Shown here one piece after another: positions 1 through 53,050 of a stretch of DNA of 53,050 nucleotides. The stretch spans positions 1 through 53,050 of IMG/VR virus record IMGVR_UViG_3300037537_000966; one strand, 5' to 3'. How positions within the stretch are numbered: the stretch's first letter is position 1; every line of letters starts with the position of its first letter. A model generated the notes under the pieces. That model saw only the letters and a list, made by a program, of their open reading frames with translations. It ran no database searches and was not told the origin of the DNA. This DNA comes from a virus. The translations under genes were made by a program, and so were the position numbers.

Positions 1-2
1 GA

Positions 3-140
3 TATAAGGAGATTGAAGCGGATTGGATTAGTCAATGTCAGGCCAAAAAGGTTCCTTCTTACATAGCGCGGTGCTTGTATTGGGACAAGAACCAGAACCG
101 TAAGAACTCACGCTACTGGTCTTACTGCTTGGAGAATTGA
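3..140 (+). CDS. C-terminal end of a small protein, 5' truncated by window edge
   Basis: Frame 3 is open from the window edge to TGA at 138-140 (45 residues visible). The visible part is rich in Trp, Tyr, Lys and Cys (for example ARCLYWDKNQNRKNSRYWSY). No family recognised. The next small gene starts 5 nt after the stop, so it is the first visible member of the packed small-gene run on the left of the window. Confidence 0.5.
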   Translation, partial: YKEIEADWISQCQAKKVPSYIARCLYWDKNQNRKNSRYWSYCLEN

Positions 141-145
141 TAGAT

Positions 146-286
146 ATGAAACTGACCATAGAAGAAGCAGAGACTATACTTTTAATTTTTGAAGAATGGC
201 AAATGGCAATTGAAGTCTTGGGTTCTGATATTGAATTAAACGATGTTGTTCAAATTCAAGATAAATTGATGGACTTTGCGACATGA
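146..286 (+). CDS. Hypothetical 46-aa acidic protein
   Basis: ATG at 146, TGA at 284-286, overlapping the ATG of the next gene (ATGA junction, start 283). The product (MKLTIEEAETILLIFEEWQM... ) is acidic and predicted mostly helical. No family recognised. Support comes from the tight 5-nt gap behind and the 4-nt overlap ahead, the pattern seen throughout this operon-like run. Confidence 0.55.
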   Translation: MKLTIEEAETILLIFEEWQMAIEVLGSDIELNDVVQIQDKLMDFAT

Positions 287-630
287 AGTCATACACAAAC
301 ATTTCAATTCTTGGTTACGATTTGATAGTCCAAAAGCTCAAGAAACCTTTTGAAGTCAGGATAGCAATAAAGAAAGAGGGGAAAGCGTTTGGCTTCAATG
401 CGGGAAGTGAGCTTGAGGGCTTGGAAGAAAACCCCTCTATGCCATCAGACATTGAACTCGAAAAGATATTAAATTATTTAAGCGAAGAAGGGTTTCTTGA
501 CGATGGGAAAGAGTTAGACGAGGATAACTTCACTTGGATAGAAGGCTCACCAGAAATGAGACTTGCGGTTGGCTATCTTCCCGCGCACAAATTTAAACAG
601 TTAAAATATAAGATAGAACAACATGGATAA
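283..630 (+). CDS. Hypothetical protein, 115 aa
   Basis: Starts inside the previous stop codon (ATGA) and ends overlapping the next start at 623. The sequence begins with a short beta-like stretch (TNISILGYDLIVQKLKKP), has an acidic centre and a basic C-terminus. No signal peptide, membrane segment or known motif seen. Translational coupling with both neighbours suggests co-expression. Function not recognised. Confidence 0.7.
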   Translation: MKSYTNISILGYDLIVQKLKKPFEVRIAIKKEGKAFGFNAGSELEGLEENPSMPSDIELEKILNYLSEEGFLDDGKELDEDNFTWIEGSPEMRLAVGYLPAHKFKQLKYKIEQHG

Positions 631-790
631 AAGAAAACAAACGCTAAATGTGTTAGAGGCAATCGCTGAAGAATTAGAAACATTGGATATTTCTTTTTTG
701 AAAAGCAGCGAAAGGTCGGAAGCTGAATATGCCGTGAACGAAGCCCTTCTGGATATTCAAGAGATTGAAGGTATATGCGATGCAGGGTAG
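623..790 (+). CDS. Hypothetical 55-aa acidic helical protein
   Basis: ATG at 623 overlaps the previous gene by 8 nt; TAG at 788-790. The product (MDKRKQTLNVLEAIAEELE...) is acidic and looks fully alpha-helical. No family recognised. A further 23-codon reading frame begins at 780 and ends at 851, but nothing supports it. Confidence 0.5.
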   Translation: MDKRKQTLNVLEAIAEELETLDISFLKSSERSEAEYAVNEALLDIQEIEGICDAG

Positions 791-868
791 TTTCTTCCCA
801 TTGGTAAAGAGGATAAAGTTTATGCGAGCTTCCGTTTCTGGCCAGATTTAAAAAAGAATTAAAATGTT

Positions 869-1084
869 TTGAAGAAACATATCTTCTTGTATTTTACTGA
901 TAATTTAATAGCATACGCCAGTTGGAGAACATCATGGGAAATTTGGTTAAAGCAAGTCAGAAAAGAAGAAGATGACTATACAATTACTGGAATGGAAGCC
1001 GAAACACACTTGGGTAGAATATATTTAGGTAGAGCGGCGGTAAATGTTAATGAATTTGAATTAAAATCCATACTGGAAGAATAA
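869..1084 (+). CDS. Hypothetical protein, 71 aa, probable TTG start
   Basis: The frame is closed by a stop at 860 and the only plausible early start is TTG at 869 (MKKHIFLYFTDNLIAYASW). An ATG at 864 lies in another frame and stops after two codons. The protein is mixed in charge with aromatic residues near the N-terminus. No family recognised. A sigma70 promoter for the next gene begins 6 nt after its stop. Confidence 0.5.
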   Translation: MKKHIFLYFTDNLIAYASWRTSWEIWLKQVRKEEDDYTITGMEAETHLGRIYLGRAAVNVNEFELKSILEE

Positions 1085-1089
1085 AAAAC

Positions 1090-1118
1090 TTGACTTTGTG
1101 TTAAGAATCTGTTATTAT
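1090..1118 (+). promoter_or_regulatory. sigma70-type promoter for the 1127 gene
   Basis: TTGACT (1090-1095), 17-nt spacer, TATTAT (1113-1118). The ATG at 1127 is 8 nt after the -10 box, so the message would be leaderless or nearly so. Confidence 0.7.
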
Positions 1119-1126
1119 TAGGGTAT

Positions 1127-1549
1127 ATGGCAAATAAACTGTACGATAAAGTTCATTGGGAAAGTAACAGCTTGGTTAGAACGAACTCAAGCATTAACCC
1201 CAAGAGAATCATTCCAAAATCTAAAACAGAGGATTTCCCTTACGGTGCTGTTACTGTCAGGATTCAGAACCAGAAGAAGGGCATAGCTACCGTTTATTTC
1301 AAAGGTGAAATTAAAACAAGGAGTTTTGGAAGCGGTAAGGACAAGACTTCCTATAATTACTGCGATTCAGAAGCGAGGATTACCCTGCCATTAGTTTCAA
1401 GTTGGAACAATGAGGCGTATAACTACTCCATGCAAGGCACACTCCCTAGATATTGGAGCTTGTTTAAAACTGCTCAAGTTTGCGATTGGATTAGGCACGA
1501 AGTTGAAGATATGACAGGGGCAGTTGTTAAGGATATACCTTTTAGTTGA
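1127..1549 (+). CDS. Hypothetical protein, 140 aa
   Basis: Has its own promoter at 1090-1118 and starts 8 nt after the -10 box. The protein is basic and polar with a central beta-rich stretch (AVTVRIQNQKKGIATVYFKG) and a helical C-terminus containing VCDWIRHEVEDM. No signal peptide or membrane segment. No family recognised; first gene of a run that continues to 3214. Confidence 0.75.
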   Translation: MANKLYDKVHWESNSLVRTNSSINPKRIIPKSKTEDFPYGAVTVRIQNQKKGIATVYFKGEIKTRSFGSGKDKTSYNYCDSEARITLPLVSSWNNEAYNYSMQGTLPRYWSLFKTAQVCDWIRHEVEDMTGAVVKDIPFS

Positions 1550-1558
1550 TATTTTTGT

Positions 1559-1741
1559 ATGGACAAAGAACAAGAAAACAAGAAGAACATTCAACAAAAT
1601 ATGGCAGACAATAAAATTACAAATTGGATTATAGAAGCTACGAGTGGATATAACGATGGCTGGACACAACAACATTACCGTGATTTACTTCAAGGGTTGT
1701 ACGACCAGCTTAAAGACCTTGAATTTTTAAAAAAAGATTAA
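1559..1741 (+). CDS. Hypothetical protein, 60 aa
   Basis: ATG at 1559, 9 nt after the preceding stop. N-terminus is highly charged (MDKEQENKKN), followed by a Trp/Tyr-containing region and a helical end (DLLQGLYDQLKDLEFLKKD). No family recognised. Confidence 0.6.
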   Translation: MDKEQENKKNIQQNMADNKITNWIIEATSGYNDGWTQQHYRDLLQGLYDQLKDLEFLKKD

Positions 1742-1747
1742 AAAGAC

Positions 1748-1888
1748 ATGGCGACAAAAGCATCGACAGGTAAAATTACTTTCGGCAAAGGCAAAAAGAG
1801 AAGGAAAGGAATCAACTCTAAAAGTAAACACTCATGGTGTAAAAACAGTAAAAATTATGTCAAAGACTACAAAGGACAAGGACGATAG
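1748..1888 (+). CDS. Small very basic protein, 46 aa
   Basis: ATG at 1748, TAG at 1886-1888; overlaps the next gene by 32 nt. The product is Lys/Arg rich with a KGKKRRKG stretch and ends KNYVKDYKGQGR. A short basic peptide ending in a Tyr-(K/R)-GQG tail is something I recall from many phage genomes, where it is annotated only as hypothetical. A nucleic-acid binding role is plausible from charge alone. Confidence 0.55.
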   Translation: MATKASTGKITFGKGKKRRKGINSKSKHSWCKNSKNYVKDYKGQGR

Positions 1889-2129
1889 AATGATTATCAC
1901 GGTTGAGAAAGGGGAGGAAGTCGTTTCCTTTCAGACTAGCCCCGACCTACACATCTCCGAGTTTAGGGACTTGATGATGCGCTTGGCAGCAGCGGTAGGT
2001 TATCACCAATCTAACATTGAGGAATACTTTCTTCAAGACGATGAAAAAGGTGAATGTTGCGGAGCGAAATACAACGAGCCAAACGAGGAAACTATTAGCA
2101 ATTTCCAGAAGCCCAATGTAACACAATGA
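1857..2129 (+). CDS. Hypothetical acidic protein, 90 aa
   Basis: ATG at 1857 inside the preceding small gene; stop overlaps the ATG of the next gene (2126, ATGA). Contains a beta-like N-terminal part (MIITVEKGEEVVSF), a helical SEFRDLMMRLAAAVGYH segment and a Cys-Cys pair near residue 71. No family recognised. Confidence 0.65.
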   Translation: MSKTTKDKDDRMIITVEKGEEVVSFQTSPDLHISEFRDLMMRLAAAVGYHQSNIEEYFLQDDEKGECCGAKYNEPNEETISNFQKPNVTQ

Positions 2130-2332
2130 AGATTAAAATACCTATCTATTGGGACTTCAAGAGCCAAGAGGAAAGCGAAGTTATTGTGAATGTGCCTAAT
2201 ACAGCAGCCAAGAAGGTGCTAATGGACTTCTTAATGAGAAAAGATTACGGCAATAGGCGCGAGTGGTTAATTAAAAATGTACCAGAAATTGATTTAAACA
2301 TCCCAAAAGAACTCTATTCAACCCTTCTTTAA
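2126..2332 (+). CDS. Hypothetical protein, 68 aa
   Basis: Coupled to the preceding gene through an ATGA overlap. Predicted mixed alpha/beta (MKIKIPIYWDFKSQEESEV..). No motifs, signal peptide or membrane segment. Function not recognised. Confidence 0.6.
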   Translation: MKIKIPIYWDFKSQEESEVIVNVPNTAAKKVLMDFLMRKDYGNRREWLIKNVPEIDLNIPKELYSTLL

Positions 2333-2350
2333 AAAAATTTATTTAAATTT

Positions 2351-2560
2351 ATGATGCTCAACAAAGACTTAATGGAATACCAGTTATCCTCCCATGACTC
2401 TAAAATGCTGGCTGATATAGAAGATATAAGGAAGTTTATTATGTATACAGTAAAGTCAAGCCAGAGTCACAATGAGATTTGCAGATGCTTGGAAGCCTTG
2501 ACAGGTCATCGCGTTGAATCTTCTGACGAGGAAAACAAGAAGTGGATTTGCAGAGGATGA
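2351..2560 (+). CDS. Hypothetical protein, 69 aa
   Basis: Two consecutive ATG codons open the frame at 2351. Mostly helical with a CRCLEALTG segment near the middle. Its stop codon overlaps the ATG of the next gene at 2557. No family recognised. Confidence 0.6.
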   Translation: MMLNKDLMEYQLSSHDSKMLADIEDIRKFIMYTVKSSQSHNEICRCLEALTGHRVESSDEENKKWICRG

Positions 2561-2814
2561 AACAGTACACCGCCATTACAGCAATACGAGAATCCATCCT
2601 CAATGCGGAGGATTCCAAGACGCTCAAACGAATGAGCGATATCGCCAACATCATGGCAGAACAGCTAGACGAGGTTCCAGAGGCAACCAAGAGGCGTTGG
2701 AAGTTGGCTGAAAAACGAGCGTCAGAGCGTTTACAGAAGGAAGTGGAGTCGAGCGCGGCTAAAGCTAAAAAAGTTGAACAGAAGCCAAATAGGAAGCAAA
2801 GAAGGAACAAATGA
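2557..2814 (+). CDS. Hypothetical basic helical protein, 85 aa
   Basis: I place the start at ATG 2557 because it forms the same ATGA overlap with the upstream stop as its neighbours; an in-frame GTG at 2542 would add five residues. The C-terminal half is a Lys/Glu-rich helix ending in KPNRKQRRNK, suggestive of nucleic-acid binding or a coiled coil. No family recognised. Confidence 0.65.
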   Translation: MKQYTAITAIRESILNAEDSKTLKRMSDIANIMAEQLDEVPEATKRRWKLAEKRASERLQKEVESSAAKAKKVEQKPNRKQRRNK

Positions 2815-3017
2815 AAAGGATGATAGCAGAACAATACTGGAAACGAGAAGATGGAGAAGTAATCGCAGTCGGAGACATGAACGAGCATCACGCTAAAAAT
2901 GTATTACGAAAGATATTAAAGAAAAGCAGACAAAGAGGGCTAGATGTTCTGGAGATGCGAGACAAGATTAGCCTAATTAGTGGTATGTTAGATGATATTA
3001 GAAGCGAGTTGTTATGA
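2811..3017 (+). CDS. Hypothetical protein, 68 aa
   Basis: ATGA overlaps at both ends (2811 and 3014). Contains a beta hairpin-like N-terminus (EQYWKREDGEVIAVGDM) followed by a basic helix. No family recognised. Confidence 0.6.
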   Translation: MKRMIAEQYWKREDGEVIAVGDMNEHHAKNVLRKILKKSRQRGLDVLEMRDKISLISGMLDDIRSELL

Positions 3018-3214
3018 AGATTAAAGACACAAAAGGAAGGATGCTAAAGCGGTTCGCATCAATGAGTCGGAAGAAGAATGGCAGGGGAGAATGGACTTAT
3101 ATGTATTTTTGGGCTGCAAACCATAAGGAAGCAGAGGTAACATTCAAGGTTCTAACTTGTTCTCCAAGTCAATACATGGACTATAAATTAGAAAGGATAC
3201 GAGATAAGAAATAA
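3014..3214 (+). CDS. Hypothetical basic protein, 66 aa
   Basis: Last gene of the coupled run that starts at 1857. Basic, with an aromatic cluster (GEWTYMYFWAANH). Its stop is directly followed by the next promoter (TTGACT at 3216). No family recognised. Confidence 0.6.
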   Translation: MKIKDTKGRMLKRFASMSRKKNGRGEWTYMYFWAANHKEAEVTFKVLTCSPSQYMDYKLERIRDKK

Positions 3215-3215
3215 C

Positions 3216-3244
3216 TTGACTTATGCTTTACTTTCTGATATACT
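3216..3244 (+). promoter_or_regulatory. sigma70-type promoter
   Basis: TTGACT (3216-3221), 17-nt spacer, TATACT (3239-3244). Directs transcription into the micro-protein at 3283 and the AT-rich region beyond it. Confidence 0.7.
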
Positions 3245-3282
3245 AATATACTGATACGCAAGGATTTACTACTTACTGATAT

Positions 3283-3390
3283 ATGAACCCTTTACTTTGT
3301 CACATATTATACACGGGAGAACATTTGATTATATTTTTATTAGTTTTGATAATTTTAGGAGCGTATGTCTATACGCATACAGAAGGCTAA
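3283..3390 (+). CDS. Single-pass membrane micro-protein, 35 aa
   Basis: ATG at 3283, TAA at 3388-3390, 38 nt downstream of a consensus promoter. Residues about 15-31 form one strongly hydrophobic helix (LIIFLLVLIILGAYVY). It is preceded by a short N-terminal stretch with Cys and His. Size and layout suit a small inner-membrane peptide that modifies a host process, but no family is recognised. Confidence 0.5.
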   Translation: MNPLLCHILYTGEHLIIFLLVLIILGAYVYTHTEG

Positions 3391-3619
3391 CCCATTGACT
3401 AAAGCATTAAAGAGTATGAAGAAACATATACAAGTTATATTTAAATTTAAATAAGTTTATTTATTTCTACTGGTTGTATCGCAAAGATATAATTACAAAT
3501 ATAGCCGCCTTTTTAAAAAAATTTAAAAATTTAATTTAATACTTTTTATCCTTCTTCTATTATCATATTCAATACTACTCAACATATAAGAAAGTATATT
3601 ATATTATTATTCTAATTTA

Positions 3620-3674
3620 CTATTTATGAATGAATCGGCGCGAAATACTAATGCGCGGCATCCAAATACAATGC
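3620..3674 (+). repeat. Imperfect direct repeat, copy 1
   Basis: Begins CTATTTATGAATGA and contains GAAATACTAAT; pairs with the copy at 3699-3753. Confidence 0.6.
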
Positions 3675-3698
3675 ACGAACTAGGAATTTAATCAAGCC

Positions 3699-3753
3699 CT
3701 ATTTGTGAATGACTTTGCCCGAAATACTAATCAATGAGTCTCAAATATAGTGC
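3699..3753 (+). repeat. Imperfect direct repeat, copy 2
   Basis: Begins CTATTTGTGAATGA and contains GAAATACTAAT; same length as copy 1, offset by 79 nt. Confidence 0.6.
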
Positions 3754-3938
3754 CGCCGCCCTATAAAGTGACATTTTTCGGCGCACAACCCAAAAACAGT
3801 TACATTATTAAAAAAATCATCAAAGACAGCCCATTTATATCAAAATTTATTAAAATTTATTAAAACAACACAAACAGCCCCAATATAAGCAACCATATAA
3901 AATAACTTTTATTTAAGTTTATTAAAATTTTTTTATTA

Positions 3939-3967
3939 TTGACATTCGGTTCTGTTTATGAGACAAT
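3939..3967 (+). promoter_or_regulatory. sigma70-type promoter for the 3976 gene
   Basis: TTGACA (3939-3944), 17-nt spacer, weak -10 GACAAT (3962-3967). If used, transcription starts near 3974, which excludes the upstream ATG at 3958. Confidence 0.5.
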
Positions 3968-3975
3968 TAGGAGTG

Positions 3976-4230
3976 ATGACAATTAGAAAGAAAGGTTCTG
4001 GACGCACAAAGGGCGCGACGAGTCTAATAGAGGTCAACCTACGAGAGCTTAACCGTGTTCTCAAAGAAGATTGCGTAGTCATGGTCGGGCGCAAGTATGC
4101 AGAGCAACTTAATCTTGTTACTGGAAAGCGCATCGTATCTAATTATGCGAATGTATCGGCTGCTGCGCCTCTTGACGTACAAGAGACTGAAGTAGAGGAA
4201 AAGCTATCTGTTAAAAGTATTGACTTTTAA
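3976..4230 (+). CDS. Hypothetical small protein with basic N-terminus, 84 aa
   Basis: I chose ATG 3976 (MTIRKKGSGRTKG) over ATG 3958 because it has an AGGAG 3 nt upstream and lies 8 nt after the proposed -10 box; 3958 overlaps the promoter. The N-terminus is basic and Gly-rich, the middle contains EVNLRELNRVLKED and the end is acidic. DNA binding is possible from charge, but no family is recognised. Confidence 0.6.
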   Translation: MTIRKKGSGRTKGATSLIEVNLRELNRVLKEDCVVMVGRKYAEQLNLVTGKRIVSNYANVSAAAPLDVQETEVEEKLSVKSIDF

Positions 4231-4248
4231 TCAAGACTCTGTTATACT
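4220..4248 (+). promoter_or_regulatory. sigma70-type promoter for the RuvB-like gene
   Basis: TTGACT (4220-4225), 17-nt spacer, TATACT (4243-4248). The ATG at 4255 is 6 nt after the -10, so the mRNA should be leaderless. The promoter overlaps the 3' end of the upstream gene. Confidence 0.75.
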
Positions 4249-4254
4249 ACTTAA

Positions 4255-5184
4255 ATGGTTACTACTGAATTTCCAGATATTATTGGGCAAGACAATGCAA
4301 AGAGAGTCCTTAACTTTTTTTGTAATGGCTATAAACAGACCAGTATTATGCCTCACCTTATGTTTGTCGCGCCCAAGGGTTGCGGCAAAACAACTATGGC
4401 CAAGGCGACAGCGCGGCGGCTGAAGGCTATAAACAGGGACAAGAGGTATTTCGAGATAAACTGTTCTACGATTAAGAACGTAAAGCAGTTCTTCAATCAA
4501 CTCGTTATTCCCTATATGCAGGACAGGGATGCTACTATCTTGTTTGATGAATGCAGCGAGATTCCCAAGGATGTTACGATGGCGTTGCTGACCATCCTTA
4601 ACCCGAATCCAGACAACCGAACTTCCTTCACTTTGGAGGACTATACTGTTGACTTTGATTTTCGGCGGCTATCTTTCATGTTCGCCACAACCGAGACTCA
4701 ATCTGTATTCCATGCGTTGATGGACAGGCTGGAGCGCGTTGACCTAGAGGAATACACATTGGACGAGATGGGCAAAATTGTCTGCCTTAATCTGGACATT
4801 AAAGTTGAGCCGAAAGCATTAAAGGATATAGCATCTGTCTTGCGCGGCAATGCGAGAGCAGCACAAAAGATGGCTCAAAAAATTGATTCTTATTGCAAAC
4901 AGTATAAAATTAAAAGATTTGATTATCCTCATTGGAATAAATTAGGTAAGATATTAAGCATATATCCATTAGGTTTAAACATAACAGAAATTATATTGTT
5001 AAACATATTAAAAGATAATAAAGATTGTAGTTTAACTAAATTATCTGCAAAGACTGGTATATCTAAACAAGCAGTACAAAGAGATTTTGAAATCTATCTG
5101 CAAAAGCATAGCTTAATGGATATCACAACTGCTGGCAGAAACATAACAGCCAAAGGTTTGAAATATCTGAAGAAACTTGCTTGA
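4255..5184 (+). CDS. RuvB-like AAA+ ATPase (Holliday junction branch-migration helicase type)
   Basis: 309 aa, similar in length to bacterial RuvB. Near the N-terminus a Walker A motif APKGCGKTT (about residues 39-47), then a Walker B-like ATILFDECSE (about 93-102) and LMDRLERVDLEEY, which corresponds to the RuvB sensor/arginine-finger region. The C-terminal 80 residues form a winged-helix-like segment (SLTKLSAKTGISKQAVQRDF) ending near GRNITAKGLKYL, as in RuvB. In bacteria RuvB drives branch migration of Holliday junctions with RuvA; in a phage it could serve recombination-dependent replication or replace a clamp loader. The DECSE box is unusual (DEIH in RuvB). No RuvA or RuvC homologue is visible nearby. 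A single-gene unit with its own promoter. Confidence 0.75.
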   Translation: MVTTEFPDIIGQDNAKRVLNFFCNGYKQTSIMPHLMFVAPKGCGKTTMAKATARRLKAINRDKRYFEINCSTIKNVKQFFNQLVIPYMQDRDATILFDECSEIPKDVTMALLTILNPNPDNRTSFTLEDYTVDFDFRRLSFMFATTETQSVFHALMDRLERVDLEEYTLDEMGKIVCLNLDIKVEPKALKDIASVLRGNARAAQKMAQKIDSYCKQYKIKRFDYPHWNKLGKILSIYPLGLNITEIILLNILKDNKDCSLTKLSAKTGISKQAVQRDFEIYLQKHSLMDITTAGRNITAKGLKYLKKLA

Positions 5185-5209
5185 CATTGAAGTAAGTTAG
5201 TAGTATACT
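5181..5209 (+). promoter_or_regulatory. Consensus sigma70 promoter
   Basis: TTGACA (5181-5186), 17-nt spacer, TATACT (5204-5209); overlaps the stop codon of the RuvB-like gene and leads into the 5257 ORF with a 47-nt leader. Confidence 0.75.
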
Positions 5210-5256
5210 TAAGAAGTAGTCAGCGACTGACTCAAACAAAAATAAATAAATAGATC

Positions 5257-5522
5257 ATGGGAATGCGTAACCACACATATACGTTGGAAGTCGAACGCCA
5301 GACCGGCGGCGACTTGAAGATTAACTCGGCTCAACAGCTAGTTAAGGCAAATCAACATACCTCTCGTTACGAGAAGGTAAATAAGAAGGCTTTCTCGGCC
5401 GCTCTCAATGCGTCGAGTCCGCTTCGAACGCGTTAGCGTTCAACACGGGAGTCTCTGGCATGGTGCTGGACGAGATGTTCATGACAGGGTTAGTAGGTTA
5501 TCCTAGTGAAACACCAGAGTAA
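5257..5522 (+). pseudogene. Small gene split by a frame change (59-aa ORF plus out-of-frame continuation)
   Basis: ATG 5257 opens a 59-codon ORF ending at TAG 5434-5436 (MGMRNHTYTLEVERQTGGD..). Just before the stop, the frame shifted by one nucleotide stays open through SASNALAFNTGVSGMVLDEM to TAA at 5520-5522, giving a natural-looking C-terminus of about 30 residues. The simplest reading is one gene of about 90 codons broken by a single-base indel (natural or sequencing error); a programmed frameshift is possible but I see no classic slippery heptamer. An independent 20-codon ORF from ATG 5460 is a third option. Product unknown. Confidence 0.45.
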
Positions 5523-5586
5523 CTCCCCCTCTTTCTAGTCCGCCAATATAAAGTAGAGCTGGGCGCTCGTAAGGACATAGAGAACC

Positions 5587-5614
5587 AGACCCCGCTTCGG
5601 CGGGGTCTTTTTTT
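5587..5614 (+). terminator. Intrinsic terminator
   Basis: Perfect 9-bp hairpin AGACCCCGC-TTCG-GCGGGGTCT followed by a T run to 5614. Ends the unit that begins at 5181. Confidence 0.9.
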
Positions 5615-5694
5615 GTTGCCCATTTTCCCCATTTATTGCAAATAAGGCAAATATAGTGTTATTCTAATGATATTCATTCTCAAGAAGGTCCATC

Positions 5695-5770
5695 CTAAGT
5701 CATTGATTACCAGAGAGTTACGGCGCGGCCCTCCCCCCCCGCGCGTAAGTCTTTGATGCTCAACGACTTA
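5695..5770. repeat. Palindromic intergenic element, copy 1
   Basis: Left arm TAAGTCATTGATTACCAGAG..GTTAC, GC-rich core of about 22 nt, right arm TAAGTCTTTGATGCTCAACG..ACTTA. The arms are inverted copies of each other and each arm is itself weakly palindromic. Followed within 20 nt by a sigma70 promoter (5789-5817). Confidence 0.85.
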
Positions 5771-5788
5771 TCGTGTCACTTTTAAGGC

Positions 5789-5817
5789 TTGACTTACGTA
5801 TCAGTGTATGGTATACT
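5789..5817 (+). promoter_or_regulatory. sigma70-type promoter with 7-nt GTG spacing
   Basis: TTGACT (5789-5794), 17-nt spacer, TATACT (5812-5817). Exactly 7 nt later is GTG AGT GCG (5825), the start of a 16-codon ORF ending at 5875 (MSAGMLNIKTTEEIKA), possibly a leader peptide. Confidence 0.7.
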
Positions 5818-5871
5818 TATTGAAGTGAGTGCGGGAATGCTTAACATAAAAACAACCGAAGAAATTAAAGC

Positions 5872-5900
5872 TTGACTTTTAAAACAGTTACTGATATAAT
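5872..5900 (+). promoter_or_regulatory. sigma70 promoter for the DUF932 gene
   Basis: TTGACT (5872-5877), 17-nt spacer, perfect TATAAT (5895-5900). ATG 5907 is 6 nt after the -10: leaderless. It overlaps the end of the 16-codon ORF. Confidence 0.8.
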
Positions 5901-5906
5901 AAAAAC

Positions 5907-6806
5907 ATGGCTAGAACTACAAGACCAACCACAGAGAACTACAATTTCGACGTTAAAATGACGGAGTTGTACACGCCAGACCAAAAACCAACAGGATTTT
6001 GGGGGACGCGCAGGACAGACACCGGCCAAGTGCTAGGTGTAACGAGTGACAAGTATGGCTTGTTGCTAAACAGCGACCTCATTGACTCTGTCGAAGGAGC
6101 TTTTTCCGATAGGAAATTAGACTTCGAGCGCAAAGTCTTTGTGGCTCGTGATGGTGCGAGTATGTACGCTCGCTATGACTTTCCCAATGAACAAGCGCGT
6201 ATTGGAGGTTCTCATAATGTCGGCGATACGCTTGGCATGAGAATCACCGCTCGTAACTCTTATGACCGTACTTGTACGGGCGACTTGGAATTGGGCTTGT
6301 TGCGGCTTATCTGCACCAACGGCATGAAGGGTGTCAAACGCGCCTTCGGTTTCAAGCAGAAGCATTCCCGCAAGTTGAATCTTGATGGGGTCGCTGGTGC
6401 TGTTGACCGAGCGATTGATGCCTTCGCTACTGTTGGGGAAGACCTCGGTCTGCTCGCAGATAGGTCTATTGACAACGACATTGGTGAGTACATTCTCAAG
6501 AATCTTGAGAGTGACAAAGTTCTCTCGACTAAACTTCGGGAGGAAATTGTGAAGTTGTGGTTCACGCCCGACATGATGCTCAACTATGGTAAAGGAGAGA
6601 AGGCAGAACGCAATCTGTACACTCTCTACAACTGCACGACTCAACATCTCACTCACAAAGTAGAGTCGGAGCGGTTTGAGTATGCGGATAAGGTCAACCA
6701 AAGCGTGTTGACTAAATTCGTGAAAGCTTGTAAGGAGAAAAAGACATGGGATAAGCTCACGCGCATCCCTACCGCGAAGGCGGAAGATGTCCTCGTTACG
6801 AGTTAG
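5907..6806 (+). CDS. DUF932 phage/plasmid-type protein, 299 aa
   Basis: The pattern TGFWGTRRTDTGQVLGVTSDKY, an internal MRITARNSYDRT and the segment LRLICTNGM are typical of the DUF932 family of phage and plasmid proteins, whose biochemical role is not established. No signal peptide or membrane segment. Single-gene unit: promoter at 5872-5900 with a leaderless start, and a strong terminator at 6839-6865. GC-richer than its neighbours, as are several genes of this accessory block. Confidence 0.8.
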   Translation: MARTTRPTTENYNFDVKMTELYTPDQKPTGFWGTRRTDTGQVLGVTSDKYGLLLNSDLIDSVEGAFSDRKLDFERKVFVARDGASMYARYDFPNEQARIGGSHNVGDTLGMRITARNSYDRTCTGDLELGLLRLICTNGMKGVKRAFGFKQKHSRKLNLDGVAGAVDRAIDAFATVGEDLGLLADRSIDNDIGEYILKNLESDKVLSTKLREEIVKLWFTPDMMLNYGKGEKAERNLYTLYNCTTQHLTHKVESERFEYADKVNQSVLTKFVKACKEKKTWDKLTRIPTAKAEDVLVTS

Positions 6807-6838
6807 TTAGCCGCGCCTTTGTGTGCGCGCAAATACAC

Positions 6839-6865
6839 GGGGGAGGTGCAACGCCTCCCCCTTTT
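6839..6865 (+). terminator. Intrinsic terminator after the DUF932 gene
   Basis: Perfect 8-bp stem GGGGGAGG / CCTCCCCC with a 7-nt loop, followed by TTTTCTTTT up to the tRNA at 6871. Confidence 0.9.
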
Positions 6866-6870
6866 CTTTT

Positions 6871-6944
6871 AACGGGGTAGCCAAGTGGTAAGGCGGGAGT
6901 CTGCAAAACTCTTATCGTGGGTTCGATTCCCACCCTCGTTTCCA
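6871..6944 (+). tRNA. tRNA-Cys (GCA)
   Basis: Cloverleaf read by eye: acceptor AACGGGG (6871-6877) pairs with CCTCGTT (6934-6940), one G-U pair; anticodon stem GGAGT/ACTCT with loop CTGCAAA, anticodon GCA; T arm GTGGG-TTCGATT-CCCAC; discriminator U at 6941 as expected for Cys. CCA is encoded at 6942-6944. It begins right after the terminator T run, and its last A abuts palindromic element copy 2. No dedicated promoter is obvious. Confidence 0.92.
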
Positions 6945-7019
6945 TAAGTCATTGCCCACCAAAGAGTTACGGCGCGGGGGGAGGCCCGCCAACCTAAGTC
7001 TCTGATGCTCAGAGACTTA
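6945..7019. repeat. Palindromic intergenic element, copy 2
   Basis: Left arm TAAGTCATTGCCCACCAAAG..GTTAC, GC-rich core, right arm TAAGTCTCTGATGCTCAGAG..ACTTA. Directly follows tRNA-Cys and precedes the promoter at 7038. Confidence 0.85.
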
Positions 7020-7037
7020 TCGTGTTACTTTTTAAGG

Positions 7038-7066
7038 TTGACATGGAGGCCAGTTCGTGTTATACT
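7038..7066 (+). promoter_or_regulatory. Consensus sigma70 promoter, upstream of a tandem pair
   Basis: TTGACA (7038-7043), 17-nt spacer, TATACT (7061-7066). Downstream lies a 15-codon ORF at 7077-7124, then a second promoter. Confidence 0.7.
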
Positions 7067-7113
7067 TTAAGAAGTTATGGGGAGTACGCACACAAAAACC
7101 GCACATATTTTGC

Positions 7114-7142
7114 TTGACACTTGAGGGGTTTTCTGCTATACT
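7114..7142 (+). promoter_or_regulatory. Consensus sigma70 promoter for the Gp88-family gene
   Basis: TTGACA (7114-7119), 17-nt spacer, TATACT (7137-7142), then 10 nt to ATG 7153. Its position rules out the longer in-frame start at 7057. Confidence 0.8.
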
Positions 7143-7152
7143 CTTTTGCGTT

Positions 7153-7788
7153 ATGAGACTTACTGTCAAACTTGCAGAGGGACGCGTTGGTTCACTTTCC
7201 ACACCGTCGAAGATGCCCGGATTTGGTTATAGCACACCAGCCGAGGACTGTATAAAAGGTTCAAAAATGCGGACAGTTGTTAATTCAATCTGTTCTTTTT
7301 GCTATGCGCTCAAAGGGCGTTACGTTTTCCCTAAAGTAAAGGCCGCACAGAAGAAACGGCTGAAGTCATTGGGGCAACTCGATTGGGTTGACATGATGGT
7401 TTTCATGATTAACAAGAGGGAGAAGACTGGCTTTTTCCGTTGGCATGATGCTGGTGACGTTCAAGGCATCTGGCATCTTGAAAAGATTGCAGAGGTTGCA
7501 AGGCGATTGCCTCACATTCAATTTTGGTTGCCTACGAGAGAATACTCCTTTGTTCGTGAGTGGATGGCTTTTGGTCGTAGGCCCGACAATCTTATTATTC
7601 GATTGTCTGCCCTGATGATGGACGGTGCGCCGCCTGTTAGTCTGGCGAAGCGTTTAGGCTTAACAACGAGCGGAGCAAGAACTGACGGAAGTTTCACCTG
7701 TCCGGCATCGGAGCAAGGCAACGAGTGCAAGGACTGCCGAGCCTGTTGGGACGATACGGTTGAAAACATTGATTACAAAAAGCATTGA
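7153..7788 (+). CDS. Gp88-family phage protein, 211 aa
   Basis: The N-terminal half carries the pattern I associate with the mycobacteriophage Gp88-like family: SKMPGFGYSTPAEDC, GSKM, then SICSFCYALKGRY. A second Cys cluster near the C-terminus (CPASEQGNECKDCRACWD) makes metal or iron-sulfur binding likely. The family is found in many phages; function unknown. Start ATG 7153 chosen because the promoter -10 ends 10 nt upstream. The next promoter's -35 (7785) overlaps the stop codon. Confidence 0.75.
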   Translation: MRLTVKLAEGRVGSLSTPSKMPGFGYSTPAEDCIKGSKMRTVVNSICSFCYALKGRYVFPKVKAAQKKRLKSLGQLDWVDMMVFMINKREKTGFFRWHDAGDVQGIWHLEKIAEVARRLPHIQFWLPTREYSFVREWMAFGRRPDNLIIRLSALMMDGAPPVSLAKRLGLTTSGARTDGSFTCPASEQGNECKDCRACWDDTVENIDYKKH

Positions 7789-7813
7789 CATTTGAACAAG
7801 TCAGAGGTATACT
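7785..7813 (+). promoter_or_regulatory. Consensus sigma70 promoter
   Basis: TTGACA (7785-7790) overlapping the stop of the Gp88-family gene, 17-nt spacer, TATACT (7808-7813). ATG 7822 follows after 8 nt. Confidence 0.8.
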
Positions 7814-7821
7814 TAAAAGAG

Positions 7822-7893
7822 ATGAGCGTGATTTTCATTCTATTTCTAATATTTTTCGTGGCTTGGGGCTTGGACTACTTCAAGTATGATTAA
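7822..7893 (+). CDS. Single-pass membrane micro-protein, 23 aa
   Basis: MSVIFILFLIFFVAWGLDYF plus three residues, TAA at 7891-7893. Almost the whole peptide is one hydrophobic helix with a polar C-terminus. It has its own consensus promoter and nearly leaderless start, and the next promoter begins 7 nt after its stop, which supports it as a real gene. Function unknown. Confidence 0.6.
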   Translation: MSVIFILFLIFFVAWGLDYFKYD

Positions 7894-7900
7894 TTAGTTC

Positions 7901-7929
7901 TTGACATTGAGGGCAAAATGTGCTATACT
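7901..7929 (+). promoter_or_regulatory. Consensus sigma70 promoter
   Basis: TTGACA (7901-7906), 17-nt spacer, TATACT (7924-7929). Exactly 7 nt later is GCG AGT GAG AGA, a variant of the conserved MSER start segment in which the start codon is lost. Confidence 0.8.
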
Positions 7930-7963
7930 TTACCCAGCGAGTGAGAGAAAAACAAACTACAAA

Positions 7964-8395
7964 ATGGATACAAACATAACTTACTACAGACAGGTGTTCA
8001 GCAAAGACGATTGGGCAATAGGGATGGAGGGGACAGACCACGACTATATGGAACGTCGTTTCTGGGCGTTTTGGAACTGGAAAGCCACAAGCGGCAAACT
8101 CGATTGGTGGACAGACAACTTCGCCGTGTTCTGGACTGACGAAGCCAGATTCAAGCAAGCGGTGCTTGAGATATACAGGACGCAAGTCCTGCGCGATGTG
8201 GGAGCAGATACCTTGAAGGGACAGAAGGGCGGGGCAGATTTCTTTGCTCGTGATTGCGCGGATAGCTTTATGGACACGATGCTAAACGACGAGGTGTTCT
8301 ACACGGCGAAGATGAGGGCGATTGATACAACTACTCACGCAGAATTAACCATTGGCGCAGAGGACTTGAGCGATTACGACTCTGTTAAAGCGTAA
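7964..8395 (+). CDS. Hypothetical protein, 143 aa
   Basis: First usable start after the promoter is ATG 7964 (MDTNITYYRQVF); the preceding in-frame segment ASERKTNYK lacks a start codon, although it matches the MSERK start of other genes here, so the original start may have been mutated from GTG to GCG at 7937. The protein is rich in Trp and Phe (FWAFWNWKATSGKLDWWTDN) and in Asp, soluble in appearance. No family recognised. Confidence 0.7.
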   Translation: MDTNITYYRQVFSKDDWAIGMEGTDHDYMERRFWAFWNWKATSGKLDWWTDNFAVFWTDEARFKQAVLEIYRTQVLRDVGADTLKGQKGGADFFARDCADSFMDTMLNDEVFYTAKMRAIDTTTHAELTIGAEDLSDYDSVKA

Positions 8396-8401
8396 GACTT
8401 T

Positions 8402-8659
8402 ATGACGAAAGCGAAAGAAGTTAGGAACGGGTGCTTGTATTATAACAAGCAGAGCAAAAGAGTAGAGCGGGCAATTGGTCGAGTAGGCAGGCGAATATTT
8501 ACGTACTGCCACGACACTGACCCTTCAGTGGTTAAGGTCGATAACCTGATCAAGGCTAGCTCTAAGCAGGTAACCAACTATTTGGATGCTCCAAATAAAG
8601 GGAGGAGCTCCAAGATCAGGCGTGCCCTGAAGACAATAAGCAGTTTGAAGATTTTTTGA
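8402..8659 (+). CDS. Hypothetical basic protein, 85 aa
   Basis: ATG 8402, 6 nt after the previous stop, so probably co-transcribed with it. Highly basic (KQSKRVERAIGRVGRRIF, KGRSSKIRRALK), with an N-terminal CLYYN. A nucleic-acid binding role is possible. The stop is immediately followed by a candidate structured RNA. Confidence 0.6.
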   Translation: MTKAKEVRNGCLYYNKQSKRVERAIGRVGRRIFTYCHDTDPSVVKVDNLIKASSKQVTNYLDAPNKGRSSKIRRALKTISSLKIF

Positions 8660-8665
8660 TACAGT

Positions 8666-8756
8666 GTTGAGACCTCTCCGGCCATGGTGATCCGGGAGAG
8701 CCGGGTACAGGGTTTAGTTGTATCTCACCTTCATGAAACAGCCGGAAGGTCTCGAC
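8666..8756 (+). ncRNA. Candidate structured RNA element
   Basis: A closing helix of 10 perfect base pairs joins 8666-8675 (GTTGAGACCT) with 8747-8756 (AGGTCTCGAC) and continues with CCGGC (8678-8682) / GCCGG (8741-8745). Inside, GGTGA (8686-8690) can pair with TCACC (8725-8729), and CCGG-GAGAG-CCGG forms a small hairpin at 8692-8704. This is more ordered pairing than chance suggests. It lies between a stop codon and palindromic element 3, without a dedicated promoter, so a 3' UTR element or an excised RNA is possible. Class not recognised. Confidence 0.45.
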
Positions 8757-8767
8757 CCCTTAAACCC

Positions 8768-8834
8768 CTAAGTCGCAAAGACTTAGGGTGGGGGCCGGGG
8801 GCGGCTCCGTAACTCTCTCCGCACCAACGACTTA
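8768..8834. repeat. Palindromic intergenic element, copy 3 (degenerate left arm)
   Basis: The left arm is condensed to a perfect hairpin CCCTAAGTC-GCAAA-GACTTAGGG (8767-8789), followed by a GC-rich core and a right arm GTAACTCTCTCCGCACCAAC..GACTTA. The promoter at 8862 follows. Confidence 0.75.
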
Positions 8835-8861
8835 CCTTTTAAAAAAACTTTAAAAAAAAGG

Positions 8862-8890
8862 TTGACATTTACACCTTAACGTGTTATACT
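8862..8890 (+). promoter_or_regulatory. Consensus sigma70 promoter with A-tract
   Basis: A/T-rich tract, TTGACA (8862-8867), 17-nt spacer, TATACT (8885-8890); GTG AGT GAG AGA (8898) starts exactly 7 nt after the -10. Confidence 0.8.
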
Positions 8891-8897
8891 ATTGGAA

Positions 8898-9026
8898 GTG
8901 AGTGAGAGAAAACAACCAAAGGTTCGCAAGCAGGTGAAATGGAACACCGGCGAACGCATTCACAAAACTAAAAAAGGAAAAGGCTCTTATGATCGCAAAA
9001 CTGATAAACCCAAAGAAGATAACTGA
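8898..9026 (+). CDS. Small basic protein with ArfA-like KKGKGSYxRK motif, 42 aa
   Basis: GTG 8898 lies 7 nt after the -10 (leaderless). Product starts MSERKQPKVRKQVKWNTG and contains KTKKGKGSYDRK. The core KKGKGSY-x-RK matches the conserved segment of alternative ribosome-rescue factor A (ArfA), which recruits release factor 2 to stalled ribosomes; short basic phage peptides carry similar cores. ArfA is longer (about 55-72 aa) and has an N-terminal helix missing here, so ribosome rescue is only a suggestion. Overlaps the next gene by 38 nt. Confidence 0.55.
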   Translation: MSERKQPKVRKQVKWNTGERIHKTKKGKGSYDRKTDKPKEDN

Positions 9027-9570
9027 CTTCAACAGAACAAAAGCAGACCTTGAATTGTTTGCTATTTTTGCTGTCTGTGTTGCCGGAAAGAAGTCACAAC
9101 AAACTGCTGACAAAGTCAACGACCATTTCAGGGACACGGAGACACCAACCAAACGACTCACACCTTTCGAGACTATCAAAAGCCTTGTCAAGATAAGAGT
9201 TTTCGGAGCCTATTTGCAGATGGCAAAGGTTGGGCAATACAAAAGGATTTACAGAGCGTTAAGAGACTTGGCTGAATCTGGTATTGATTTGAAGACTTGC
9301 ACAGTTGAAGACCTTGAAGCAATTCATGGCATCGGGCCAAAGACAGCAAGGTTTATTATTATGCATTCCAGACCTTATCAAAGGCTGGCAACCTTAGACA
9401 CTCACATTTTAAAATGGATGAGAGACCAAGGGATCAAAACCCCAAAAGCAACGCCACAGAGTCAAAAATTATATAAAGAATTAGAACAAAAGTTCTTGAC
9501 ATTATGCGATAACTGTGGTATGATACCTTCTCAGTTAGACTTAGAGATATGGAAACAATACAGCAAATAG
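8989..9570 (+). CDS. HhH-GPD DNA glycosylase / endonuclease III-like
   Basis: 193 aa. Contains the helix-hairpin-helix LEAIHGIGPKTARFIIMH (about residues 109-126) and downstream LDTHILKWM with the Asp expected at the glycosylase active site, the HhH-GPD signature. No C-terminal four-Cys iron-sulfur cluster is present, so it is closer to the Ogg/AGOG-like or short HhH members than to classical Nth. It should excise damaged or modified bases; in a phage it may protect DNA or act on modified bases. ATG 8989 starts within the preceding small gene. A promoter for the next gene lies inside its 3' end. Confidence 0.75.
   Translation: MIAKLINPKKITDFNRTKADLELFAIFAVCVAGKKSQQTADKVNDHFRDTETPTKRLTPFETIKSLVKIRVFGAYLQMAKVGQYKRIYRALRDLAESGIDLKTCTVEDLEAIHGIGPKTARFIIMHSRPYQRLATLDTHILKWMRDQGIKTPKATPQSQKLYKELEQKFLTLCDNCGMIPSQLDLEIWKQYSK
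9496..9524 (+). promoter_or_regulatory. sigma70-type promoter inside the glycosylase gene
   Basis: TTGACA (9496-9501), 17-nt spacer, TATGAT (9519-9524); 24 nt to ATG 9549. Confidence 0.6.
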
Positions 9571-9893
9571 AAAAACCTAAATTCGCCTCTGCGCCTGATT
9601 GGCCGGGATTCTCAATGACATTCAAGAATGGTTGGGAGATATCGGTTCAGTTTGGTGGAGGGCACTACTGCTCCAACAGAATGAAGGATAGTTCATCCAG
9701 ACAGAGCGAGACAGCAGAGGTCGCTATCTTCGCTCCTGATAAAGATGGTTTCCCTAGAGAGTGGTGGTCATACGACGAAGACATTGACAATGTAGTCGAG
9801 CAGCCAGATGAGAGCTTTGTAAATGGTTGGCTAACAACTGACCAAGTAGCGAGTATAATAAATATAATATCTAATAAAAATGAGACTAAATAA
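9549..9893 (+). CDS. Conserved-type phage hypothetical protein, 114 aa
   Basis: ATG 9549 overlaps the glycosylase 3' end by 22 nt. The pattern FKNGWEISVQFGGGHYCS followed by TAEVAIFAPD and a C-terminal VNGWLTTDQVASIINII is one I recall from several phage hypothetical proteins; no function is assigned. Soluble, acidic. Overlaps the next gene (9880). Confidence 0.65.
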   Translation: METIQQIEKPKFASAPDWPGFSMTFKNGWEISVQFGGGHYCSNRMKDSSSRQSETAEVAIFAPDKDGFPREWWSYDEDIDNVVEQPDESFVNGWLTTDQVASIINIISNKNETK

Positions 9894-10152
9894 CATAAGC
9901 AATAATGAGACGGAAGTCATCTTCAATGAGAGACTTGTAGACGACAGCAAACGAGCAACCTTCTTCTTCTCGTATGGGACACCAGTCGCTGCTAAGGTAG
10001 GTGTCAAATATTACAAGACAGAAGAGAAGTTCAGCAAAACAACTTCGCGCCATATCAATAAGTGGTTAGAGGGTGTCCGAGTCGAGGTACAGCCTCAGAA
10101 CTGGTTTGCCAAGGCTATCCTTGAAGTACACGCGCCAATGTTCTCAACGTAA
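9880..10152 (+). CDS. Conserved-type phage hypothetical protein, 90 aa
   Basis: Contains FFFSYGTPVAAKV and TTSRHINKWLEG, a combination I recall from short phage proteins of unknown function. Starts 14 nt inside the preceding gene. Its TAA stop (10150-10152) lies in the left end of palindromic element 4. Last + strand gene before the strand switch. Confidence 0.65.
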   Translation: MRLNNISNNETEVIFNERLVDDSKRATFFFSYGTPVAAKVGVKYYKTEEKFSKTTSRHINKWLEGVRVEVQPQNWFAKAILEVHAPMFST

Positions 10153-10220
10153 CTTACTGGCGCAGAGAGACTTACGGTGGTGGGGGAGGCCGCGCGCGTA
10201 ACTCTTTGGTACTCAGTAGG
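10149..10220. repeat. Palindromic intergenic element, copy 4
   Basis: Left arm GTAACTTACTGGCGCAGAGA..CTTAC, GC-rich core, right arm GTAACTCTTTGGTACTCAG. The stop codon of the upstream gene is part of the left arm. Confidence 0.8.
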
Positions 10221-10230
10221 ATAAGAGAAA

Positions 10231-10268
10231 CCCCCCGCCAAGGAAAACCAAAAAACCTCGGCAGGGGG
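10231..10268. terminator. Long hairpin at the convergent junction, possible bidirectional terminator
   Basis: CCCCCCGCCAAGG (10231-10243) pairs over 13 positions (including G-U) with CCTCGGCAGGGGG (10256-10268); loop of A/C. Read from the - strand it is followed by TTTCTC. It sits where + and - transcription meet. Confidence 0.55.
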
Positions 10269-10325
10269 TCGTGTTATGAGGGAAAAGTGGGAAACCTGTT
10301 ACATTTTTTGGAGTGCTACTCCTAA

Positions 10326-10517
10326 CTAGGTGCTAACGTAGGTTGTATTCAGGCTTCCTAAATTTTGAGTCGTTGTCGCGCCACCAACAAATGCGCAGGT
10401 AAGTCCTGCTCCAGCGTAAGATGTCTTACCATCCCTGTCCCTAGCGCGTTTATAGCTTAAGGGCGATGGAGGCGTAGTAACCGCCGACTCTAAATCGTTC
10501 TGAGCGTCACGCTGCGT
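10326..10517 (-). pseudogene. Start-less ORF in frame with the 10545-10757 gene, separated by two stops
   Basis: 63 sense codons without an ATG/GTG/TTG start, ending at TAG 10326-10328. It is in the same frame as the upstream gene; only TAG (10545-10547) and TAA (10518-10520) interrupt them. The peptide (DGKTSYAGAGLTCAFVGG, NLGSLNTTYVST) looks natural. The TAA falls in a 35-bp hairpin that recurs at 12257-12291, suggesting insertion of that hairpin broke the gene. Stop-codon readthrough is an alternative. Confidence 0.45.
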
Positions 10518-10536
10518 TTAAAGCGTAGCACTCAGA
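10502..10536 (-). repeat. 35-bp hairpin repeat, copy 1
   Basis: Identical over 35 bp to 12257-12291. On the - strand it folds as GAGTGCTACGCT / AGCGTGACGCTC (11 of 12 paired). Here it is not followed by a T run and carries the second in-frame stop. Confidence 0.8.
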
Positions 10537-10544
10537 TTCGGTGG

Positions 10545-10757
10545 CTAGATAGCCACCGCGCTTTGGATTCCGTCGAAACGGAATCGTTTCCAAAGGCCAG
10601 ACTCCGTATCCTTGGCAGCCATTCCAGCGGAGTTGTCGCTCTCGCTGTAATTTGCAAACTGCTGGTCTAACTCGACCTTGTAGGAGTATGCCGTGTTGTC
10701 ACTATTAACCTGTCCCTCGTGGACAGCCGGTATGTAGTCGATTAAGAATTTCTTCAT
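10545..10757 (-). CDS. Hypothetical protein, 70 aa (possibly truncated)
   Basis: Begins MKKFLIDYIPAVHEGQVNSD, 24 nt after the -10 of its promoter. The frame continues past its TAG stop into a further 63-codon ORF (10326-10517), so the present protein may be the N-terminal half of a longer one. Around the stop, the DNA holds three consecutive perfect hairpins (for example GATTCCGT-CGAA-ACGGAATC at 10564-10583, and CGGTGGC/GCCACCG across the stop). No family recognised. Confidence 0.6.
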   Translation of the reverse strand: MKKFLIDYIPAVHEGQVNSDNTAYSYKVELDQQFANYSESDNSAGMAAKDTESGLWKRFRFDGIQSAVAI

Positions 10758-10781
10758 ATATTTCTTACTTCCAATAAATTA

Positions 10782-10810
10782 AGTATAACAGAAACTGAAC
10801 CCAAAGTCAA
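10782..10810 (-). promoter_or_regulatory. sigma70-type promoter for 10757
   Basis: Read on the - strand: TTGACT (10810-10805), 17-nt spacer, TATACT (10787-10782). Overlaps the 3' end of the upstream gene. Confidence 0.75.
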
Positions 10811-11019
10811 GACAAAAGTTGCTTTAATTGGTTCGGGCTTAAGATTTCGTCTATTTCAGCTTCCATCTCCTTGGCCCATTTGACCTCCTCTGGCGTATAC
10901 ATATCAGCCCATTCGATAACACCCATGCACTTGCCCTTAAGGCCAGCCAATTTACAACGCAAGGAGATGATGGTGTCTTGTGCCTTGTGCAGTTTCTTTA
11001 GGTTTTCTAATTCACTCAT
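10807..11019 (-). CDS. Hypothetical helical protein, 70 aa
   Basis: Starts MSELENLKKLHKAQDTI at ATG 11019, overlapping the stop of the upstream membrane protein gene. Highly charged and predicted helical. The start shares the MSE opening seen in many genes of this block. No family recognised. Confidence 0.65.
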   Translation of the reverse strand: MSELENLKKLHKAQDTIISLRCKLAGLKGKCMGVIEWADMYTPEEVKWAKEMEAEIDEILSPNQLKQLLS

Positions 11020-11168
11020 AGGTTTAAAAATGCCACTCTCCAGTATCTAAACACCTCGTCGAATCCAATGACGAATCCGCAAACGATAGCCAGAACCAGC
11101 GCGAAGCCAATCACGGGCGCATAATAATATCGAAGCATTGCCTCTTTGTAGTCTTTTGTTTCACTCAT
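11016..11168 (-). CDS. Single-pass membrane protein, 50 aa
   Basis: ATG 11168 (MSETKDYKEAM) is exactly 7 nt after the -10 box at 11176-11181, the leaderless spacing of this block; a longer upstream frame would run through the promoter. Residues about 16-35 (APVIGFALVLAIVCGFVIGF) form one transmembrane helix, followed by a basic C-terminus. It is translationally coupled to the next gene. Function unknown; a small inner-membrane effector is plausible. Confidence 0.65.
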   Translation of the reverse strand: MSETKDYKEAMLRYYYAPVIGFALVLAIVCGFVIGFDEVFRYWRVAFLNL

Positions 11169-11175
11169 TAGAATA

Positions 11176-11204
11176 AGTATAACAGGTTCTTGCGTAAATG
11201 TCAA
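11176..11204 (-). promoter_or_regulatory. Consensus sigma70 promoter for 11168
   Basis: TTGACA (11204-11199), 17-nt spacer, TATACT (11181-11176) on the - strand; 7 nt to ATG AGT GAA. Confidence 0.8.
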
Positions 11205-11212
11205 GCCTTTTT

Positions 11213-11377
11213 TTAGGTTTCGTGACGGTCGCACTCTTCGCAAATCACGCCCCAATCGTATGGGTTGCCCCATTCCCTGACTTCGTTTTCTTCGCTGTCT
11301 TCTGCGCTGCATTGGTCACAGGTCAGCACCTTGCCTGTGAAGCGGTCAAGTGTTTTTTCGTATTTCTTTTCCTTCAT
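11213..11377 (-). CDS. Zinc-ribbon micro-protein, 54 aa
   Basis: ATG 11377 (MKEKKYEKTLDRF) lies 10 nt after the -10 box. Two CxxC knuckles, CDQC and CEEC, about 29 residues apart, form a likely single zinc site. Between them is an acidic stretch (DSEENEVREWG). Small zinc ribbons in phages often bind nucleic acid or host RNA polymerase, but nothing here specifies the target. Confidence 0.65.
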   Translation of the reverse strand: MKEKKYEKTLDRFTGKVLTCDQCSAEDSEENEVREWGNPYDWGVICEECDRHET

Positions 11378-11387
11378 AACTGCAAAT

Positions 11388-11416
11388 ATGATAACACAAA
11401 ATGCCAAATATGTCAA
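11388..11416 (-). promoter_or_regulatory. sigma70-type promoter for 11377
   Basis: TTGACA (11416-11411), 17-nt spacer, TATCAT (11393-11388); 10 nt to ATG. Confidence 0.75.
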
Positions 11417-11421
11417 GAACT

Positions 11422-11772
11422 TTATTGACCTAAAATATGCCTTCCGTTGATGCTGACTATGTCCTTCTTAAATATAGGATCCCCTGTCTCGACAGAAATA
11501 AAGCTTTTATACTTGTAGGGGTTGTAGGTAATCCTCTCACTCTTTTCACCATCAAAAAACGCAACGTTGGTTGGTGTGCCGCTGATATAGGCATGGACGT
11601 TTTTTCTCTTTTCACGTAACACTTTTTTCCTGCCCGCGTGCTGGACATGGAACGTCACATCTTTCAATGTGATAGAGTCGACATGGTCAATCACGATGCC
11701 TCTTTTCCTGACGCTCAAGCATTTTTTATGCAGATTATAATAAACTTGCACTTTTTTATTTAGTACGTTCAT
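11422..11772 (-). CDS. Conserved-type phage hypothetical protein, 116 aa
   Basis: ATG 11772 overlaps the stop of the upstream gene. Contains VQVYYNLHKKCLSVRKRG, LKDVTFHVQHAGRKK and a distinctive RKNVHAYISG, an arrangement I recall from a family of short phage proteins with no known function. Basic, soluble, beta-rich in appearance. Second gene of the 11954 transcription unit. Confidence 0.65.
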   Translation of the reverse strand: MNVLNKKVQVYYNLHKKCLSVRKRGIVIDHVDSITLKDVTFHVQHAGRKKVLREKRKNVHAYISGTPTNVAFFDGEKSERITYNPYKYKSFISVETGDPIFKKDIVSINGRHILGQ

Positions 11773-11954
11773 AAGTTTTCAAGTTGTGCTTGGAAGTTCG
11801 CAAGTGGGCTGCCCGGATGGGGCTGCATCCCTCGTTTGAACTGCTCCCATGTTGGGCGGCGATCTTCAGGGATTGTTTTCCATTGTCTCATTTGGCGTTT
11901 GCGCACCTCTTCTACTCTCTTGAACTGGTCATCTGTCGTATCTGTACCTCTCAT
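11769..11954 (-). CDS. Hypothetical basic protein, 61 aa
   Basis: ATG 11954 is 10 nt after the -10 box. Sequence MRGTDTTDDQFKRVEEVRKR continues into a basic, Trp- and Pro-containing tail. Coupled to the next gene by an ATGA overlap. No family recognised. Confidence 0.65.
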   Translation of the reverse strand: MRGTDTTDDQFKRVEEVRKRQMRQWKTIPEDRRPTWEQFKRGMQPHPGSPLANFQAQLENL

Positions 11955-11964
11955 AACTGGTAAT

Positions 11965-11992
11965 AGTATAACAGAAATTGAGGAAAAGTCAA
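11965..11992 (-). promoter_or_regulatory. sigma70-type promoter for 11954
   Basis: TTGACT (11992-11987), 16-nt spacer, TATACT (11970-11965); 10 nt to ATG. A-rich tract upstream of the -35. Confidence 0.8.
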
Positions 11993-12009
11993 GCTTTTTT
12001 TTTGTTGTT

Positions 12010-12086
12010 GTAAACCATTGAGTACCAGAGAGTTGCGGCGGCGGGGGGGGAGCGGCTGACCTAAGTCATTGATAATCAACGACTTA
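12010..12086. repeat. Palindromic intergenic element, copy 5
   Basis: Left arm GTAAACCATTGAGTACCAGA..GTTGC, GC-rich core with a run of G, right arm CTAAGTCATTGATAATCAAC..GACTTA. The right arm contains the stop codon of the 12246 gene. Confidence 0.85.
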
Positions 12087-12246
12087 AAGCCTCGGCAATT
12101 GAGCCGAATCCGCGGTTGAAGGCTTGGCGATACTGCCTTGCCTTTTTGACCCGCTGGCGTTCCGCTTTGGCGGCGGCTGCACCAGCCCTCTGGCGTTTCC
12201 AATCCTCAAGATTTTTGAGGATGGTCTCATTATGGTTTTGAGACAT
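12076..12246 (-). CDS. Small basic Ala/Arg-rich protein, 56 aa
   Basis: ATG 12246 (MSQNHNETILKNLEDWKRQR) to TGA 12076-12078, whose stop lies inside palindromic element 5. Composition (Ala, Arg, Lys, Gln) and length suggest one long basic helix. No promoter of its own was found; it lies behind the terminator hairpin at 12251-12290. A longer overlapping frame exists in another phase but lacks this organisation. Confidence 0.5.
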   Translation of the reverse strand: MSQNHNETILKNLEDWKRQRAGAAAAKAERQRVKKARQYRQAFNRGFGSIAEALSR

Positions 12247-12250
12247 AAAT

Positions 12251-12290
12251 TTAAAAGAGCGTCACGCTGCGTTTAAAGCGTAGCACTCAG
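12251..12290 (-). terminator. Intrinsic terminator on the - strand, formed by the 35-bp hairpin repeat
   Basis: GAGTGCTACGCT / AGCGTGACGCTC stem (11 of 12 paired) followed on the - strand by TTTTAAATTT. Placed just after the stop of the 12654 gene. The same 35 bp (12257-12291) recur at 10502-10536. Confidence 0.75.
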
Positions 12291-12300
12291 ACACGACAGC

Positions 12301-12654
12301 TTACCAGCCGTCGTTGCAGCCGTAATCCTCATCACCGCTGTCGAAACAGCCGTAATCCTCATCCGTGCCGAATCCAGCACTTGCCAGCACATCGGCGTCA
12401 GCCATTGCGTCGCTGTGGAAACCGTCCGAAGGCTCGTCAGCATCGCTGCTGCCCGATTCCTCGAATGACCAAACCGACTCGACCTCGCCGTCATGCTCGC
12501 GCATGACATCCGTGCCGATATCGTTGGCGGCCTCAATCGCGTCCTCAAGCCCGTCATGGCTCACATCGAACATACGGAAAAGTCCGTCCTCATCCTTAAT
12601 GAAGTAGTGGTTCATATTATTTTCGTTTTTCATCTCTGTATTTCTCTCACTCAC
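12301..12654 (-). CDS. Acidic protein, 117 aa, paralogue of the 14297 protein
   Basis: GTG 12654 (MSERNTEMKNENN) lies 7 nt after the -10 box; ATG 12633 is an alternative start. The segment KDEDGLFRMFDVSHDGLEDA and a later VWSF are shared with the 14055-14297 product, so the two arose by duplication. The C-terminal half is extremely acidic with a repeated EDYGCxD pattern. Function unknown; DNA mimicry by the acidic tail is conceivable but speculative. Confidence 0.65.
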   Translation of the reverse strand: MSERNTEMKNENNMNHYFIKDEDGLFRMFDVSHDGLEDAIEAANDIGTDVMREHDGEVESVWSFEESGSSDADEPSDGFHSDAMADADVLASAGFGTDEDYGCFDSGDEDYGCNDGW

Positions 12655-12853
12655 TGGTAAAATTGTAGCACATTTTAGGCACGAAGTCAAGTCCTTTTTC
12701 ATCTTTTTCTTCACTTTTTTTTCGCGGCACAAACTCCTCGCTGACTGGCTTTTCGCGTGGGATGAAAGCGTGCTTTGTCACCTTCAGGGTGCGGCGGATG
12801 AAGCCAGCGTAATTGGCTCCGTAGACTTCGGTCGTTGTTTTTCTCTCACTCAC
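12647..12853 (-). CDS. Hypothetical basic protein, 68 aa
   Basis: GTG 12853 (MSERKTTTEVYGANYAGF) lies 7 nt after the -10 box. The end overlaps the GTG of the next gene by 8 nt, and the next gene's promoter lies inside its coding sequence. Basic, with an FIRRTLKVTKHAFIPREK segment. No family recognised. Confidence 0.55.
   Translation of the reverse strand: MSERKTTTEVYGANYAGFIRRTLKVTKHAFIPREKPVSEEFVPRKKSEEKDEKGLDFVPKMCYNFTSE
12662..12690 (-). promoter_or_regulatory. sigma70-type promoter for 12654
   Basis: TTGACT (12690-12685), 17-nt spacer, TACAAT (12667-12662); 7 nt to GTG AGT GAG AGA. Confidence 0.8.
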
Positions 12854-12860
12854 TAGGAAT

Positions 12861-12889
12861 ATGATAGCAGAAAAGACGGAAGAAGTCAA
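12861..12889 (-). promoter_or_regulatory. sigma70-type promoter for 12853
   Basis: TTGACT (12889-12884), 17-nt spacer, TATCAT (12866-12861); 7 nt to GTG AGT GAG AGA. A-tract with AAAGTGAAAA upstream. Confidence 0.8.
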
Positions 12890-12925
12890 GAACTATTTTC
12901 ACTTTTTTTCACTTTTTTTCATGTC

Positions 12926-13001
12926 GTAAGTTACTGATTACCAAAGACTTAGATCGGCGCGCACCCCCTGTCAGCGTAACTCTCTGATAATCAGACTCTT
13001 A
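12926..13001. repeat. Palindromic intergenic element, copy 6
   Basis: Left arm GTAAGTTACTGATTACCAAA..GACTTA, GC-rich core, right arm GTAACTCTCTGATAATCAGA..CTCTTA; the TAA of the 13232 gene is the end of the right arm. Confidence 0.85.
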
Positions 13002-13232
13002 GCACCAGTAAGGATCGTTTTTATAGCACTTCTGACACTCCGGCACGGTGTCGCCCGTGTGCCCCTCCGGGCGATACCATTGCTCGCCGCAGCCTTCGCA
13101 CTCGACGAGATCCTCCTCGGCATCCTGCGCGAGAATGGCTTCATTTTCCAACTCATCGCACCACACGTTCAACTCCGCACGCTCCTGCGCACTGGCCTCG
13201 AAAACTTCCTCACAACTAATCATATCTGTCAT
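12999..13232 (-). CDS. Acidic zinc-ribbon protein, 77 aa
   Basis: ATG 13232 (MTDMISCEEVFEASAQERAE) is 10 nt after the -10 box. An acidic helical N-terminal half is followed by CEGC and CQKC knuckles (about 20 residues apart) and ends in WC. A single zinc site is likely. Function unknown; second small zinc ribbon of this block. Confidence 0.65.
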   Translation of the reverse strand: MTDMISCEEVFEASAQERAELNVWCDELENEAILAQDAEEDLVECEGCGEQWYRPEGHTGDTVPECQKCYKNDPYWC

Positions 13233-13242
13233 AACTAAGAAC

Positions 13243-13270
13243 AGTATAGCACAAATGACGAGAATGTCAA
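13243..13270 (-). promoter_or_regulatory. sigma70-type promoter for 13232
   Basis: TTGACA (13270-13265), 16-nt spacer, TATACT (13248-13243); 10 nt to ATG. Confidence 0.8.
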
Positions 13271-13306
13271 CACTTTTTTTACTTTTTTTTTAATTATTTT
13301 TGTTTT

Positions 13307-13383
13307 GTAAGTCATTGACTATAAGAGAGTTACACCGGCGGGCAGTGCGCGTGGCCGTAACTCTTTGATTACCAAGCAATTAC
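13307..13383. repeat. Palindromic intergenic element, copy 7
   Basis: Left arm GTAAGTCATTGACTATAAGA..GAGTTAC, GC-rich core, right arm GTAACTCTTTGATTACCAAG..CAATTAC. The stop codon of the 13680 gene (13369-13371) is inside the right arm. Confidence 0.85.
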
Positions 13384-13680
13384 AACTCTAAAAAAACATT
13401 TTTGAGGCGGCAATTCCTTCCAAGTCCAGTACGGCGAAGTCATCGACATTTTATAAGTGCCGAGATGAACCATATCTGTCCAATTCTTTAAATCTTCAGA
13501 ATATTGCAATTTATACATTATAAAAGGTTCTAAATCTGTTAATTTAAAATAGATTCCACTTTCTAAACCGTAAGCATTACCATTTGGCAAAGTCTTTTGT
13601 TGAACAGGAACAATCTTTAAACTTGGTGCAGCGTTTAAACTAACAGAGAATAAGAATAAGAAAAGGATAATTTTTTTCAT
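13369..13680 (-). CDS. Secreted protein with signal peptide, 103 aa
   Basis: Residues 1-18 (MKKIILFLFLFSVSLNAA) are a typical Sec signal peptide. The mature part contains IMYKLQYSEDLKNWTD and ends CFFRVVIAW. Such 'xLQYSxDLxNWT ... FFRV' patterns are common at the C-termini of secreted Verrucomicrobiota proteins as I recall them, so this may be host-derived. Envelope or periplasmic location is expected; function unknown. It lies directly downstream (5 nt) of the 14000 gene on the same strand and probably shares its promoter. Confidence 0.65.
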   Translation of the reverse strand: MKKIILFLFLFSVSLNAAPSLKIVPVQQKTLPNGNAYGLESGIYFKLTDLEPFIMYKLQYSEDLKNWTDMVHLGTYKMSMTSPYWTWKELPPQKCFFRVVIAW

Positions 13681-13685
13681 TATTT

Positions 13686-14000
13686 TTAGTAATTGTCTTT
13701 GTGGAATCTGCCTTTGATGGAGCTATCCTCAAAGCACTTTTCGATTTCAACGACTTCGAGCATTTCGCCCTTTGTCCAAGTCTTACCGTTAATGTCCTTC
13801 ACGACTGTTTCGCCAAGGAACTCGTTGGTCATTTCCTTCTCGGTTGTTCCGAGCGGGAAGGTGTTGCCCATCACGCTGTTTACCGTGGCGAGGTTGTGGT
13901 TTCCCTTGTAGTTAGGGTTTCGTCTTACCTTGAAGGTAACATTTAGGAATCTAATCTTTTCTTTCATTTCTTTCATTTCGTTGTTCTTTCTCTCACTCAC
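13686..14000 (-). CDS. Hypothetical protein, 104 aa
   Basis: GTG 14000 (MSERKNNEMKEMKEKIRFLN) is 7 nt after the -10 box. Central part is beta-rich (VTFKVRRNPNYKGNHNL, TVVKDINGKTWTKGE). No membrane segment. No family recognised; first gene of a two-gene unit with the secreted protein at 13369-13680. Confidence 0.65.
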   Translation of the reverse strand: MSERKNNEMKEMKEKIRFLNVTFKVRRNPNYKGNHNLATVNSVMGNTFPLGTTEKEMTNEFLGETVVKDINGKTWTKGEMLEVVEIEKCFEDSSIKGRFHKDNY

Positions 14001-14007
14001 TTGTTAT

Positions 14008-14036
14008 ATCCTATCACATTTTAGCTTAAAAGTCAA
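14008..14036 (-). promoter_or_regulatory. sigma70-type promoter for 14000
   Basis: TTGACT (14036-14031), 17-nt spacer, TAGGAT (14013-14008); 7 nt to GTG AGT GAG AGA. Confidence 0.75.
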
Positions 14037-14054
14037 GCTTTATTTTCACTTTTT

Positions 14055-14297
14055 TTAGCATCTGCCAGTAAACTCATTGTTGCTGACCTTGAGCGACCAG
14101 ACCGTTTCGGCCGTATCGTTTTCGCGATGAATCATCACGCAGGTTTCTGGATTGTTCCAAGTGGCTTTACGTGCGACCTTAATCGCGTTTTCAAGTCCTT
14201 TATGACTCACATCGAACATACGGTAAAGACCGTCCTCATCCCGCACATAGTAGTATGGATTTTTCATATTTTCTTCAGTTATCTTTCTCTCACTCAC
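14055..14297 (-). CDS. Hypothetical protein, 80 aa, paralogue of the 12654 protein
   Basis: GTG 14297 (MSERKITEENMKNPYYYV) lies 7 nt after the -10; ATG 14267 is an alternative start. The segment RDEDGLYRMFDVSHKGLENA and VWSL match the 12301-12654 product, but the acidic tail of the latter is absent. Function unknown. Confidence 0.65.
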   Translation of the reverse strand: MSERKITEENMKNPYYYVRDEDGLYRMFDVSHKGLENAIKVARKATWNNPETCVMIHRENDTAETVWSLKVSNNEFTGRC

Positions 14298-14304
14298 TGG
14301 ATAT

Positions 14305-14333
14305 AGTCTATCAGAAAAAACGGTAAAAGTCAA
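14305..14333 (-). promoter_or_regulatory. sigma70-type promoter for 14297
   Basis: TTGACT (14333-14328), 17-nt spacer, TAGACT (14310-14305); 7 nt to GTG AGT GAG AGA. Confidence 0.75.
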
Positions 14334-14369
14334 GCTTTATTTGCATTTAATTTCACTTTTTTTTGTGTT

Positions 14370-14444
14370 GTAAGTCATTGGGGCGTAAAGAGTTACGATG
14401 CGGGGTAGGGCCGCAGCCCTAAGTCTTTAGTAGTTGGTCACTTA
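14370..14444. repeat. Palindromic intergenic element, copy 8
   Basis: Left arm GTAAGTCATTGGGGCGTAAA..GAGTTAC, GC-rich core, right arm CTAAGTCTTTAGTAGTTGGT..CACTTA; adjacent to the stop of the hydrolase gene. Confidence 0.8.
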
Positions 14445-14445
14445 A

Positions 14446-14964
14446 TTAGAGTTTATAGAAAGCGTGTTGGCCTATCACCTTGACTGGTTTCTTGCCCTTA
14501 GCCCAATAGGGCTTCTTCTTCATCCATGTGGCATGGTAGTGGTTAGCATAGCCCACATAGCTACGGCTCAAGTGCTTGACTGTCTTGGCTAACAGTATAG
14601 CGTACTTACCCTGTGGTAGTGTGAGCAGGTGCTCTAGGTCTTTAAGCTTCTTACCATTCCAACAGCTGAACTGGTAAGCCCTCAAGCATACCTGCTCTGG
14701 TGTACGCTTACGCTCAAAGGCACGCTGTGCTATGACAGCAGCCACAGCATACATACCAGCGTTGCCCTCACCTCTTGCCTCTGCCAGTATGGTGATAGCT
14801 ACCACCTTATGCTCTCGTGTGAGCGTGTATGTACGGTGCGTATGCTCTTGCCCTGCTACCTTGCATATGGTAGCTATACCCCATAGGATGAAGAAGGCAA
14901 TCAGTATCTTCTCTACTATATAGTTTTGATTTCCGTATTTCATTTGATTCAATTCCAATTCCAT
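14446..14964 (-). CDS. SleB/CwlJ-type cell wall hydrolase (Hydrolase_2), membrane-anchored
   Basis: 172 aa. Residues about 18-37 (VEKILIAFFILWGIATICKV) form an N-terminal membrane anchor or signal-anchor. The catalytic region has ITILAEARGEGNAGMYAVAA, the Glu-containing box of SleB/CwlJ-like muralytic enzymes, then CWNGKKLKDL and YANHYHATW further on. It should cleave peptidoglycan glycan strands and could be the endolysin; the N-terminal anchor resembles SAR-type endolysins exported without a holin pore. It overlaps the preceding 15149 gene by 16 nt, thus is co-transcribed from an early-type promoter, which is unusual for a lysis gene. Confidence 0.8.
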   Translation of the reverse strand: MELELNQMKYGNQNYIVEKILIAFFILWGIATICKVAGQEHTHRTYTLTREHKVVAITILAEARGEGNAGMYAVAAVIAQRAFERKRTPEQVCLRAYQFSCWNGKKLKDLEHLLTLPQGKYAILLAKTVKHLSRSYVGYANHYHATWMKKKPYWAKGKKPVKVIGQHAFYKL

Positions 14965-15149
14965 TCTGGTGCGCTGCCCTTGTAAGGCTTGCTCAAGCGG
15001 ATTGTTTCGAGTGCTTCCTTGACCATGCGCTCGTCTGCGCGTGCCTTGGCCTGTGCTGCCTCGACCCTCTTCTGCGCCTTGTCTCTGAAGGCCAGCCCGC
15101 TAACCATTTCGTATGATGTCATTCTCTTATTTGTTATTCTCTCACTCAC
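14949..15149 (-). CDS. Hypothetical helical protein, 66 aa
   Basis: GTG 15149 (MSERITNKRMTSYEMVSG) lies 7 nt after the -10; ATG codons further in are alternatives. The centre is a charged Ala/Lys/Glu helix (KRVEAAQAKARADERMVKEA). Overlaps and precedes the cell wall hydrolase gene. Function unknown; coupling to the hydrolase may hint at a lysis or regulation role. Confidence 0.6.
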   Translation of the reverse strand: MSERITNKRMTSYEMVSGLAFRDKAQKRVEAAQAKARADERMVKEALETIRLSKPYKGSAPEWNWN

Positions 15150-15156
15150 TGGTGAT

Positions 15157-15185
15157 ATCATATCACATAATCGGTTAATTGTCAA
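15157..15185 (-). promoter_or_regulatory. sigma70-type promoter for 15149
   Basis: TTGACA (15185-15180), 17-nt spacer, TATGAT (15162-15157); 7 nt to GTG AGT GAG AGA. Confidence 0.8.
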
Positions 15186-15203
15186 CACTTATTTTCAACT
15201 TTT

Positions 15204-15398
15204 TTAGCACTCACAACCGAAGTCCCAGATCTCTCCATCGACTACATTACCGACTGCTTCAGCAGCTTCGAACATTTCCTCGCGTCTCTTTTCGAGAGCT
15301 TCGGTTTTCTTTGCCTCGCGGCGATTGCGTATGCTGAAGTGTCGGCGAATCTCTGTCATTGTCATTTCGTTTTTCATGTTGTTCTTTCTCTCACTCAC
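15204..15398 (-). CDS. Hypothetical basic/acidic helical protein, 64 aa
   Basis: GTG 15398 (MSERKNNMKNEMTMTEIRRH) lies 7 nt after the -10. Helical with an EKRREEMFEAAEAVGN segment and a C-terminal FGCEC. No family recognised. Confidence 0.6.
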   Translation of the reverse strand: MSERKNNMKNEMTMTEIRRHFSIRNRREAKKTEALEKRREEMFEAAEAVGNVVDGEIWDFGCEC

Positions 15399-15405
15399 TG
15401 AAGAT

Positions 15406-15433
15406 AGTATAGCACAATCTCAGAAAAATGCAA
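15406..15433 (-). promoter_or_regulatory. sigma70-type promoter for 15398
   Basis: TTGCAT (15433-15428), 16-nt spacer, TATACT (15411-15406); 7 nt to GTG AGT GAG AGA. Confidence 0.75.
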
Positions 15434-15460
15434 GCTTTATTTTCACTTTTTTTTTATCTT

Positions 15461-15537
15461 ATAAGTCACTGGTAGTCAGAGAGTTACAGCGGCGGGCAGG
15501 GTAGCCTCGCTAACTCTTTGAGGCTGAGTGGGTTACG
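15461..15537. repeat. Palindromic intergenic element, copy 9
   Basis: Left arm ATAAGTCACTGGTAGTCAGA..GAGTTAC, GC-rich core, right arm CTAACTCTTTGAGGCTGAGT..GGTTAC; adjacent to the stop of the 15717 gene. Confidence 0.8.
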
Positions 15538-15717
15538 TTACTCCCCGCAAAGAGCTTCGTCACCGAACCAGCCGAAGTCCTCGACGGCCTCGGCCAAGTC
15601 GCTCGCTCGCATGGCCGTAACCACGCGGTATCCTTCGTGTCCCTCAACGGGCGCGATGACACGGTCATCCTGCGCGTTGAGCCAATCGATGTGTCGGTCT
15701 TTTATTCTGTCCCTCAT
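15538..15717 (-). CDS. Hypothetical acidic protein, 59 aa
   Basis: ATG 15717 (MRDRIKDRHIDWLNAQDD) is 10 nt after the -10; the frame extends further upstream but through the promoter. C-terminus acidic (DLAEAVEDFGWFGDEALCGE). No family recognised. Confidence 0.6.
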   Translation of the reverse strand: MRDRIKDRHIDWLNAQDDRVIAPVEGHEGYRVVTAMRASDLAEAVEDFGWFGDEALCGE

Positions 15718-15727
15718 AACTGAAAAG

Positions 15728-15755
15728 AGTATAGCAGAATCTGGCAGAATGTCAA
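15728..15755 (-). promoter_or_regulatory. sigma70-type promoter for 15717
   Basis: TTGACA (15755-15750), 16-nt spacer, TATACT (15733-15728); 10 nt to ATG. First promoter of the - strand block. Confidence 0.8.
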
Positions 15756-15769
15756 CACTTTTCTTCACT

Positions 15770-16000
15770 TTTTTTACACCCCCTAGTTTATGAAAAGGTA
15801 GGGGGGGAGGGGTGTCAATATAGAGCGGGGTGGCCCTTTTTTCAGTCTCCCCGAGGCTTTTGAGTGTTTCTGATATACGCATTCCCAAAAAATCCGCCGG
15901 GGCTATCTCTAAAAAGGTGTTTCTAAGGTGTATACCTTAATATAAGACTGAAAGCTCGTTTAAGAAAAACGGACAACACGTTAATAGTTAAGAAAAAGGA
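15770..16000. other. Divergent intergenic region
   Basis: Between the leftward early block and the rightward sugar cassette. Contains an inverted repeat CACCCCCTA (15776-15784) / TAGGGGGGGAGGGGTG (about 15801-15816), and around 15927-15942 the near-palindrome AAGGTGTATACCTT preceded by GGTGTTTCT, which resembles the GTGTAA-type late motif. No gene seen. Confidence 0.4.
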
Positions 16001-16008
16001 AATAGACA

Positions 16009-16209
16009 ATGCCAATACCAAACCCCAAAGGCCCAGAAGCTAAAAAGAAGTTCGTTACCAGATGCATGGGAGACAACGTAATGACCAAAGAGTTTCCTGA
16101 TGGCAAACAAAGAGCCGCCGTCTGTTATTCTAAATGGAAAAAGGCCGAAGCGTCAAAAGAGACCGAATGGAAAGCTGAAGACGAGAGCTCTAAGGTCATT
16201 CTTTACTAG
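16009..16209 (+). CDS. Conserved-type phage small protein, 66 aa
   Basis: Has an AAGGA-type ribosome site 8 nt upstream. Contains IPNPKGPEAKKKFVTRCMGD and EFPDGKQRAAVCYSKW: the RCM ... FPxxxQRxAVCxS pattern is one I recall from many phage genomes, annotated as hypothetical. Two conserved Cys may bind metal. First gene of the rightward block. Confidence 0.7.
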   Translation: MPIPNPKGPEAKKKFVTRCMGDNVMTKEFPDGKQRAAVCYSKWKKAEASKETEWKAEDESSKVILY

Positions 16210-16259
16210 ATGTTTTGGAAATAGGCCTTGGTTCTTTTATAACAATTGACTGAGGCTTA

Positions 16260-16439
16260 ATGAGCGACACGTTTAAAAGAGAGGATACTTGGACTATATC
16301 CTGTCACACAAACCAACTGATCGCTCAGCTAGGCTACTTAAACTGTGAGTTACTCAACACTAAAAAGTTGAGCAACCTAACAGAGACGATAAAGTTAATA
16401 AATCAGTACGAAGAGAAATTGCAGGAATATATTAAATAA
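16260..16439 (+). CDS. Hypothetical protein, 59 aa
   Basis: ATG 16260 to TAA 16437-16439 (MSDTFKREDTWTISCHTNQL...). Helical C-terminus (LTETIKLINQYEEKLQEYIK). Three nt later the next gene begins, so the two are likely co-expressed. No family recognised. Confidence 0.55.
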   Translation: MSDTFKREDTWTISCHTNQLIAQLGYLNCELLNTKKLSNLTETIKLINQYEEKLQEYIK

Positions 16440-16442
16440 ATT

Positions 16443-16694
16443 ATGACAATAACAGAATCAAAAGAGTTAGAGGTGAAAATAGCAAATGATATTTTAAATA
16501 ATATTCAATTTTCGCATGTATATCAATTAATAACAGCGGAAGCTCAAGCTAGGGCTCGAAGATTCGTTTCCGAAGCCACTGAAGAGCAGCTTCTCGAGGT
16601 GAAGAAAAAGATGGAGGAAACAGAGGCGGCAGCGGCAGCGGCAGAAGCGGCAGAGGCCGAAGCTCAAGCCGAGAAGAGTGCTAAGGTTGACTAA
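16443..16694 (+). CDS. Coiled-coil protein, 83 aa
   Basis: A helical protein; the last 30 residues are nearly pure Ala/Glu (EETEAAAAAAEAAEAEAQAE), a likely single alpha-helix or coiled coil. The stop overlaps the ATG of the glycosyltransferase (TAATG at 16692). Function unknown. Confidence 0.65.
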   Translation: MTITESKELEVKIANDILNNIQFSHVYQLITAEAQARARRFVSEATEEQLLEVKKKMEETEAAAAAAEAAEAEAQAEKSAKVD

Positions 16695-17320
16695 TGAATG
16701 TGGTTTGTTTTAAGACAGGAGATAGATATTCTCCTGAATATGTAGACAAACTGTATTCAATGGTAAAAAAAAATACTTCTTTCTATTTTAACTTTATTTG
16801 CTTCACCGACGACCCGGTAGGCATAAAACGACACCAAGAAAACTACATAGACGTTCGGCCACTTCCGCACGAAGGCTTAAATCACTGGTGGAATCGAATG
16901 GCCCTGTTTAAAAAAGGGGTATTAACGGGGCCTTGCATAAATATTGACCTAGATGTGGTAATTCATGACAATATAGACGAATTATTCGAACTAGATGATA
17001 GTTTCTACATGGTAAAAGGGAAAAAGTTTGGCTGTTCAGGTTATAATGATTGCGTTGTGAAATTTAACGCAGACAAGCATAACTTTATGTGGGAAAAGTT
17101 TGTAGAGGATAAAGATCTGTTCGGCACTCAGGTCGACAACGCCATGACCTTAGTGCTTAAGCTCGGTAATCACGAACATAAACTCTTTCCTGATGAATGG
17201 TTTTGGAGATTTTGGAATGGCGAAGGGAGAACCTTGCAATCCAAATTTTGTCATTTTTCCATGAACGAAAGTAAGCAGGGAGAAATAGATGATGAGTTTG
17301 TAAAAAAACACTGGAGATGA
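16694..17320 (+). CDS. GT8-like glycosyltransferase, 208 aa
   Basis: Starts MNVVCFKTGDRYSPEYVDKL. The signature INIDLDVVIHDN (about residues 82-93) supplies the DxD metal/nucleotide-sugar site; NFICFTDDP near residue 35 and MVKGKKFG also fit glycosyltransferase family 8-like folds. It probably transfers a sugar from a nucleotide donor in the cytoplasm. First enzyme of a five-gene cassette (16694-20852) in which every junction overlaps or nearly overlaps, ending with an epimerase. Confidence 0.75.
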   Translation: MNVVCFKTGDRYSPEYVDKLYSMVKKNTSFYFNFICFTDDPVGIKRHQENYIDVRPLPHEGLNHWWNRMALFKKGVLTGPCINIDLDVVIHDNIDELFELDDSFYMVKGKKFGCSGYNDCVVKFNADKHNFMWEKFVEDKDLFGTQVDNAMTLVLKLGNHEHKLFPDEWFWRFWNGEGRTLQSKFCHFSMNESKQGEIDDEFVKKHWR

Positions 17321-17664
17321 AAGACTTTGATATTTTTGAATCATTTAAAAAAGACGTAGAATATCCACTTATTGCCGAGGTGAAAGTAAAGGACGGTAAA
17401 CCCATTTTCACATTCGACAAGCTCAACCTCTTCGGGGAGTCTTTTTTTTCTGAAAATGAAAATGGATGGCTTAGAATAAATTTCCCCTACAACCAATCTG
17501 CAGGAGACGTCAAGATAAAAAAGATACAAGCCATCTTTCTAGCGAGGACTTTTCCGGCTAGTTCCACATTCTACCCTGTTCAGTTCAATAATAGGTGGTT
17601 TTACTGGACTCATCCAATTATTAGTGAGCTAGGGGACGATTTTTCAGTCAAATTCTATGGATAA
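17317..17664 (+). CDS. Carbamoyltransferase-linked small protein, copy A (115 aa)
   Basis: Overlaps the glycosyltransferase stop (ATGA) and overlaps the carbamoyltransferase start by 8 nt. Homologous over its length to the 46794-47132 protein: both have a DxFE start, YPLxAE near residue 16, a P-x-F strand, a Trp-x-x-HP motif and end in S(I/V)KFYG. Predicted all-beta, no membrane segment. Because both copies sit between a glycosyltransferase and a carbamoyltransferase, I infer a partner or substrate-binding role in carbamoyl-sugar chemistry. No known family recognised. Confidence 0.75.
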   Translation: MKDFDIFESFKKDVEYPLIAEVKVKDGKPIFTFDKLNLFGESFFSENENGWLRINFPYNQSAGDVKIKKIQAIFLARTFPASSTFYPVQFNNRWFYWTHPIISELGDDFSVKFYG

Positions 17665-19240
17665 GTCTATTTTCAGCTTTTTCTCTGGTAGTCATGACGC
17701 AAACTTGTCTATTTGCTTAAACGGCAACTCTATTTTCTCTTTAGAGTTCGAAAGAATTTTCGGAAACAGGTATTTTTCTACGACTAGACTTCTAGGAGAA
17801 GAGCAGTACCATGATTTTTGTGATTATCTAAAACAGATTTTGGAACAGAAGGGAGTCTTTCGTCCTCATTTCGATATAGGATTATTTGAGTGGTGGTGCC
17901 AACCAGAACTCGTTGAGTTCATGAGCGAGTTCTTCAACATAAGAGAGGTTCACTTTCAGGATGACTTAACTTTCCACCATAGGTCTCATGCAGCGGGGGC
18001 TTTCTATTGTAGTGGATTTGATGAAGCTCTAATTTTCAGCTACGATGGAAGCGGCAACGACGGTACATTTTGTGTTTTTGACGTTAGCAAGGAGAATCCA
18101 AACTTTAAACAAATTAATGACCGTGAGTTCATGCCTTACCCCACAAAATACGCGAAACTTAGCTTTCTTACTTCTGAAATTAGGAAACGAGATGGGGATC
18201 TCGCCTCAGACCTTGGGGGCGCGGGCAAAATTATGGGTTTATCCGCTTATGGCTCTTTTAACAAAGATCTATTCAATCGAATTTTGAATTATTTTAAATC
18301 TAATGAAGCAGGAATCGACTCTGTTTTTTTGGAAAACTTCAAAGAGTTTGATTATAACGAATTTGAAGGCACAGATTCTTATGATTTCGCCTTTAACGTT
18401 CAACTTGCTTTTGAAACATGTTTTTTCAAGAGCTTTCATGAATTTTTCAACGAAGAGAAACATAAGAACGTTTGCCTAACTGGTGGTGCAGCTCTAAACG
18501 TTTTATTAAATGAGAAACTCACTAAGACTTATCCGGACACTAATTTCTTTATTCCCTCTTCTCCCGGAGACAGCGGACTATCTCATGGCATGATAGCTGG
18601 GTACTTAAAGGATCAAGTCGTTCCGGAGGTTATGTATGCTGGTTGTCCAGTTTTGGATGAAGGCTCTTTACCTTATATCTTAGATCACAGACCTTGGAAA
18701 AAGGCAACACCGGAGCTGATAGCAAAAGAACTTGAGAAGGGTAAGATAATTGGTATCTGTCGTGGAGATAGTGAGACTGGGCCAAGAGCGTTAGGCAACA
18801 GGAGCATATTAGCTGACCCTCGAAGCCACCAAGCTAAGGACGCTATAAATAACAAGGTTAAATTTAGAGAATGGTTTCGTCCGTTTGCTCCTATATGTAA
18901 AGAGGACAAAGCTTCGATATATTTTGAAACTTCTGACAACGCCTGCTATAAATATATGTCCTTTAGTCCTCCCGTCAGGGAGGAGTATAGAAAAGTACTT
19001 CCTGCGGTGACGCATATTGATGGATCGTCCAGACTACAAACCGTCTCTAAAGAAGATAATGAATTTATTTATAATATACTAGACGAATTTGAAAAAATAA
19101 CAAACATACCTGTATTAGTGAACACATCATTTAATAGTAAAGGAAAAGCAATACTTACTCGTTATTTGACAGCTATTCAGATTCTTGACTCGACAGAGCT
19201 TGATGCAGTGGTATTAGGAGATTACTATATTTACAAATGA
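17657..19240 (+). CDS. NodU/CmcH/TobZ-type carbamoyltransferase, 527 aa
   Basis: The N-terminal Kae1-like domain (residues about 1-320) has the His motif HHRSHAAGAFY (about 108-118), SYDGSGNDGTF, KIMGLSAYG, CLTGGAALNVLLNE and PSSPGDSGLSHG. The C-terminal YrdC-like domain (about 330-527) has GDSETGPRALGNRSILADPR and NTSFNSKGKAI. Family members transfer a carbamoyl group from carbamoyl phosphate, via carbamoyl-AMP, to a sugar hydroxyl or natural product. Full family length. Likely decorates a sugar produced by its cassette; a shortened paralogue lies at 47122-48168. Confidence 0.9.
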   Translation: MDKSIFSFFSGSHDANLSICLNGNSIFSLEFERIFGNRYFSTTRLLGEEQYHDFCDYLKQILEQKGVFRPHFDIGLFEWWCQPELVEFMSEFFNIREVHFQDDLTFHHRSHAAGAFYCSGFDEALIFSYDGSGNDGTFCVFDVSKENPNFKQINDREFMPYPTKYAKLSFLTSEIRKRDGDLASDLGGAGKIMGLSAYGSFNKDLFNRILNYFKSNEAGIDSVFLENFKEFDYNEFEGTDSYDFAFNVQLAFETCFFKSFHEFFNEEKHKNVCLTGGAALNVLLNEKLTKTYPDTNFFIPSSPGDSGLSHGMIAGYLKDQVVPEVMYAGCPVLDEGSLPYILDHRPWKKATPELIAKELEKGKIIGICRGDSETGPRALGNRSILADPRSHQAKDAINNKVKFREWFRPFAPICKEDKASIYFETSDNACYKYMSFSPPVREEYRKVLPAVTHIDGSSRLQTVSKEDNEFIYNILDEFEKITNIPVLVNTSFNSKGKAILTRYLTAIQILDSTELDAVVLGDYYIYK

Positions 19241-19971
19241 GAACTCTAAAAGGACCTCCCATTCGTCATAGCGAGCTTCTTGGGCAGATTTGTCAATTCA
19301 TAAATGCTGAAGTGATTGTAGAGATTGGCGTTCAACATGCAAAAACCTTTAGTGAGCTAGTTCAAGCAGCAAAAAAAACAGGGGGAATGGTTTACGGTTA
19401 CGATTACCTTGCTCCCATTGGAGGATACACAGGTGAACACGCAGCAAGTGCAGGAGATGCAAAAATAATAGCTTCAGCCTTAAGAGGATATGAAGAATAT
19501 TTTAAGATAACTAGAGTAGACACACAATCAAGTGAGTTTCCGAAAATCTTAAAAAACGACGTATCATCACGGCATCACAACGAAAAACACATCTTTCCAA
19601 GAATTGACTTCGCTTTTATTGATGGAGATCATTCGTATCGTGGCTGCAGGAAAGACTTTGAAACGATATATCCTCTTCTCGGTGATGATGGCATAATTGC
19701 CTTTCATGACACCCATACTCATATTGGCCTTAGAAAATTTGTCATTGACTTGTACGAAGATCTAAACGATGGAACCTTTGATATTATAAATTTGCCTTTT
19801 GGACACCAAGCACAAAGAGATGGGCTTACGCTCCTATCTAAGAGGAGTTATCCTAATACCAACAAAGGTATTACTGTAAGCACACATGACCCAGAAATGG
19901 TAGATAAAGACGTATATAAACTAGAAAATTCTTGGTATGATTCAGAGCTAAATAAAAGGAAAAATTTATGA
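19237..19971 (+). CDS. Class I SAM-dependent methyltransferase, 244 aa
   Basis: Motif I-like VEIGVQHAKTFSEL (about residues 28-41), and FAFIDGDHSYRGCRKDFE (about 127-144) followed by LLGDDGIIAFHDTH, the layout of Methyltransf_24-type enzymes that O-methylate sugars or natural products. Overlaps the carbamoyltransferase and epimerase genes by 4 nt each. Expected to methylate a sugar of the cassette; substrate unknown. Confidence 0.85.
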   Translation: MRTLKGPPIRHSELLGQICQFINAEVIVEIGVQHAKTFSELVQAAKKTGGMVYGYDYLAPIGGYTGEHAASAGDAKIIASALRGYEEYFKITRVDTQSSEFPKILKNDVSSRHHNEKHIFPRIDFAFIDGDHSYRGCRKDFETIYPLLGDDGIIAFHDTHTHIGLRKFVIDLYEDLNDGTFDIINLPFGHQAQRDGLTLLSKRSYPNTNKGITVSTHDPEMVDKDVYKLENSWYDSELNKRKNL

Positions 19972-20852
19972 GAGTTTTGGTTACAGGCGGCGCTGGGTTT
20001 GTAGGCACACATTTGGTTAAAAAACTGAATGACGCGGGGCATGATGTAATTAGTATAGATAATGCAATTAGTGAAAAACATGCAATCGAACAAAGATATA
20101 TTTGGTCAGATATTTGTAGTTATGAACATCTTACTAAATTAAGAAATATTATTGAAGGAATTGATATTGTTTATCACCTAGCCGCGCGAAAGGATCTACA
20201 AGCATCTCACGACCATGTTATTCAGTACCATAACACAAATGTTGTTGGTTCCCTTAATTTATTGGAACTTTGCAGGGAAGTGGGAGTCAAACGTTTTGTC
20301 TTTGCTTCTAGCTGCGCGGTCTATGGAGACACTAGCCCCATTGGCTATTATAAAGAAACTACCCCCACCGAACCTCTAAGCCCTTACGGACTCCAAAAAT
20401 TAACAGTAGAAAAATATTGCGGACTATATTCACAAAATTATGGGGTGGATACTGTAGCTCTAAGGTATTTTAACATATTTGGCCCCGAAACCGAAGCAGG
20501 AGTCATACCAATTCTTCAAAAGCAACACAAAAATAATGAACTTTTGACTATTTTTGGATCAGGCGAAAATTCAAGGGATTATGTTTATGTTGAAGACGTT
20601 GTAAATGCAACTATTTTAGCAGGAGAGCATAATACTGAACATTATGGCAATGTTTTCAACGTAGCCTCTGGAGACTCTACTTCTGTGAACAAAATAGCGT
20701 CAACCATCTGCAAAGATAATAAAAAAATAAAAAGGCTAACCCTTGAACCTAAGTTTGAAGCATCTTCCGTTTGTGGACAAATATCAAAAATTAAAGAAAT
20801 TCTTGGTTGGGAACCCACTACCAACGTGCTAGATTGGCTATCTACAAGATAA
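19968..20852 (+). CDS. NAD-dependent nucleotide-sugar epimerase/dehydratase (extended SDR), 294 aa
   Basis: Rossmann motif TGGAGFVG (about residues 6-13), HLAARKD, Ser in VFASSCAVYGD (about 114-116) and the YxxxK pair in SPYGLQKLTVEKY (Tyr about 139, Lys about 143), then ALRYFNIFGP. This is the UDP-glucose 4-epimerase/dehydratase superfamily. It makes or remodels the nucleotide sugar used by the cassette. Slightly short for GalE (about 330 aa), so a related epimerase is likely. Confidence 0.88.
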   Translation: MRVLVTGGAGFVGTHLVKKLNDAGHDVISIDNAISEKHAIEQRYIWSDICSYEHLTKLRNIIEGIDIVYHLAARKDLQASHDHVIQYHNTNVVGSLNLLELCREVGVKRFVFASSCAVYGDTSPIGYYKETTPTEPLSPYGLQKLTVEKYCGLYSQNYGVDTVALRYFNIFGPETEAGVIPILQKQHKNNELLTIFGSGENSRDYVYVEDVVNATILAGEHNTEHYGNVFNVASGDSTSVNKIASTICKDNKKIKRLTLEPKFEASSVCGQISKIKEILGWEPTTNVLDWLSTR

Positions 20853-20983
20853 CCTAAGGAAATAGCTTATATTTGTCTTTATATTTAAATTTATTTATTT
20901 TTATTAATTTATTTTTATTAATTTTACTAAGGAAAAGTAGTTTTTCGCGCTTTTGGCGCAACTTAAATTTTTAAAAAAAAGAC

Positions 20984-21012
20984 TTGAAAAAAGTGTAAGT
21001 TAAGTGTATAAT
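20984..21012 (+). promoter_or_regulatory. Promoter for the beta-barrel gene
   Basis: TTGAAA (20984-20989), 17-nt spacer, TATAAT (21007-21012). The spacer contains GTGTAA (20993-20998), the motif seen ahead of many late genes. Confidence 0.6.
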
Positions 21013-21040
21013 TATTCTACTGGAATAACATGTTTAAATT

Positions 21041-21775
21041 ATGAAGAAATTAGTAACATTATTGTTATCTATTGTCGGTCTGCATCTTAGTTATGCGGAG
21101 GAACCCACAACCACGCCCTCTACTTCCATTAGTTTGGAGGCTGGTTACATTGACACCCTGCACGTTAACGGCGTGCCGAGAGTCACGGAAACACCATATA
21201 TCGCTGCTAAATTTAGCAAGCCAAATGCATTGTTTGCCGACACTACTCTTTCACTAGATGTTTCTGGTGGAGCTTTGTTGGCGGGTCCGAACGAAGACAT
21301 CTCTGAGTCCCATTGGAACTTGGCCGTCGGGAAAACAGTCGGATTTGAGAGCTTTGGCTTGAGAATTAGTGGTGAGATTTGGAGACACCAGAGCGGAACA
21401 CCTAGAGTACCTGACAGCACGGAAATTGCTGCTAAGGTCAGTTTGGTTAATCCTATCGTTTCACCTTATGTTAAGTTGATTAACGATTTTGATTTGGACC
21501 AAAAGGGCTACGCCGTAGGAGCGGAAACGAGTTGGACCTTGCCTGTAGTGGGTTTGGACCTAACTCCCGACGTAAGCTGGTACAGTCTGGACGACTATGA
21601 GTCATTTAGGGCTGCTGCAACCGTTTCATATTCGGGCGAATCACTTTGGGGCTTTAGTCCCTTTGTAACTTTCGCTTGGGTTGACAACGATTTTGACGTA
21701 GCTAACTTTAATTTCGCTTCTTACAAAGCGGAATCAGAGCACTCTTGGTTGGCCGGGGTGAGATACAACTTCTAG
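21041..21775 (+). CDS. Outer-membrane beta-barrel protein with signal peptide, 244 aa
   Basis: Residues 1-19 (MKKLVTLLLSIVGLHLSYA) are a Sec signal peptide. The rest alternates hydrophobic and polar residues with many aromatic girdle residues and ends in GVRYNF, the terminal Phe typical of outer-membrane barrels recognised by BamA. Porin-like proteins are uncommon in phages; it could alter the host surface (receptor masking, superinfection exclusion) or nutrient uptake. It has its own promoter. GC content and codon use are higher than in adjacent intergenic DNA, compatible with acquisition from a host. Confidence 0.75.
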   Translation: MKKLVTLLLSIVGLHLSYAEEPTTTPSTSISLEAGYIDTLHVNGVPRVTETPYIAAKFSKPNALFADTTLSLDVSGGALLAGPNEDISESHWNLAVGKTVGFESFGLRISGEIWRHQSGTPRVPDSTEIAAKVSLVNPIVSPYVKLINDFDLDQKGYAVGAETSWTLPVVGLDLTPDVSWYSLDDYESFRAAATVSYSGESLWGFSPFVTFAWVDNDFDVANFNFASYKAESEHSWLAGVRYNF

Positions 21776-21828
21776 TCTGAAGTTGTCTAGATTAAACTAG
21801 CGTAAATAAGTATTCATTATAAAATAAT

Positions 21829-22125
21829 ATGAAGAAATTGACAATTAAATCAGTTGGTGTAGTTCCTTTTGCAAACTTTTTGGGTTTGCTCGGGGTTATT
21901 ACAGGCGTTATCGCAGCCATGCTTCTTCCTGTTCTGGCCTTAGTCGGAACAGGTGGTCTTGGTGATGTTGATGCGGCAATCAAGGCAGTTAGCGCTGCTG
22001 TCACTGGCGATCTAACCAGTGTCGTTACCTTAGGTATCGGCGGATGGATCGGCGGAGCAGCCTATGCTTGGATCGCTAACGTGGTCTTGGGTATCACCAA
22101 GGGTGTTACCTTTGAGCTCAAGTAA
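21829..22125 (+). CDS. Small membrane protein with two hydrophobic segments, 98 aa
   Basis: Begins MKKLTIKSVGVVPFANFLGL. Hydrophobic helices at about residues 16-42 and 65-88, with a Gly-rich GIGGWIGGAAYAW region. Overall arrangement (a short polar start SVxxxAxxLG, two helices, a short beta-like tail) recalls small transmembrane proteins of DUF3566-like type, but that assignment is weak. Followed by a strong terminator. Possibly works with the upstream beta-barrel protein; unknown. Confidence 0.65.
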   Translation: MKKLTIKSVGVVPFANFLGLLGVITGVIAAMLLPVLALVGTGGLGDVDAAIKAVSAAVTGDLTSVVTLGIGGWIGGAAYAWIANVVLGITKGVTFELK

Positions 22126-22151
22126 GAGTTCTAAATAGTTCAGAGATATAG

Positions 22152-22186
22152 CCCCTCACCTTTTTATATGGGTGGGGGGTTTTTTA
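22152..22186 (+). terminator. Intrinsic terminator
   Basis: CCCCTCACC (22152-22160) pairs with GGTGGGGGG (22171-22179), followed by TTTTTTT. Confidence 0.85.
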
Positions 22187-22255
22187 TGCCCTTTAAGGGG
22201 CTTAGAAGGGGTGCTCACGGCGTTTTTATGACGAAGAGGTATAATGTGTGTATAT

Positions 22256-22441
22256 ATGTTTAGCATGTGGAAAAAACTGAAAAATCTATTTAAAAAGAAA
22301 GATCCTGAATCAGAGGCGAAAGTCAAGGATCTGACTTTAGAAAAGGTTCTTAAAAAGCTGCCTAAGAGGGCTAACGAGACACCAGAAGAAATAAAGAGAC
22401 GCGTTAAGATAAACAAAAGAATTACTGAGTCGAGGTCATAA
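22256..22441 (+). CDS. Small highly basic protein, 61 aa
   Basis: Several in-frame ATGs (22244, 22256, 22265). TATAAT at 22240-22245 may be the -10, which favours 22256 or 22265. Lys-rich helical product (KKLKNLFKKKDPESEAKVKD, EEIKRRVKINKRI). Function unknown. Confidence 0.5.
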   Translation: MFSMWKKLKNLFKKKDPESEAKVKDLTLEKVLKKLPKRANETPEEIKRRVKINKRITESRS

Positions 22442-22473
22442 ATTTCTTTTCCCCCAATATTCATGAAACTTCA

Positions 22474-22803
22474 TTACTCTTCTCTTTTTCGAAACCCTTT
22501 CCTAATTTCTGGTAATCGTCTTTGTATGAATTGTTCTTGAGGAATTTCTATTTCTTGATGAAACTCTTTTTGATGATCAGCTAAGGCCTTCACTAATTTC
22601 TTTAGTTCCAACACTTCGGTTTCTAGCATATCTACGGCTTGTGTGATGTATGCAGCTTGTACGGATAGATCGTCGGTTGCTCGGTTTACTTTATCATCTA
22701 CAGTAGTTGCTCCTTTCCATACTATAGCGGCGGCTCCTATGACCATGGCTGTGACCACGGCCGACACTACGGTTCCTGCTACTTTTTCTAGTTCAAGCTT
22801 CAT
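22474..22803 (-). CDS. Membrane protein with one TM helix and coiled coil, 109 aa
   Basis: Residues about 9-30 (TVVSAVVTAMVIGAAAIVWKG) are one TM helix; the rest is a charged coiled coil (VDMLETEVLELKKLVKALAD) with a basic tail. N-in/C-out topology with a periplasmic coiled coil would resemble an inner-membrane spanin, but tail-tape or holin accessory roles are possible. One of three similar small proteins (22474, 23045, 25279) in this region. Confidence 0.65.
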   Translation of the reverse strand: MKLELEKVAGTVVSAVVTAMVIGAAAIVWKGATTVDDKVNRATDDLSVQAAYITQAVDMLETEVLELKKLVKALADHQKEFHQEIEIPQEQFIQRRLPEIRKGFRKREE

Positions 22804-22890
22804 TTTCTTTCTTACTGTTTTGCCTTTCCCTCTTCCAAAATACTCTATGCCAATATTTACGCAAATGTTTCCTCCATGCCGGTGATCTGG

Positions 22891-23067
22891 TTAATTTGCT
22901 TTTTCTGGCCATTCTTCTTTTCTTTCTTGTATGGTCAGTTTTTCTTTTTTGTTGCCGTGTGCGCTATGTCGCGGGTTGCAGCAGCATTGGCAACGCGGTT
23001 TGTTGTCTCTTGTTTTTTCCAACTTATTGGTTTCGTAATTTATATTAGTTCTTATTGTTCTGCTCAT
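22891..23067 (-). CDS. Small basic Cys-rich protein, 58 aa
   Basis: ATG 23067 to TAA 22891-22893; overlaps the end of the upstream gene by 23 nt. MSRTIRTNINYETNKLEKTR is followed by the compact cluster CQCCC and a charged tail. It probably binds metal. I recall short phage proteins of the MSRTIRxK..C.C type without known function. Confidence 0.5.
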   Translation of the reverse strand: MSRTIRTNINYETNKLEKTRDNKPRCQCCCNPRHSAHGNKKEKLTIQERKEEWPEKAN

Positions 23068-23374
23068 TTTTAATCCTTAATGCATCAACGTGGACTTCTA
23101 AAGAACTGACATCATCTTCTATAAACTTTAAACGCATATTTTGCTCTGCATCGGCAGGAAGCGACCCGAGTTGGCCAAGAGGCCACTTTACGCGAAATTC
23201 TGAATTCATGGTAACGCTATCCTTCATTCTTAGGACATCTGTTTCTAAGTGAGAAATCTTAGAAGTCAAACCAAAATACCCCCAAACAACCATCGCTGCT
23301 ATTATTATAATTTGGATTAACCATTTGAGGCTGATTCCCAAACTTGTCTGATCGTTTAATTTAGCATCTGTCAT
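23045..23374 (-). CDS. Membrane protein with one TM helix and coiled coil, 109 aa
   Basis: Residues about 18-38 (LIQIIIIAAMVVWGYFGLTS) are one TM helix, followed by ISHLETDVLRMKDSV and a second helical part, EDDVSSLEVHVDALRIKNEQ. Topology resembles an inner-membrane spanin or an anchoring coiled coil. The neighbouring candidate lipoprotein at 23599 strengthens a lysis-module reading; unproven. Confidence 0.65.
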   Translation of the reverse strand: MTDAKLNDQTSLGISLKWLIQIIIIAAMVVWGYFGLTSKISHLETDVLRMKDSVTMNSEFRVKWPLGQLGSLPADAEQNMRLKFIEDDVSSLEVHVDALRIKNEQNNKN

Positions 23375-23378
23375 ATAG

Positions 23379-23597
23379 CTATTTACACTTTAACTTTAGT
23401 TTCTTTTCCTTCCATCTTTCTTTAATGCGGGTCATTTCTGCTCCCCAAGTTTTGCTGTCAAATTCTATGTTTTCCCTGCTCATAGCAATCCACCATGCTA
23501 GCTTATCCTCCTCAGGAGATATCCAAATACCGGGTTCATCATCTTTTCTGTATCCCCTTTTTTCGAGTTCTTTTGAGCCTTCTTGTCTAGTTTGCAT
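23379..23597 (-). CDS. Hypothetical basic protein, 72 aa
   Basis: Starts MQTRQEGSKELEKRGYRKDD, one nt after the upstream lipoprotein-like gene ends. Contains WISPEEDKLAWWIAMS and a Lys-rich tail. No membrane segment. No family recognised. Confidence 0.6.
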   Translation of the reverse strand: MQTRQEGSKELEKRGYRKDDEPGIWISPEEDKLAWWIAMSRENIEFDSKTWGAEMTRIKERWKEKKLKLKCK

Positions 23598-23598
23598 A

Positions 23599-23928
23599 TT
23601 ACCTCCTGTCTCGTGGGTTACTTGGGGGCTCAGGTATTCCTTTACTTATGGGCCTAGATGGTGGTGGAGTTGGATTACGAGTGGGGGTAACGACTTTACC
23701 AGCAGGTCGACTACTTCTTCTGTTGCTCTGGCGATAATGGTTGTGATGATCATAATGGTGATCATGATGTATATATAACGATGTTCCGAAAGGACGAGGG
23801 TTATAATGCTCTCTAATATATACTGTATCGGGCGAATAGCAGGCAACGCAAGTAGCAAGAATTAGCATAAGCAATACTATAAGAATTAGCTTGATTATTT
23901 TTTTCTTTTTATTTTTTTTACCAGCCAT
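23599..23928 (-). CDS. Probable lipoprotein, His- and Pro-rich, 109 aa
   Basis: Basic N-terminus (MAGKKNKKKKIIKL), hydrophobic segment LILIVLLMLILATCVACYS with a lipobox-like LATC, then a His-rich stretch (HHDHHYDHHNHYR, about residues 54-66) and a Pro-rich tail. A Pro-rich outer-membrane lipoprotein is the hallmark of Rz1-like o-spanins; the His cluster would bind divalent metal and is unusual. If correct, the TM/coiled-coil proteins nearby are candidate i-spanins. A non-cleaved membrane anchor is the alternative. Confidence 0.55.
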   Translation of the reverse strand: MAGKKNKKKKIIKLILIVLLMLILATCVACYSPDTVYIREHYNPRPFGTSLYIHHDHHYDHHNHYRQSNRRSSRPAGKVVTPTRNPTPPPSRPISKGIPEPPSNPRDRR

Positions 23929-23937
23929 TCGATCTAT

Positions 23938-24501
23938 TTACACAAAAACTATATTGCTGGTTTTATAATAAAAGTTATCTTCCTCAGAAGTCCCTTGGAC
24001 AAAAACTGGTTTTCTTAAGGCGTAAGTATTAAAACGAGACATTAATTCGTAAGCCCAAACTACGTCTAAAGCTACATTGCTGCATAAACCCGCCGATACG
24101 TATTCGAGAGCGGACTGAACCGATTTAATATTGTAAAAAGAAACAGCATGGGTTGAACCCATTCTTTCCAAACGTACTAAATGAGGATACCCCTTTACTT
24201 CGTAATAGACCTCTTCCCATATTCCTTCTGGATCTTTACTAAACGCTGATATTCCATAATAAAGAATATCACAATCTTTTGGAACAGGAAAGTCCTCCAA
24301 AGATCTTATTTTATTAGCATCGCTCTCTAATACGAGGACAGGGAAAAGGCTACTGTTTTGGCTATAGTCTTCTTTTATTTTAGTTAAGGCCTTCAACCAA
24401 GCTAAGTTGGTCCCAGAAGTTTTAGAAACGCCGTATACTGGTGTGATTCTCTCGTAGTCATACGAAGAAGACAGCTCTTCCGTTATCTTATAAATTTTCA
24501 T
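23938..24501 (-). CDS. GT25-like glycosyltransferase-related protein, 187 aa
   Basis: Begins MKIYKITEELSSSYDYERIT. The segment LFPVLVLESDANKIRSL resembles the LxLEDDA box of LPS-type GT25 glycosyltransferases, with Ser in place of the first Asp, and CDILYYGISAFSKD plus STHAVSFYNIKSVQSAL follow in the order seen in that fold (acceptor region, then HAxxxS). The ESDA change could weaken metal binding. A protein of this type seems recurrent in phages. Lone gene on the - strand, upstream of the spanin-like genes; substrate unknown. Confidence 0.5.
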   Translation of the reverse strand: MKIYKITEELSSSYDYERITPVYGVSKTSGTNLAWLKALTKIKEDYSQNSSLFPVLVLESDANKIRSLEDFPVPKDCDILYYGISAFSKDPEGIWEEVYYEVKGYPHLVRLERMGSTHAVSFYNIKSVQSALEYVSAGLCSNVALDVVWAYELMSRFNTYALRKPVFVQGTSEEDNFYYKTSNIVFV

Positions 24502-24537
24502 AAGATAAATCTACCTGTCGAAATATGTCAACAGATA

Positions 24538-24975
24538 TTAAAATCCAGAGCCAGATGAGCCGTCGGAACCGTCGGAACCGTCAGATCCGTCATCGCCAGT
24601 TGGGGGAGCAGGAGTTGGATCGGGAGCCGGAGCGCCAGAAGAACCGTTACTACCCGCTGAACCATTTGATCCGTCAGAACCATCTGAAGGAGGAGGAGTT
24701 GGCGTTGGGGTTGGTGCCGGAGCGCCAGAAGAACCGTTACTACCCGCTGAACCATTTGATCCGTCAGAACCATCTGAAGGAGGAGGAGTTGGCGTTGGGG
24801 TTGGTGCCGGAGCACCAGAAGAACCGTTGCTACCAGCTGAGCCGTTGCTACCATCTGAACCGTATGTGCGATTAGTTGTCATTGTTACTCTTTTGAATTG
24901 TCTAGAGTTTCCAGCAAAACCACACTTTGGGCATTGCCTTTTTCTGCTAAATAGTTTTCTAAACATATTAAACAT
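24538..24975 (-). CDS. Zinc-knuckle protein with Gly/Ser/Asn and Pro/Thr tandem repeats, 145 aa
   Basis: N-terminus MFNMFRKLFSRKRQCPKCGF contains a CxxC knuckle. From about residue 38 the protein consists of GSDGSNGSAGSNGSSG blocks alternating with APAPTPTPTPPPS linkers. A perfect 90-bp tandem duplication (24631-24720 and 24721-24810) encodes two identical 30-residue units; a diverged third copy follows. Gly-Ser-rich G-x-y composition matches that of the fibre at the right end, so it may be a virion or surface-exposed protein and a glycosylation substrate. Confidence 0.65.
   Translation of the reverse strand: MFNMFRKLFSRKRQCPKCGFAGNSRQFKRVTMTTNRTYGSDGSNGSAGSNGSSGAPAPTPTPTPPPSDGSDGSNGSAGSNGSSGAPAPTPTPTPPPSDGSDGSNGSAGSNGSSGAPAPDPTPAPPTGDDGSDGSDGSDGSSGSGF
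24631..24810 (-). repeat. Perfect 90-bp tandem duplication
   Basis: Positions 24631-24720 and 24721-24810 are identical; a partial diverged copy begins at 24811. In frame (30 codons), inside the 24975 gene. Confidence 0.95.
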
Positions 24976-25038
24976 AACCTTTGTTTTTTATACAATTTTT
25001 TTTTATAAAAGACCAAAAAAATTGATATAACTTCTCAG

Positions 25039-25272
25039 ATGGCAAAAAAAATAATTGTTACGTGGCATGCTTCTCACGAGGCAATAGTTGGCTTGACTCT
25101 TGAGGAAGAGCTTGATATTAAGCAGTTTGAAAAAGACTTAAATGAGAACTCTGACCCCTCTGAACCGAATGGAGCCTTGATTAGAATAGAACAGATGACC
25201 AGAGAAGGAAAGGTTGATTTTCAAAACATGGCCAACGTTGTTCTCAAAGATTTTAAAGTTAGAGAGATTTAA
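25039..25272 (+). CDS. Hypothetical acidic protein, 77 aa
   Basis: Starts MAKKIIVTWHASHEAIVGLT; acidic, probably alpha/beta. An isolated + strand gene between leftward genes. A possible -10 (GATATAAC) lies just upstream. Function unknown. Confidence 0.6.
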   Translation: MAKKIIVTWHASHEAIVGLTLEEELDIKQFEKDLNENSDPSEPNGALIRIEQMTREGKVDFQNMANVVLKDFKVREI

Positions 25273-25278
25273 TTGCTT

Positions 25279-25575
25279 TTATTGAGTGTCGCTTACTTTC
25301 TTACTCCTAGGATTGCACATAAAAGAAGAGATTTTATCTAGCTTAACCTCTAATTTATTAAATCTACCATGCATCATCTCGGTAGCTTGAGATAAATCGC
25401 CTTTTGTAACATAATTCTTAGGTAGGTCAATTGCCATTTCTGTTAATCTTTGAGTCATTTCATCATGTTTCTTCCATAGTTCATCTATACTCTGCCAAAA
25501 TCTTTTTATTATAACGGCGACGAGGAAACCCCCGATAGCCAGTACTGCTTCTATAATGTAATGAATATTTTCCAT
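25279..25575 (-). CDS. Membrane protein with one TM helix and coiled coil, 98 aa
   Basis: Residues about 5-25 (HYIIEAVLAIGGFLVAVIIK) are a TM helix, then a long amphipathic helix (DELWKKHDEMTQRLTEMAID, MHGRFNKLEVKLDKISSFM). Same architecture as the 22803 and 23374 products. Ends 6 nt before the convergent 25272 stop. May act in lysis or as a membrane scaffold. Confidence 0.65.
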   Translation of the reverse strand: MENIHYIIEAVLAIGGFLVAVIIKRFWQSIDELWKKHDEMTQRLTEMAIDLPKNYVTKGDLSQATEMMHGRFNKLEVKLDKISSFMCNPRSKKVSDTQ

Positions 25576-25623
25576 CCTTGATCTTTCTTAATACACAAAT
25601 TTATAAAGTGTGGTAACTTTTCC

Positions 25624-26046
25624 CTACTTCTCTTCTGGTAGTTTTGGGAGCTCTTTCATCTTCTCTCTTATTGCCCTCTGTTCTTCGTAGCCTGCCTCTC
25701 CCCCTTTGTGAAGGTAATGAAAACCGCCATTGAGTGGAAGCTTCTTCTCAATCACAAGTAATTTCAATCTGTCATTGGGGACGATCATTTTAGTCCCGCG
25801 ATCTGTCATATAGAAAATCGTTTTTAAAAATCCGACCCTAACTATTCTGGCTTGTCGTCCACTTATGTACAATACATCATCGTTACAAAAATCTTTACCA
25901 ACACATATTAAAAGCCCTTCTACGGCTTTATGTATCGCGTCTTTGAAAAGTATACCAAAGAAAGCTATAATTAGTAACCAACCATATGTACCTATTAATT
26001 GTTCTGCGGCCTTTTGTATTTCGGGATCTGCTAGTGAGTTGCTCAT
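25624..26046 (-). CDS. Miniature MscS-like membrane protein, 140 aa
   Basis: One TM helix at about residues 20-42 (TYGWLLIIAFFGILFKDAIH), then an MscS beta-domain-like segment: DDVLYISGRQARIVRVGFLK .. TDRGTKMIVPNDRL. 'DxVxIxGxxarVxxVG...T...xPNxxL' is the hallmark of the small beta-domain of MscS mechanosensitive channels. Full MscS has three TMs and a C-terminal cage; here only the pore-lining-type helix, the beta-domain and a short basic tail remain. Divergent paralogue of the 26101 gene. Confidence 0.65.
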   Translation of the reverse strand: MSNSLADPEIQKAAEQLIGTYGWLLIIAFFGILFKDAIHKAVEGLLICVGKDFCNDDVLYISGRQARIVRVGFLKTIFYMTDRGTKMIVPNDRLKLLVIEKKLPLNGGFHYLHKGGEAGYEEQRAIREKMKELPKLPEEK

Positions 26047-26059
26047 TCAGTATAGTTTA

Positions 26060-26065
26060 TTACAC
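26060..26065 (-). promoter_or_regulatory. GTGTAA late-type motif for 26046
   Basis: GTGTAA on the - strand followed by TAAACTATACTGA and ATG; forms a divergent pair with the motif at 26085. Confidence 0.45.
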
Positions 26066-26084
26066 ATCTATTTCCCTAAAACCT

Positions 26085-26090
26085 GTGTAA
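26085..26090 (+). promoter_or_regulatory. GTGTAA late-type motif for 26101
   Basis: CTGTGTAATATATT, ATG 10 nt after the motif. Confidence 0.45.
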
Positions 26091-26100
26091 TATATTTTAT

Positions 26101-26421
26101 ATGGAAGATCAAATCGCAAATGCCGGTCAAAACTTTATCGGCGAACACGGTTGGTTACTCGTTGCGGGAGCAGCGGGTTTAATTTTCAAAGAGACTATAA
26201 CTAGCTTCGCAGCTGCCGTATCCATGTCTCTTTTCGGAGGAATAAAAACTGACGATGTCTATAGTATGGGTGGTAGAGCCTGTAGAGTAGTAAGGGTTGG
26301 AATAAGATCCACAACTTTCTACTTTGCAGATTCTAAAACTCGAGTAGATATACCAAACGAAGACATCAAGAGTTTAAGGCTCGAGAAGAAGATAGCACCA
26401 ATGGAAGACGAGAAAGCGTAA
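26101..26421 (+). CDS. Miniature MscS-like membrane protein, 106 aa
   Basis: One TM segment at about residues 18-42 (HGWLLVAGAAGLIFKETITS), then KTDDVYSMGGRACRVVRVGI .. DSKTRVDIPNEDIKSL, matching the MscS beta-domain. Homologous over its length to the divergently transcribed 25624-26046 product (shared GEHGWLL/GTYGWLL, RxARxVRVG, LRLEKK). The pair may form a hetero-oligomeric pore or gate; a holin-like or osmotic role is conceivable. Confidence 0.65.
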   Translation: MEDQIANAGQNFIGEHGWLLVAGAAGLIFKETITSFAAAVSMSLFGGIKTDDVYSMGGRACRVVRVGIRSTTFYFADSKTRVDIPNEDIKSLRLEKKIAPMEDEKA

Positions 26422-26435
26422 GCTAGTTATAGATC

Positions 26436-27206
26436 ATGCCTAAAGTTAAATTTGACCAATTGGCCGATTCTTTAGATGAATTGGATAACCCTCAAGGAAG
26501 AGCCCTCCAGAGAGAACCCATACGACCTCGGGAGAGATTCCACATAGAAGACTTTAAATGGACCAATAAGCAGAAAGAATTTATTAAGATAGCCTTAAGT
26601 AAGGAGTCTAAAATTCTTTTCGGTAAAGGTCCAGCAGGATCTTCCAAAACTCTCCTTAGTGTTTATTGCGCTCTGCATTTGCTCTGCGAAGGAAAGGTTT
26701 CCGAAATAGTCTATATTAGATCTGCGGTAGAAAGCTCTGATTCTAGAATGGGATTCCTTCCGGGAGATGCAGATCAGAAGCTTCATTTCTACAATTTGCC
26801 CTTCTTGCATAAGATGGAGGAGCTCATATGCCCTAACGTAATAAAGAAATTACAAAAAGATGAAAGAGTATCTACTTATCCTGTTAATTTTTGTCGAGGT
26901 ATGAGTTGGAATTCGAAATGCCTAATATTTGATGAATGCCAGAATAGCTCTCTCAAGGAAATTGTAACAGTATTAACTAGATTAGGTATGGGTTCCAAAT
27001 GCTTTGTTTTAGCTGACCCAACTCAGACAGATTTGAAAAATGGAGCTAGAGGAGGGTTTGAAAGAGTAGAAAGCTTATTCTCAGACAAAGAAAGCTCAGA
27101 CTTCGGAATAAACACCTTTCAGTTCGACGAGAGTGATGTGGTTAGATCGGAGCTTGTAAGATTTTTAGTGACTAAGTTTAAAGACCTAACTACTATTTCT
27201 CTTTAA
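26436..27206 (+). CDS. PhoH-like P-loop ATPase, 256 aa
   Basis: Walker A FGKGPAGSSKT (about residues 61-71), YIRSAVESSDSRMGFLPGD, Walker B LIFDECQNSSLKEI (about 163-176) and FVLADPTQTDLKNG (about 190-203), the ordered motifs of PhoH family ATPases, which are widespread in marine phages. The C-terminus continues with FERVESLF and DESDVVRSELVRFL. Probable RNA helicase/ATPase role; precise phage function unknown. Confidence 0.9.
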   Translation: MPKVKFDQLADSLDELDNPQGRALQREPIRPRERFHIEDFKWTNKQKEFIKIALSKESKILFGKGPAGSSKTLLSVYCALHLLCEGKVSEIVYIRSAVESSDSRMGFLPGDADQKLHFYNLPFLHKMEELICPNVIKKLQKDERVSTYPVNFCRGMSWNSKCLIFDECQNSSLKEIVTVLTRLGMGSKCFVLADPTQTDLKNGARGGFERVESLFSDKESSDFGINTFQFDESDVVRSELVRFLVTKFKDLTTISL

Positions 27207-27519
27207 TATGACCAACGAATTTTTTCGAGGGCTCTGTCGTTACTGTTTGCCTCCAGCCGTCTTTGTGTAGAATATTAGTTATACACCCGCAGAACCTTCT
27301 GACTTCTTTTTCGGGTATGTCCCAGAAAAACGCATGCATTATTTCTTCTACCATTACCGCCATCTCTCTCTTGGGTGTTAGATCTGGTGAAATATGTATT
27401 TTAGGACCTCTGTAGTCTGGTGGGTCACATAGTCCGTCAGCGTTATAACTGTAGTGGGGTTTCTTTTTTAATATCTTATATCTTACCCCGTCGTTGTTTG
27501 TAAAAGTGTAGTCAGCCAT
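27193..27519 (-). CDS. Zincin-like small protein, 108 aa
   Basis: Contains MAVMVEEIMHAFFWDIPEKE, an E-x-x-x-H pattern where metallopeptidases of this short phage type have HExxH: the first His is replaced by Glu (EEIMH), so activity is uncertain. Followed by a CGCITNIL-like segment and GWR, as in related short proteins I recall. Convergent with and overlapping the PhoH gene by 14 nt. Could be a degenerate peptidase. Confidence 0.5.
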   Translation of the reverse strand: MADYTFTNNDGVRYKILKKKPHYSYNADGLCDPPDYRGPKIHISPDLTPKREMAVMVEEIMHAFFWDIPEKEVRRFCGCITNILHKDGWRQTVTTEPSKKFVGHIKEK

Positions 27520-27580
27520 AATATTTTATATTTAAACTTACTTTTAGTTGTAATAACTATTTACCTAGTTGTAAAAAATT

Positions 27581-27910
27581 ATGTCTAAATATAACAAAGC
27601 CACTTATTGCAAGAACTGTGGAGCCTCGAATAGTTGGGCTCTAAACCGAAAGAGTTCTTTGTTGAAGAAGCCTAAATTCTGTAATTCCTGTGGTTCTAAT
27701 CTAATTACAGGCAAAATAGCCGAAAAGGGAACAAAGGAGACTAAAAATACTGAGGAAGAGGACGAAGACGTCGCAATTCCTGATAATATTCCTCCATTGG
27801 AGTTAGATATGAATGCTTCGTATTTTCCAAAAATGGATTCTCAATCTTTAGGAAACTTGGTTTCGCCAGCTTTTAAGGAAAACGAAGAAGAATTAACAGA
27901 TGGCAGCTAA
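27581..27910 (+). CDS. Zinc-ribbon protein with acidic tail, 109 aa
   Basis: N-terminal CKNCG and CNSCG knuckles (about residues 10 and 35) form a typical zinc ribbon separated by a basic loop; residues 60-109 are acidic. It overlaps the sigma factor gene by 11 nt, so a role in late transcription (for example bridging sigma factor and polymerase) is plausible but inferred. Confidence 0.75.
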   Translation: MSKYNKATYCKNCGASNSWALNRKSSLLKKPKFCNSCGSNLITGKIAEKGTKETKNTEEEDEDVAIPDNIPPLELDMNASYFPKMDSQSLGNLVSPAFKENEEELTDGS

Positions 27911-28604
27911 AAAGAAACCCAACGAAAAAGTTAAATTAGAATTTGAAGACTTTATCAGCACTATAGACGAAGAGATATCCAAAAGGAAAAATAAGTGGAC
28001 TCTCACCTCTATTGCTTGGATGGATTTCGAAGATATTTCTCAGATTCTTAAAATACATATATTCAAAAAATGGCACCTTTATGATCAAAGCAAACCTCTA
28101 TTACCTTGGTTGAATAGAATCATATCCAATCAGCTTAAAAATTTAATAAGGAACAATTATAGTAATTACTGCAAGCCTTGTCTTAGGTGTGCGGCTGCGG
28201 AACCAGACTCTTCTTGCTCTATATATGGAACTCAGGATTCTAGATGCCCCCTCTATAAAAGATGGGTTCTGAAAAAAAAATCAGCCTACGATGTTAAGAT
28301 GGCTCTTCCGCTTGAGAACCATAGAAATGAGGTGAATGAAAGCCTGACTCATCCTTCCAGCATAGAAACTGGAATAATCAAGCTACACCAAAAACTTAAA
28401 GAGACCCTCAAACCAAACGAGTGGTTAGTATACAAAAGTTTTTATATAGATAATGAGTCGGAAGTGGATATAGCTAGAAAACTAAACTTTAAAACTACCG
28501 AGAAGAATAGGAGCCCCGGATACAAACAGATTAAAAATATACAAAAATCTATCATAAGTAAAGCTAAGAGAATATTAGAAAGGAACGAGTTGGATTGGTT
28601 ATGA
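27900..28604 (+). CDS. Phage RNA polymerase sigma factor (gp55-like late sigma), 234 aa
   Basis: Region 2-like segment: DFEDISQILKIHIFKKWHLY then SKPLLPWLNRIISNQLKNLI (about residues 42-82), corresponding to the core-binding and -10 recognition helices of sigma70-family factors. An inserted Cys cluster CKPCLRC ... CSIYG ... C (about 90-117) may bind zinc. The C-terminus (NEWLVYKSFYIDNESEVDIA then KTTEKNRSPGYKQIKNIQ) resembles region 4 HTH. It may direct host polymerase to late promoters, perhaps the GTGTAA motif seen upstream of many structural genes. Confidence 0.75.
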   Translation: MAAKKKPNEKVKLEFEDFISTIDEEISKRKNKWTLTSIAWMDFEDISQILKIHIFKKWHLYDQSKPLLPWLNRIISNQLKNLIRNNYSNYCKPCLRCAAAEPDSSCSIYGTQDSRCPLYKRWVLKKKSAYDVKMALPLENHRNEVNESLTHPSSIETGIIKLHQKLKETLKPNEWLVYKSFYIDNESEVDIARKLNFKTTEKNRSPGYKQIKNIQKSIISKAKRILERNELDWL

Positions 28605-29707
28605 ACGAAGATAATTTAGTTTTAAACCCAGAGCAGAAATTTGCTTTAGTTTCGATTAAAGATAGATTTCTCGCTGGAGATAAAGTAGACATATCCTTAA
28701 TGCATTTGATACAAGATGTAGCAGGTTTTGAGGGTAGGGACGGTAGGAGTAAAGAAGGCAGAGCTGTCAAAGCTTTCTTAAGTGAAATAGATCTGAACGC
28801 TGTCCCTGCTAGCGAATATCAGAAAGTCGACAAACCGGAACTTCTAGAAGAACACAAAGAGTTCATTCGTAACAACAAAGGGACAATGAAGTACGTAGAG
28901 ATGTCTCGCATACTATTTAGTAACGAAAAGCTAACTAGCTTAAGCGCTGAGACTAGAATGGTTACGGAATACTGCAAGAGTTTGGATGGAGAAAGCTTTG
29001 AGACTCCCGAAGGGGAGCAGGAAAGGTACGAGTATAAACCTCCAAAGCACCCAGATAGAGTTTTGAGTAGGATCAATAGATATATTTTAGATAGCGGCAT
29101 AGACAAAGATAAGGTTAGCCCTAGACAAAAAAAAGATATAGAAAAGTTAATGGGTTATCTTCATACTTTTAGATTCTGTCATCAGATGAGTAATTATAAT
29201 AACGGAACAGAAAGAGAGCTTTTCGAGTCTTCTTTCGTTAGGTATACTCACGACAAGCCCGATTTAACCCAAGAGGAGGTTGATCAATATATAATTCTTT
29301 CGGGAGAGGTTGTTATAGCATCGAATATTCAGAGAAGAGTAGGTAGGCTTACAAACTTATTAGACGAAACAGCGATGGATACTGAAGGACGAAGGATATC
29401 TATGAGCTTAGTGGAAGCCATAAGTACGGCTCAAAACGAATACAATTCATCCGTAAACAGACAGCATAAATTACTAAGCGACCTTAAACAAAAGAGGAGC
29501 GATAGGCTAAGTAAGCAAGTTCATGACAACGCAAGTATTCTAAACTTAGTTGAAACTTGGAAGGATGATGAGAGTCGAAAAGAGTTGATAAAAATGGCAG
29601 AGTTAAGAAAGAAAACAATTAAGGACGAGATAAATAAACTATCCACTATGGACGAAGTCAAAGCAAGGATATTTGGTATCTCAACAGAGGAGGCTCTCAA
29701 TGGTTAA
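28601..29707 (+). CDS. Hypothetical helical protein, 368 aa, between sigma factor and nuclease
   Basis: Start ATG 28601 forms an ATGA overlap with the sigma factor stop. The protein is charged and almost entirely helical, with a long C-terminal coiled-coil part (NRQHKLLSDLKQKRSDRLSK, WKDDESRKELIKMAELRKKT). No catalytic motif seen. Location two genes upstream of the large terminase makes a terminase small-subunit or packaging accessory role possible; this rests on position only. Confidence 0.6.
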   Translation: MNEDNLVLNPEQKFALVSIKDRFLAGDKVDISLMHLIQDVAGFEGRDGRSKEGRAVKAFLSEIDLNAVPASEYQKVDKPELLEEHKEFIRNNKGTMKYVEMSRILFSNEKLTSLSAETRMVTEYCKSLDGESFETPEGEQERYEYKPPKHPDRVLSRINRYILDSGIDKDKVSPRQKKDIEKLMGYLHTFRFCHQMSNYNNGTERELFESSFVRYTHDKPDLTQEEVDQYIILSGEVVIASNIQRRVGRLTNLLDETAMDTEGRRISMSLVEAISTAQNEYNSSVNRQHKLLSDLKQKRSDRLSKQVHDNASILNLVETWKDDESRKELIKMAELRKKTIKDEINKLSTMDEVKARIFGISTEEALNG

Positions 29708-30623
29708 ATGCAAAGTTGACGGAGAGGAGTTTGCGACAGAAAAAGAGTTGCATATGCATCTACGCAAACATAAACTCAGAATGGCTGAATATTACCAAAA
29801 GTATTATCCACGTAGAGACTTGCTGACTGAGGACTTAATTAAGTTTAAAAATAAAAGTCATTATTTTTCTAATCATTTCAACTCTAGAGTCAATATGCGT
29901 AAGTGGTTAGAGCAGGCTCCTCAAGAGGAGGCAAAAGAGTTTTGTATGAATCTATTAAAAGAGAGAATAGAGAGAAGGGGAATAAAGTATTGCCCGACTC
30001 AGGTTGAGATGAGGACCTCGATGATGCCGCCTATATTTTACTATCAACAGCTTTTTGGCAACTTTTATAACGCTTGCAAAGATGTTGGTTTAATTCCTAG
30101 ATTTACTAAATTTGCGACTGAGCCTATAGAAGAAAACATAGAAGAAGGCTACGAGATAATTATCGACACCAGAGAACAGAAGCCTCTTAACATAAATTAT
30201 GAGACAAGAAGAGAGGGCTTGAAATTTGCTGACTACTGGCTCGATAAAGAAGATAATAAATGCTACGTAGAAAGAAAAGAGACTAAAGATTTCATAGGAA
30301 CTTTCACAGGAGGCTGCGAAAGATTTTCTAGAGAGTTAGAAAGAGCCAAAGAGAAGGACGCGTATGTTGTGGTAGTCGTCGAAAATTCTTTAGATAATAT
30401 GATGAAGTTCAACTATCTAAAATATGTGACAAAAAAAGTGCAGGTAACGCCTGAGTTTGTAATGAGAAACGTTAGAGACATAATTCAGAAGCATGATAAC
30501 GTCCAGTTCCTTTTCGCCAAAGGCAGAACAGAAGCTACAAGACTAACAAGGAAGCTATTCTTCTGTGGGACGAATTATAGAGACATAGACCTACAATTAG
30601 CTTACGAGTTAAAACTTTTATGA
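29700..30623 (+). CDS. ERCC4-type nuclease with N-terminal zinc-finger-like segment, 307 aa
   Basis: ATG 29700 follows a GAGGAGG ribosome site and overlaps the previous stop. N-terminus has CKVDGEEF and LHMHLRKH, a degenerate C2H2 finger (second Cys missing) followed by EYYQKYYPRRD. The C-terminal half carries IIIDTREQKP (about 153-162) and the nuclease box VERKETKDF (about 190-198), the GDxn-ERKx3D signature of XPF/ERCC4 nucleases. Expected to cut branched DNA, perhaps resolving replication or packaging intermediates just upstream of the terminase. Confidence 0.8.
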   Translation: MVKCKVDGEEFATEKELHMHLRKHKLRMAEYYQKYYPRRDLLTEDLIKFKNKSHYFSNHFNSRVNMRKWLEQAPQEEAKEFCMNLLKERIERRGIKYCPTQVEMRTSMMPPIFYYQQLFGNFYNACKDVGLIPRFTKFATEPIEENIEEGYEIIIDTREQKPLNINYETRREGLKFADYWLDKEDNKCYVERKETKDFIGTFTGGCERFSRELERAKEKDAYVVVVVENSLDNMMKFNYLKYVTKKVQVTPEFVMRNVRDIIQKHDNVQFLFAKGRTEATRLTRKLFFCGTNYRDIDLQLAYELKLL

Positions 30624-30624
30624 T

Positions 30625-32478
30625 ATGTGGTCTTGCCCGGAAAAATATAAAATAGAAGTCGAAGACGTAAACGATAGACTGTCTAGGCTCGAAGGCTTCC
30701 TTGATGACAAAACGGCGAAAATCACTCTAGCAAAGTTTCTGAGAAGCAACCTATACTTTACGACATATCTTTTAACTGGCATTAAGCTGGCTCCGTATCA
30801 GGAAATAACGCTGAGAGCGTTATTCAATAGGAACTTCAGTATGTGCGTATGGGGCCGTGGCTGCGGCAAGTCTTTTATAGCTTCTATATATTGCTTCCTC
30901 CAGTGCATTTTTGAGCCTAATACTAAAATACTTATAGCTGGGCCAACTTTTCGTACGGCAAGATTCATTTTTAATAACATAGAGAAAATAGTAGAGACTA
31001 GGGAAGCTGCTCTGCTGGCTCAAGCCTTCGGAGCTAAAACAAAAAGAAATGACCAGTACGAATGGAAAATAAATGGCGGTACTATAACAGCCATCCCCTT
31101 AAGTGGCGAAAAGATTCGTGGTTTTCGTGCTAACGTACTTGTGCTTGACGAGTTTATGCTTTTGCCAGAGGACATAATTAAAAATGTTTTAATGCCCTTC
31201 TTGGTCGCCCCCCAAGACATGACAAGAAGAATGCAGATAAGGGAAATAGAGGATGAATTAATACAGCAGGGAGCAATCGAAGAAAAGGACAGAACCGTGT
31301 TTACGAACACCTCAAAGATGATAGCTTTGTCTTCTGCGAGTTACACTTTTGAAAATTTATATAAGACATACCAAGAATGGGTAGGCAAAATAGAGAGCAA
31401 AGAAGATAAACAAGAAGCTAAATACTTTGTCTCCCAATTAGGTTACGAAGCCCTGCCTGAGGAAATGATAGACAGGACTATTATTAATGAAGCTTCAGAT
31501 GGAGGTTCCTCTCATTTCTCTTTTCAACGAGAATATTGTGCTCAGTTTACAGATGGTAGTGACAGCTACTTTAGCGCTAAGAAGATGGACCTATGCACCT
31601 TAACGGGCGATGAAGAGCCTTCTACTTTGGTGGTTGGTAGATCTGGCAAGAGTTATGTTCTAGGTGTTGACCCTAATATGAGCGATAGTCCTTCGGCTGA
31701 CTACTTTGCTATGGCTGTAATGGAAATAGATGACAGTACGGGTCGGGGAATTTTAGTCCATAGTTATGCGGGCTTGGGTAGCTTAAACAATCATGTAAAA
31801 TATTTAGCTTATCTACTTCAAGCTTTTAGTATTGTTTTTATATGTCTTGATAATGCTGGCTCTGATACATTTTTGGATAGTTGTAATGAGTCTCAATATT
31901 TTAAAGACGCTAGGGTGAATCTAAAAACGATTCCTTTGAACTCGGATGCAGAGGGACTAGATTATCAAAAATCATTAAAGCAGGCCAAAATAAAATATAA
32001 TTTGGAGAATAATCAAATTTGTTTTAATCAAGTTTTCACAACTACTTTTATTCGCAGAGCTAACGAGCATCTTCAAGCTTGTATAGATTATAAAAAGGTC
32101 TTGTTTGCTTCGAGGACAGCTTCTAACGAAACCTTTTTTAATAGAACAAGTACTCTTAGGCTTCCTTATCCTAAAAAAATAATTTTTACTGGAGATAGAA
32201 AAGATTGGACTATGCTTGATTTTATAGAGCATCAAGACGACATGATTTACCAAACAAAAAAACAATGTAGCTTGGTGGAACACAAAACAACTTCTAGGGG
32301 GTCTCAAAATTTTGACCTTCCACAGCACCTTAAAAGGTCCACTTCCCCTAATAAAGCAAGAAAAGATAATTATTCAGCATTAATGTTGGCGAATTGGGGA
32401 CTTAGGCTATATAACGATATAACTAGGACGGAAGTCAATAACAATAAGGAGACTTTCGAGCCTATTATGCTTTTTTAA
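30625..32478 (+). CDS. Terminase large subunit, 617 aa
   Basis: N-terminal ATPase: Walker A WGRGCGKSF (about residues 76-84), Walker B VLVLDEF (about 171-177), and an SSASYTFENLYKTY coupling region. C-terminal RNase H-like nuclease: SYVLGVDPNMSDSPSADYFA (about 343-362) supplies the first metal-binding Asp, and FICLDNAGSDTF (about 410-420) the next acidic strand. It packages DNA into proheads with ATP and cuts concatemers. Starts 1 nt after the nuclease stop. Confidence 0.92.
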   Translation: MWSCPEKYKIEVEDVNDRLSRLEGFLDDKTAKITLAKFLRSNLYFTTYLLTGIKLAPYQEITLRALFNRNFSMCVWGRGCGKSFIASIYCFLQCIFEPNTKILIAGPTFRTARFIFNNIEKIVETREAALLAQAFGAKTKRNDQYEWKINGGTITAIPLSGEKIRGFRANVLVLDEFMLLPEDIIKNVLMPFLVAPQDMTRRMQIREIEDELIQQGAIEEKDRTVFTNTSKMIALSSASYTFENLYKTYQEWVGKIESKEDKQEAKYFVSQLGYEALPEEMIDRTIINEASDGGSSHFSFQREYCAQFTDGSDSYFSAKKMDLCTLTGDEEPSTLVVGRSGKSYVLGVDPNMSDSPSADYFAMAVMEIDDSTGRGILVHSYAGLGSLNNHVKYLAYLLQAFSIVFICLDNAGSDTFLDSCNESQYFKDARVNLKTIPLNSDAEGLDYQKSLKQAKIKYNLENNQICFNQVFTTTFIRRANEHLQACIDYKKVLFASRTASNETFFNRTSTLRLPYPKKIIFTGDRKDWTMLDFIEHQDDMIYQTKKQCSLVEHKTTSRGSQNFDLPQHLKRSTSPNKARKDNYSALMLANWGLRLYNDITRTEVNNNKETFEPIMLF

Positions 32479-32484
32479 GTGTAA
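32479..32484 (+). promoter_or_regulatory. GTGTAA late-type motif
   Basis: AAGTGTAACTAATA directly after the terminase stop, 20 nt before ATG 32505. Confidence 0.45.
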
Positions 32485-32504
32485 CTAATATCAAATAAGC
32501 TGTT

Positions 32505-33629
32505 ATGCCGTCAAAATTAACAACTGGACAGATAGATGCTGATACTTTTACTCAGTTTATTCATGAGAAGGCTTCGGGAACTGCTACCAACACAAGCGGA
32601 TTTTACGCTTATAGCAATCCGCTGGGTTTTTTAGAGACAGACAGCTTCACCGGACATAGCGGAGTATTATCTGGGCAGACGACTACTCTAGTGACTGCGG
32701 TTAGTGGGGCTTTGGATAATAGTGGGTCATTGCTTTTCGACAAGGCGGAAAGTGTGTCGGGTCATGCCGAGTCCTTCACTACCGGCGCAAGCGGTAAGCT
32801 GCAAAATACTATAGTTTTCTGCTCGGGGCAATTCTCTTCAACTAGTGGAGAGTTCTTGAAGTCTGGTAGTTTTTACCATACAGGTTCGGGAGACTTTTCG
32901 GTTTCTGCAGCATCGGGAGCCTTAGCCTTTTCTTCTGGTCATAATGATACGCAGGGGCTTTTCCTTGCGACAGGAAACACGGCAAATAAAGATGCTTGGG
33001 TTAAAATAGTAGATAAGCCAGAAATGACAGGTTTCGTTGCTACTTCTAGCGGAGATTTAAAAACTAGCTTAAATACTACCGGAACAAATCTGAATACGTC
33101 TATATCTAACATCTTAACTGATGCTTCTACAAATTTCTCAGCAGTTAAAACCTTCAGTGCAGGTATAAAGACTAATAAGATAGAACTAAGTGGAGACGGA
33201 GTGACACTTAGGGTTAATGCGAATAACTCTCTTACGTTTGATGACGTAAGTGGTTCGTTACTCACTATGTCTCCGGGATATGGATCAGACTCTCCTGTCT
33301 TTTCTGTAACTGATAAAGCCGGTCTGCCTCTTATAGATGTTTACGATGACGATAGGCTGAACTTTGGCCCTTATGGCACAAACCCACTAAATATTAGTGG
33401 GGAGCGTGTATACTTTGGAAATTATAAGTCTTACATAAGCGGAAGCACGATATCTCTTAGTGGTAACCCATTAACGATAAATGATGTATTTACAATCAGT
33501 GGTCTATCTGGTGGGTACGTGTTCTTGAATAATTTACCCGAATGGCCTAATATAGGTGGGCTAAATAGTGGTGCGCTTTTCAGAAGCGGTAACCCGGGAG
33601 TAGGTCCCGGAATATTATGCGTTGTTTAA
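32505..33629 (+). CDS. Fibre-like virion protein, 374 aa, paralogue of the 42127 product
   Basis: Start MPSKLTTGQIDADTF. Ser/Gly/Thr-rich, repetitive 'xxSGxxx' beta pattern typical of phage fibres. The N-terminal region (TGQIDxxxF ... NTSGFYAYSNP) matches the 42127-42951 protein (TGQLDxxxL ... NTSGFLTYSNP), so they share an attachment domain. The C-terminus, FRSGNPGVGPGILCVV, is the type of end segment I associate with fibre or head-spike proteins. Very Ser-rich, a possible O-glycan acceptor. Confidence 0.7.
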   Translation: MPSKLTTGQIDADTFTQFIHEKASGTATNTSGFYAYSNPLGFLETDSFTGHSGVLSGQTTTLVTAVSGALDNSGSLLFDKAESVSGHAESFTTGASGKLQNTIVFCSGQFSSTSGEFLKSGSFYHTGSGDFSVSAASGALAFSSGHNDTQGLFLATGNTANKDAWVKIVDKPEMTGFVATSSGDLKTSLNTTGTNLNTSISNILTDASTNFSAVKTFSAGIKTNKIELSGDGVTLRVNANNSLTFDDVSGSLLTMSPGYGSDSPVFSVTDKAGLPLIDVYDDDRLNFGPYGTNPLNISGERVYFGNYKSYISGSTISLSGNPLTINDVFTISGLSGGYVFLNNLPEWPNIGGLNSGALFRSGNPGVGPGILCVV

Positions 33630-33632
33630 AAA

Positions 33633-35516
33633 ATGACAAAGAAAACAAATAACAAGAAAGAGGAAGTCACACCAATGATGACGAGCTTTGCCGCTTCGCC
33701 ATATACAACCGTCGATCAGTCAAGTAGGACGCGCAGGAATGTTGGAGGCCAGATAAATAGGACAAATAGGTATGAGAATATCGAGAACGGTTTAGTTCCC
33801 TACAAGTTTTCTAAAGGCGTCCAGAATAAAAGTTCTTTGGATGTGAGTGACGTCGTTATCCTTTGTCAAAAAGCTTATTATAATTTTTCAGTTTTTAGAA
33901 ATGTCATTGATTTGATGACGGAGTTCTCCGCTACAAAAGTCTATTTCACTGGTGGTAGTAAAAAGTCAAGAGATTTTCTCGAAGCATTGTTTAGAAAAAT
34001 AGATCTCCAAAGTTTTTTGGATAAGTTCTTCAGAGAATATTATCGTTCCGGGAATGTTTTTGTTCATAGGTTTGACACAAAGATACAGCCAGACGATTTA
34101 AAAAAGATCACCCAGACTTATGGCGCTAACTACCTGAAGCTTACCGAGGAAGAAAATACCTTACCTTCTAGGTATATAATTTTAAACCCTGCTGATATAC
34201 AAATGGGGGGGAATATATCCTTTAGCTCTGGGGTATACTATAAAGTTTTAAGTGACTACGAACTAGAGAGACTGAAGAATCCAAAGACTGAAGAAGACAA
34301 GCAAGTTTACGAGTCACTAGACCCAGAGACCAAGAAAGCTTTAAAAGGGAGAAACCTTGGAGTACTTAGTATACGGCTAGACCCCGATAAGTGTAGTCCA
34401 GTCTTTTACAAAAAGCAAGACTACGAACCATTCGCTGTACCTATGGGCTTTCCAGTTTTGGAAGATATAAATTGGAAGTCCGAGATGAAGAAGATGGATA
34501 TGGCTATAACCCGGACAACTAACCAAGCTATCTTGCTCATCACAATGGGTTCAGAGTTGAAAGACGGAAGTCTCAACGTTAACCAAAGAAGCATCGAGAC
34601 AATGCAAAAACTTTTCGAAAATCAATCAGTTGGAAAGGTTTTAGTATCAGACTACACAACTGAAGCAAAATTTGTTATTCCTGACATTGCTGGGATTCTT
34701 GATCCTAAAAAATACGATGTTGTTAATACTGATATACAAATGGGACTAAACAATATCTTAGTTGGAGAAGATAAGTTTGCTAATACTAGCATCAAAATTC
34801 AAGTCTTTATAGAAAGATTGAAGCAGGGAAGAGAAGCCTTCTTGAATCAATTTTTATCCCCAGAGATTAAAAGAATTTGTAAGTCGCTAGGCTTTAAAAA
34901 TTATCCTCAACCTCATTTTGAAGAGATTGAATTAAAAGATAAGACTACTTGGAATAGGGTTGTCGCTCAGCTTCTGCAATATGGAGTTTTGACTGCAGAA
35001 GAAGGTCTTCAGGCTATCGACACGGGACGTCTACCCGAACCAACAGAATCTATAGAGTCCCAAAAGAGATTCAAGGAGTTAAAAGAGGAAGGTTATTATG
35101 CTCCGCTCATAGGTGGGAGCCAAGAAGAAGGTCGGCCTGAGGGAAGTAAATCCCCGCAAACAACGAAAAAGGTTACCCCTGTTGGAGAAAACACGAGCGG
35201 TTCTCAAAAGTTTAGTATTGAAAAGATTAAGCAGAATTTGTCTTTAGCTGAGAAGCTTGAGACAGAAGTGCAAGAGCATTTAAAATTGAAATACGGAAAC
35301 AAAAGAGTTACTAATAAAATTAGAAGCCTTGCGAATGAAGTATGCAAGGTGGTCATGGCTAACGAACCGGCAGAAAAATGGTTGGATAAAAGCAGGAAGT
35401 ATGTAGATAACCCAACAGACACTAATTCTAAAAAAGTTAAGGAAATACAGAGTATAGCTTATGAGCATCAAGTAGATGATTACTTAGCAAGCTTACTCTA
35501 CGAAAGCAAAATTTAA
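33633..35516 (+). CDS. Portal protein, 627 aa
   Basis: Long protein after the terminase, with features of phage portals: ILCQKAYYNFSVFRNVIDLM at the start of the wing, SGNVFVHRFDTKIQPDD, and the hinge/stem part with NILVGEDKFANTSIKIQVFI then a helical crown. It forms the dodecameric DNA gate at one capsid vertex. The last 130 residues are charged and helical (SIEKIKQNLSLAEKLETEVQ). Synteny terminase-portal-protease-MCP supports the call. Confidence 0.85.
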   Translation: MTKKTNNKKEEVTPMMTSFAASPYTTVDQSSRTRRNVGGQINRTNRYENIENGLVPYKFSKGVQNKSSLDVSDVVILCQKAYYNFSVFRNVIDLMTEFSATKVYFTGGSKKSRDFLEALFRKIDLQSFLDKFFREYYRSGNVFVHRFDTKIQPDDLKKITQTYGANYLKLTEEENTLPSRYIILNPADIQMGGNISFSSGVYYKVLSDYELERLKNPKTEEDKQVYESLDPETKKALKGRNLGVLSIRLDPDKCSPVFYKKQDYEPFAVPMGFPVLEDINWKSEMKKMDMAITRTTNQAILLITMGSELKDGSLNVNQRSIETMQKLFENQSVGKVLVSDYTTEAKFVIPDIAGILDPKKYDVVNTDIQMGLNNILVGEDKFANTSIKIQVFIERLKQGREAFLNQFLSPEIKRICKSLGFKNYPQPHFEEIELKDKTTWNRVVAQLLQYGVLTAEEGLQAIDTGRLPEPTESIESQKRFKELKEEGYYAPLIGGSQEEGRPEGSKSPQTTKKVTPVGENTSGSQKFSIEKIKQNLSLAEKLETEVQEHLKLKYGNKRVTNKIRSLANEVCKVVMANEPAEKWLDKSRKYVDNPTDTNSKKVKEIQSIAYEHQVDDYLASLLYESKI

Positions 35517-35521
35517 TAAAA

Positions 35522-36682
35522 ATGAGCGAACAAGGCAATATACAAGACGTTAATCAGTACATGGGGGCAGATACAGTAGATATAATTGTACCGGATATTC
35601 CCCTACCCCCAGAACCTGAAGAAAAAGCAGAAGAAATAGAAGATAAGGTTGATGGAGCTTTTAAATTTGCTTTTATAGGAGCTGGTCAAGGTGGATCTAG
35701 AATAGCGGAAACTTTTCACAAATTAGGCTATAGGAAAATAGGTATTCTCAATACGGCTGAGCAAGATATGAACAGTATCAATGTGGAAAACAAGCTTTGC
35801 ATAGGTACTGGAGGAGCTGGTAAAGATAGAGCCGTAGCTGAAAAATGTTTTAACGAAAGAAGAGACGATGTTTTAGATTTTATGCGTCGGTCTTTCGGCG
35901 ATGATGTAGACAGAGTATTTATTTGTGCTGGAGCCGGAGGAGGCTCGGGAGCGGGTACTTTAGTTCCTCTGGTTGAAACCTGTAGGGAGCTTCATGAGTC
36001 TATTGGTGCAGATAGTAAGAAGGTTGGCGTTATTCTGGCTCTGCCGAAATATTCAGAAGGTAGGAGGGTTAATGCTAACGCATATGAGACGCTCAAGGAT
36101 GCGTGTGACTTGGTCAAGAAAGGGATGATCTCTCCTTTGGTGATTATAGATAACGAAAAAACTAGCAAGATATACTCTAATGTGTCCGTAGCTAACTTTT
36201 GGCAGACAGCTAACATGAGTATGGCTGGAGTTTTTCACTTATTTAATATGACAGCCTCGAAAGACAGTTCGTATTCATCTTTCGATTCTAGTGACTATAA
36301 AGGTGTGCTTGATTCTGGTATCGTAGTTTTTGGAGCTACTCCGGTCCCGGATTGGAAAGACCCAATAAACATCTCCAGAGCAGTGAGGGGTATTGCTCAA
36401 AGCGGTAGTATGTCGGGAGGTATAGATATAGCTACCGCTAATACAGCGGGAGCTATTTTGATTGGAGGGAAAGAGGTTTTAGATAACATCCCCCAATCTA
36501 ATCTCGATCAAGCTTTCGATCAGCTTACTAGGATCCTCAGTTCGGGGAGTACAGTACACAGGGGTATATATAGCGGTGACAAAGAGACCCTTACCGTTTT
36601 TACCATCATTGGTGGAATATCTACCCCTCAGGAGAAGTTAGACGAGCTAATGAAGCTAGGAGATTTAGAGGAAACCCCTTAA
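35522..36682 (+). CDS. FtsZ/tubulin-like GTPase, 386 aa
   Basis: An acidic 45-residue N-terminal extension precedes FAFIGAGQGGSRIAETFHKL (T1 nucleotide loop, GAGQGG about residues 53-58). CIGTGGAGKDRAV and CAGAGGGSGAGT (about 136-147) match the tubulin signature G-box. SFDSSDYKGVLDSG can supply the acidic T7 residues needed for GTP hydrolysis. FtsZ/TubZ/PhuZ proteins polymerise into filaments; in jumbo phages PhuZ centres the phage nucleus. Here it is embedded between portal and capsid genes and lacks PhuZ-like surroundings, so a role in head positioning, DNA delivery or host-division interference is open. Confidence 0.85.
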   Translation: MSEQGNIQDVNQYMGADTVDIIVPDIPLPPEPEEKAEEIEDKVDGAFKFAFIGAGQGGSRIAETFHKLGYRKIGILNTAEQDMNSINVENKLCIGTGGAGKDRAVAEKCFNERRDDVLDFMRRSFGDDVDRVFICAGAGGGSGAGTLVPLVETCRELHESIGADSKKVGVILALPKYSEGRRVNANAYETLKDACDLVKKGMISPLVIIDNEKTSKIYSNVSVANFWQTANMSMAGVFHLFNMTASKDSSYSSFDSSDYKGVLDSGIVVFGATPVPDWKDPINISRAVRGIAQSGSMSGGIDIATANTAGAILIGGKEVLDNIPQSNLDQAFDQLTRILSSGSTVHRGIYSGDKETLTVFTIIGGISTPQEKLDELMKLGDLEETP

Positions 36683-36711
36683 AGAAAATATTTCTAAAAG
36701 TGGAAAAAACA

Positions 36712-36732
36712 ATGTAATTGAATGTATATAAT
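36712..36732 (+). promoter_or_regulatory. Late-type promoter for the 36747 gene
   Basis: ATGTAA (36712-36717), 9 nt, TATAAT (36727-36732), followed by AGGAG and ATG 36747. No -35 matching TTGACA. Confidence 0.55.
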
Positions 36733-36746
36733 AGGAGAAATTTAGA

Positions 36747-37349
36747 ATGGCAAATACAGATACAGCTTTTATTTTAAGCAAACACGGCAGCCCGATCACT
36801 CAACTTACCAGTGGTGCCGGGGCTGGTAAAATCAAATTCATCGTTGGGGGTGCGGTCAAATCGGCTTCGGATACAACTGCCGGTAAAGTAGGTCCGACAG
36901 GGATCGTTCTTCCTCTTCACGGAGCGAGCATAACAAGCTTCCCTGATCATGACTCTACGATGAGTCATACAGCTACTAACGTCATAGGTGATCCCGCAGA
37001 AGGTAACTATGCTTTGACTTCAGGTGATTTGTTTAAGGCTGACTCTGATTGGTCAGAAAAAAATGGTGGCGCACAAAAATTTGTTAACGCTGTACTTGAC
37101 TCAGCCTATAGAGGCTACACCTCGGGTGTTGCTCAATCTAGTGGGCTCAGCAGCATGACAGTTACAAGGGGAGACCTAAGTCTCTCAAATACTGCCGTCA
37201 ACGACGGCACGGGAGTTATTAATACTTATAGCAGAAGCTATACTGTAAACTTTAAATACTTTCAGTCTGGAACCATTAATGCTTCTGGATCTCTTGATCC
37301 TTCCAAGCCAGATATTGCGGATGATAATTCGGACGGTGCTCCGTTCTAA
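36747..37349 (+). CDS. Probable virion protein, 200 aa
   Basis: Good ribosome site (AGGAG), own promoter upstream and strong terminator downstream, so a high-level single-gene unit within the head module. The sequence is Gly/Ser/Thr-rich, beta-type, without Cys (MANTDTAFILSKHGSPITQL, SGAGAGKIKFIVGGAV). Likely a structural or decoration protein; no family recognised. Confidence 0.7.
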   Translation: MANTDTAFILSKHGSPITQLTSGAGAGKIKFIVGGAVKSASDTTAGKVGPTGIVLPLHGASITSFPDHDSTMSHTATNVIGDPAEGNYALTSGDLFKADSDWSEKNGGAQKFVNAVLDSAYRGYTSGVAQSSGLSSMTVTRGDLSLSNTAVNDGTGVINTYSRSYTVNFKYFQSGTINASGSLDPSKPDIADDNSDGAPF

Positions 37350-37376
37350 TTGTAGAAACTGCTTTTTCCTATTTTA

Positions 37377-37406
37377 AACCCCCCATGTTTGTGGGGGTTT
37401 TTTTTA
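37377..37406 (+). terminator. Intrinsic terminator
   Basis: AACCCCC (37377-37383) pairs with GGGGGTT (37393-37399), followed by a T run. Confidence 0.85.
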
Positions 37407-37433
37407 TTTTTTTTATAAGTTTTTTAAAAATAA

Positions 37434-37443
37434 GTGTATAAAC
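37434..37443 (+). promoter_or_regulatory. GTGTA late-type motif
   Basis: AAGTGTATAAAC 15 nt upstream of ATG 37458. Confidence 0.4.
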
Positions 37444-37457
37444 TTTTAGGCAACTTG

Positions 37458-37928
37458 ATGCAATTTAATTTTAAGATGAAATCTTTAGATCTAGACTATG
37501 CCATAGGAGCAAAACCGACACTAACTTCTAGTATAGAAAGAACCTTAAAAAGGGACGACTTAGCTATAGAATTTTCAAACAAAGTTCAAGAGATACTCCT
37601 CGGCAAAATTACCTCTCATAATTTAACTAATGATGTTGAGGTAAGTCTAGATCAAGTTACTAAGATTTTCAAAGATAGTTTTGCGAGCTTCCTTAGACCA
37701 AGCTTTGCTTTAGCTGACGTAAACATATTTCTCAATATGGCTACAGCAGGAAATGTTGATATGGGCGATCACTTTGAGCCCTCAATAGAGGAAATAAAAG
37801 AGGCAGAAAGAGAAACTAAGGGGTACGGTCTAGAGAATTATTACTTTAGGAACGTAGATGATCTATATCTACAAACTGATGAAGAGATGAAAGCTGAAGC
37901 TGACACTTGGCTAGCAAGTGTAACGTAA
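37458..37928 (+). CDS. Hypothetical protein of the head module, 156 aa
   Basis: ATG 37458 (MQFNFKMKSLDLDYAIGA) chosen; an in-frame GTG at 37434 belongs to the promoter-like motif. Acidic, helical, with EEIKEAERETKGYGLENYYF and a C-terminal TDEEMKAEADTWLASVT. No family recognised. Position suggests a head or neck assembly protein. Confidence 0.65.
   Translation: MQFNFKMKSLDLDYAIGAKPTLTSSIERTLKRDDLAIEFSNKVQEILLGKITSHNLTNDVEVSLDQVTKIFKDSFASFLRPSFALADVNIFLNMATAGNVDMGDHFEPSIEEIKEAERETKGYGLENYYFRNVDDLYLQTDEEMKAEADTWLASVT
37918..37923 (+). promoter_or_regulatory. GTGTAA late-type motif
   Basis: AAGTGTAACG overlapping the end of the preceding gene, 16 nt before ATG 37940. Confidence 0.4.
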
Positions 37929-37939
37929 GGAATAAAAAA

Positions 37940-38230
37940 ATGGCAAGATCATTATCAACACCCACTCAAGGACAAGCACCCGTTGGCAACACAGCCAGCA
38001 AAACAGGAGCAGGCGTAGTAGTAGCAGCCGTTACTGGCGGTACTATTGTCATAACAGACATACTCGCTTCTGCTGCAACAACGATAAGCACATTAACAGG
38101 GGGAGGCGGAACTATTCTAGCTTACATGCCCGCTGGTGCAAGCAATTTTACCTCTGGTCTTCCTGTCGCTACTAGTGCAGGCGTTTTTAGCTCAGCCGGA
38201 AATGTTACTATAAATTATTATGTCAAGTAA
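37940..38230 (+). CDS. Probable small virion protein, 96 aa
   Basis: ATG 37940 with AAGGA upstream. Gly/Ala/Thr-rich with a hydrophobic beta pattern (GAGVVVAAVTGGTIVITDIL, TISTLTGGGGTILAYMPAG), ending NVTINYYVK. Looks like a compact beta protein, such as a head decoration or fibre-tip protein. Overlaps the protease-scaffold gene by 11 nt. Confidence 0.65.
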   Translation: MARSLSTPTQGQAPVGNTASKTGAGVVVAAVTGGTIVITDILASAATTISTLTGGGGTILAYMPAGASNFTSGLPVATSAGVFSSAGNVTINYYVK

Positions 38231-39725
38231 AATGAAATATACTACAATTTTCAGCTCTAACGTAAAGCCTGTAGTTTCAGAAGAGAGGGATAAATATCTA
38301 GCTTTAGCATCAGCTATAGAAGTTGCTCAATTCGTACCAGACATAGATACCGACAAACAAGTTGATTTATTGCCAATAGCTTTTAATGCTTTTGTTGCTA
38401 ATAGGGTAAATAGGAATGGCGATGTTGTAGATACGGAAACAGCGCTTGCCTTCTATAAAGATTTTAAAAATAAGCCTATTAATGTTGAGCATAATAGAGA
38501 CAGGGTGATTGGGACTATTTTGACTGCTGGATTTTCTGAATTCGGTACAGACAAAGCTCTCACAGAAGAGGAAGTAGTAGATCTAGAAGGTCCATTCAAT
38601 GTAACCTTGGGGGGAGTCATTTGGAAAGTAGTAAATGAAAGACTAGCTAGCCTAATAGAAGACTCAGCTGATCCTAGTAGCGAAGACTATATGAAGATTA
38701 GCGCTAGCTGGGAGTTAGGTTTTGCTGATTTTAATTTGGTGCTTTTAGAGGGAAATGATAAGAACATAGAAGATGGGACTATTATCGATAGCGAAATCGA
38801 AATTAAAGCCCTAGAGGGGAATTTAAAAGCAATGGGGGGAGAAGGCAAAACCAAAGATGGAAAATTTATATACAGAAAAGTGGTTGGCACAGTTGTTCCT
38901 TTGGGTATAGGACTAACAGAGACCCCTGCTGCAGATGTTAAAGGCATATCTACCGACAGCACTGCAGAATTAGAAGATCTACAGAGCAAATTATCTGTAG
39001 AGGAAAAAGAAGACAATTTTGCTGAAGTTGATAAAACTTCACAAACACAAGAAAATAATGTAATAATCCAAAACGAGGAAAAAATTATGAAAATAGAAAG
39101 TATTAAAGACATAACTAACGAGTCTTTGAAGGAGCTTTCCGCCTCGGCTGTCTCTGATTTTATCGAATCAGAACTCAAGGAAGCTTCCGAGAGATTCTCA
39201 GCCGAAAAAATCAAGGTGGAGGCGAGTCTCAAAGAAGCGCAGGAGAATATCGCCGCTGTTACTGCAGAGGCCGATAAGATCAGGGTAGAACTGGATTCTG
39301 TCACAGACAAAATGACTAGTCTTGAAGCTGAAAAAGCAGAAATGAAAGCTGAAGAGTTATTCAATCAAAGAATGGCATCTTTAGACGAGAACTTTGCTTT
39401 AGAAGATGAAGACCGTCATGTATTGGCTGAGCAGGTCAAGTCTCTTGATGAAGAGGGATGGGAGTCCTTCTCGAAGAGAATGGACGTTCTACTTAGAGAC
39501 AAGTCAAGAGAAGTCTTGGCAAAGCAAGAAGAAGAGAAGAAGACTACTGAGGTTGAGGCAAAACCTGAAGAGTCCAAAGCTTCTGATAGTGTCGTTGAAG
39601 ACGCCATTGACAGAGGTGAGGAGGAATCAGAGGTTGTGCCTACTTCCACGCAGGCTTCCGAAAGTTCTACTTACGATAAATATAAAAGCGCTTTTAGCGT
39701 AGAACAATTTGATATTAAATATTAA
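38220..39725 (+). CDS. Prohead protease fused to scaffold, 501 aa
   Basis: The N-terminal third has KNKPINVEHNRDRVIGTILT (catalytic His about 91) and YMKISASWELGFADF (catalytic Ser about 161), the His/Ser layout of herpesvirus-type/T4 gp21-like prohead proteases. From about residue 285 it is an acidic coiled coil (EASERFSAEKIKVEASLKEA; AEADKIRVELDSVTDKMTSL), i.e. a scaffold. An internal ATG (MKIESIKDITNES, near 39087) could express the scaffold alone. The protein guides capsid assembly and then cleaves itself and other head proteins. Confidence 0.8.
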   Translation: MSSKMKYTTIFSSNVKPVVSEERDKYLALASAIEVAQFVPDIDTDKQVDLLPIAFNAFVANRVNRNGDVVDTETALAFYKDFKNKPINVEHNRDRVIGTILTAGFSEFGTDKALTEEEVVDLEGPFNVTLGGVIWKVVNERLASLIEDSADPSSEDYMKISASWELGFADFNLVLLEGNDKNIEDGTIIDSEIEIKALEGNLKAMGGEGKTKDGKFIYRKVVGTVVPLGIGLTETPAADVKGISTDSTAELEDLQSKLSVEEKEDNFAEVDKTSQTQENNVIIQNEEKIMKIESIKDITNESLKELSASAVSDFIESELKEASERFSAEKIKVEASLKEAQENIAAVTAEADKIRVELDSVTDKMTSLEAEKAEMKAEELFNQRMASLDENFALEDEDRHVLAEQVKSLDEEGWESFSKRMDVLLRDKSREVLAKQEEEKKTTEVEAKPEESKASDSVVEDAIDRGEEESEVVPTSTQASESSTYDKYKSAFSVEQFDIKY

Positions 39726-39746
39726 TATTTTAGGAGATAATAAATT

Positions 39747-40388
39747 ATGGCAACGTTTGTAAAAAACACACAACGGCTGAAGCCTTTTAGGCAACACGCT
39801 GAGACAGACGTCGTTAACCTTTTCAGTCTGAAAGACGATGACGGAGACGTCGTAGCTTCTTATGCTGACCTTAAAGCCGATGGCGGTAAGGTCAATAAGG
39901 GGCTCGTTGTTTCTGTTAAGAATGGCTGGAAAAACACTGACGACCCTGTAAATAAAACTGGTATCGGCAACCCCGGTGCTACGTTTTCAAACACGGTATC
40001 ATTCCGTTACGGCGCAGCTGCAACAGTGGAACCTTGTGCTTCTGGATCTCAACCTCTCGGTTTAACCATTTGGGACGTCGCTGAAGTCGACGAAAATGGT
40101 GAGAAGTTGATTTACCATCCGCGCAAGGCCGCTGAGATGCAGGCTGTGGTTAGTGGTCAGGCAGTTCCTGTCTTGACCAAGGGTATTGTTCTCTATAGTG
40201 GGAATCTGACTAGCGGTGGCGCTGATGGCGTTTCGGCTGGTGCTAAGGTTTACGCTGACATGCTTCGTCAGGGTGATCTGAGTTCCTCTGCTACAGAGAG
40301 TACTGGCGGAGCAAGCCAAATTCAAGTAGGCACTGCTCTCGGGGCTACTGATGCTGATGGTTTCATTCTGTTGAAGCTTGACCTCTAA
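39747..40388 (+). CDS. Probable head decoration/virion protein, 213 aa
   Basis: Between protease-scaffold and major capsid genes, with AGGAG ribosome site. Beta-rich, Gly/Ala/Val-rich: GKVNKGLVVSVKNGW, TVSFRYGAAATVEPCASG, VPVLTKGIVLYSGNL. This location and composition fit a capsid decoration protein; no family recognised. Confidence 0.65.
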   Translation: MATFVKNTQRLKPFRQHAETDVVNLFSLKDDDGDVVASYADLKADGGKVNKGLVVSVKNGWKNTDDPVNKTGIGNPGATFSNTVSFRYGAAATVEPCASGSQPLGLTIWDVAEVDENGEKLIYHPRKAAEMQAVVSGQAVPVLTKGIVLYSGNLTSGGADGVSAGAKVYADMLRQGDLSSSATESTGGASQIQVGTALGATDADGFILLKLDL

Positions 40389-40413
40389 GATTTAAGAAAG
40401 GAAATTTAAGAAA

Positions 40414-41583
40414 ATGAGACTTAAGTTAAAAAACACCCCAGAACAAGTGGAACTCATCAAAGCGATGGGTAACAAAAATCAGCTTGTTGCACGCGAAGCC
40501 TCAGAAGCTTTTGCAGCTTTTCTAGGCCCTGTGGTTCAGAAAGTTTTGCAGCAGGCCGCTACGGCCGGAGCCATCTACACGGATGCTCCATTTAATCAAG
40601 ACGAAGGAGCTAGCTATCCTCTAGACTTGTACTATAATGAAACCAATGATGGTTACGTTAGTGTATGGTCACAGAACGTCGCAGGTGGTCTTCCGACCTC
40701 TCAAGACGTCTCTGCGATTCAAGAGTTGAAGATCGCTACTTATCGTTTGGATACAGCCGTTTCGATCACCAAGAAATACGCCAGACAGGCTAGACTCGAC
40801 GTAGTCAGTAAGCTTATCGAGCGTATGGCTCAGGAAGTACTACTCAAGCAGGAAAGAAATGCTTGGGCAGTGGCTCTTTACGCATTGGCTAATGCGAGCA
40901 CAAGTCATGTGACTGCTAGTTCCGTTGGAATTACGTCCTTGGCTGCTGGTTCGCACGTTATCCCTGCGTACAACACTAATAGGTTCCAGCTCGCTGACCT
41001 TAACAAGTTGATGACTCTTAATAAGAGAATTAATCAGTCTTGGGCAGCTGGTACAGCCGATGCCCCTTTCAGTGCAGGGATTACTGACTTGTATGTCAGC
41101 CCTGAGATCAAGGAGCAGATTCGCGCTTTTGCTTATCAACCGATGAACACAAAGGGCGCAGGTCAGGCAACCCCGAGAACTGACGTTCCGCTTCCGGATA
41201 ATATTCGTACCGACATCTTTAACTCTGCTGGTATGCAGGAGATTTATGGTGTGAATGTTGTGGAGCTTAACGAACTTGGTATTGGACAGAAGTACAACAC
41301 CTTGTTTGACGAGTTTGATAGCGGAAATATTGCTCCTCATGCTTCTACTGCTGGCGAGGCTATTGCTTTCGCTGGTGCGACTCATGAGCTGTGTGTCGGT
41401 CTCGATAACAGTAAGGGTGCGTTTGTTCGTGCCATTTCTGTTGACGCAGACACAGGCGATACCTTTACAACTGCCCCTGATGATCAGTTTACTCAGAGAA
41501 ATGAGAGAATTGGTTTCTATGGTTCGTTGGAAGAGGGAAGAGTTTGTATTGACTCCAGAGCAGTCGTTGGTTTGACAGTTTAG
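40414..41583 (+). CDS. Major capsid protein, HK97-fold type, 389 aa
   Basis: The N-terminal part is helical (EQVELIKAMGNKNQLVAREA), then ITKKYARQARLDVVSKLIER and QERNAWAVALYALANAS form the spine helix region. NSAGMQEIYGVNVVELNEL lies in the C-terminal axial domain, as does NERIGFYGSLEEGRVCIDSR. Length, position after the protease-scaffold and an adjacent strong terminator all fit. Assembles the icosahedral shell. Confidence 0.85.
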   Translation: MRLKLKNTPEQVELIKAMGNKNQLVAREASEAFAAFLGPVVQKVLQQAATAGAIYTDAPFNQDEGASYPLDLYYNETNDGYVSVWSQNVAGGLPTSQDVSAIQELKIATYRLDTAVSITKKYARQARLDVVSKLIERMAQEVLLKQERNAWAVALYALANASTSHVTASSVGITSLAAGSHVIPAYNTNRFQLADLNKLMTLNKRINQSWAAGTADAPFSAGITDLYVSPEIKEQIRAFAYQPMNTKGAGQATPRTDVPLPDNIRTDIFNSAGMQEIYGVNVVELNELGIGQKYNTLFDEFDSGNIAPHASTAGEAIAFAGATHELCVGLDNSKGAFVRAISVDADTGDTFTTAPDDQFTQRNERIGFYGSLEEGRVCIDSRAVVGLTV

Positions 41584-41606
41584 TAAACCAGAGATTATGT
41601 ATATCG

Positions 41607-41635
41607 AAGCCCCCTTTTCGGAGGGGGCTTTTTTT
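41607..41635 (+). terminator. Intrinsic terminator after the major capsid gene
   Basis: AAGCCCCC (41607-41614) pairs with GGGGGCTT (41623-41630), then TTTTT. Confidence 0.9.
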
Positions 41636-41656
41636 ATTCTTTTGTTGGGGTGTTTT

Positions 41657-41675
41657 GTGTAAAAGTATGTATAAC
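41657..41675 (+). promoter_or_regulatory. Late-type promoter for the 41693 gene
   Basis: GTGTAA (41657-41662), 7 nt, TATAAC (41670-41675), then GGAG and ATG. Confidence 0.5.
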
Positions 41676-41692
41676 GGAGAAAGGATAAAGTT

Positions 41693-42109
41693 ATGGCTGC
41701 AAAGAAAAAAACAACGACTAAGCGTAAGAATACGCCCACAACGAAGACAGAGAGTAAGGCGAAAGTAAGAGTAAAAGATATGACTCAGACTCACGCAATG
41801 GAGGAAAAGGAATCTTTTCAAAAGACTACTTTAGACCAAATTTGGGGTGATACGGGATTTTCTAAGTATGGTACTCAAGACGAGCAAGAATATCTATTGA
41901 GCATCAAAGGCATGAATAGAAGCGACCTTCATTCTCATGCGGTTAAATTTGGCATCTTGCCAGTTGATAATAGAGAGCTTTTGACAACGAGACTTCTTAG
42001 GGAATTTAAAAAATTTCTTTTAGCTTATAAAAAACCATCAAAGTCTCAAGTGAAAGAAGGTAAAAAGACATCTAAGAAAGCTACCTCTATTCTAGCTGAA
42101 GGTAGATAA
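41693..42109 (+). CDS. Basic protein with SAP-like C-terminal segment, 138 aa
   Basis: The N-terminal 30 residues are Lys/Thr-rich and disordered (MAAKKKTTTKRKNTPTTKTE). The segment GMNRSDLHSHAVKFGILPVD followed by TTRLLREFKKFL resembles the helix-turn-helix SAP-type fold, and the tail is basic again. DNA or head binding is likely; a head-completion role is possible by position. Ribosome site GGAGAAAGG upstream. Confidence 0.65.
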   Translation: MAAKKKTTTKRKNTPTTKTESKAKVRVKDMTQTHAMEEKESFQKTTLDQIWGDTGFSKYGTQDEQEYLLSIKGMNRSDLHSHAVKFGILPVDNRELLTTRLLREFKKFLLAYKKPSKSQVKEGKKTSKKATSILAEGR

Positions 42110-42110
42110 G

Positions 42111-42116
42111 GTGTAA
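42111..42116 (+). promoter_or_regulatory. GTGTAA late-type motif
   Basis: AGGTGTAATTATGT just after the preceding stop, 10 nt before ATG 42127. Confidence 0.45.
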
Positions 42117-42126
42117 TTATGTCTGT

Positions 42127-42951
42127 ATGTCTCATACTATTAAGACAGGACAGTTAGACCTTGGTGGCTTAAAAACTTATTTTTCTACTAATCTCTCCGG
42201 TAGTGCTGAAAACACTTCCGGTTTTCTCACTTATTCGAACCCTTCTTCGTTTTCAACAAACGCGTATGTAACTGGTATAAGCGGAGACATATCCGGTTAT
42301 ATTGATTCTGTAAGCGGAGACATATCTTCTAATCTTGGCCAATCTGGTGTCGATTTGAGTGGCTACACCACCTCTATTCGTGCAGAATTAAAATCTGATA
42401 TAGATTTTGTAAGTGGCAAAAATACAGAGTTAAGTGGGAAATATTCTGGGACTAAACTACTTTCTCAAGATAATGCTGCTGACATAGATTCTCTGAGTGG
42501 TGATTTAATTACGACAGGTCAGACTCTTTTATCTTGGGTAACGGGAGCAAGTGGGGCAGGAGTTAGCGGGTTTGTTACTGGTTTGATGAATGAAACCAGT
42601 GGTGTTCTAGACCAAAAGGTAACGAACTTAGATGTTAACTTAAGAAGTCATGTATTATCGGACTATTTATCGAAAAGAGACTCAGGTGGCACCGCAGGTG
42701 TATCAGGGGAAGTCTCTTTCCTTAAGAAAGCTAATTTTAAGAGAGGTGTAGAACTTGAAAGAGTAGCTGCTCATGATGAGATATCAACATACCAAAGCGG
42801 GACTAGTGTCTATTCTCTAGTTAGTGGTCACACTGAAGCAGGCGCAGCTCATCAAGTTATGACCAGCTTTTTGAGATTTCCTCATTCTGGGGATAGTGCT
42901 CAACAAAATGTAATAGTGGGTTCATTTATGTATAGTGGGAGTATATCGTAA
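42127..42951 (+). CDS. Fibre-like virion protein, 274 aa, paralogue of the 32505 product
   Basis: Begins MSHTIKTGQLDLGGLKTYFS and shares the TGQ(I/L)D ... NTSGFxxYSNP N-terminus with 32505-33629. The rest is Ser/Gly-rich with repeated SGDIS and SGxxSGY units. The end (VIVGSFMYSGSIS) overlaps the next start by 1 nt. Probable fibre or adaptor protein. Confidence 0.65.
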   Translation: MSHTIKTGQLDLGGLKTYFSTNLSGSAENTSGFLTYSNPSSFSTNAYVTGISGDISGYIDSVSGDISSNLGQSGVDLSGYTTSIRAELKSDIDFVSGKNTELSGKYSGTKLLSQDNAADIDSLSGDLITTGQTLLSWVTGASGAGVSGFVTGLMNETSGVLDQKVTNLDVNLRSHVLSDYLSKRDSGGTAGVSGEVSFLKKANFKRGVELERVAAHDEISTYQSGTSVYSLVSGHTEAGAAHQVMTSFLRFPHSGDSAQQNVIVGSFMYSGSIS

Positions 42952-44861
42952 TGGGGTCTAGTAATGGTCAGATAAGAAAGCTCACTAGTGGCCTAGTAAT
43001 GCACACTAACGAGCTTTACTATAAAAGCTATGGTGGAGAGCCCACTAGAAATTTAATGCCTGTAGCGGAGTCTAACAGCGGCTTTAGCGCTAGGTTAGGG
43101 GGCAACGCTCACGCCTTCTACAGAATATATAAAGATAAAGACCCTCATCAGCAAGGCATGTTTAAATCTCTAGCTCCCGGAAGCATGACGTACAAGGATG
43201 TTGTCTATAAATATAGATGGACTGGGGCTAGTTATCTTATGGGTCTACACACTTTCAGCGCTACTGATTACGCTTCTCTTTATTTAGACATAGGTTCAGA
43301 GTACACTTTATCCTGTGAGGTGTTCGTTTCTAAGACTCATTACAGAGCAGACAAAGCATTATGGCCGGTAATGTCTATAAAGGCTACTGACCAAGCTAAG
43401 TCTTACGGTTATTACGATTTCTCTAAAAAGGGCACTTGGCAGGTAGTTACGATATTAGTAAGCCCCAGTTTAAGATCTACCACCACAGCAACCTCAGGAA
43501 CCAGCAGCTCTGGTTCGGAGAGTGGTGGTAGCTCAGGTATAAGCGGAGTAGTGCAAACAAGTCTTCACCATACAGTTTATTTCTGGCCACACGAAGGAAC
43601 CACTTCAAGTAGTCAAAAAAGCGATGGTTATATTTTGTATAAAAACCCACAATTAGAAAAAAATAAAAAAGCCTACCAAGGTAAGACTCATAGAACACAG
43701 TTTTCTCGCGGCTCTAGGGCCGCTTCTAACAGCCTTAAGGATATAAGTGGCAACAAGAACTCATTAAGTGTTATACGGTCAGAATTTGACGACAATGCCT
43801 TACCTTTGTTTTCCAAGAACAAGTATCAAAATCTAGGTCTTACGGCTACTGAGAGCGGCTTTTCGTCTACTTTTAATATTGGAAGTACGGCTAAAAAGAG
43901 TTATGAATTTTGGGTTAACTTGAGCTCAGCTGACGAGGGAATATCTACTTTGCTTTATTCAGACTTAAGCAGGGGAATGAACTTTACAAATCAGAAAAAC
44001 ATCTCCAGAAAGCAGCATATTTTTATTAGTCAAGGCAGAGTGCATTGTAATTTATATAATGAATTTGGTTTATCTAGTAGTTGTTTCACTCAGGACGAAT
44101 GTATTTACTCTTCCACTATCGCTCATATAATAGTATCTGTTAATATGAGCTTATCTAGTAACAAAATTAAAATCTATGTTAATGGTTATGGAAAGTCTGT
44201 TGAAAATGTTTTTTCTCTTCAGTCACCGAGAGACTTGTCAGCAATAACATACCCTATGGATTCTAAAGGGAAGTTAATCTCTGATACTAATATAAATTAT
44301 AAAGTTTCGTCATATAATGAGGACGGAGAGTCTGCTTCCACAGATAATAGAAAAGTCTTCATATCCGGATCTAAACTTGGAGTTTTATTGAATTGGCTAA
44401 ATGTCTCTAACGCAAAGAGTTTTTTTATATATAAGTCTGTAAATATTTTAAATAAATTTAGCAATATTTCTCTATTAGCTAATGTGCCCAATCCTTTTTT
44501 TGGAGGTGAGCCAGACGCCATGATTAGCTTTAAAGACGATGGCTCTGCGGCTCTGAGTTCAGGCTCCCCAAAGTCTAGTTCAGCATATTCGAAATATACT
44601 TTAAAGAATACAACTTTTTATGATGGCACTAATTTGAAGCTGTCTATAGGAGACTATCCTATTACTGATGATAAAATTGAGGAAACGCATTCGCAGGGTA
44701 AAATTTATAAAGTTTCTGTATACAAGAAGGCTTTGTCTTCTTCGGAAGCTTTAAGTAGCTATATACAAGGCTACAGAGATTTTAATTTAAATAGCAGCAC
44801 GGCTGATTATAACTTTTCGGTTTCTGCTGGCGCTTCTATAGGAGGCCTTGGAGGATATTAA
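42951..44861 (+). CDS. Large virion protein with LamG-like lectin domain, 636 aa
   Basis: Contains a Ser/Gly-rich linker (SGTSSSGSESGGSSGISG, about residues 181-198) and a concanavalin-like segment (KKSYEFWVNLSSADEGIST, IAHIIVSVNMSLSSNKIKIY), followed by KALSSSEALSSYIQGYRDFN, a common C-terminal pattern of LamG domains. Such proteins often bind carbohydrates on tails or capsids. Co-transcribed with the LamG gene at 44863. Confidence 0.7.
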   Translation: MGSSNGQIRKLTSGLVMHTNELYYKSYGGEPTRNLMPVAESNSGFSARLGGNAHAFYRIYKDKDPHQQGMFKSLAPGSMTYKDVVYKYRWTGASYLMGLHTFSATDYASLYLDIGSEYTLSCEVFVSKTHYRADKALWPVMSIKATDQAKSYGYYDFSKKGTWQVVTILVSPSLRSTTTATSGTSSSGSESGGSSGISGVVQTSLHHTVYFWPHEGTTSSSQKSDGYILYKNPQLEKNKKAYQGKTHRTQFSRGSRAASNSLKDISGNKNSLSVIRSEFDDNALPLFSKNKYQNLGLTATESGFSSTFNIGSTAKKSYEFWVNLSSADEGISTLLYSDLSRGMNFTNQKNISRKQHIFISQGRVHCNLYNEFGLSSSCFTQDECIYSSTIAHIIVSVNMSLSSNKIKIYVNGYGKSVENVFSLQSPRDLSAITYPMDSKGKLISDTNINYKVSSYNEDGESASTDNRKVFISGSKLGVLLNWLNVSNAKSFFIYKSVNILNKFSNISLLANVPNPFFGGEPDAMISFKDDGSAALSSGSPKSSSAYSKYTLKNTTFYDGTNLKLSIGDYPITDDKIEETHSQGKIYKVSVYKKALSSSEALSSYIQGYRDFNLNSSTADYNFSVSAGASIGGLGGY

Positions 44862-44862
44862 A

Positions 44863-45684
44863 ATGGCAAGTAAGGTAAATTACGGAAGATATAGAGTAAA
44901 TACAGATGGTCTGGTTTTTAGAGTAGATGGATATAGCCAGAGAAGCAAAGAGCATAATTCTGAGTATTGGAGGGATCTAACCCCAAGCGGCTTAGATGTG
45001 AAGCTTGAAAATAGCGGGCTATACGATGAGACAAGTGGCTACTATAAGTTTAGAGCAGGTACATCTAACACCTATGCTGCACTATCCGGGTCTAACTTTA
45101 CCGGCGTAAGGTCTCTGGGAGTTTTCAAGGATAATGACTCCAGTTTTACTATAGAAACTTTTTTTCAAATCAAAACCGGAGAAACTTATGCGTCAGATGA
45201 CGGAGCTGTAATTTTTGGAAATACTGATCACAATAAGAGCGGCTATTCCTATGGCTTTGTTGCTTCAACGGGACAGGGAGGCGGCATTAGTGGCCTTAAC
45301 GCTGTCTTAGCTAGCGTTAAGAAAGACCAAGGCGCTAATCACCCTTGGACCGGAATCACAGGAGTTTTATCAAACCCGGTTTCTCCGTCTATTCTACCTA
45401 ATAACTTCTATCATGCTGCAATGACATATAACGCTTCAGACGGTGTAGCTATTAGCTATTTAGATGGAGTGGCTAAAGGGACTGGGCAACTTCCAAACAA
45501 CACAGACCTCATTAACGGATCTGGTCTATCAACAAACTACGAACAGTTGTACATAGGAGGAAACTCCAGTTCTGGCATCAACGTTGACGTAGGCATGGCT
45601 TCAGCCTACAACAGAGCTTTGTCTAGCGGGGAAGTCTTTGGCAATTGTCAGTCTGTGAAGCATAGATACGGCGGCGGATATTAG
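44863..45684 (+). CDS. LamG/concanavalin-A-like virion protein, 273 aa
   Basis: ATG 44863 with GGAGGAT upstream; an in-frame TTG at 44848 is less likely. LamG signature: SFTIETFFQIKTGETY, then NFYHAAMTYNASDGVAISYL, LYIGGNSSSG and ASAYNRALSSGEV. Predicted beta-sandwich carbohydrate-binding protein on the virion. Precedes the second sugar cassette. Confidence 0.8.
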   Translation: MASKVNYGRYRVNTDGLVFRVDGYSQRSKEHNSEYWRDLTPSGLDVKLENSGLYDETSGYYKFRAGTSNTYAALSGSNFTGVRSLGVFKDNDSSFTIETFFQIKTGETYASDDGAVIFGNTDHNKSGYSYGFVASTGQGGGISGLNAVLASVKKDQGANHPWTGITGVLSNPVSPSILPNNFYHAAMTYNASDGVAISYLDGVAKGTGQLPNNTDLINGSGLSTNYEQLYIGGNSSSGINVDVGMASAYNRALSSGEVFGNCQSVKHRYGGGY

Positions 45685-45721
45685 TTTTGAGATTTGGCTT
45701 TTTAAGCCTTAAAACTAGTAA

Positions 45722-46792
45722 ATGAATGAAGTTCCTTTTTACGAGGCAGCCAAGCCCCTCTTTAAAGAAAAGTCAAGAGGGCAGATAACCGCAAAAGATG
45801 TAATTCTAAAGATTAATGCTTTTTCTTTTGGGGATACTCTTGCGGCGACACCCACATTAAGAAAACTAGCCCATTCTTACGCTAAAAAAATCATTGTTGC
45901 CACCAGTAAGCCGTTCTTATTTGAACATAATCCGCATGTAGAATTTACTATTAATCTTAATGATTTTAAAGACGAGTTTTATGAAAATTATGAAGTCTTA
46001 GACACTTTTAACTCGATAGGTAAAGAAGATAAAGCTGGCATAGAGTCAAAATATGGGCTCTTTGACATAAGAAGGATACATTGCACTGAGATAGGGTTTG
46101 ATCTCAGGCCAGACGAGATGCACTGCGACTACTATCCGGGACCTACTGAATTTGAAGAAAAGGATCAAGAGTTTATTAATAATAATAACTATGTCGTTAT
46201 CCATATTGGAAAAAATTGGCCCAGCAGAACTTGGCCGGAAGATAGCTATAAGAACTTAATTAAAAGTTTGAATGACGAAGGAGTTGCTGTGGCCTTAGTG
46301 GGTTTCGATCAAAATCCAGATCCCGGAAAATATGATCACGATAAATCTTGTTACGCCTTTGGGGACTTTAAATTTGATGGAGTCAGCTTCATGAATAGGA
46401 CTAGTCTCGATCAAGATTATTATGTGACTGAAAATTCAGACGCTTGCATTACTCTTGATACAGGGCAGCTCCATTTGGCAGGATGCACAGATACGTATAT
46501 TGTTCAAATAGGAGCCTCTATCAACCCTTTGTGGAGAGCTCCTTACAGAAATGGTTCTCAAGAGTATAAGTACACTTTTGTAAATGGGACATGTTATTCC
46601 TTTTGTGCTTCAGATCCTCAGTATTCTGTCATAGAGCATGGTACAATCAATAGCGTACCTCCTCTCCCGTATTGCCTAGAAGGAAGGCCTAATTACGATT
46701 GCCAGCCTAGTTGGGAAAAAGTATTAGAGGCTACATTAAAAGTTTTAGGCAGCGTGAACAATAAACCCAAGGAGTCGGTATCTGGTTGGTAA
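45722..46792 (+). CDS. GT9-type (heptosyltransferase-like) glycosyltransferase, 356 aa
   Basis: Rossmann start VILKINAFSFGDTLAATPTL, second domain YVVIHIGKNWPSRTWPEDSY (about 157-176), and DTGQLHLAGCTDTYIVQIGA (about 246-265), the nucleotide-sugar binding region of ADP-heptose:LPS heptosyltransferase-like GT9 enzymes. The C-terminus has an unusual Cys set (CYSFC, then C and C). Expected to transfer heptose or a related sugar. First gene of the 45722-51607 sugar cassette. Confidence 0.82.
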   Translation: MNEVPFYEAAKPLFKEKSRGQITAKDVILKINAFSFGDTLAATPTLRKLAHSYAKKIIVATSKPFLFEHNPHVEFTINLNDFKDEFYENYEVLDTFNSIGKEDKAGIESKYGLFDIRRIHCTEIGFDLRPDEMHCDYYPGPTEFEEKDQEFINNNNYVVIHIGKNWPSRTWPEDSYKNLIKSLNDEGVAVALVGFDQNPDPGKYDHDKSCYAFGDFKFDGVSFMNRTSLDQDYYVTENSDACITLDTGQLHLAGCTDTYIVQIGASINPLWRAPYRNGSQEYKYTFVNGTCYSFCASDPQYSVIEHGTINSVPPLPYCLEGRPNYDCQPSWEKVLEATLKVLGSVNNKPKESVSGW

Positions 46793-46793
46793 A

Positions 46794-47132
46794 ATGATAG
46801 ATTGCGACCTTTTTGAAACACACAAGGGGAATAAGAGCTATCCTTTAGTAGCTGAGTTAAATATAATAAATTCTAGACCTTCGTTTGTACGGGACGACTT
46901 TAAGTTATTTTTAACCCCTTTTATTGAGGATGGCGTACTGCATTGTGATTGGGTAAATCAAGAAAACGATTTAGATTTTAATCTTCTAAGAGCCGTATTT
47001 TTTATTAATAAAGTTCCTATGGAGGAGCATACTTTCACAATACCTCACAATGAGGATAATGAATCTTGGTGGGGACATCCTTACATGGATAGACTACTTA
47101 ATAAATTAAGCATTAAATTTTATGGCTGCTGA
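46794..47132 (+). CDS. Carbamoyltransferase-linked small protein, copy B (112 aa)
   Basis: Homologue of the 17317-17664 protein: DLFETHKGNKSYPLVAEL, SRPSF, WWGHP and the C-terminal LSIKFYG all align. Starts 1 nt after the GT9 gene and overlaps the following carbamoyltransferase by 11 nt, exactly as copy A does. Predicted all-beta and soluble. Function inferred only from the repeated gene order. Confidence 0.75.
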   Translation: MIDCDLFETHKGNKSYPLVAELNIINSRPSFVRDDFKLFLTPFIEDGVLHCDWVNQENDLDFNLLRAVFFINKVPMEEHTFTIPHNEDNESWWGHPYMDRLLNKLSIKFYGC

Positions 47133-48168
47133 ATCTATTTTTAGTTTTTATAGCGGAAATGGGCACGATGGAAATCTATCTGTCTATACCAATGGCGCTA
47201 TCTTTACTTTGGAGATGGAGAGGGTCTTTAGTAATAGGTATTTCACAAGACTTTTAAATCCTTTTTCTCAATATTCTTATAGAACTTTTATTAGCCCTGA
47301 AGGAGGGGAGACCGAGGCTTTTTCAGAAGAACAAAGGATAAACTTTTTAGACTATATAAAAAAAATATTGAAGTTAAAAGGCGTGTTCGAACAAAGCTAC
47401 AGTGTTGGGCTTTTCGATTGGGATACACCTGAAGAGGCAGTAGGCCTGCTGACTGAATATTTTAATATTGAAGAAGTGATTCATAGAGATAGCGACTTCA
47501 CATCACACCATAAGGCTCACGCCGCCGGATCATTCTTTTCTAGCGGATTTGAAGAAGCCTTAGTCATTAGTTATGACGGAGGAGGAAACGATGGCACTTT
47601 TTGCGTTTACGACCTAAAAAAACCCAACCCTGACTTCACTCAAATAAACGAAAAGGAGACGAATCCCTATCCAACAAAATATGCTAGGATAGGAAACTTC
47701 ATAAAAGAAATAAGGAAGCTGCAGTTTGGGGACTATTTGGAAACAAAATCTCACCAACACAATGGGGTCAGTTACCCCGGAAAAATCATGGGTTTGGCTG
47801 GACATGGGTCATTCAATAAAGACTTTTATGAAAGAATTTTTGAATATTTTAATGATGGAATGGCTCAAAACATGTCTGAATCATATTTAAAAAACTTTGG
47901 GGATTTTAAATATAATCAATTTAAGGGAGCGCAAGCTTATGATTTGGCTTTTAGTGCCCAGTTAGCTTTTGAAGATACCTTTTTAAATGATTTTAAAAAT
48001 TTTCTCAAGGATCACAAAAATGTTTGCCTGACTGGAGGAGGAGCTTTGAATGTTCTTCTCAACGAAAGATTAAGCAAAAGCTACCCTCATGTTAACTTTT
48101 TCGTACAACCGTCTCCGGGGGATAGCGGCTTATCTTACGGAATGATATCTCACTACGTCTATAAATGA
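47122..48168 (+). CDS. Short carbamoyltransferase, Kae1-like domain only (348 aa)
   Basis: Homologous to residues 1 to about 315 of the 17657-19240 enzyme: FYSGNGHDGNLS, HHKAHAAGSFFSSGFEEALV, SYDGGGNDGTFCVYD, KIMGLAGHG, CLTGGGALNVLLNE, PSPGDSGLSYG. It stops right after this domain, without the YrdC-like domain (no GPRALGNRSI box). In TobZ-type enzymes the missing domain makes carbamoyl-AMP, so this copy would need it supplied in trans or has changed function. The clean end with a 4-nt overlap into the next gene argues against a random truncation. Confidence 0.82.
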   Translation: MAAESIFSFYSGNGHDGNLSVYTNGAIFTLEMERVFSNRYFTRLLNPFSQYSYRTFISPEGGETEAFSEEQRINFLDYIKKILKLKGVFEQSYSVGLFDWDTPEEAVGLLTEYFNIEEVIHRDSDFTSHHKAHAAGSFFSSGFEEALVISYDGGGNDGTFCVYDLKKPNPDFTQINEKETNPYPTKYARIGNFIKEIRKLQFGDYLETKSHQHNGVSYPGKIMGLAGHGSFNKDFYERIFEYFNDGMAQNMSESYLKNFGDFKYNQFKGAQAYDLAFSAQLAFEDTFLNDFKNFLKDHKNVCLTGGGALNVLLNERLSKSYPHVNFFVQPSPGDSGLSYGMISHYVYK

Positions 48169-51100
48169 AGAGAAGAATACTATACGTGCCGATGCACTTG
48201 TCTACTGGTGGCTCTCCTCAGTGGCTCTATGAATTAATTAAAGTAAGTATGATTCAGAACGAGGTTTTTGTTGCTGAGTTTAATAATTACGGTAGTTTCG
48301 AGATACAGAAAAATAAAATAATAGACTTAGTAGGAAGGAAAAAGCATGAATGCATAGGCCCTACATTTTCCGACAATTGGACAGAAGAGAGAAATAAGCT
48401 TTGGGATATTATACAAAAGTTTAAGCCTCATATAATCCATTTCAATGAGATTCCCGAAAACTTTGAATACAATGGGTTTCCTGAAAAGCTTTTAGAGAAG
48501 ATCTATAACAAAAATAGATCCTATAAGATATTTGAAACTTGCCACTCTAACTCTTTTGACTTTAATAAAAAGATCCACCATCCGGACGCTTATGTTTGTG
48601 TTTCGGATTACCACCCAAATAAAATAAAAGAAGTATTTCCAGATGCAAAGGCTTACGTTTGGGATTACGATATATCCCCAAAGGAAAGACCAGACAGAGC
48701 AGAGACCCTAAAAGGGCTGGGCTTGGATCCTAATAAGTTGCATATCTTAAATGTGGGACTGTTTCATGATAACAAAAATCAAAAATTAATATATGACGTA
48801 GCCGAGAAATTATCAGAAGAGGATGTCCAGTTTCACTTCATAGGTAACGATTGCTATTTATGTAATTGCGGCATAAGGGATACAAACCTCCCTAACTGCA
48901 AAGTTTGGGGAGAAAGAAACGATGTAGAAAAGTTTTATTCTTGTATGGATTTATTCTTCTTTCCTTCCCTGAGGGAGCTCAACCCCCTAAGCGTTAAAGA
49001 GGCCTTGTCTTGGGGTATACCTATCCTAATGAACAAGTTAGAATGTTGTGGTCTATACGAAAGATATAAAGACAATGAGAACATAACTTTCATAGACGAT
49101 GTAGACCCTGAGGAGTACATAAAATCTAAGTTAAATAAACCCAATAAGAAAGAAGATTTCAGAATAGCTTTGTATACCAGCTTCTACAACAACGCTAAGT
49201 ATATACCGGGGCTATACGAACAAATACGAAATCAAACATACCAAAATTGGAAATGGTTTGTGACTGATGACTTTAGCAAAGATGATATAGTTAAGCGAGA
49301 ACTTATGGAGTTGGCCTCCAAAGATAAAAGGGTGATATATTGTGAACAAAAAACTAAAAAAGAAATGTTCTGGAATCCGCAGCATTTTGTCACCGAAGAT
49401 TGCGATTACTTAGCTCTAATCGATGCTGATGACGGCATTTATCCTAAAGCCGTTGAGTTCCTCAATCATATGTTAAGAAAGAACCCGGAGGCTTTTACTT
49501 TTTCTACTTGGTTTCATCAATATAAAACTGATGTAGAGAATACAGAGAACGTAACTAACGCAGACTTTTCTTTCCCTCAGGGAGATTGGTATACTTACTT
49601 GTCGAAAATAGAAGATGATCTACTTCAGGGCGGATTTGATTGGAAAACGATCAGAAGCTTTAGGTTTTTTGGTGCCCTAAGAGGACACAAGAACGCAAAG
49701 GAAGTGGAGATAGAAATAAATAAGCCAGAAAAGTCTGTGTACGAAGACTCTACTAGAATGTCTATATTGCAAAAATATGGAGACTACGTATTGTTTCCTA
49801 GGCCAATGTATAAAGTTTTAAATCATGATGCTTCTCATGCAACGCCGGGAAACATGGATCAGGAAGAGCATAGAGTCTCTAAGCAAAACTTATACGATTC
49901 TATTAAAAAAGGCGAAGCTTATCAAGACAACAAAATAATTGATAAGTATTATTCTTTTTTTGACGAACTATGCGCTCTTGCTTCCTCAGATATACATTAC
50001 GAAACAGAACGAAAGAACTTATGCTTAATAACTAATAAAGCAATTACTAAACGAGAGTCTAACGATATACAGGACCTGTACTTTGATCATAATTTTTGTG
50101 TTAATTCTTACAACAAAGACGTAGACTATTTCTTTTTAGATATTAATAGTTTCAAAGAAGAAGATTTAAAAGAAATTTTTCAAAGGATATATGAATTAAA
50201 CGGAAGTTTTCAAATTAATGCTTATTATTTACTAGAAAAAGAGACTAGTGAAAATATAAATAAAGCTGTAGACACCATGCGCCGCATCAGTAACGGAAAG
50301 ATGCTCTCATGGAATTCTTTCTGTAGAAATCTAGTTTTTAAAATAAAAAACAAAGAAGAGAATAAGAAGAGGGCATATATCCAGATTGACAGCTCAAGTT
50401 TGGGGGACAACTTAGCTTGGGTTCCATATGTTGAAGAGTTTAGGGCGCAGAATGATTATGAAGTTTATTGCTATAGTTATAAGCAAGATTTGTATGTTCC
50501 TAATTACCCAAAAATTAAATTTCTTAATAATATCGAGGATAAATCCAAATATAAATGGGATAAGGAATACGGTATAGGTTGGTACAAAAATACGCCTGTG
50601 TGGGTCAAACGAGAAGAAGAGCAGAGAGCCGCTTCTTATTACCTAGGACTTCAGCATAGAGAACTCAAGCCTAAAATTTTTGTAGAGAATAAAGATAGAA
50701 ACATAGAGGCTAAATATGTTTGTATATCTGTTCAGTCCACAGCGCAATGTAAGTATTGGAATAATCCTACTGGCTGGGATCAAGTAGTCGAATACCTTAA
50801 CTCAAAGGGCATCAAGGTAGTTTGCATAGATAAACATTCCTCTTACGGAGGAAGGGATAAACACAACTATGTACCAGATGGAGCAATAAATAAGACAGGA
50901 GATTTTCCGCTACAGGAAAGAGCTACCGACTTATACCATTGTGAATTTTTCATAGGTCTTGGATCAGGCTTGTCTTGGCTAGCATGGGGCTTAGAAAAGG
51001 ATGTGATTTTAATTAGCGGATTTAGTAATGAGCAAACTGAGTTTAGTACTCCTTATAGAGTCATTAATAAAAATGTTTGCAACTCGTGTTGGAATAGACA

Positions 51101-51221
51101 TGAGTTTGATGCTGGTAATTGGAATTGGTGCCCAGATCAAGAGGGAACAGACAGAGAATTTGAATGCTCAAAACAGATTACCTTTGAGATGGTGAAAGAG
51201 CAAATAGATAAATTAATATGA
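48165..51221 (+). CDS. Three-domain glycosyltransferase: GT4-like + GT2 + TibC/Aah-type heptosyltransferase, 1018 aa
   Basis: Domain 1 (about 1-325): GGSPQWLYELIKVS, LHILNVGLFHDNKNQKLIYD, FFPSLRELNPLSVKEALSWG, a GT4-type retaining transferase. Domain 2 (about 332-600): FRIALYTSFYNNAKYIPGLY and DYLALIDADDG, a GT2 inverting transferase with DxDD. Domain 3 (about 736-1018): AYIQIDSSSLGDNLAWVPYV, ISVQSTAQCKYW, GLGSGLSWLAWGL and the C-terminal Cys set NVCNSCWNRHEF ... WNWCPDQEGTDREFECSK, the iron-binding pattern of autotransporter O-heptosyltransferases (TibC/Aah, BAHT family) that modify Ser in adhesin repeats. The fibre gene at 51630 is the obvious acceptor. Confidence 0.85.
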   Translation: MKRRILYVPMHLSTGGSPQWLYELIKVSMIQNEVFVAEFNNYGSFEIQKNKIIDLVGRKKHECIGPTFSDNWTEERNKLWDIIQKFKPHIIHFNEIPENFEYNGFPEKLLEKIYNKNRSYKIFETCHSNSFDFNKKIHHPDAYVCVSDYHPNKIKEVFPDAKAYVWDYDISPKERPDRAETLKGLGLDPNKLHILNVGLFHDNKNQKLIYDVAEKLSEEDVQFHFIGNDCYLCNCGIRDTNLPNCKVWGERNDVEKFYSCMDLFFFPSLRELNPLSVKEALSWGIPILMNKLECCGLYERYKDNENITFIDDVDPEEYIKSKLNKPNKKEDFRIALYTSFYNNAKYIPGLYEQIRNQTYQNWKWFVTDDFSKDDIVKRELMELASKDKRVIYCEQKTKKEMFWNPQHFVTEDCDYLALIDADDGIYPKAVEFLNHMLRKNPEAFTFSTWFHQYKTDVENTENVTNADFSFPQGDWYTYLSKIEDDLLQGGFDWKTIRSFRFFGALRGHKNAKEVEIEINKPEKSVYEDSTRMSILQKYGDYVLFPRPMYKVLNHDASHATPGNMDQEEHRVSKQNLYDSIKKGEAYQDNKIIDKYYSFFDELCALASSDIHYETERKNLCLITNKAITKRESNDIQDLYFDHNFCVNSYNKDVDYFFLDINSFKEEDLKEIFQRIYELNGSFQINAYYLLEKETSENINKAVDTMRRISNGKMLSWNSFCRNLVFKIKNKEENKKRAYIQIDSSSLGDNLAWVPYVEEFRAQNDYEVYCYSYKQDLYVPNYPKIKFLNNIEDKSKYKWDKEYGIGWYKNTPVWVKREEEQRAASYYLGLQHRELKPKIFVENKDRNIEAKYVCISVQSTAQCKYWNNPTGWDQVVEYLNSKGIKVVCIDKHSSYGGRDKHNYVPDGAINKTGDFPLQERATDLYHCEFFIGLGSGLSWLAWGLEKDVILISGFSNEQTEFSTPYRVINKNVCNSCWNRHEFDAGNWNWCPDQEGTDREFECSKQITFEMVKEQIDKLI

Positions 51222-51607
51222 AAGCAGAAGTATCAAATGGAGAGGTTTTGGATAAGCTATCTATCTTAGAGATTAAGCTGGAGAATATCGCAGATGAAGC
51301 GAAGTTGGCTAATATTCAAAAAGAACATGACGTTATTAAGGGAACTATTGGAGAGCCGACTTGGCATGAACACGTATTTAGGAAATATGGCTTTTACGAT
51401 CAATTAAGAGAGGTAAATGGGGTATTATGGGAAATAGAGGACTCTATAAGACTAAAAGAAAAAGCTCAGGAATTTGATTCAGCTTTTATACAATTAGCCC
51501 GGCAAGTTTATCAAACTAACGATAAAAGAGCAGAAATAAAAAAAGAAATAAATATTTATACTGGCTCAGAGCTTTTAGAGGAAAAATCTTATGAAGATTA
51601 CGCTTAA
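51218..51607 (+). CDS. DUF6165-like protein, 129 aa
   Basis: EVSNGEVLDKLSILEIKLEN followed by DEAKLANIQKEHDVI matches the conserved N-terminal pattern of DUF6165 (GELxDKxxIL.IK...KxxN...E), a family often found next to glycosyltransferases with unknown activity. Helical, acidic. Overlaps the glycosyltransferase stop by 4 nt, last gene of the cassette before the fibre. Confidence 0.75.
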   Translation: MKAEVSNGEVLDKLSILEIKLENIADEAKLANIQKEHDVIKGTIGEPTWHEHVFRKYGFYDQLREVNGVLWEIEDSIRLKEKAQEFDSAFIQLARQVYQTNDKRAEIKKEINIYTGSELLEEKSYEDYA

Positions 51608-51611
51608 TAAT

Positions 51612-51617
51612 GTGTAA
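51612..51617 (+). promoter_or_regulatory. GTGTAA late-type motif for the fibre gene
   Basis: ATGTGTAATTTAAG, 12 nt before ATG 51630. Confidence 0.45.
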
Positions 51618-51629
51618 TTTAAGTAGTAT

Positions 51630-53050
51630 ATGGCGGTTAAAAGGTATGTTGGAGATAAGCTAGTAGGCTTAGATAGCCAAAAAGATGGTGTCTTACATAC
51701 CGTATCTGACGGCGCAAACTTTTACGCTACCGACTCACCTTACAAAGTATACATAAAAGAAAACGGTGTTTGGCAGGAAATAAGTGGGGGTAGTGGTAGC
51801 GGTACTTCTGGTTCTTCTGGTTCATCAGGCACTTCGGGTTCGTCTGGAGGAGATGGGAGTTCTGGTACTGCCGGTTCGTCTGGTTCGTCGGGTACTGCGG
51901 GTTCGTCTGGAGTAAGTTCCGGTGCTGGTACTTCTGGTTCTTCTGGTTCATCAGGCACTTCGGGTTCGTCTGGAGGAGATGGGAGTTCTGGTACTGCCGG
52001 TTCGTCTGGTTCGTCTGGTACCTCTGGTTCGTCTGGCACCTCTGGCTCATCTGGCTCATCTGGCACCTCTGGCTCATCTGGTGAAGATGGAAGTTCGGGT
52101 ACTTCGGGTTCCTCTGGTTCGTCTGGTACCTCTGGTTCGTCTGGGACCTCTGGCTCATCTGGTGAAGATGGAAGTTCAGGTACATCTGGCTCATCTGGTG
52201 ATGACGGTGTAGATGGTACATCTGGTTCATCTGGTTCGTCTGGTACTTCTGGCTCATCTGGCTCATCTGGTACGTCTGGCTCATCTGGTCAAGATGGAAG
52301 TTCAGGTACTTCGGGTTCATCTGGTTCGTCTGGTACTGCTGGCTCATCTGGTGAAGATGGGTCATCTGGCTCATCTGGTACTTCTGGCTCATCTGGTACA
52401 TCTGGTTCCTCTGGTTCGTCTGGGACCTCTGGTTCCTCTGGTTCGTCTGGGACCTCTGGTTCCTCTGGTTCGTCTGGTACATCTGGTTCCTCTGGTTCGT
52501 CTGGTACATCTGGTTCCTCTGGTTCGTCTGGGACCTCTGGTTCCTCTGGTTCGTCTGGTACGTCTGGCTCATCTGGTGAAGATGGAAGTTCGGGTACATC
52601 TGGCTCATCTGGTTCGTCGGGTACTGCGGGTTCGTCTGGAGTAAGTTCTGGTGCTGGTACTTCAGGTTCCTCTGGTTCGTCTGGTACCTCTGGTTCGTCT
52701 GGCACCTCTGGCTCATCTGGCTCATCTGGCACCTCTGGCTCATCTGGTGAAGATGGAAGTTCGGGTACTTCGGGTTCCTCTGGTTCGTCTGGTACCTCTG
52801 GTTCATCAGGCACTTCGGGTTCGTCTGGAGGAGATGGGAGTTCTGGTACTGCCGGTTCGTCTGGTTCGTCGGGTACTGCGGGTTCGTCTGGAGTAAGTTC
52901 CGGTGCTGGCACTTCAGGTTCGTCTGGTTCGTCTGGTACCTCTGGCTCATCTGGCTCATCTGGTGTAGATGGTACTTCTGGCTCATCTGGCTCATCTGGT
53001 GTAAATGGTAATCAAGGTAACCAAGGTAATCAAGGTAACCAAGGTAATGT
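51630..53050 (+). CDS. Collagen-like Gly-X-Y fibre protein, 3' truncated by window edge (at least 473 aa)
   Basis: ATG 51630 opens a frame without a stop to the window edge. The first about 50 residues form a small domain (RYVGDKLVGLDSQKDGVLHT .. KVYIKENGVWQEIS), then an uninterrupted series of Gly-X-Y triplets begins, mainly GSS, GTS, GTA, with GED, GGD and GVS inserts at intervals, changing to GNQ near the edge. There is no proline, so a collagen-like triple helix would depend on other stabilisation, such as glycosylation of the many Ser/Thr. Likely a trimeric tail or head fibre. Large frames on the - strand here are mirror images of the repeat. Confidence 0.85.
   Translation, partial: MAVKRYVGDKLVGLDSQKDGVLHTVSDGANFYATDSPYKVYIKENGVWQEISGGSGSGTSGSSGSSGTSGSSGGDGSSGTAGSSGSSGTAGSSGVSSGAGTSGSSGSSGTSGSSGGDGSSGTAGSSGSSGTSGSSGTSGSSGSSGTSGSSGEDGSSGTSGSSGSSGTSGSSGTSGSSGEDGSSGTSGSSGDDGVDGTSGSSGSSGTSGSSGSSGTSGSSGQDGSSGTSGSSGSSGTAGSSGEDGSSGSSGTSGSSGTSGSSGSSGTSGSSGSSGTSGSSGSSGTSGSSGSSGTSGSSGSSGTSGSSGSSGTSGSSGEDGSSGTSGSSGSSGTAGSSGVSSGAGTSGSSGSSGTSGSSGTSGSSGSSGTSGSSGEDGSSGTSGSSGSSGTSGSSGTSGSSGGDGSSGTAGSSGSSGTAGSSGVSSGAGTSGSSGSSGTSGSSGSSGVDGTSGSSGSSGVNGNQGNQGNQGNQGN
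51792..53020 (+). repeat. Degenerate GGTWCNTCTGGT-type 9/18-bp tandem repeat
   Basis: DNA-level repeat encoding GSSGTS units, with longer blocks duplicated, for example the segment containing GGAGTAAGTTC that recurs near 51909, 52640 and 52890. Prone to slippage and to assembly error. Confidence 0.8.

What the first reader, a model, noticed from the sequence alone, without database searches (positions are those of the whole stretch)
35522..36682. FtsZ/tubulin-like GTPase embedded between portal and capsid genes
All key nucleotide-binding loops and an acidic T7-like segment are present, plus a novel acidic N-terminal extension. Known phage tubulins (PhuZ, TubZ) are not usually within the head module. 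It may organise capsids, DNA, or block host division.
Basis: partly seen in the sequence, partly recalled or inferred. Interest (0 to 1): 0.7.

Follow-up and report, generated by a model that had tools for sequence, protein, structure and literature searches.

The report
Phage tubulin coupled to portal gene
An uncultured, probably bacterial, virus carries a genuine relative of tubulin (the protein of cell skeletons) directly behind the gene for the DNA entry port of its head, and this pairing is kept across a large group of related viruses, which suggests a virus-made cytoskeleton tied to building or filling virus heads.

Summary
The ORF at 35522-36682 is a real tubulin/FtsZ-superfamily GTPase: Pfam Tubulin is over its cut-off, all T1-T7 loops are present, and an AlphaFold model (pTM 0.82) matches TubZ, FtsZ and CetZ. 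It lies between a portal and a protease-scaffold/capsid block. The placement is not a one-off. In every fetched related contig that also carries the portal, the tubulin gene follows it, usually by 1-5 nt or with an overlap; one subclade has a 1.3-1.5 kb insert. It is as conserved as the large terminase and more than the major capsid protein, and it co-evolves with portal and terminase (Mantel r about 0.95). It forms its own clade (support 100), apart from PhuZ and FtsZ, with weak affinity to TubZ. No TubR gene stands next to it, and it lacks the long C-terminal helix and tail of TubZ/PhuZ; instead it has a disordered acidic N-terminus with a conserved motif. A sister clade with the same head module has no detectable tubulin in fragments up to 133 kb, so it is not obligatory for that head. 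Best reading: a GTP-driven filament whose cargo is the portal or prohead, a PhuZ-like job done by a TubZ-like protein (inferred, about 0.4). New variant of a known kind.

The parts
35522..36682 (+). tubulin/FtsZ-superfamily GTPase gene (386 aa)
35522..35662 (+). N-terminal extension (residues 1-47): acidic, proline-rich, predicted disordered, with a conserved D...PD.P.P motif
   Evidence: model pLDDT below 50 for residues 1-38; invariant D20 P24 D25 P27 P29 E38 D41; alignment of 24 relatives
35678..35701 (+). T1 loop GAGQGGSR (residues 53-60)
35930..35956 (+). T4 tubulin signature GAGGGSGAG (residues 137-145)
36188..36259 (+). core helix H7 (residues 223-246), holding the strictly conserved NFWQTANMS block of the family
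36281..36295 (+). T7 catalytic loop FDSSD (residues 254-258); both acidic residues invariant
36626..36679 (+). short C-terminal helix with conserved P..KL.EL.KL motif; no long H11 helix or tail
33633..35516 (+). portal protein gene (627 aa), ends 5 nt before the tubulin start
   Evidence: AlphaFold model matches only portals; profile weakly hits SPbeta YonE 9pha
30625..32478 (+). large terminase gene (617 aa)
   Evidence: Pfam Terminase_6N, PHROG terminase; remote similarity to YonF-type terminases
32505..33629 (+). 374-aa Ser/Gly/Thr-rich protein between terminase and portal, found mainly in the window's subclade
36747..37349 (+). 200-aa protein downstream of the tubulin with a strong ribosome-binding site; only in the window's subclade
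37380..37397 (+). intrinsic-terminator-like stem followed by T8, closing the portal-tubulin segment
37434..37928 (+). poorly conserved small protein between tubulin and protease, present with and without tubulin
38220..39725 (+). probable prohead protease fused to a coiled-coil scaffold (501 aa)
   Evidence: position, conservation and sequence layout; no family hit, so inferred
39747..40388 (+). 213-aa conserved probable head decoration protein
   Evidence: function inferred
40414..41583 (+). major capsid protein
   Evidence: Pfam Phage_capsid_4 E 0.0013, below cut-off; conserved across loci, with a ribosome-binding site in every one

Best explanation
SHOWN BY SEQUENCE: the gene encodes a tubulin/FtsZ-superfamily GTPase of its own family, most like TubZ in sequence and fold. 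It has intact nucleotide-binding loops and an intact T7 loop, the set that lets one subunit complete the active site of its neighbour. It is coupled to the portal gene and inherited with the head module in a large group of tailed viruses. INFERRED: the protein assembles into GTP-dependent polar filaments late in infection, when portal and prohead proteins are made. Its conserved disordered N-terminus and/or its C-terminal helix bind a head-assembly partner, most likely the portal or a prohead, so that the filament positions or carries prohead/portal complexes, for example to the replicating DNA for packaging. This is the capsid-carrying job known for PhuZ, done here by a TubZ-like protein. It would be a fitness aid rather than an essential part of the head, because a sister clade with the same head module has no detectable tubulin. 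Tubulin identity about 0.97, polymerising GTPase about 0.85, head/portal-linked cargo about 0.4.
For: Family; loops aligned and invariant; own clade with support 100, apart from PhuZ and FtsZ. Portal coupling: the tubulin gene follows the portal gene in every fetched related contig carrying both, 1-5 nt apart or overlapping by 4-17 nt, except one subclade with a 1.3-1.5 kb insert, where the tubulin still lies between portal and protease. Every portal relative of 79% identity or more with room downstream has it. Vertical inheritance: tubulin vs terminase r 0.95, tubulin vs portal r 0.96. Constraint: mean identity in distant pairs is 65% for tubulin, 64% terminase, 56% MCP, 52% portal, 52% protease; dN/dS about 0.03 (dS saturated). 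In the window's subclade the gene has no ribosome-binding site of its own and in the window it starts 5 nt after the portal stop, which fits co-translation. No TubR-like gene next to it and no iteron array in 33300-37500. PhuZ carrying capsids along filaments is reported in PMC13282480.
Against: No biochemistry, localisation or interaction data exist here; polymerisation itself is untested. Gene neighbourhood shows shared expression and inheritance, not binding. A sister clade with homologous portal, protease and MCP genes shows no tubulin in fragments up to 133 kb, so the head can be built without it. Weak or coupled translation in the window's subclade argues for modest amounts, whereas filaments usually need many copies, although about a third of the relatives have a ribosome-binding site. 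The motif-binding step rests only on conservation.
Confidence: 0.4

Rival explanations
1. Viral DNA positioning or segregation: a TubZ/PhuZ-type filament that moves or centres viral DNA, whose adaptor is encoded elsewhere; its place behind the portal is only a late-operon location.
For: Closest sequence and fold match is TubZ, a plasmid segregation tubulin; PhuZ centres phage DNA and is likewise absent from a third of its family (PMC10299810).
Against: The usual TubR gene directly upstream, a small gene seen at that place in most of the plasmid TubZ loci fetched, is replaced by the portal; no iterons nearby. An early or DNA-linked role does not predict strict coupling to the portal gene.
Confidence: 0.25
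2. Structural or core component of the prohead: the tubulin fold is used as a static head or portal-vertex part, with GTP as a structural ligand.
For: Position between portal and protease/scaffold, where many tailed phages keep head-core genes; conservation as high as terminase; tight co-inheritance.
Against: Sister clade with the same head genes shows no tubulin; the catalytic T7 acids are strictly conserved, which a static part would not need; the probably abundant head genes nearly all carry strong ribosome-binding sites (MCP 100%, 39747 gene 92%) and the tubulin mostly does not (33%).
Confidence: 0.15
3. Interference with host cell division: a tubulin-like decoy that blocks or co-opts host FtsZ.
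For: Superfamily homology to FtsZ; phage inhibitors of FtsZ are known from general knowledge.
Against: Distant from FtsZ (own clade; about 20% identity); full catalytic machinery conserved; coupling to the portal gene is unexpected for a host-takeover gene.
Confidence: 0.12
4. A non-functional or accidental host-gene capture.
For: None beyond its absence from the sister clade.
Against: Open frame in the relatives, strong purifying selection, conserved place, few presence/absence changes (2, against at least 11 in shuffles).
Confidence: 0.02

Closest known systems
TubZ (type III plasmid partition tubulin, Bacillus group; PDB 2xka, 4ei7)
   Same: Best sequence match (E 4e-15) and best fold match (E 6e-24, TM 0.74/0.70 for 2xka_C); DN motif in T6; FD.S[DE]-type T7 loop.
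   Different: No adjacent TubR gene and no iterons; coupled to a portal gene; lacks the long C-terminal helix and tail; has a disordered N-terminal extension; only weakly grouped with TubZ in the tree (support 45-50).
PhuZ (Chimalliviridae phage tubulin, e.g. phiKZ gp39)
   Same: Phage-encoded tubulin; accessory rather than universal; suggested cargo includes capsids.
   Different: Separate long-branch clade; only 2 of 25 relatives hit the PhuZ PHROG, weakly; fold match much weaker; PhuZ is not portal-coupled; the longest records here are about 160 kb; no chimallin match found, but that search had no positive control.
Bacillus phage G gp138 (FtsZ-like) and uncultured Caudovirales 'FtsZ' A0A6J5RW92
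   Same: Viral FtsZ/TubZ-like proteins; A0A6J5RW92 is the nearest viral fold match (26% identity).
   Different: gp138 is 22% identical and lies among nucleotide-metabolism genes, not next to a portal; no functional account of either was found in the papers searched.
FtsZ / CetZ
   Same: Tubulin fold and loops; CetZ2 TM 0.80 by target length.
   Different: TIGR00065 FtsZ equivalog 50 bits against a cut-off of 295; outside the FtsZ clade; CetZ not placed in the tree.

Membership tests
Tubulin/FtsZ superfamily | GTPase domain with T1-T6 loops including the GGG[TS]G T4 signature | tested here: met
Tubulin/FtsZ superfamily | Two-domain fold joined by core helix H7, with acidic T7 loop | tested here: met
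Tubulin/FtsZ superfamily | GTP-dependent polymerisation | not testable with these tools
   needs protein assays
TubZ (TubZRC partition) | TubR DNA-binding gene directly upstream | tested here: not met
   upstream gene is the portal in nearly all loci, or an insert in one subclade; a sequence search for TubR elsewhere was empty but weak, because TubRs barely detect one another
TubZ (TubZRC partition) | tubC iteron centromere nearby | tested here: not met
   no iteron array in 33300-37500; rest of the genome not tested
TubZ (TubZRC partition) | Monophyly with TubZ | tested here: inconclusive
   nearest but support 45-50
TubZ / PhuZ | Long C-terminal helix H11 with extended tail | tested here: not met
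   protein ends with a 10-residue helix after the last strand in the model; H11 in TubZ/PhuZ per PMC3678025
PhuZ (Chimalliviridae) | Groups with PhuZ in phylogeny or profile | tested here: not met
PhuZ (Chimalliviridae) | Genome encodes chimallin nuclear shell | tested here: inconclusive
   no match in five long records, but no positive control
FtsZ | Passes FtsZ equivalog cut-off / lies in FtsZ clade | tested here: not met
   50 bits vs 295
CetZ | Groups with CetZ in phylogeny | not tested
   no CetZ reference put in the tree; fold similarity only

The most novel reading that the evidence does not exclude
A tubulin dedicated to virus head assembly or packaging: a filament-forming GTPase co-translated with the portal that positions portal/prohead complexes, in phages that are not known to form a nucleus.
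Probability: 0.35. Interest if true: 0.82.

Novelty: new variant of a known kind. Interest (0 to 1): 0.6.

Why it matters
Phage tubulins are described mainly from nucleus-forming jumbo phages (PMC11835377 calls tubulin a distinguishing function of Chimalliviridae, with a handful elsewhere) and from TubZ partition systems. This is a separate, abundant family in uncultured viruses, with 200 confirmed stretches in one scan, locked to the portal gene. If its cargo is the portal or prohead, a virus-made cytoskeleton would be part of ordinary head morphogenesis outside the nucleus-forming phages. The closely related clade without detectable tubulin is a natural control.

Tried and rejected
(1) Chance or misread ORF: rejected. 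(2) Non-tubulin Rossmann GTPase: rejected by profile, loops and fold. (3) PhuZ family member: rejected by tree and profile. (4) TubZRC partition cassette: no adjacent TubR, no iterons. (5) Obligatory head part: weakened by sister-clade contigs with no tubulin by family profile or Pfam. (6) Cellular homologue or host through genome contigs: the scan with the tubulin alignment gave none; a scan with the window's carbamoyltransferase gave only about 30%-identical Segetibacter genes, which says nothing firm about the host. (7) T4-type late promoter TATAAATA: six matches, not above chance. (8) Profile searches against solved structures for MCP and protease gave nothing usable. (9) Chimallin search empty but uncontrolled. 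(10) A 2025 survey of chimallin and PhuZ phages (PMC12625630) was not held.

Full report
WHAT IS THERE. The window is a 53,050-base virus record. The flagged ORF, 35522-36682 on the + strand, is 386 aa long. It passes the Pfam cut-offs for Tubulin (41.5 vs 33 bits) and Tubulin_2 (29.6 vs 27); all 25 aligned relatives match both families. The best solved-structure match is TubZ/RepX (4ei7, E 4e-15; 3e-18 with the family profile). A model built from 25 sequences has mean pLDDT 81 and pTM 0.82. Its best PDB matches are TubZ filaments (2xka, E 6e-24), then FtsZ and CetZ. T1 to T7 all align with FtsZ, TubZ and PhuZ, and both acidic T7 residues (D255, D258) are invariant.

NEIGHBOURS. The gene upstream was identified as a portal by structure: the modest-confidence model (pTM 0.43) has only portals and portal-neck complexes among its 50 best PDB matches, and the family profile's only PDB hit is SPbeta YonE (E 0.017; that YonE is the SPbeta portal is from general knowledge). 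TerL at 30625-32478 is clear and remotely resembles YonF-type terminases. Downstream come three small genes, a probable protease-scaffold fusion, a 213-aa probable decoration protein and the MCP. The MCP call rests on a sub-threshold Pfam hit (E 0.0013) plus position; the protease call on position and layout only. A terminator-like stem with T8 closes the portal-tubulin segment at 37380-37397.

RELATED SEQUENCES. A scan of IMG/VR with the single protein gave 64 loci; with the alignment 200 stretches were confirmed. In every fetched locus that carries both genes, the tubulin gene follows the portal gene on the same strand, 1-5 nt later or overlapping by 4-17 nt, apart from one subclade in which a gene of about 430 aa, with a small ORF in some members, sits between them (1.3-1.5 kb). 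Anchoring on the portal instead, so that the tubulin did not drive the sampling, every relative of 79% identity or more with room downstream has the tubulin gene. More distant relatives (portal 55-58%) split: one lineage has it (L132), others show no tubulin there and run portal, 37434-type gene, protease, MCP, or carry other genes in the slot. A second portal scan seeded in that clade gave 80 loci without any tubulin next to the portal. Seventeen longer records were searched whole with the family profile and with Pfam: only the tubulin-clade record included as a positive rang, and sister-clade fragments of 97-133 kb did not. They are fragments, so absence is likely, not proven.

INHERITANCE AND CONSTRAINT. 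Tubulin distances track terminase (r 0.950) and portal (r 0.956) distances over 44 loci. On a terminase+portal tree presence/absence needs 2 changes, against at least 11 with shuffled labels; the rooting is by midpoint, so one old gain with losses or two gains are both possible. In distant pairs mean identity is tubulin 65%, terminase 64%, MCP 56%, portal 52%, protease 52%. dN/dS is about 0.03, with dS saturated, so only the direction is safe.

PHYLOGENY AND ANATOMY. The viral proteins form one clade (support 100) on a long branch, nearest TubZ but without support (45-50), clearly apart from PhuZ and FtsZ. TubZ and PhuZ carry a C-terminal helix H11 with an extended tail (PMC3678025); here the protein ends in a short helix with a conserved P..KL.EL.KL motif. 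Instead it has an N-terminal extension of about 47 residues, disordered in the model but with invariant D20, P24, D25, P27, P29, E38 and D41. Conserved motifs in disordered tails often bind partners; that is inference.

EXPRESSION. Counting generously (any start codon in the first 20 codons), strong ribosome-binding motifs precede the MCP in 100% of distinct loci, the 39747 gene in 92% and the 36747 gene in 97%, but the terminase in 3%, the portal in 11% and the tubulin in 33%. The window's own gene has none and starts 5 nt after the portal stop. In the window's subclade the tubulin therefore looks translated with the portal rather than made in bulk. About a third of relatives do have a site, so this is no general rule.

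HOW IT MOST LIKELY WORKS. Shown: a complete tubulin fold and catalytic set, coupling to the portal, vertical inheritance with the head module, dispensability at clade level (as far as fragments allow). Inferred: GTP-driven filaments late in infection whose terminal motifs hold a portal or prohead, placing heads where DNA is packaged, comparable with PhuZ carrying capsids (PMC13282480). I put this at about 0.4, DNA positioning at 0.25, a static head part at 0.15 and a host-division decoy at 0.12.

NOVELTY. Literature searches found phage tubulins discussed for Chimalliviridae and TubZ systems (PMC11835377, PMC10299810, PMC7162821, PMC9123017), a tubulin/FtsZ protein cluster in hot-spring viruses (PMC8597652), and none coupled to a portal. 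The library lacks most subscription papers, so prior description cannot be excluded. A deposited uncultured Caudovirales protein named FtsZ (A0A6J5RW92, 26% identity) shows that the wider group is already in databases by annotation.

Noticed in passing
window 17657-20852 and 45722-51607: Two clusters of sugar-modification genes: carbamoyltransferase, methyltransferase and NAD-dependent epimerase in the first; glycosyltransferases (one of 1018 aa with several GT domains), a second carbamoyltransferase N-domain gene and DUF6165 in the second.
   Followed up: partly
window 30625-35516: Terminase and portal both show remote similarity to the SPbeta YonF/YonE type.
   Followed up: partly
window 27900-28604: Conserved protein with a sub-threshold sigma-70 region 2 match, kept upstream of the terminase block in most relatives; possibly a late sigma factor.
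   Followed up: no
window 29673-30623: ERCC4-domain protein directly before the terminase, conserved with the packaging block.
   Followed up: no
window 30625-41583 and related loci: Sharp split in ribosome-binding sites: nearly universal before MCP, the 39747 gene and the 36747 gene, nearly absent before terminase, portal, the 37434 gene and protease.
   Followed up: yes
L042 8631-9929; L046 8442-9752: A gene of about 430 aa of unknown function is inserted between portal and tubulin in one subclade.
   Followed up: partly
L128: In this relative without tubulin behind the portal, the genes after the portal switch strand, with a 1301-aa ORF on the minus strand.
   Followed up: no
window 14446-14964 (-): Cell-wall hydrolase (PF07486), which fits a bacterial host.
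   Followed up: no
window 4255-5184 and 6871-6944: RuvB-like AAA+ ATPase with winged-helix C-terminus, and a single tRNA-Cys gene.
   Followed up: no
window 32505-33629: Ser/Gly/Thr-rich protein with repeated SG-type motifs between terminase and portal, variable in identity among relatives.
   Followed up: no
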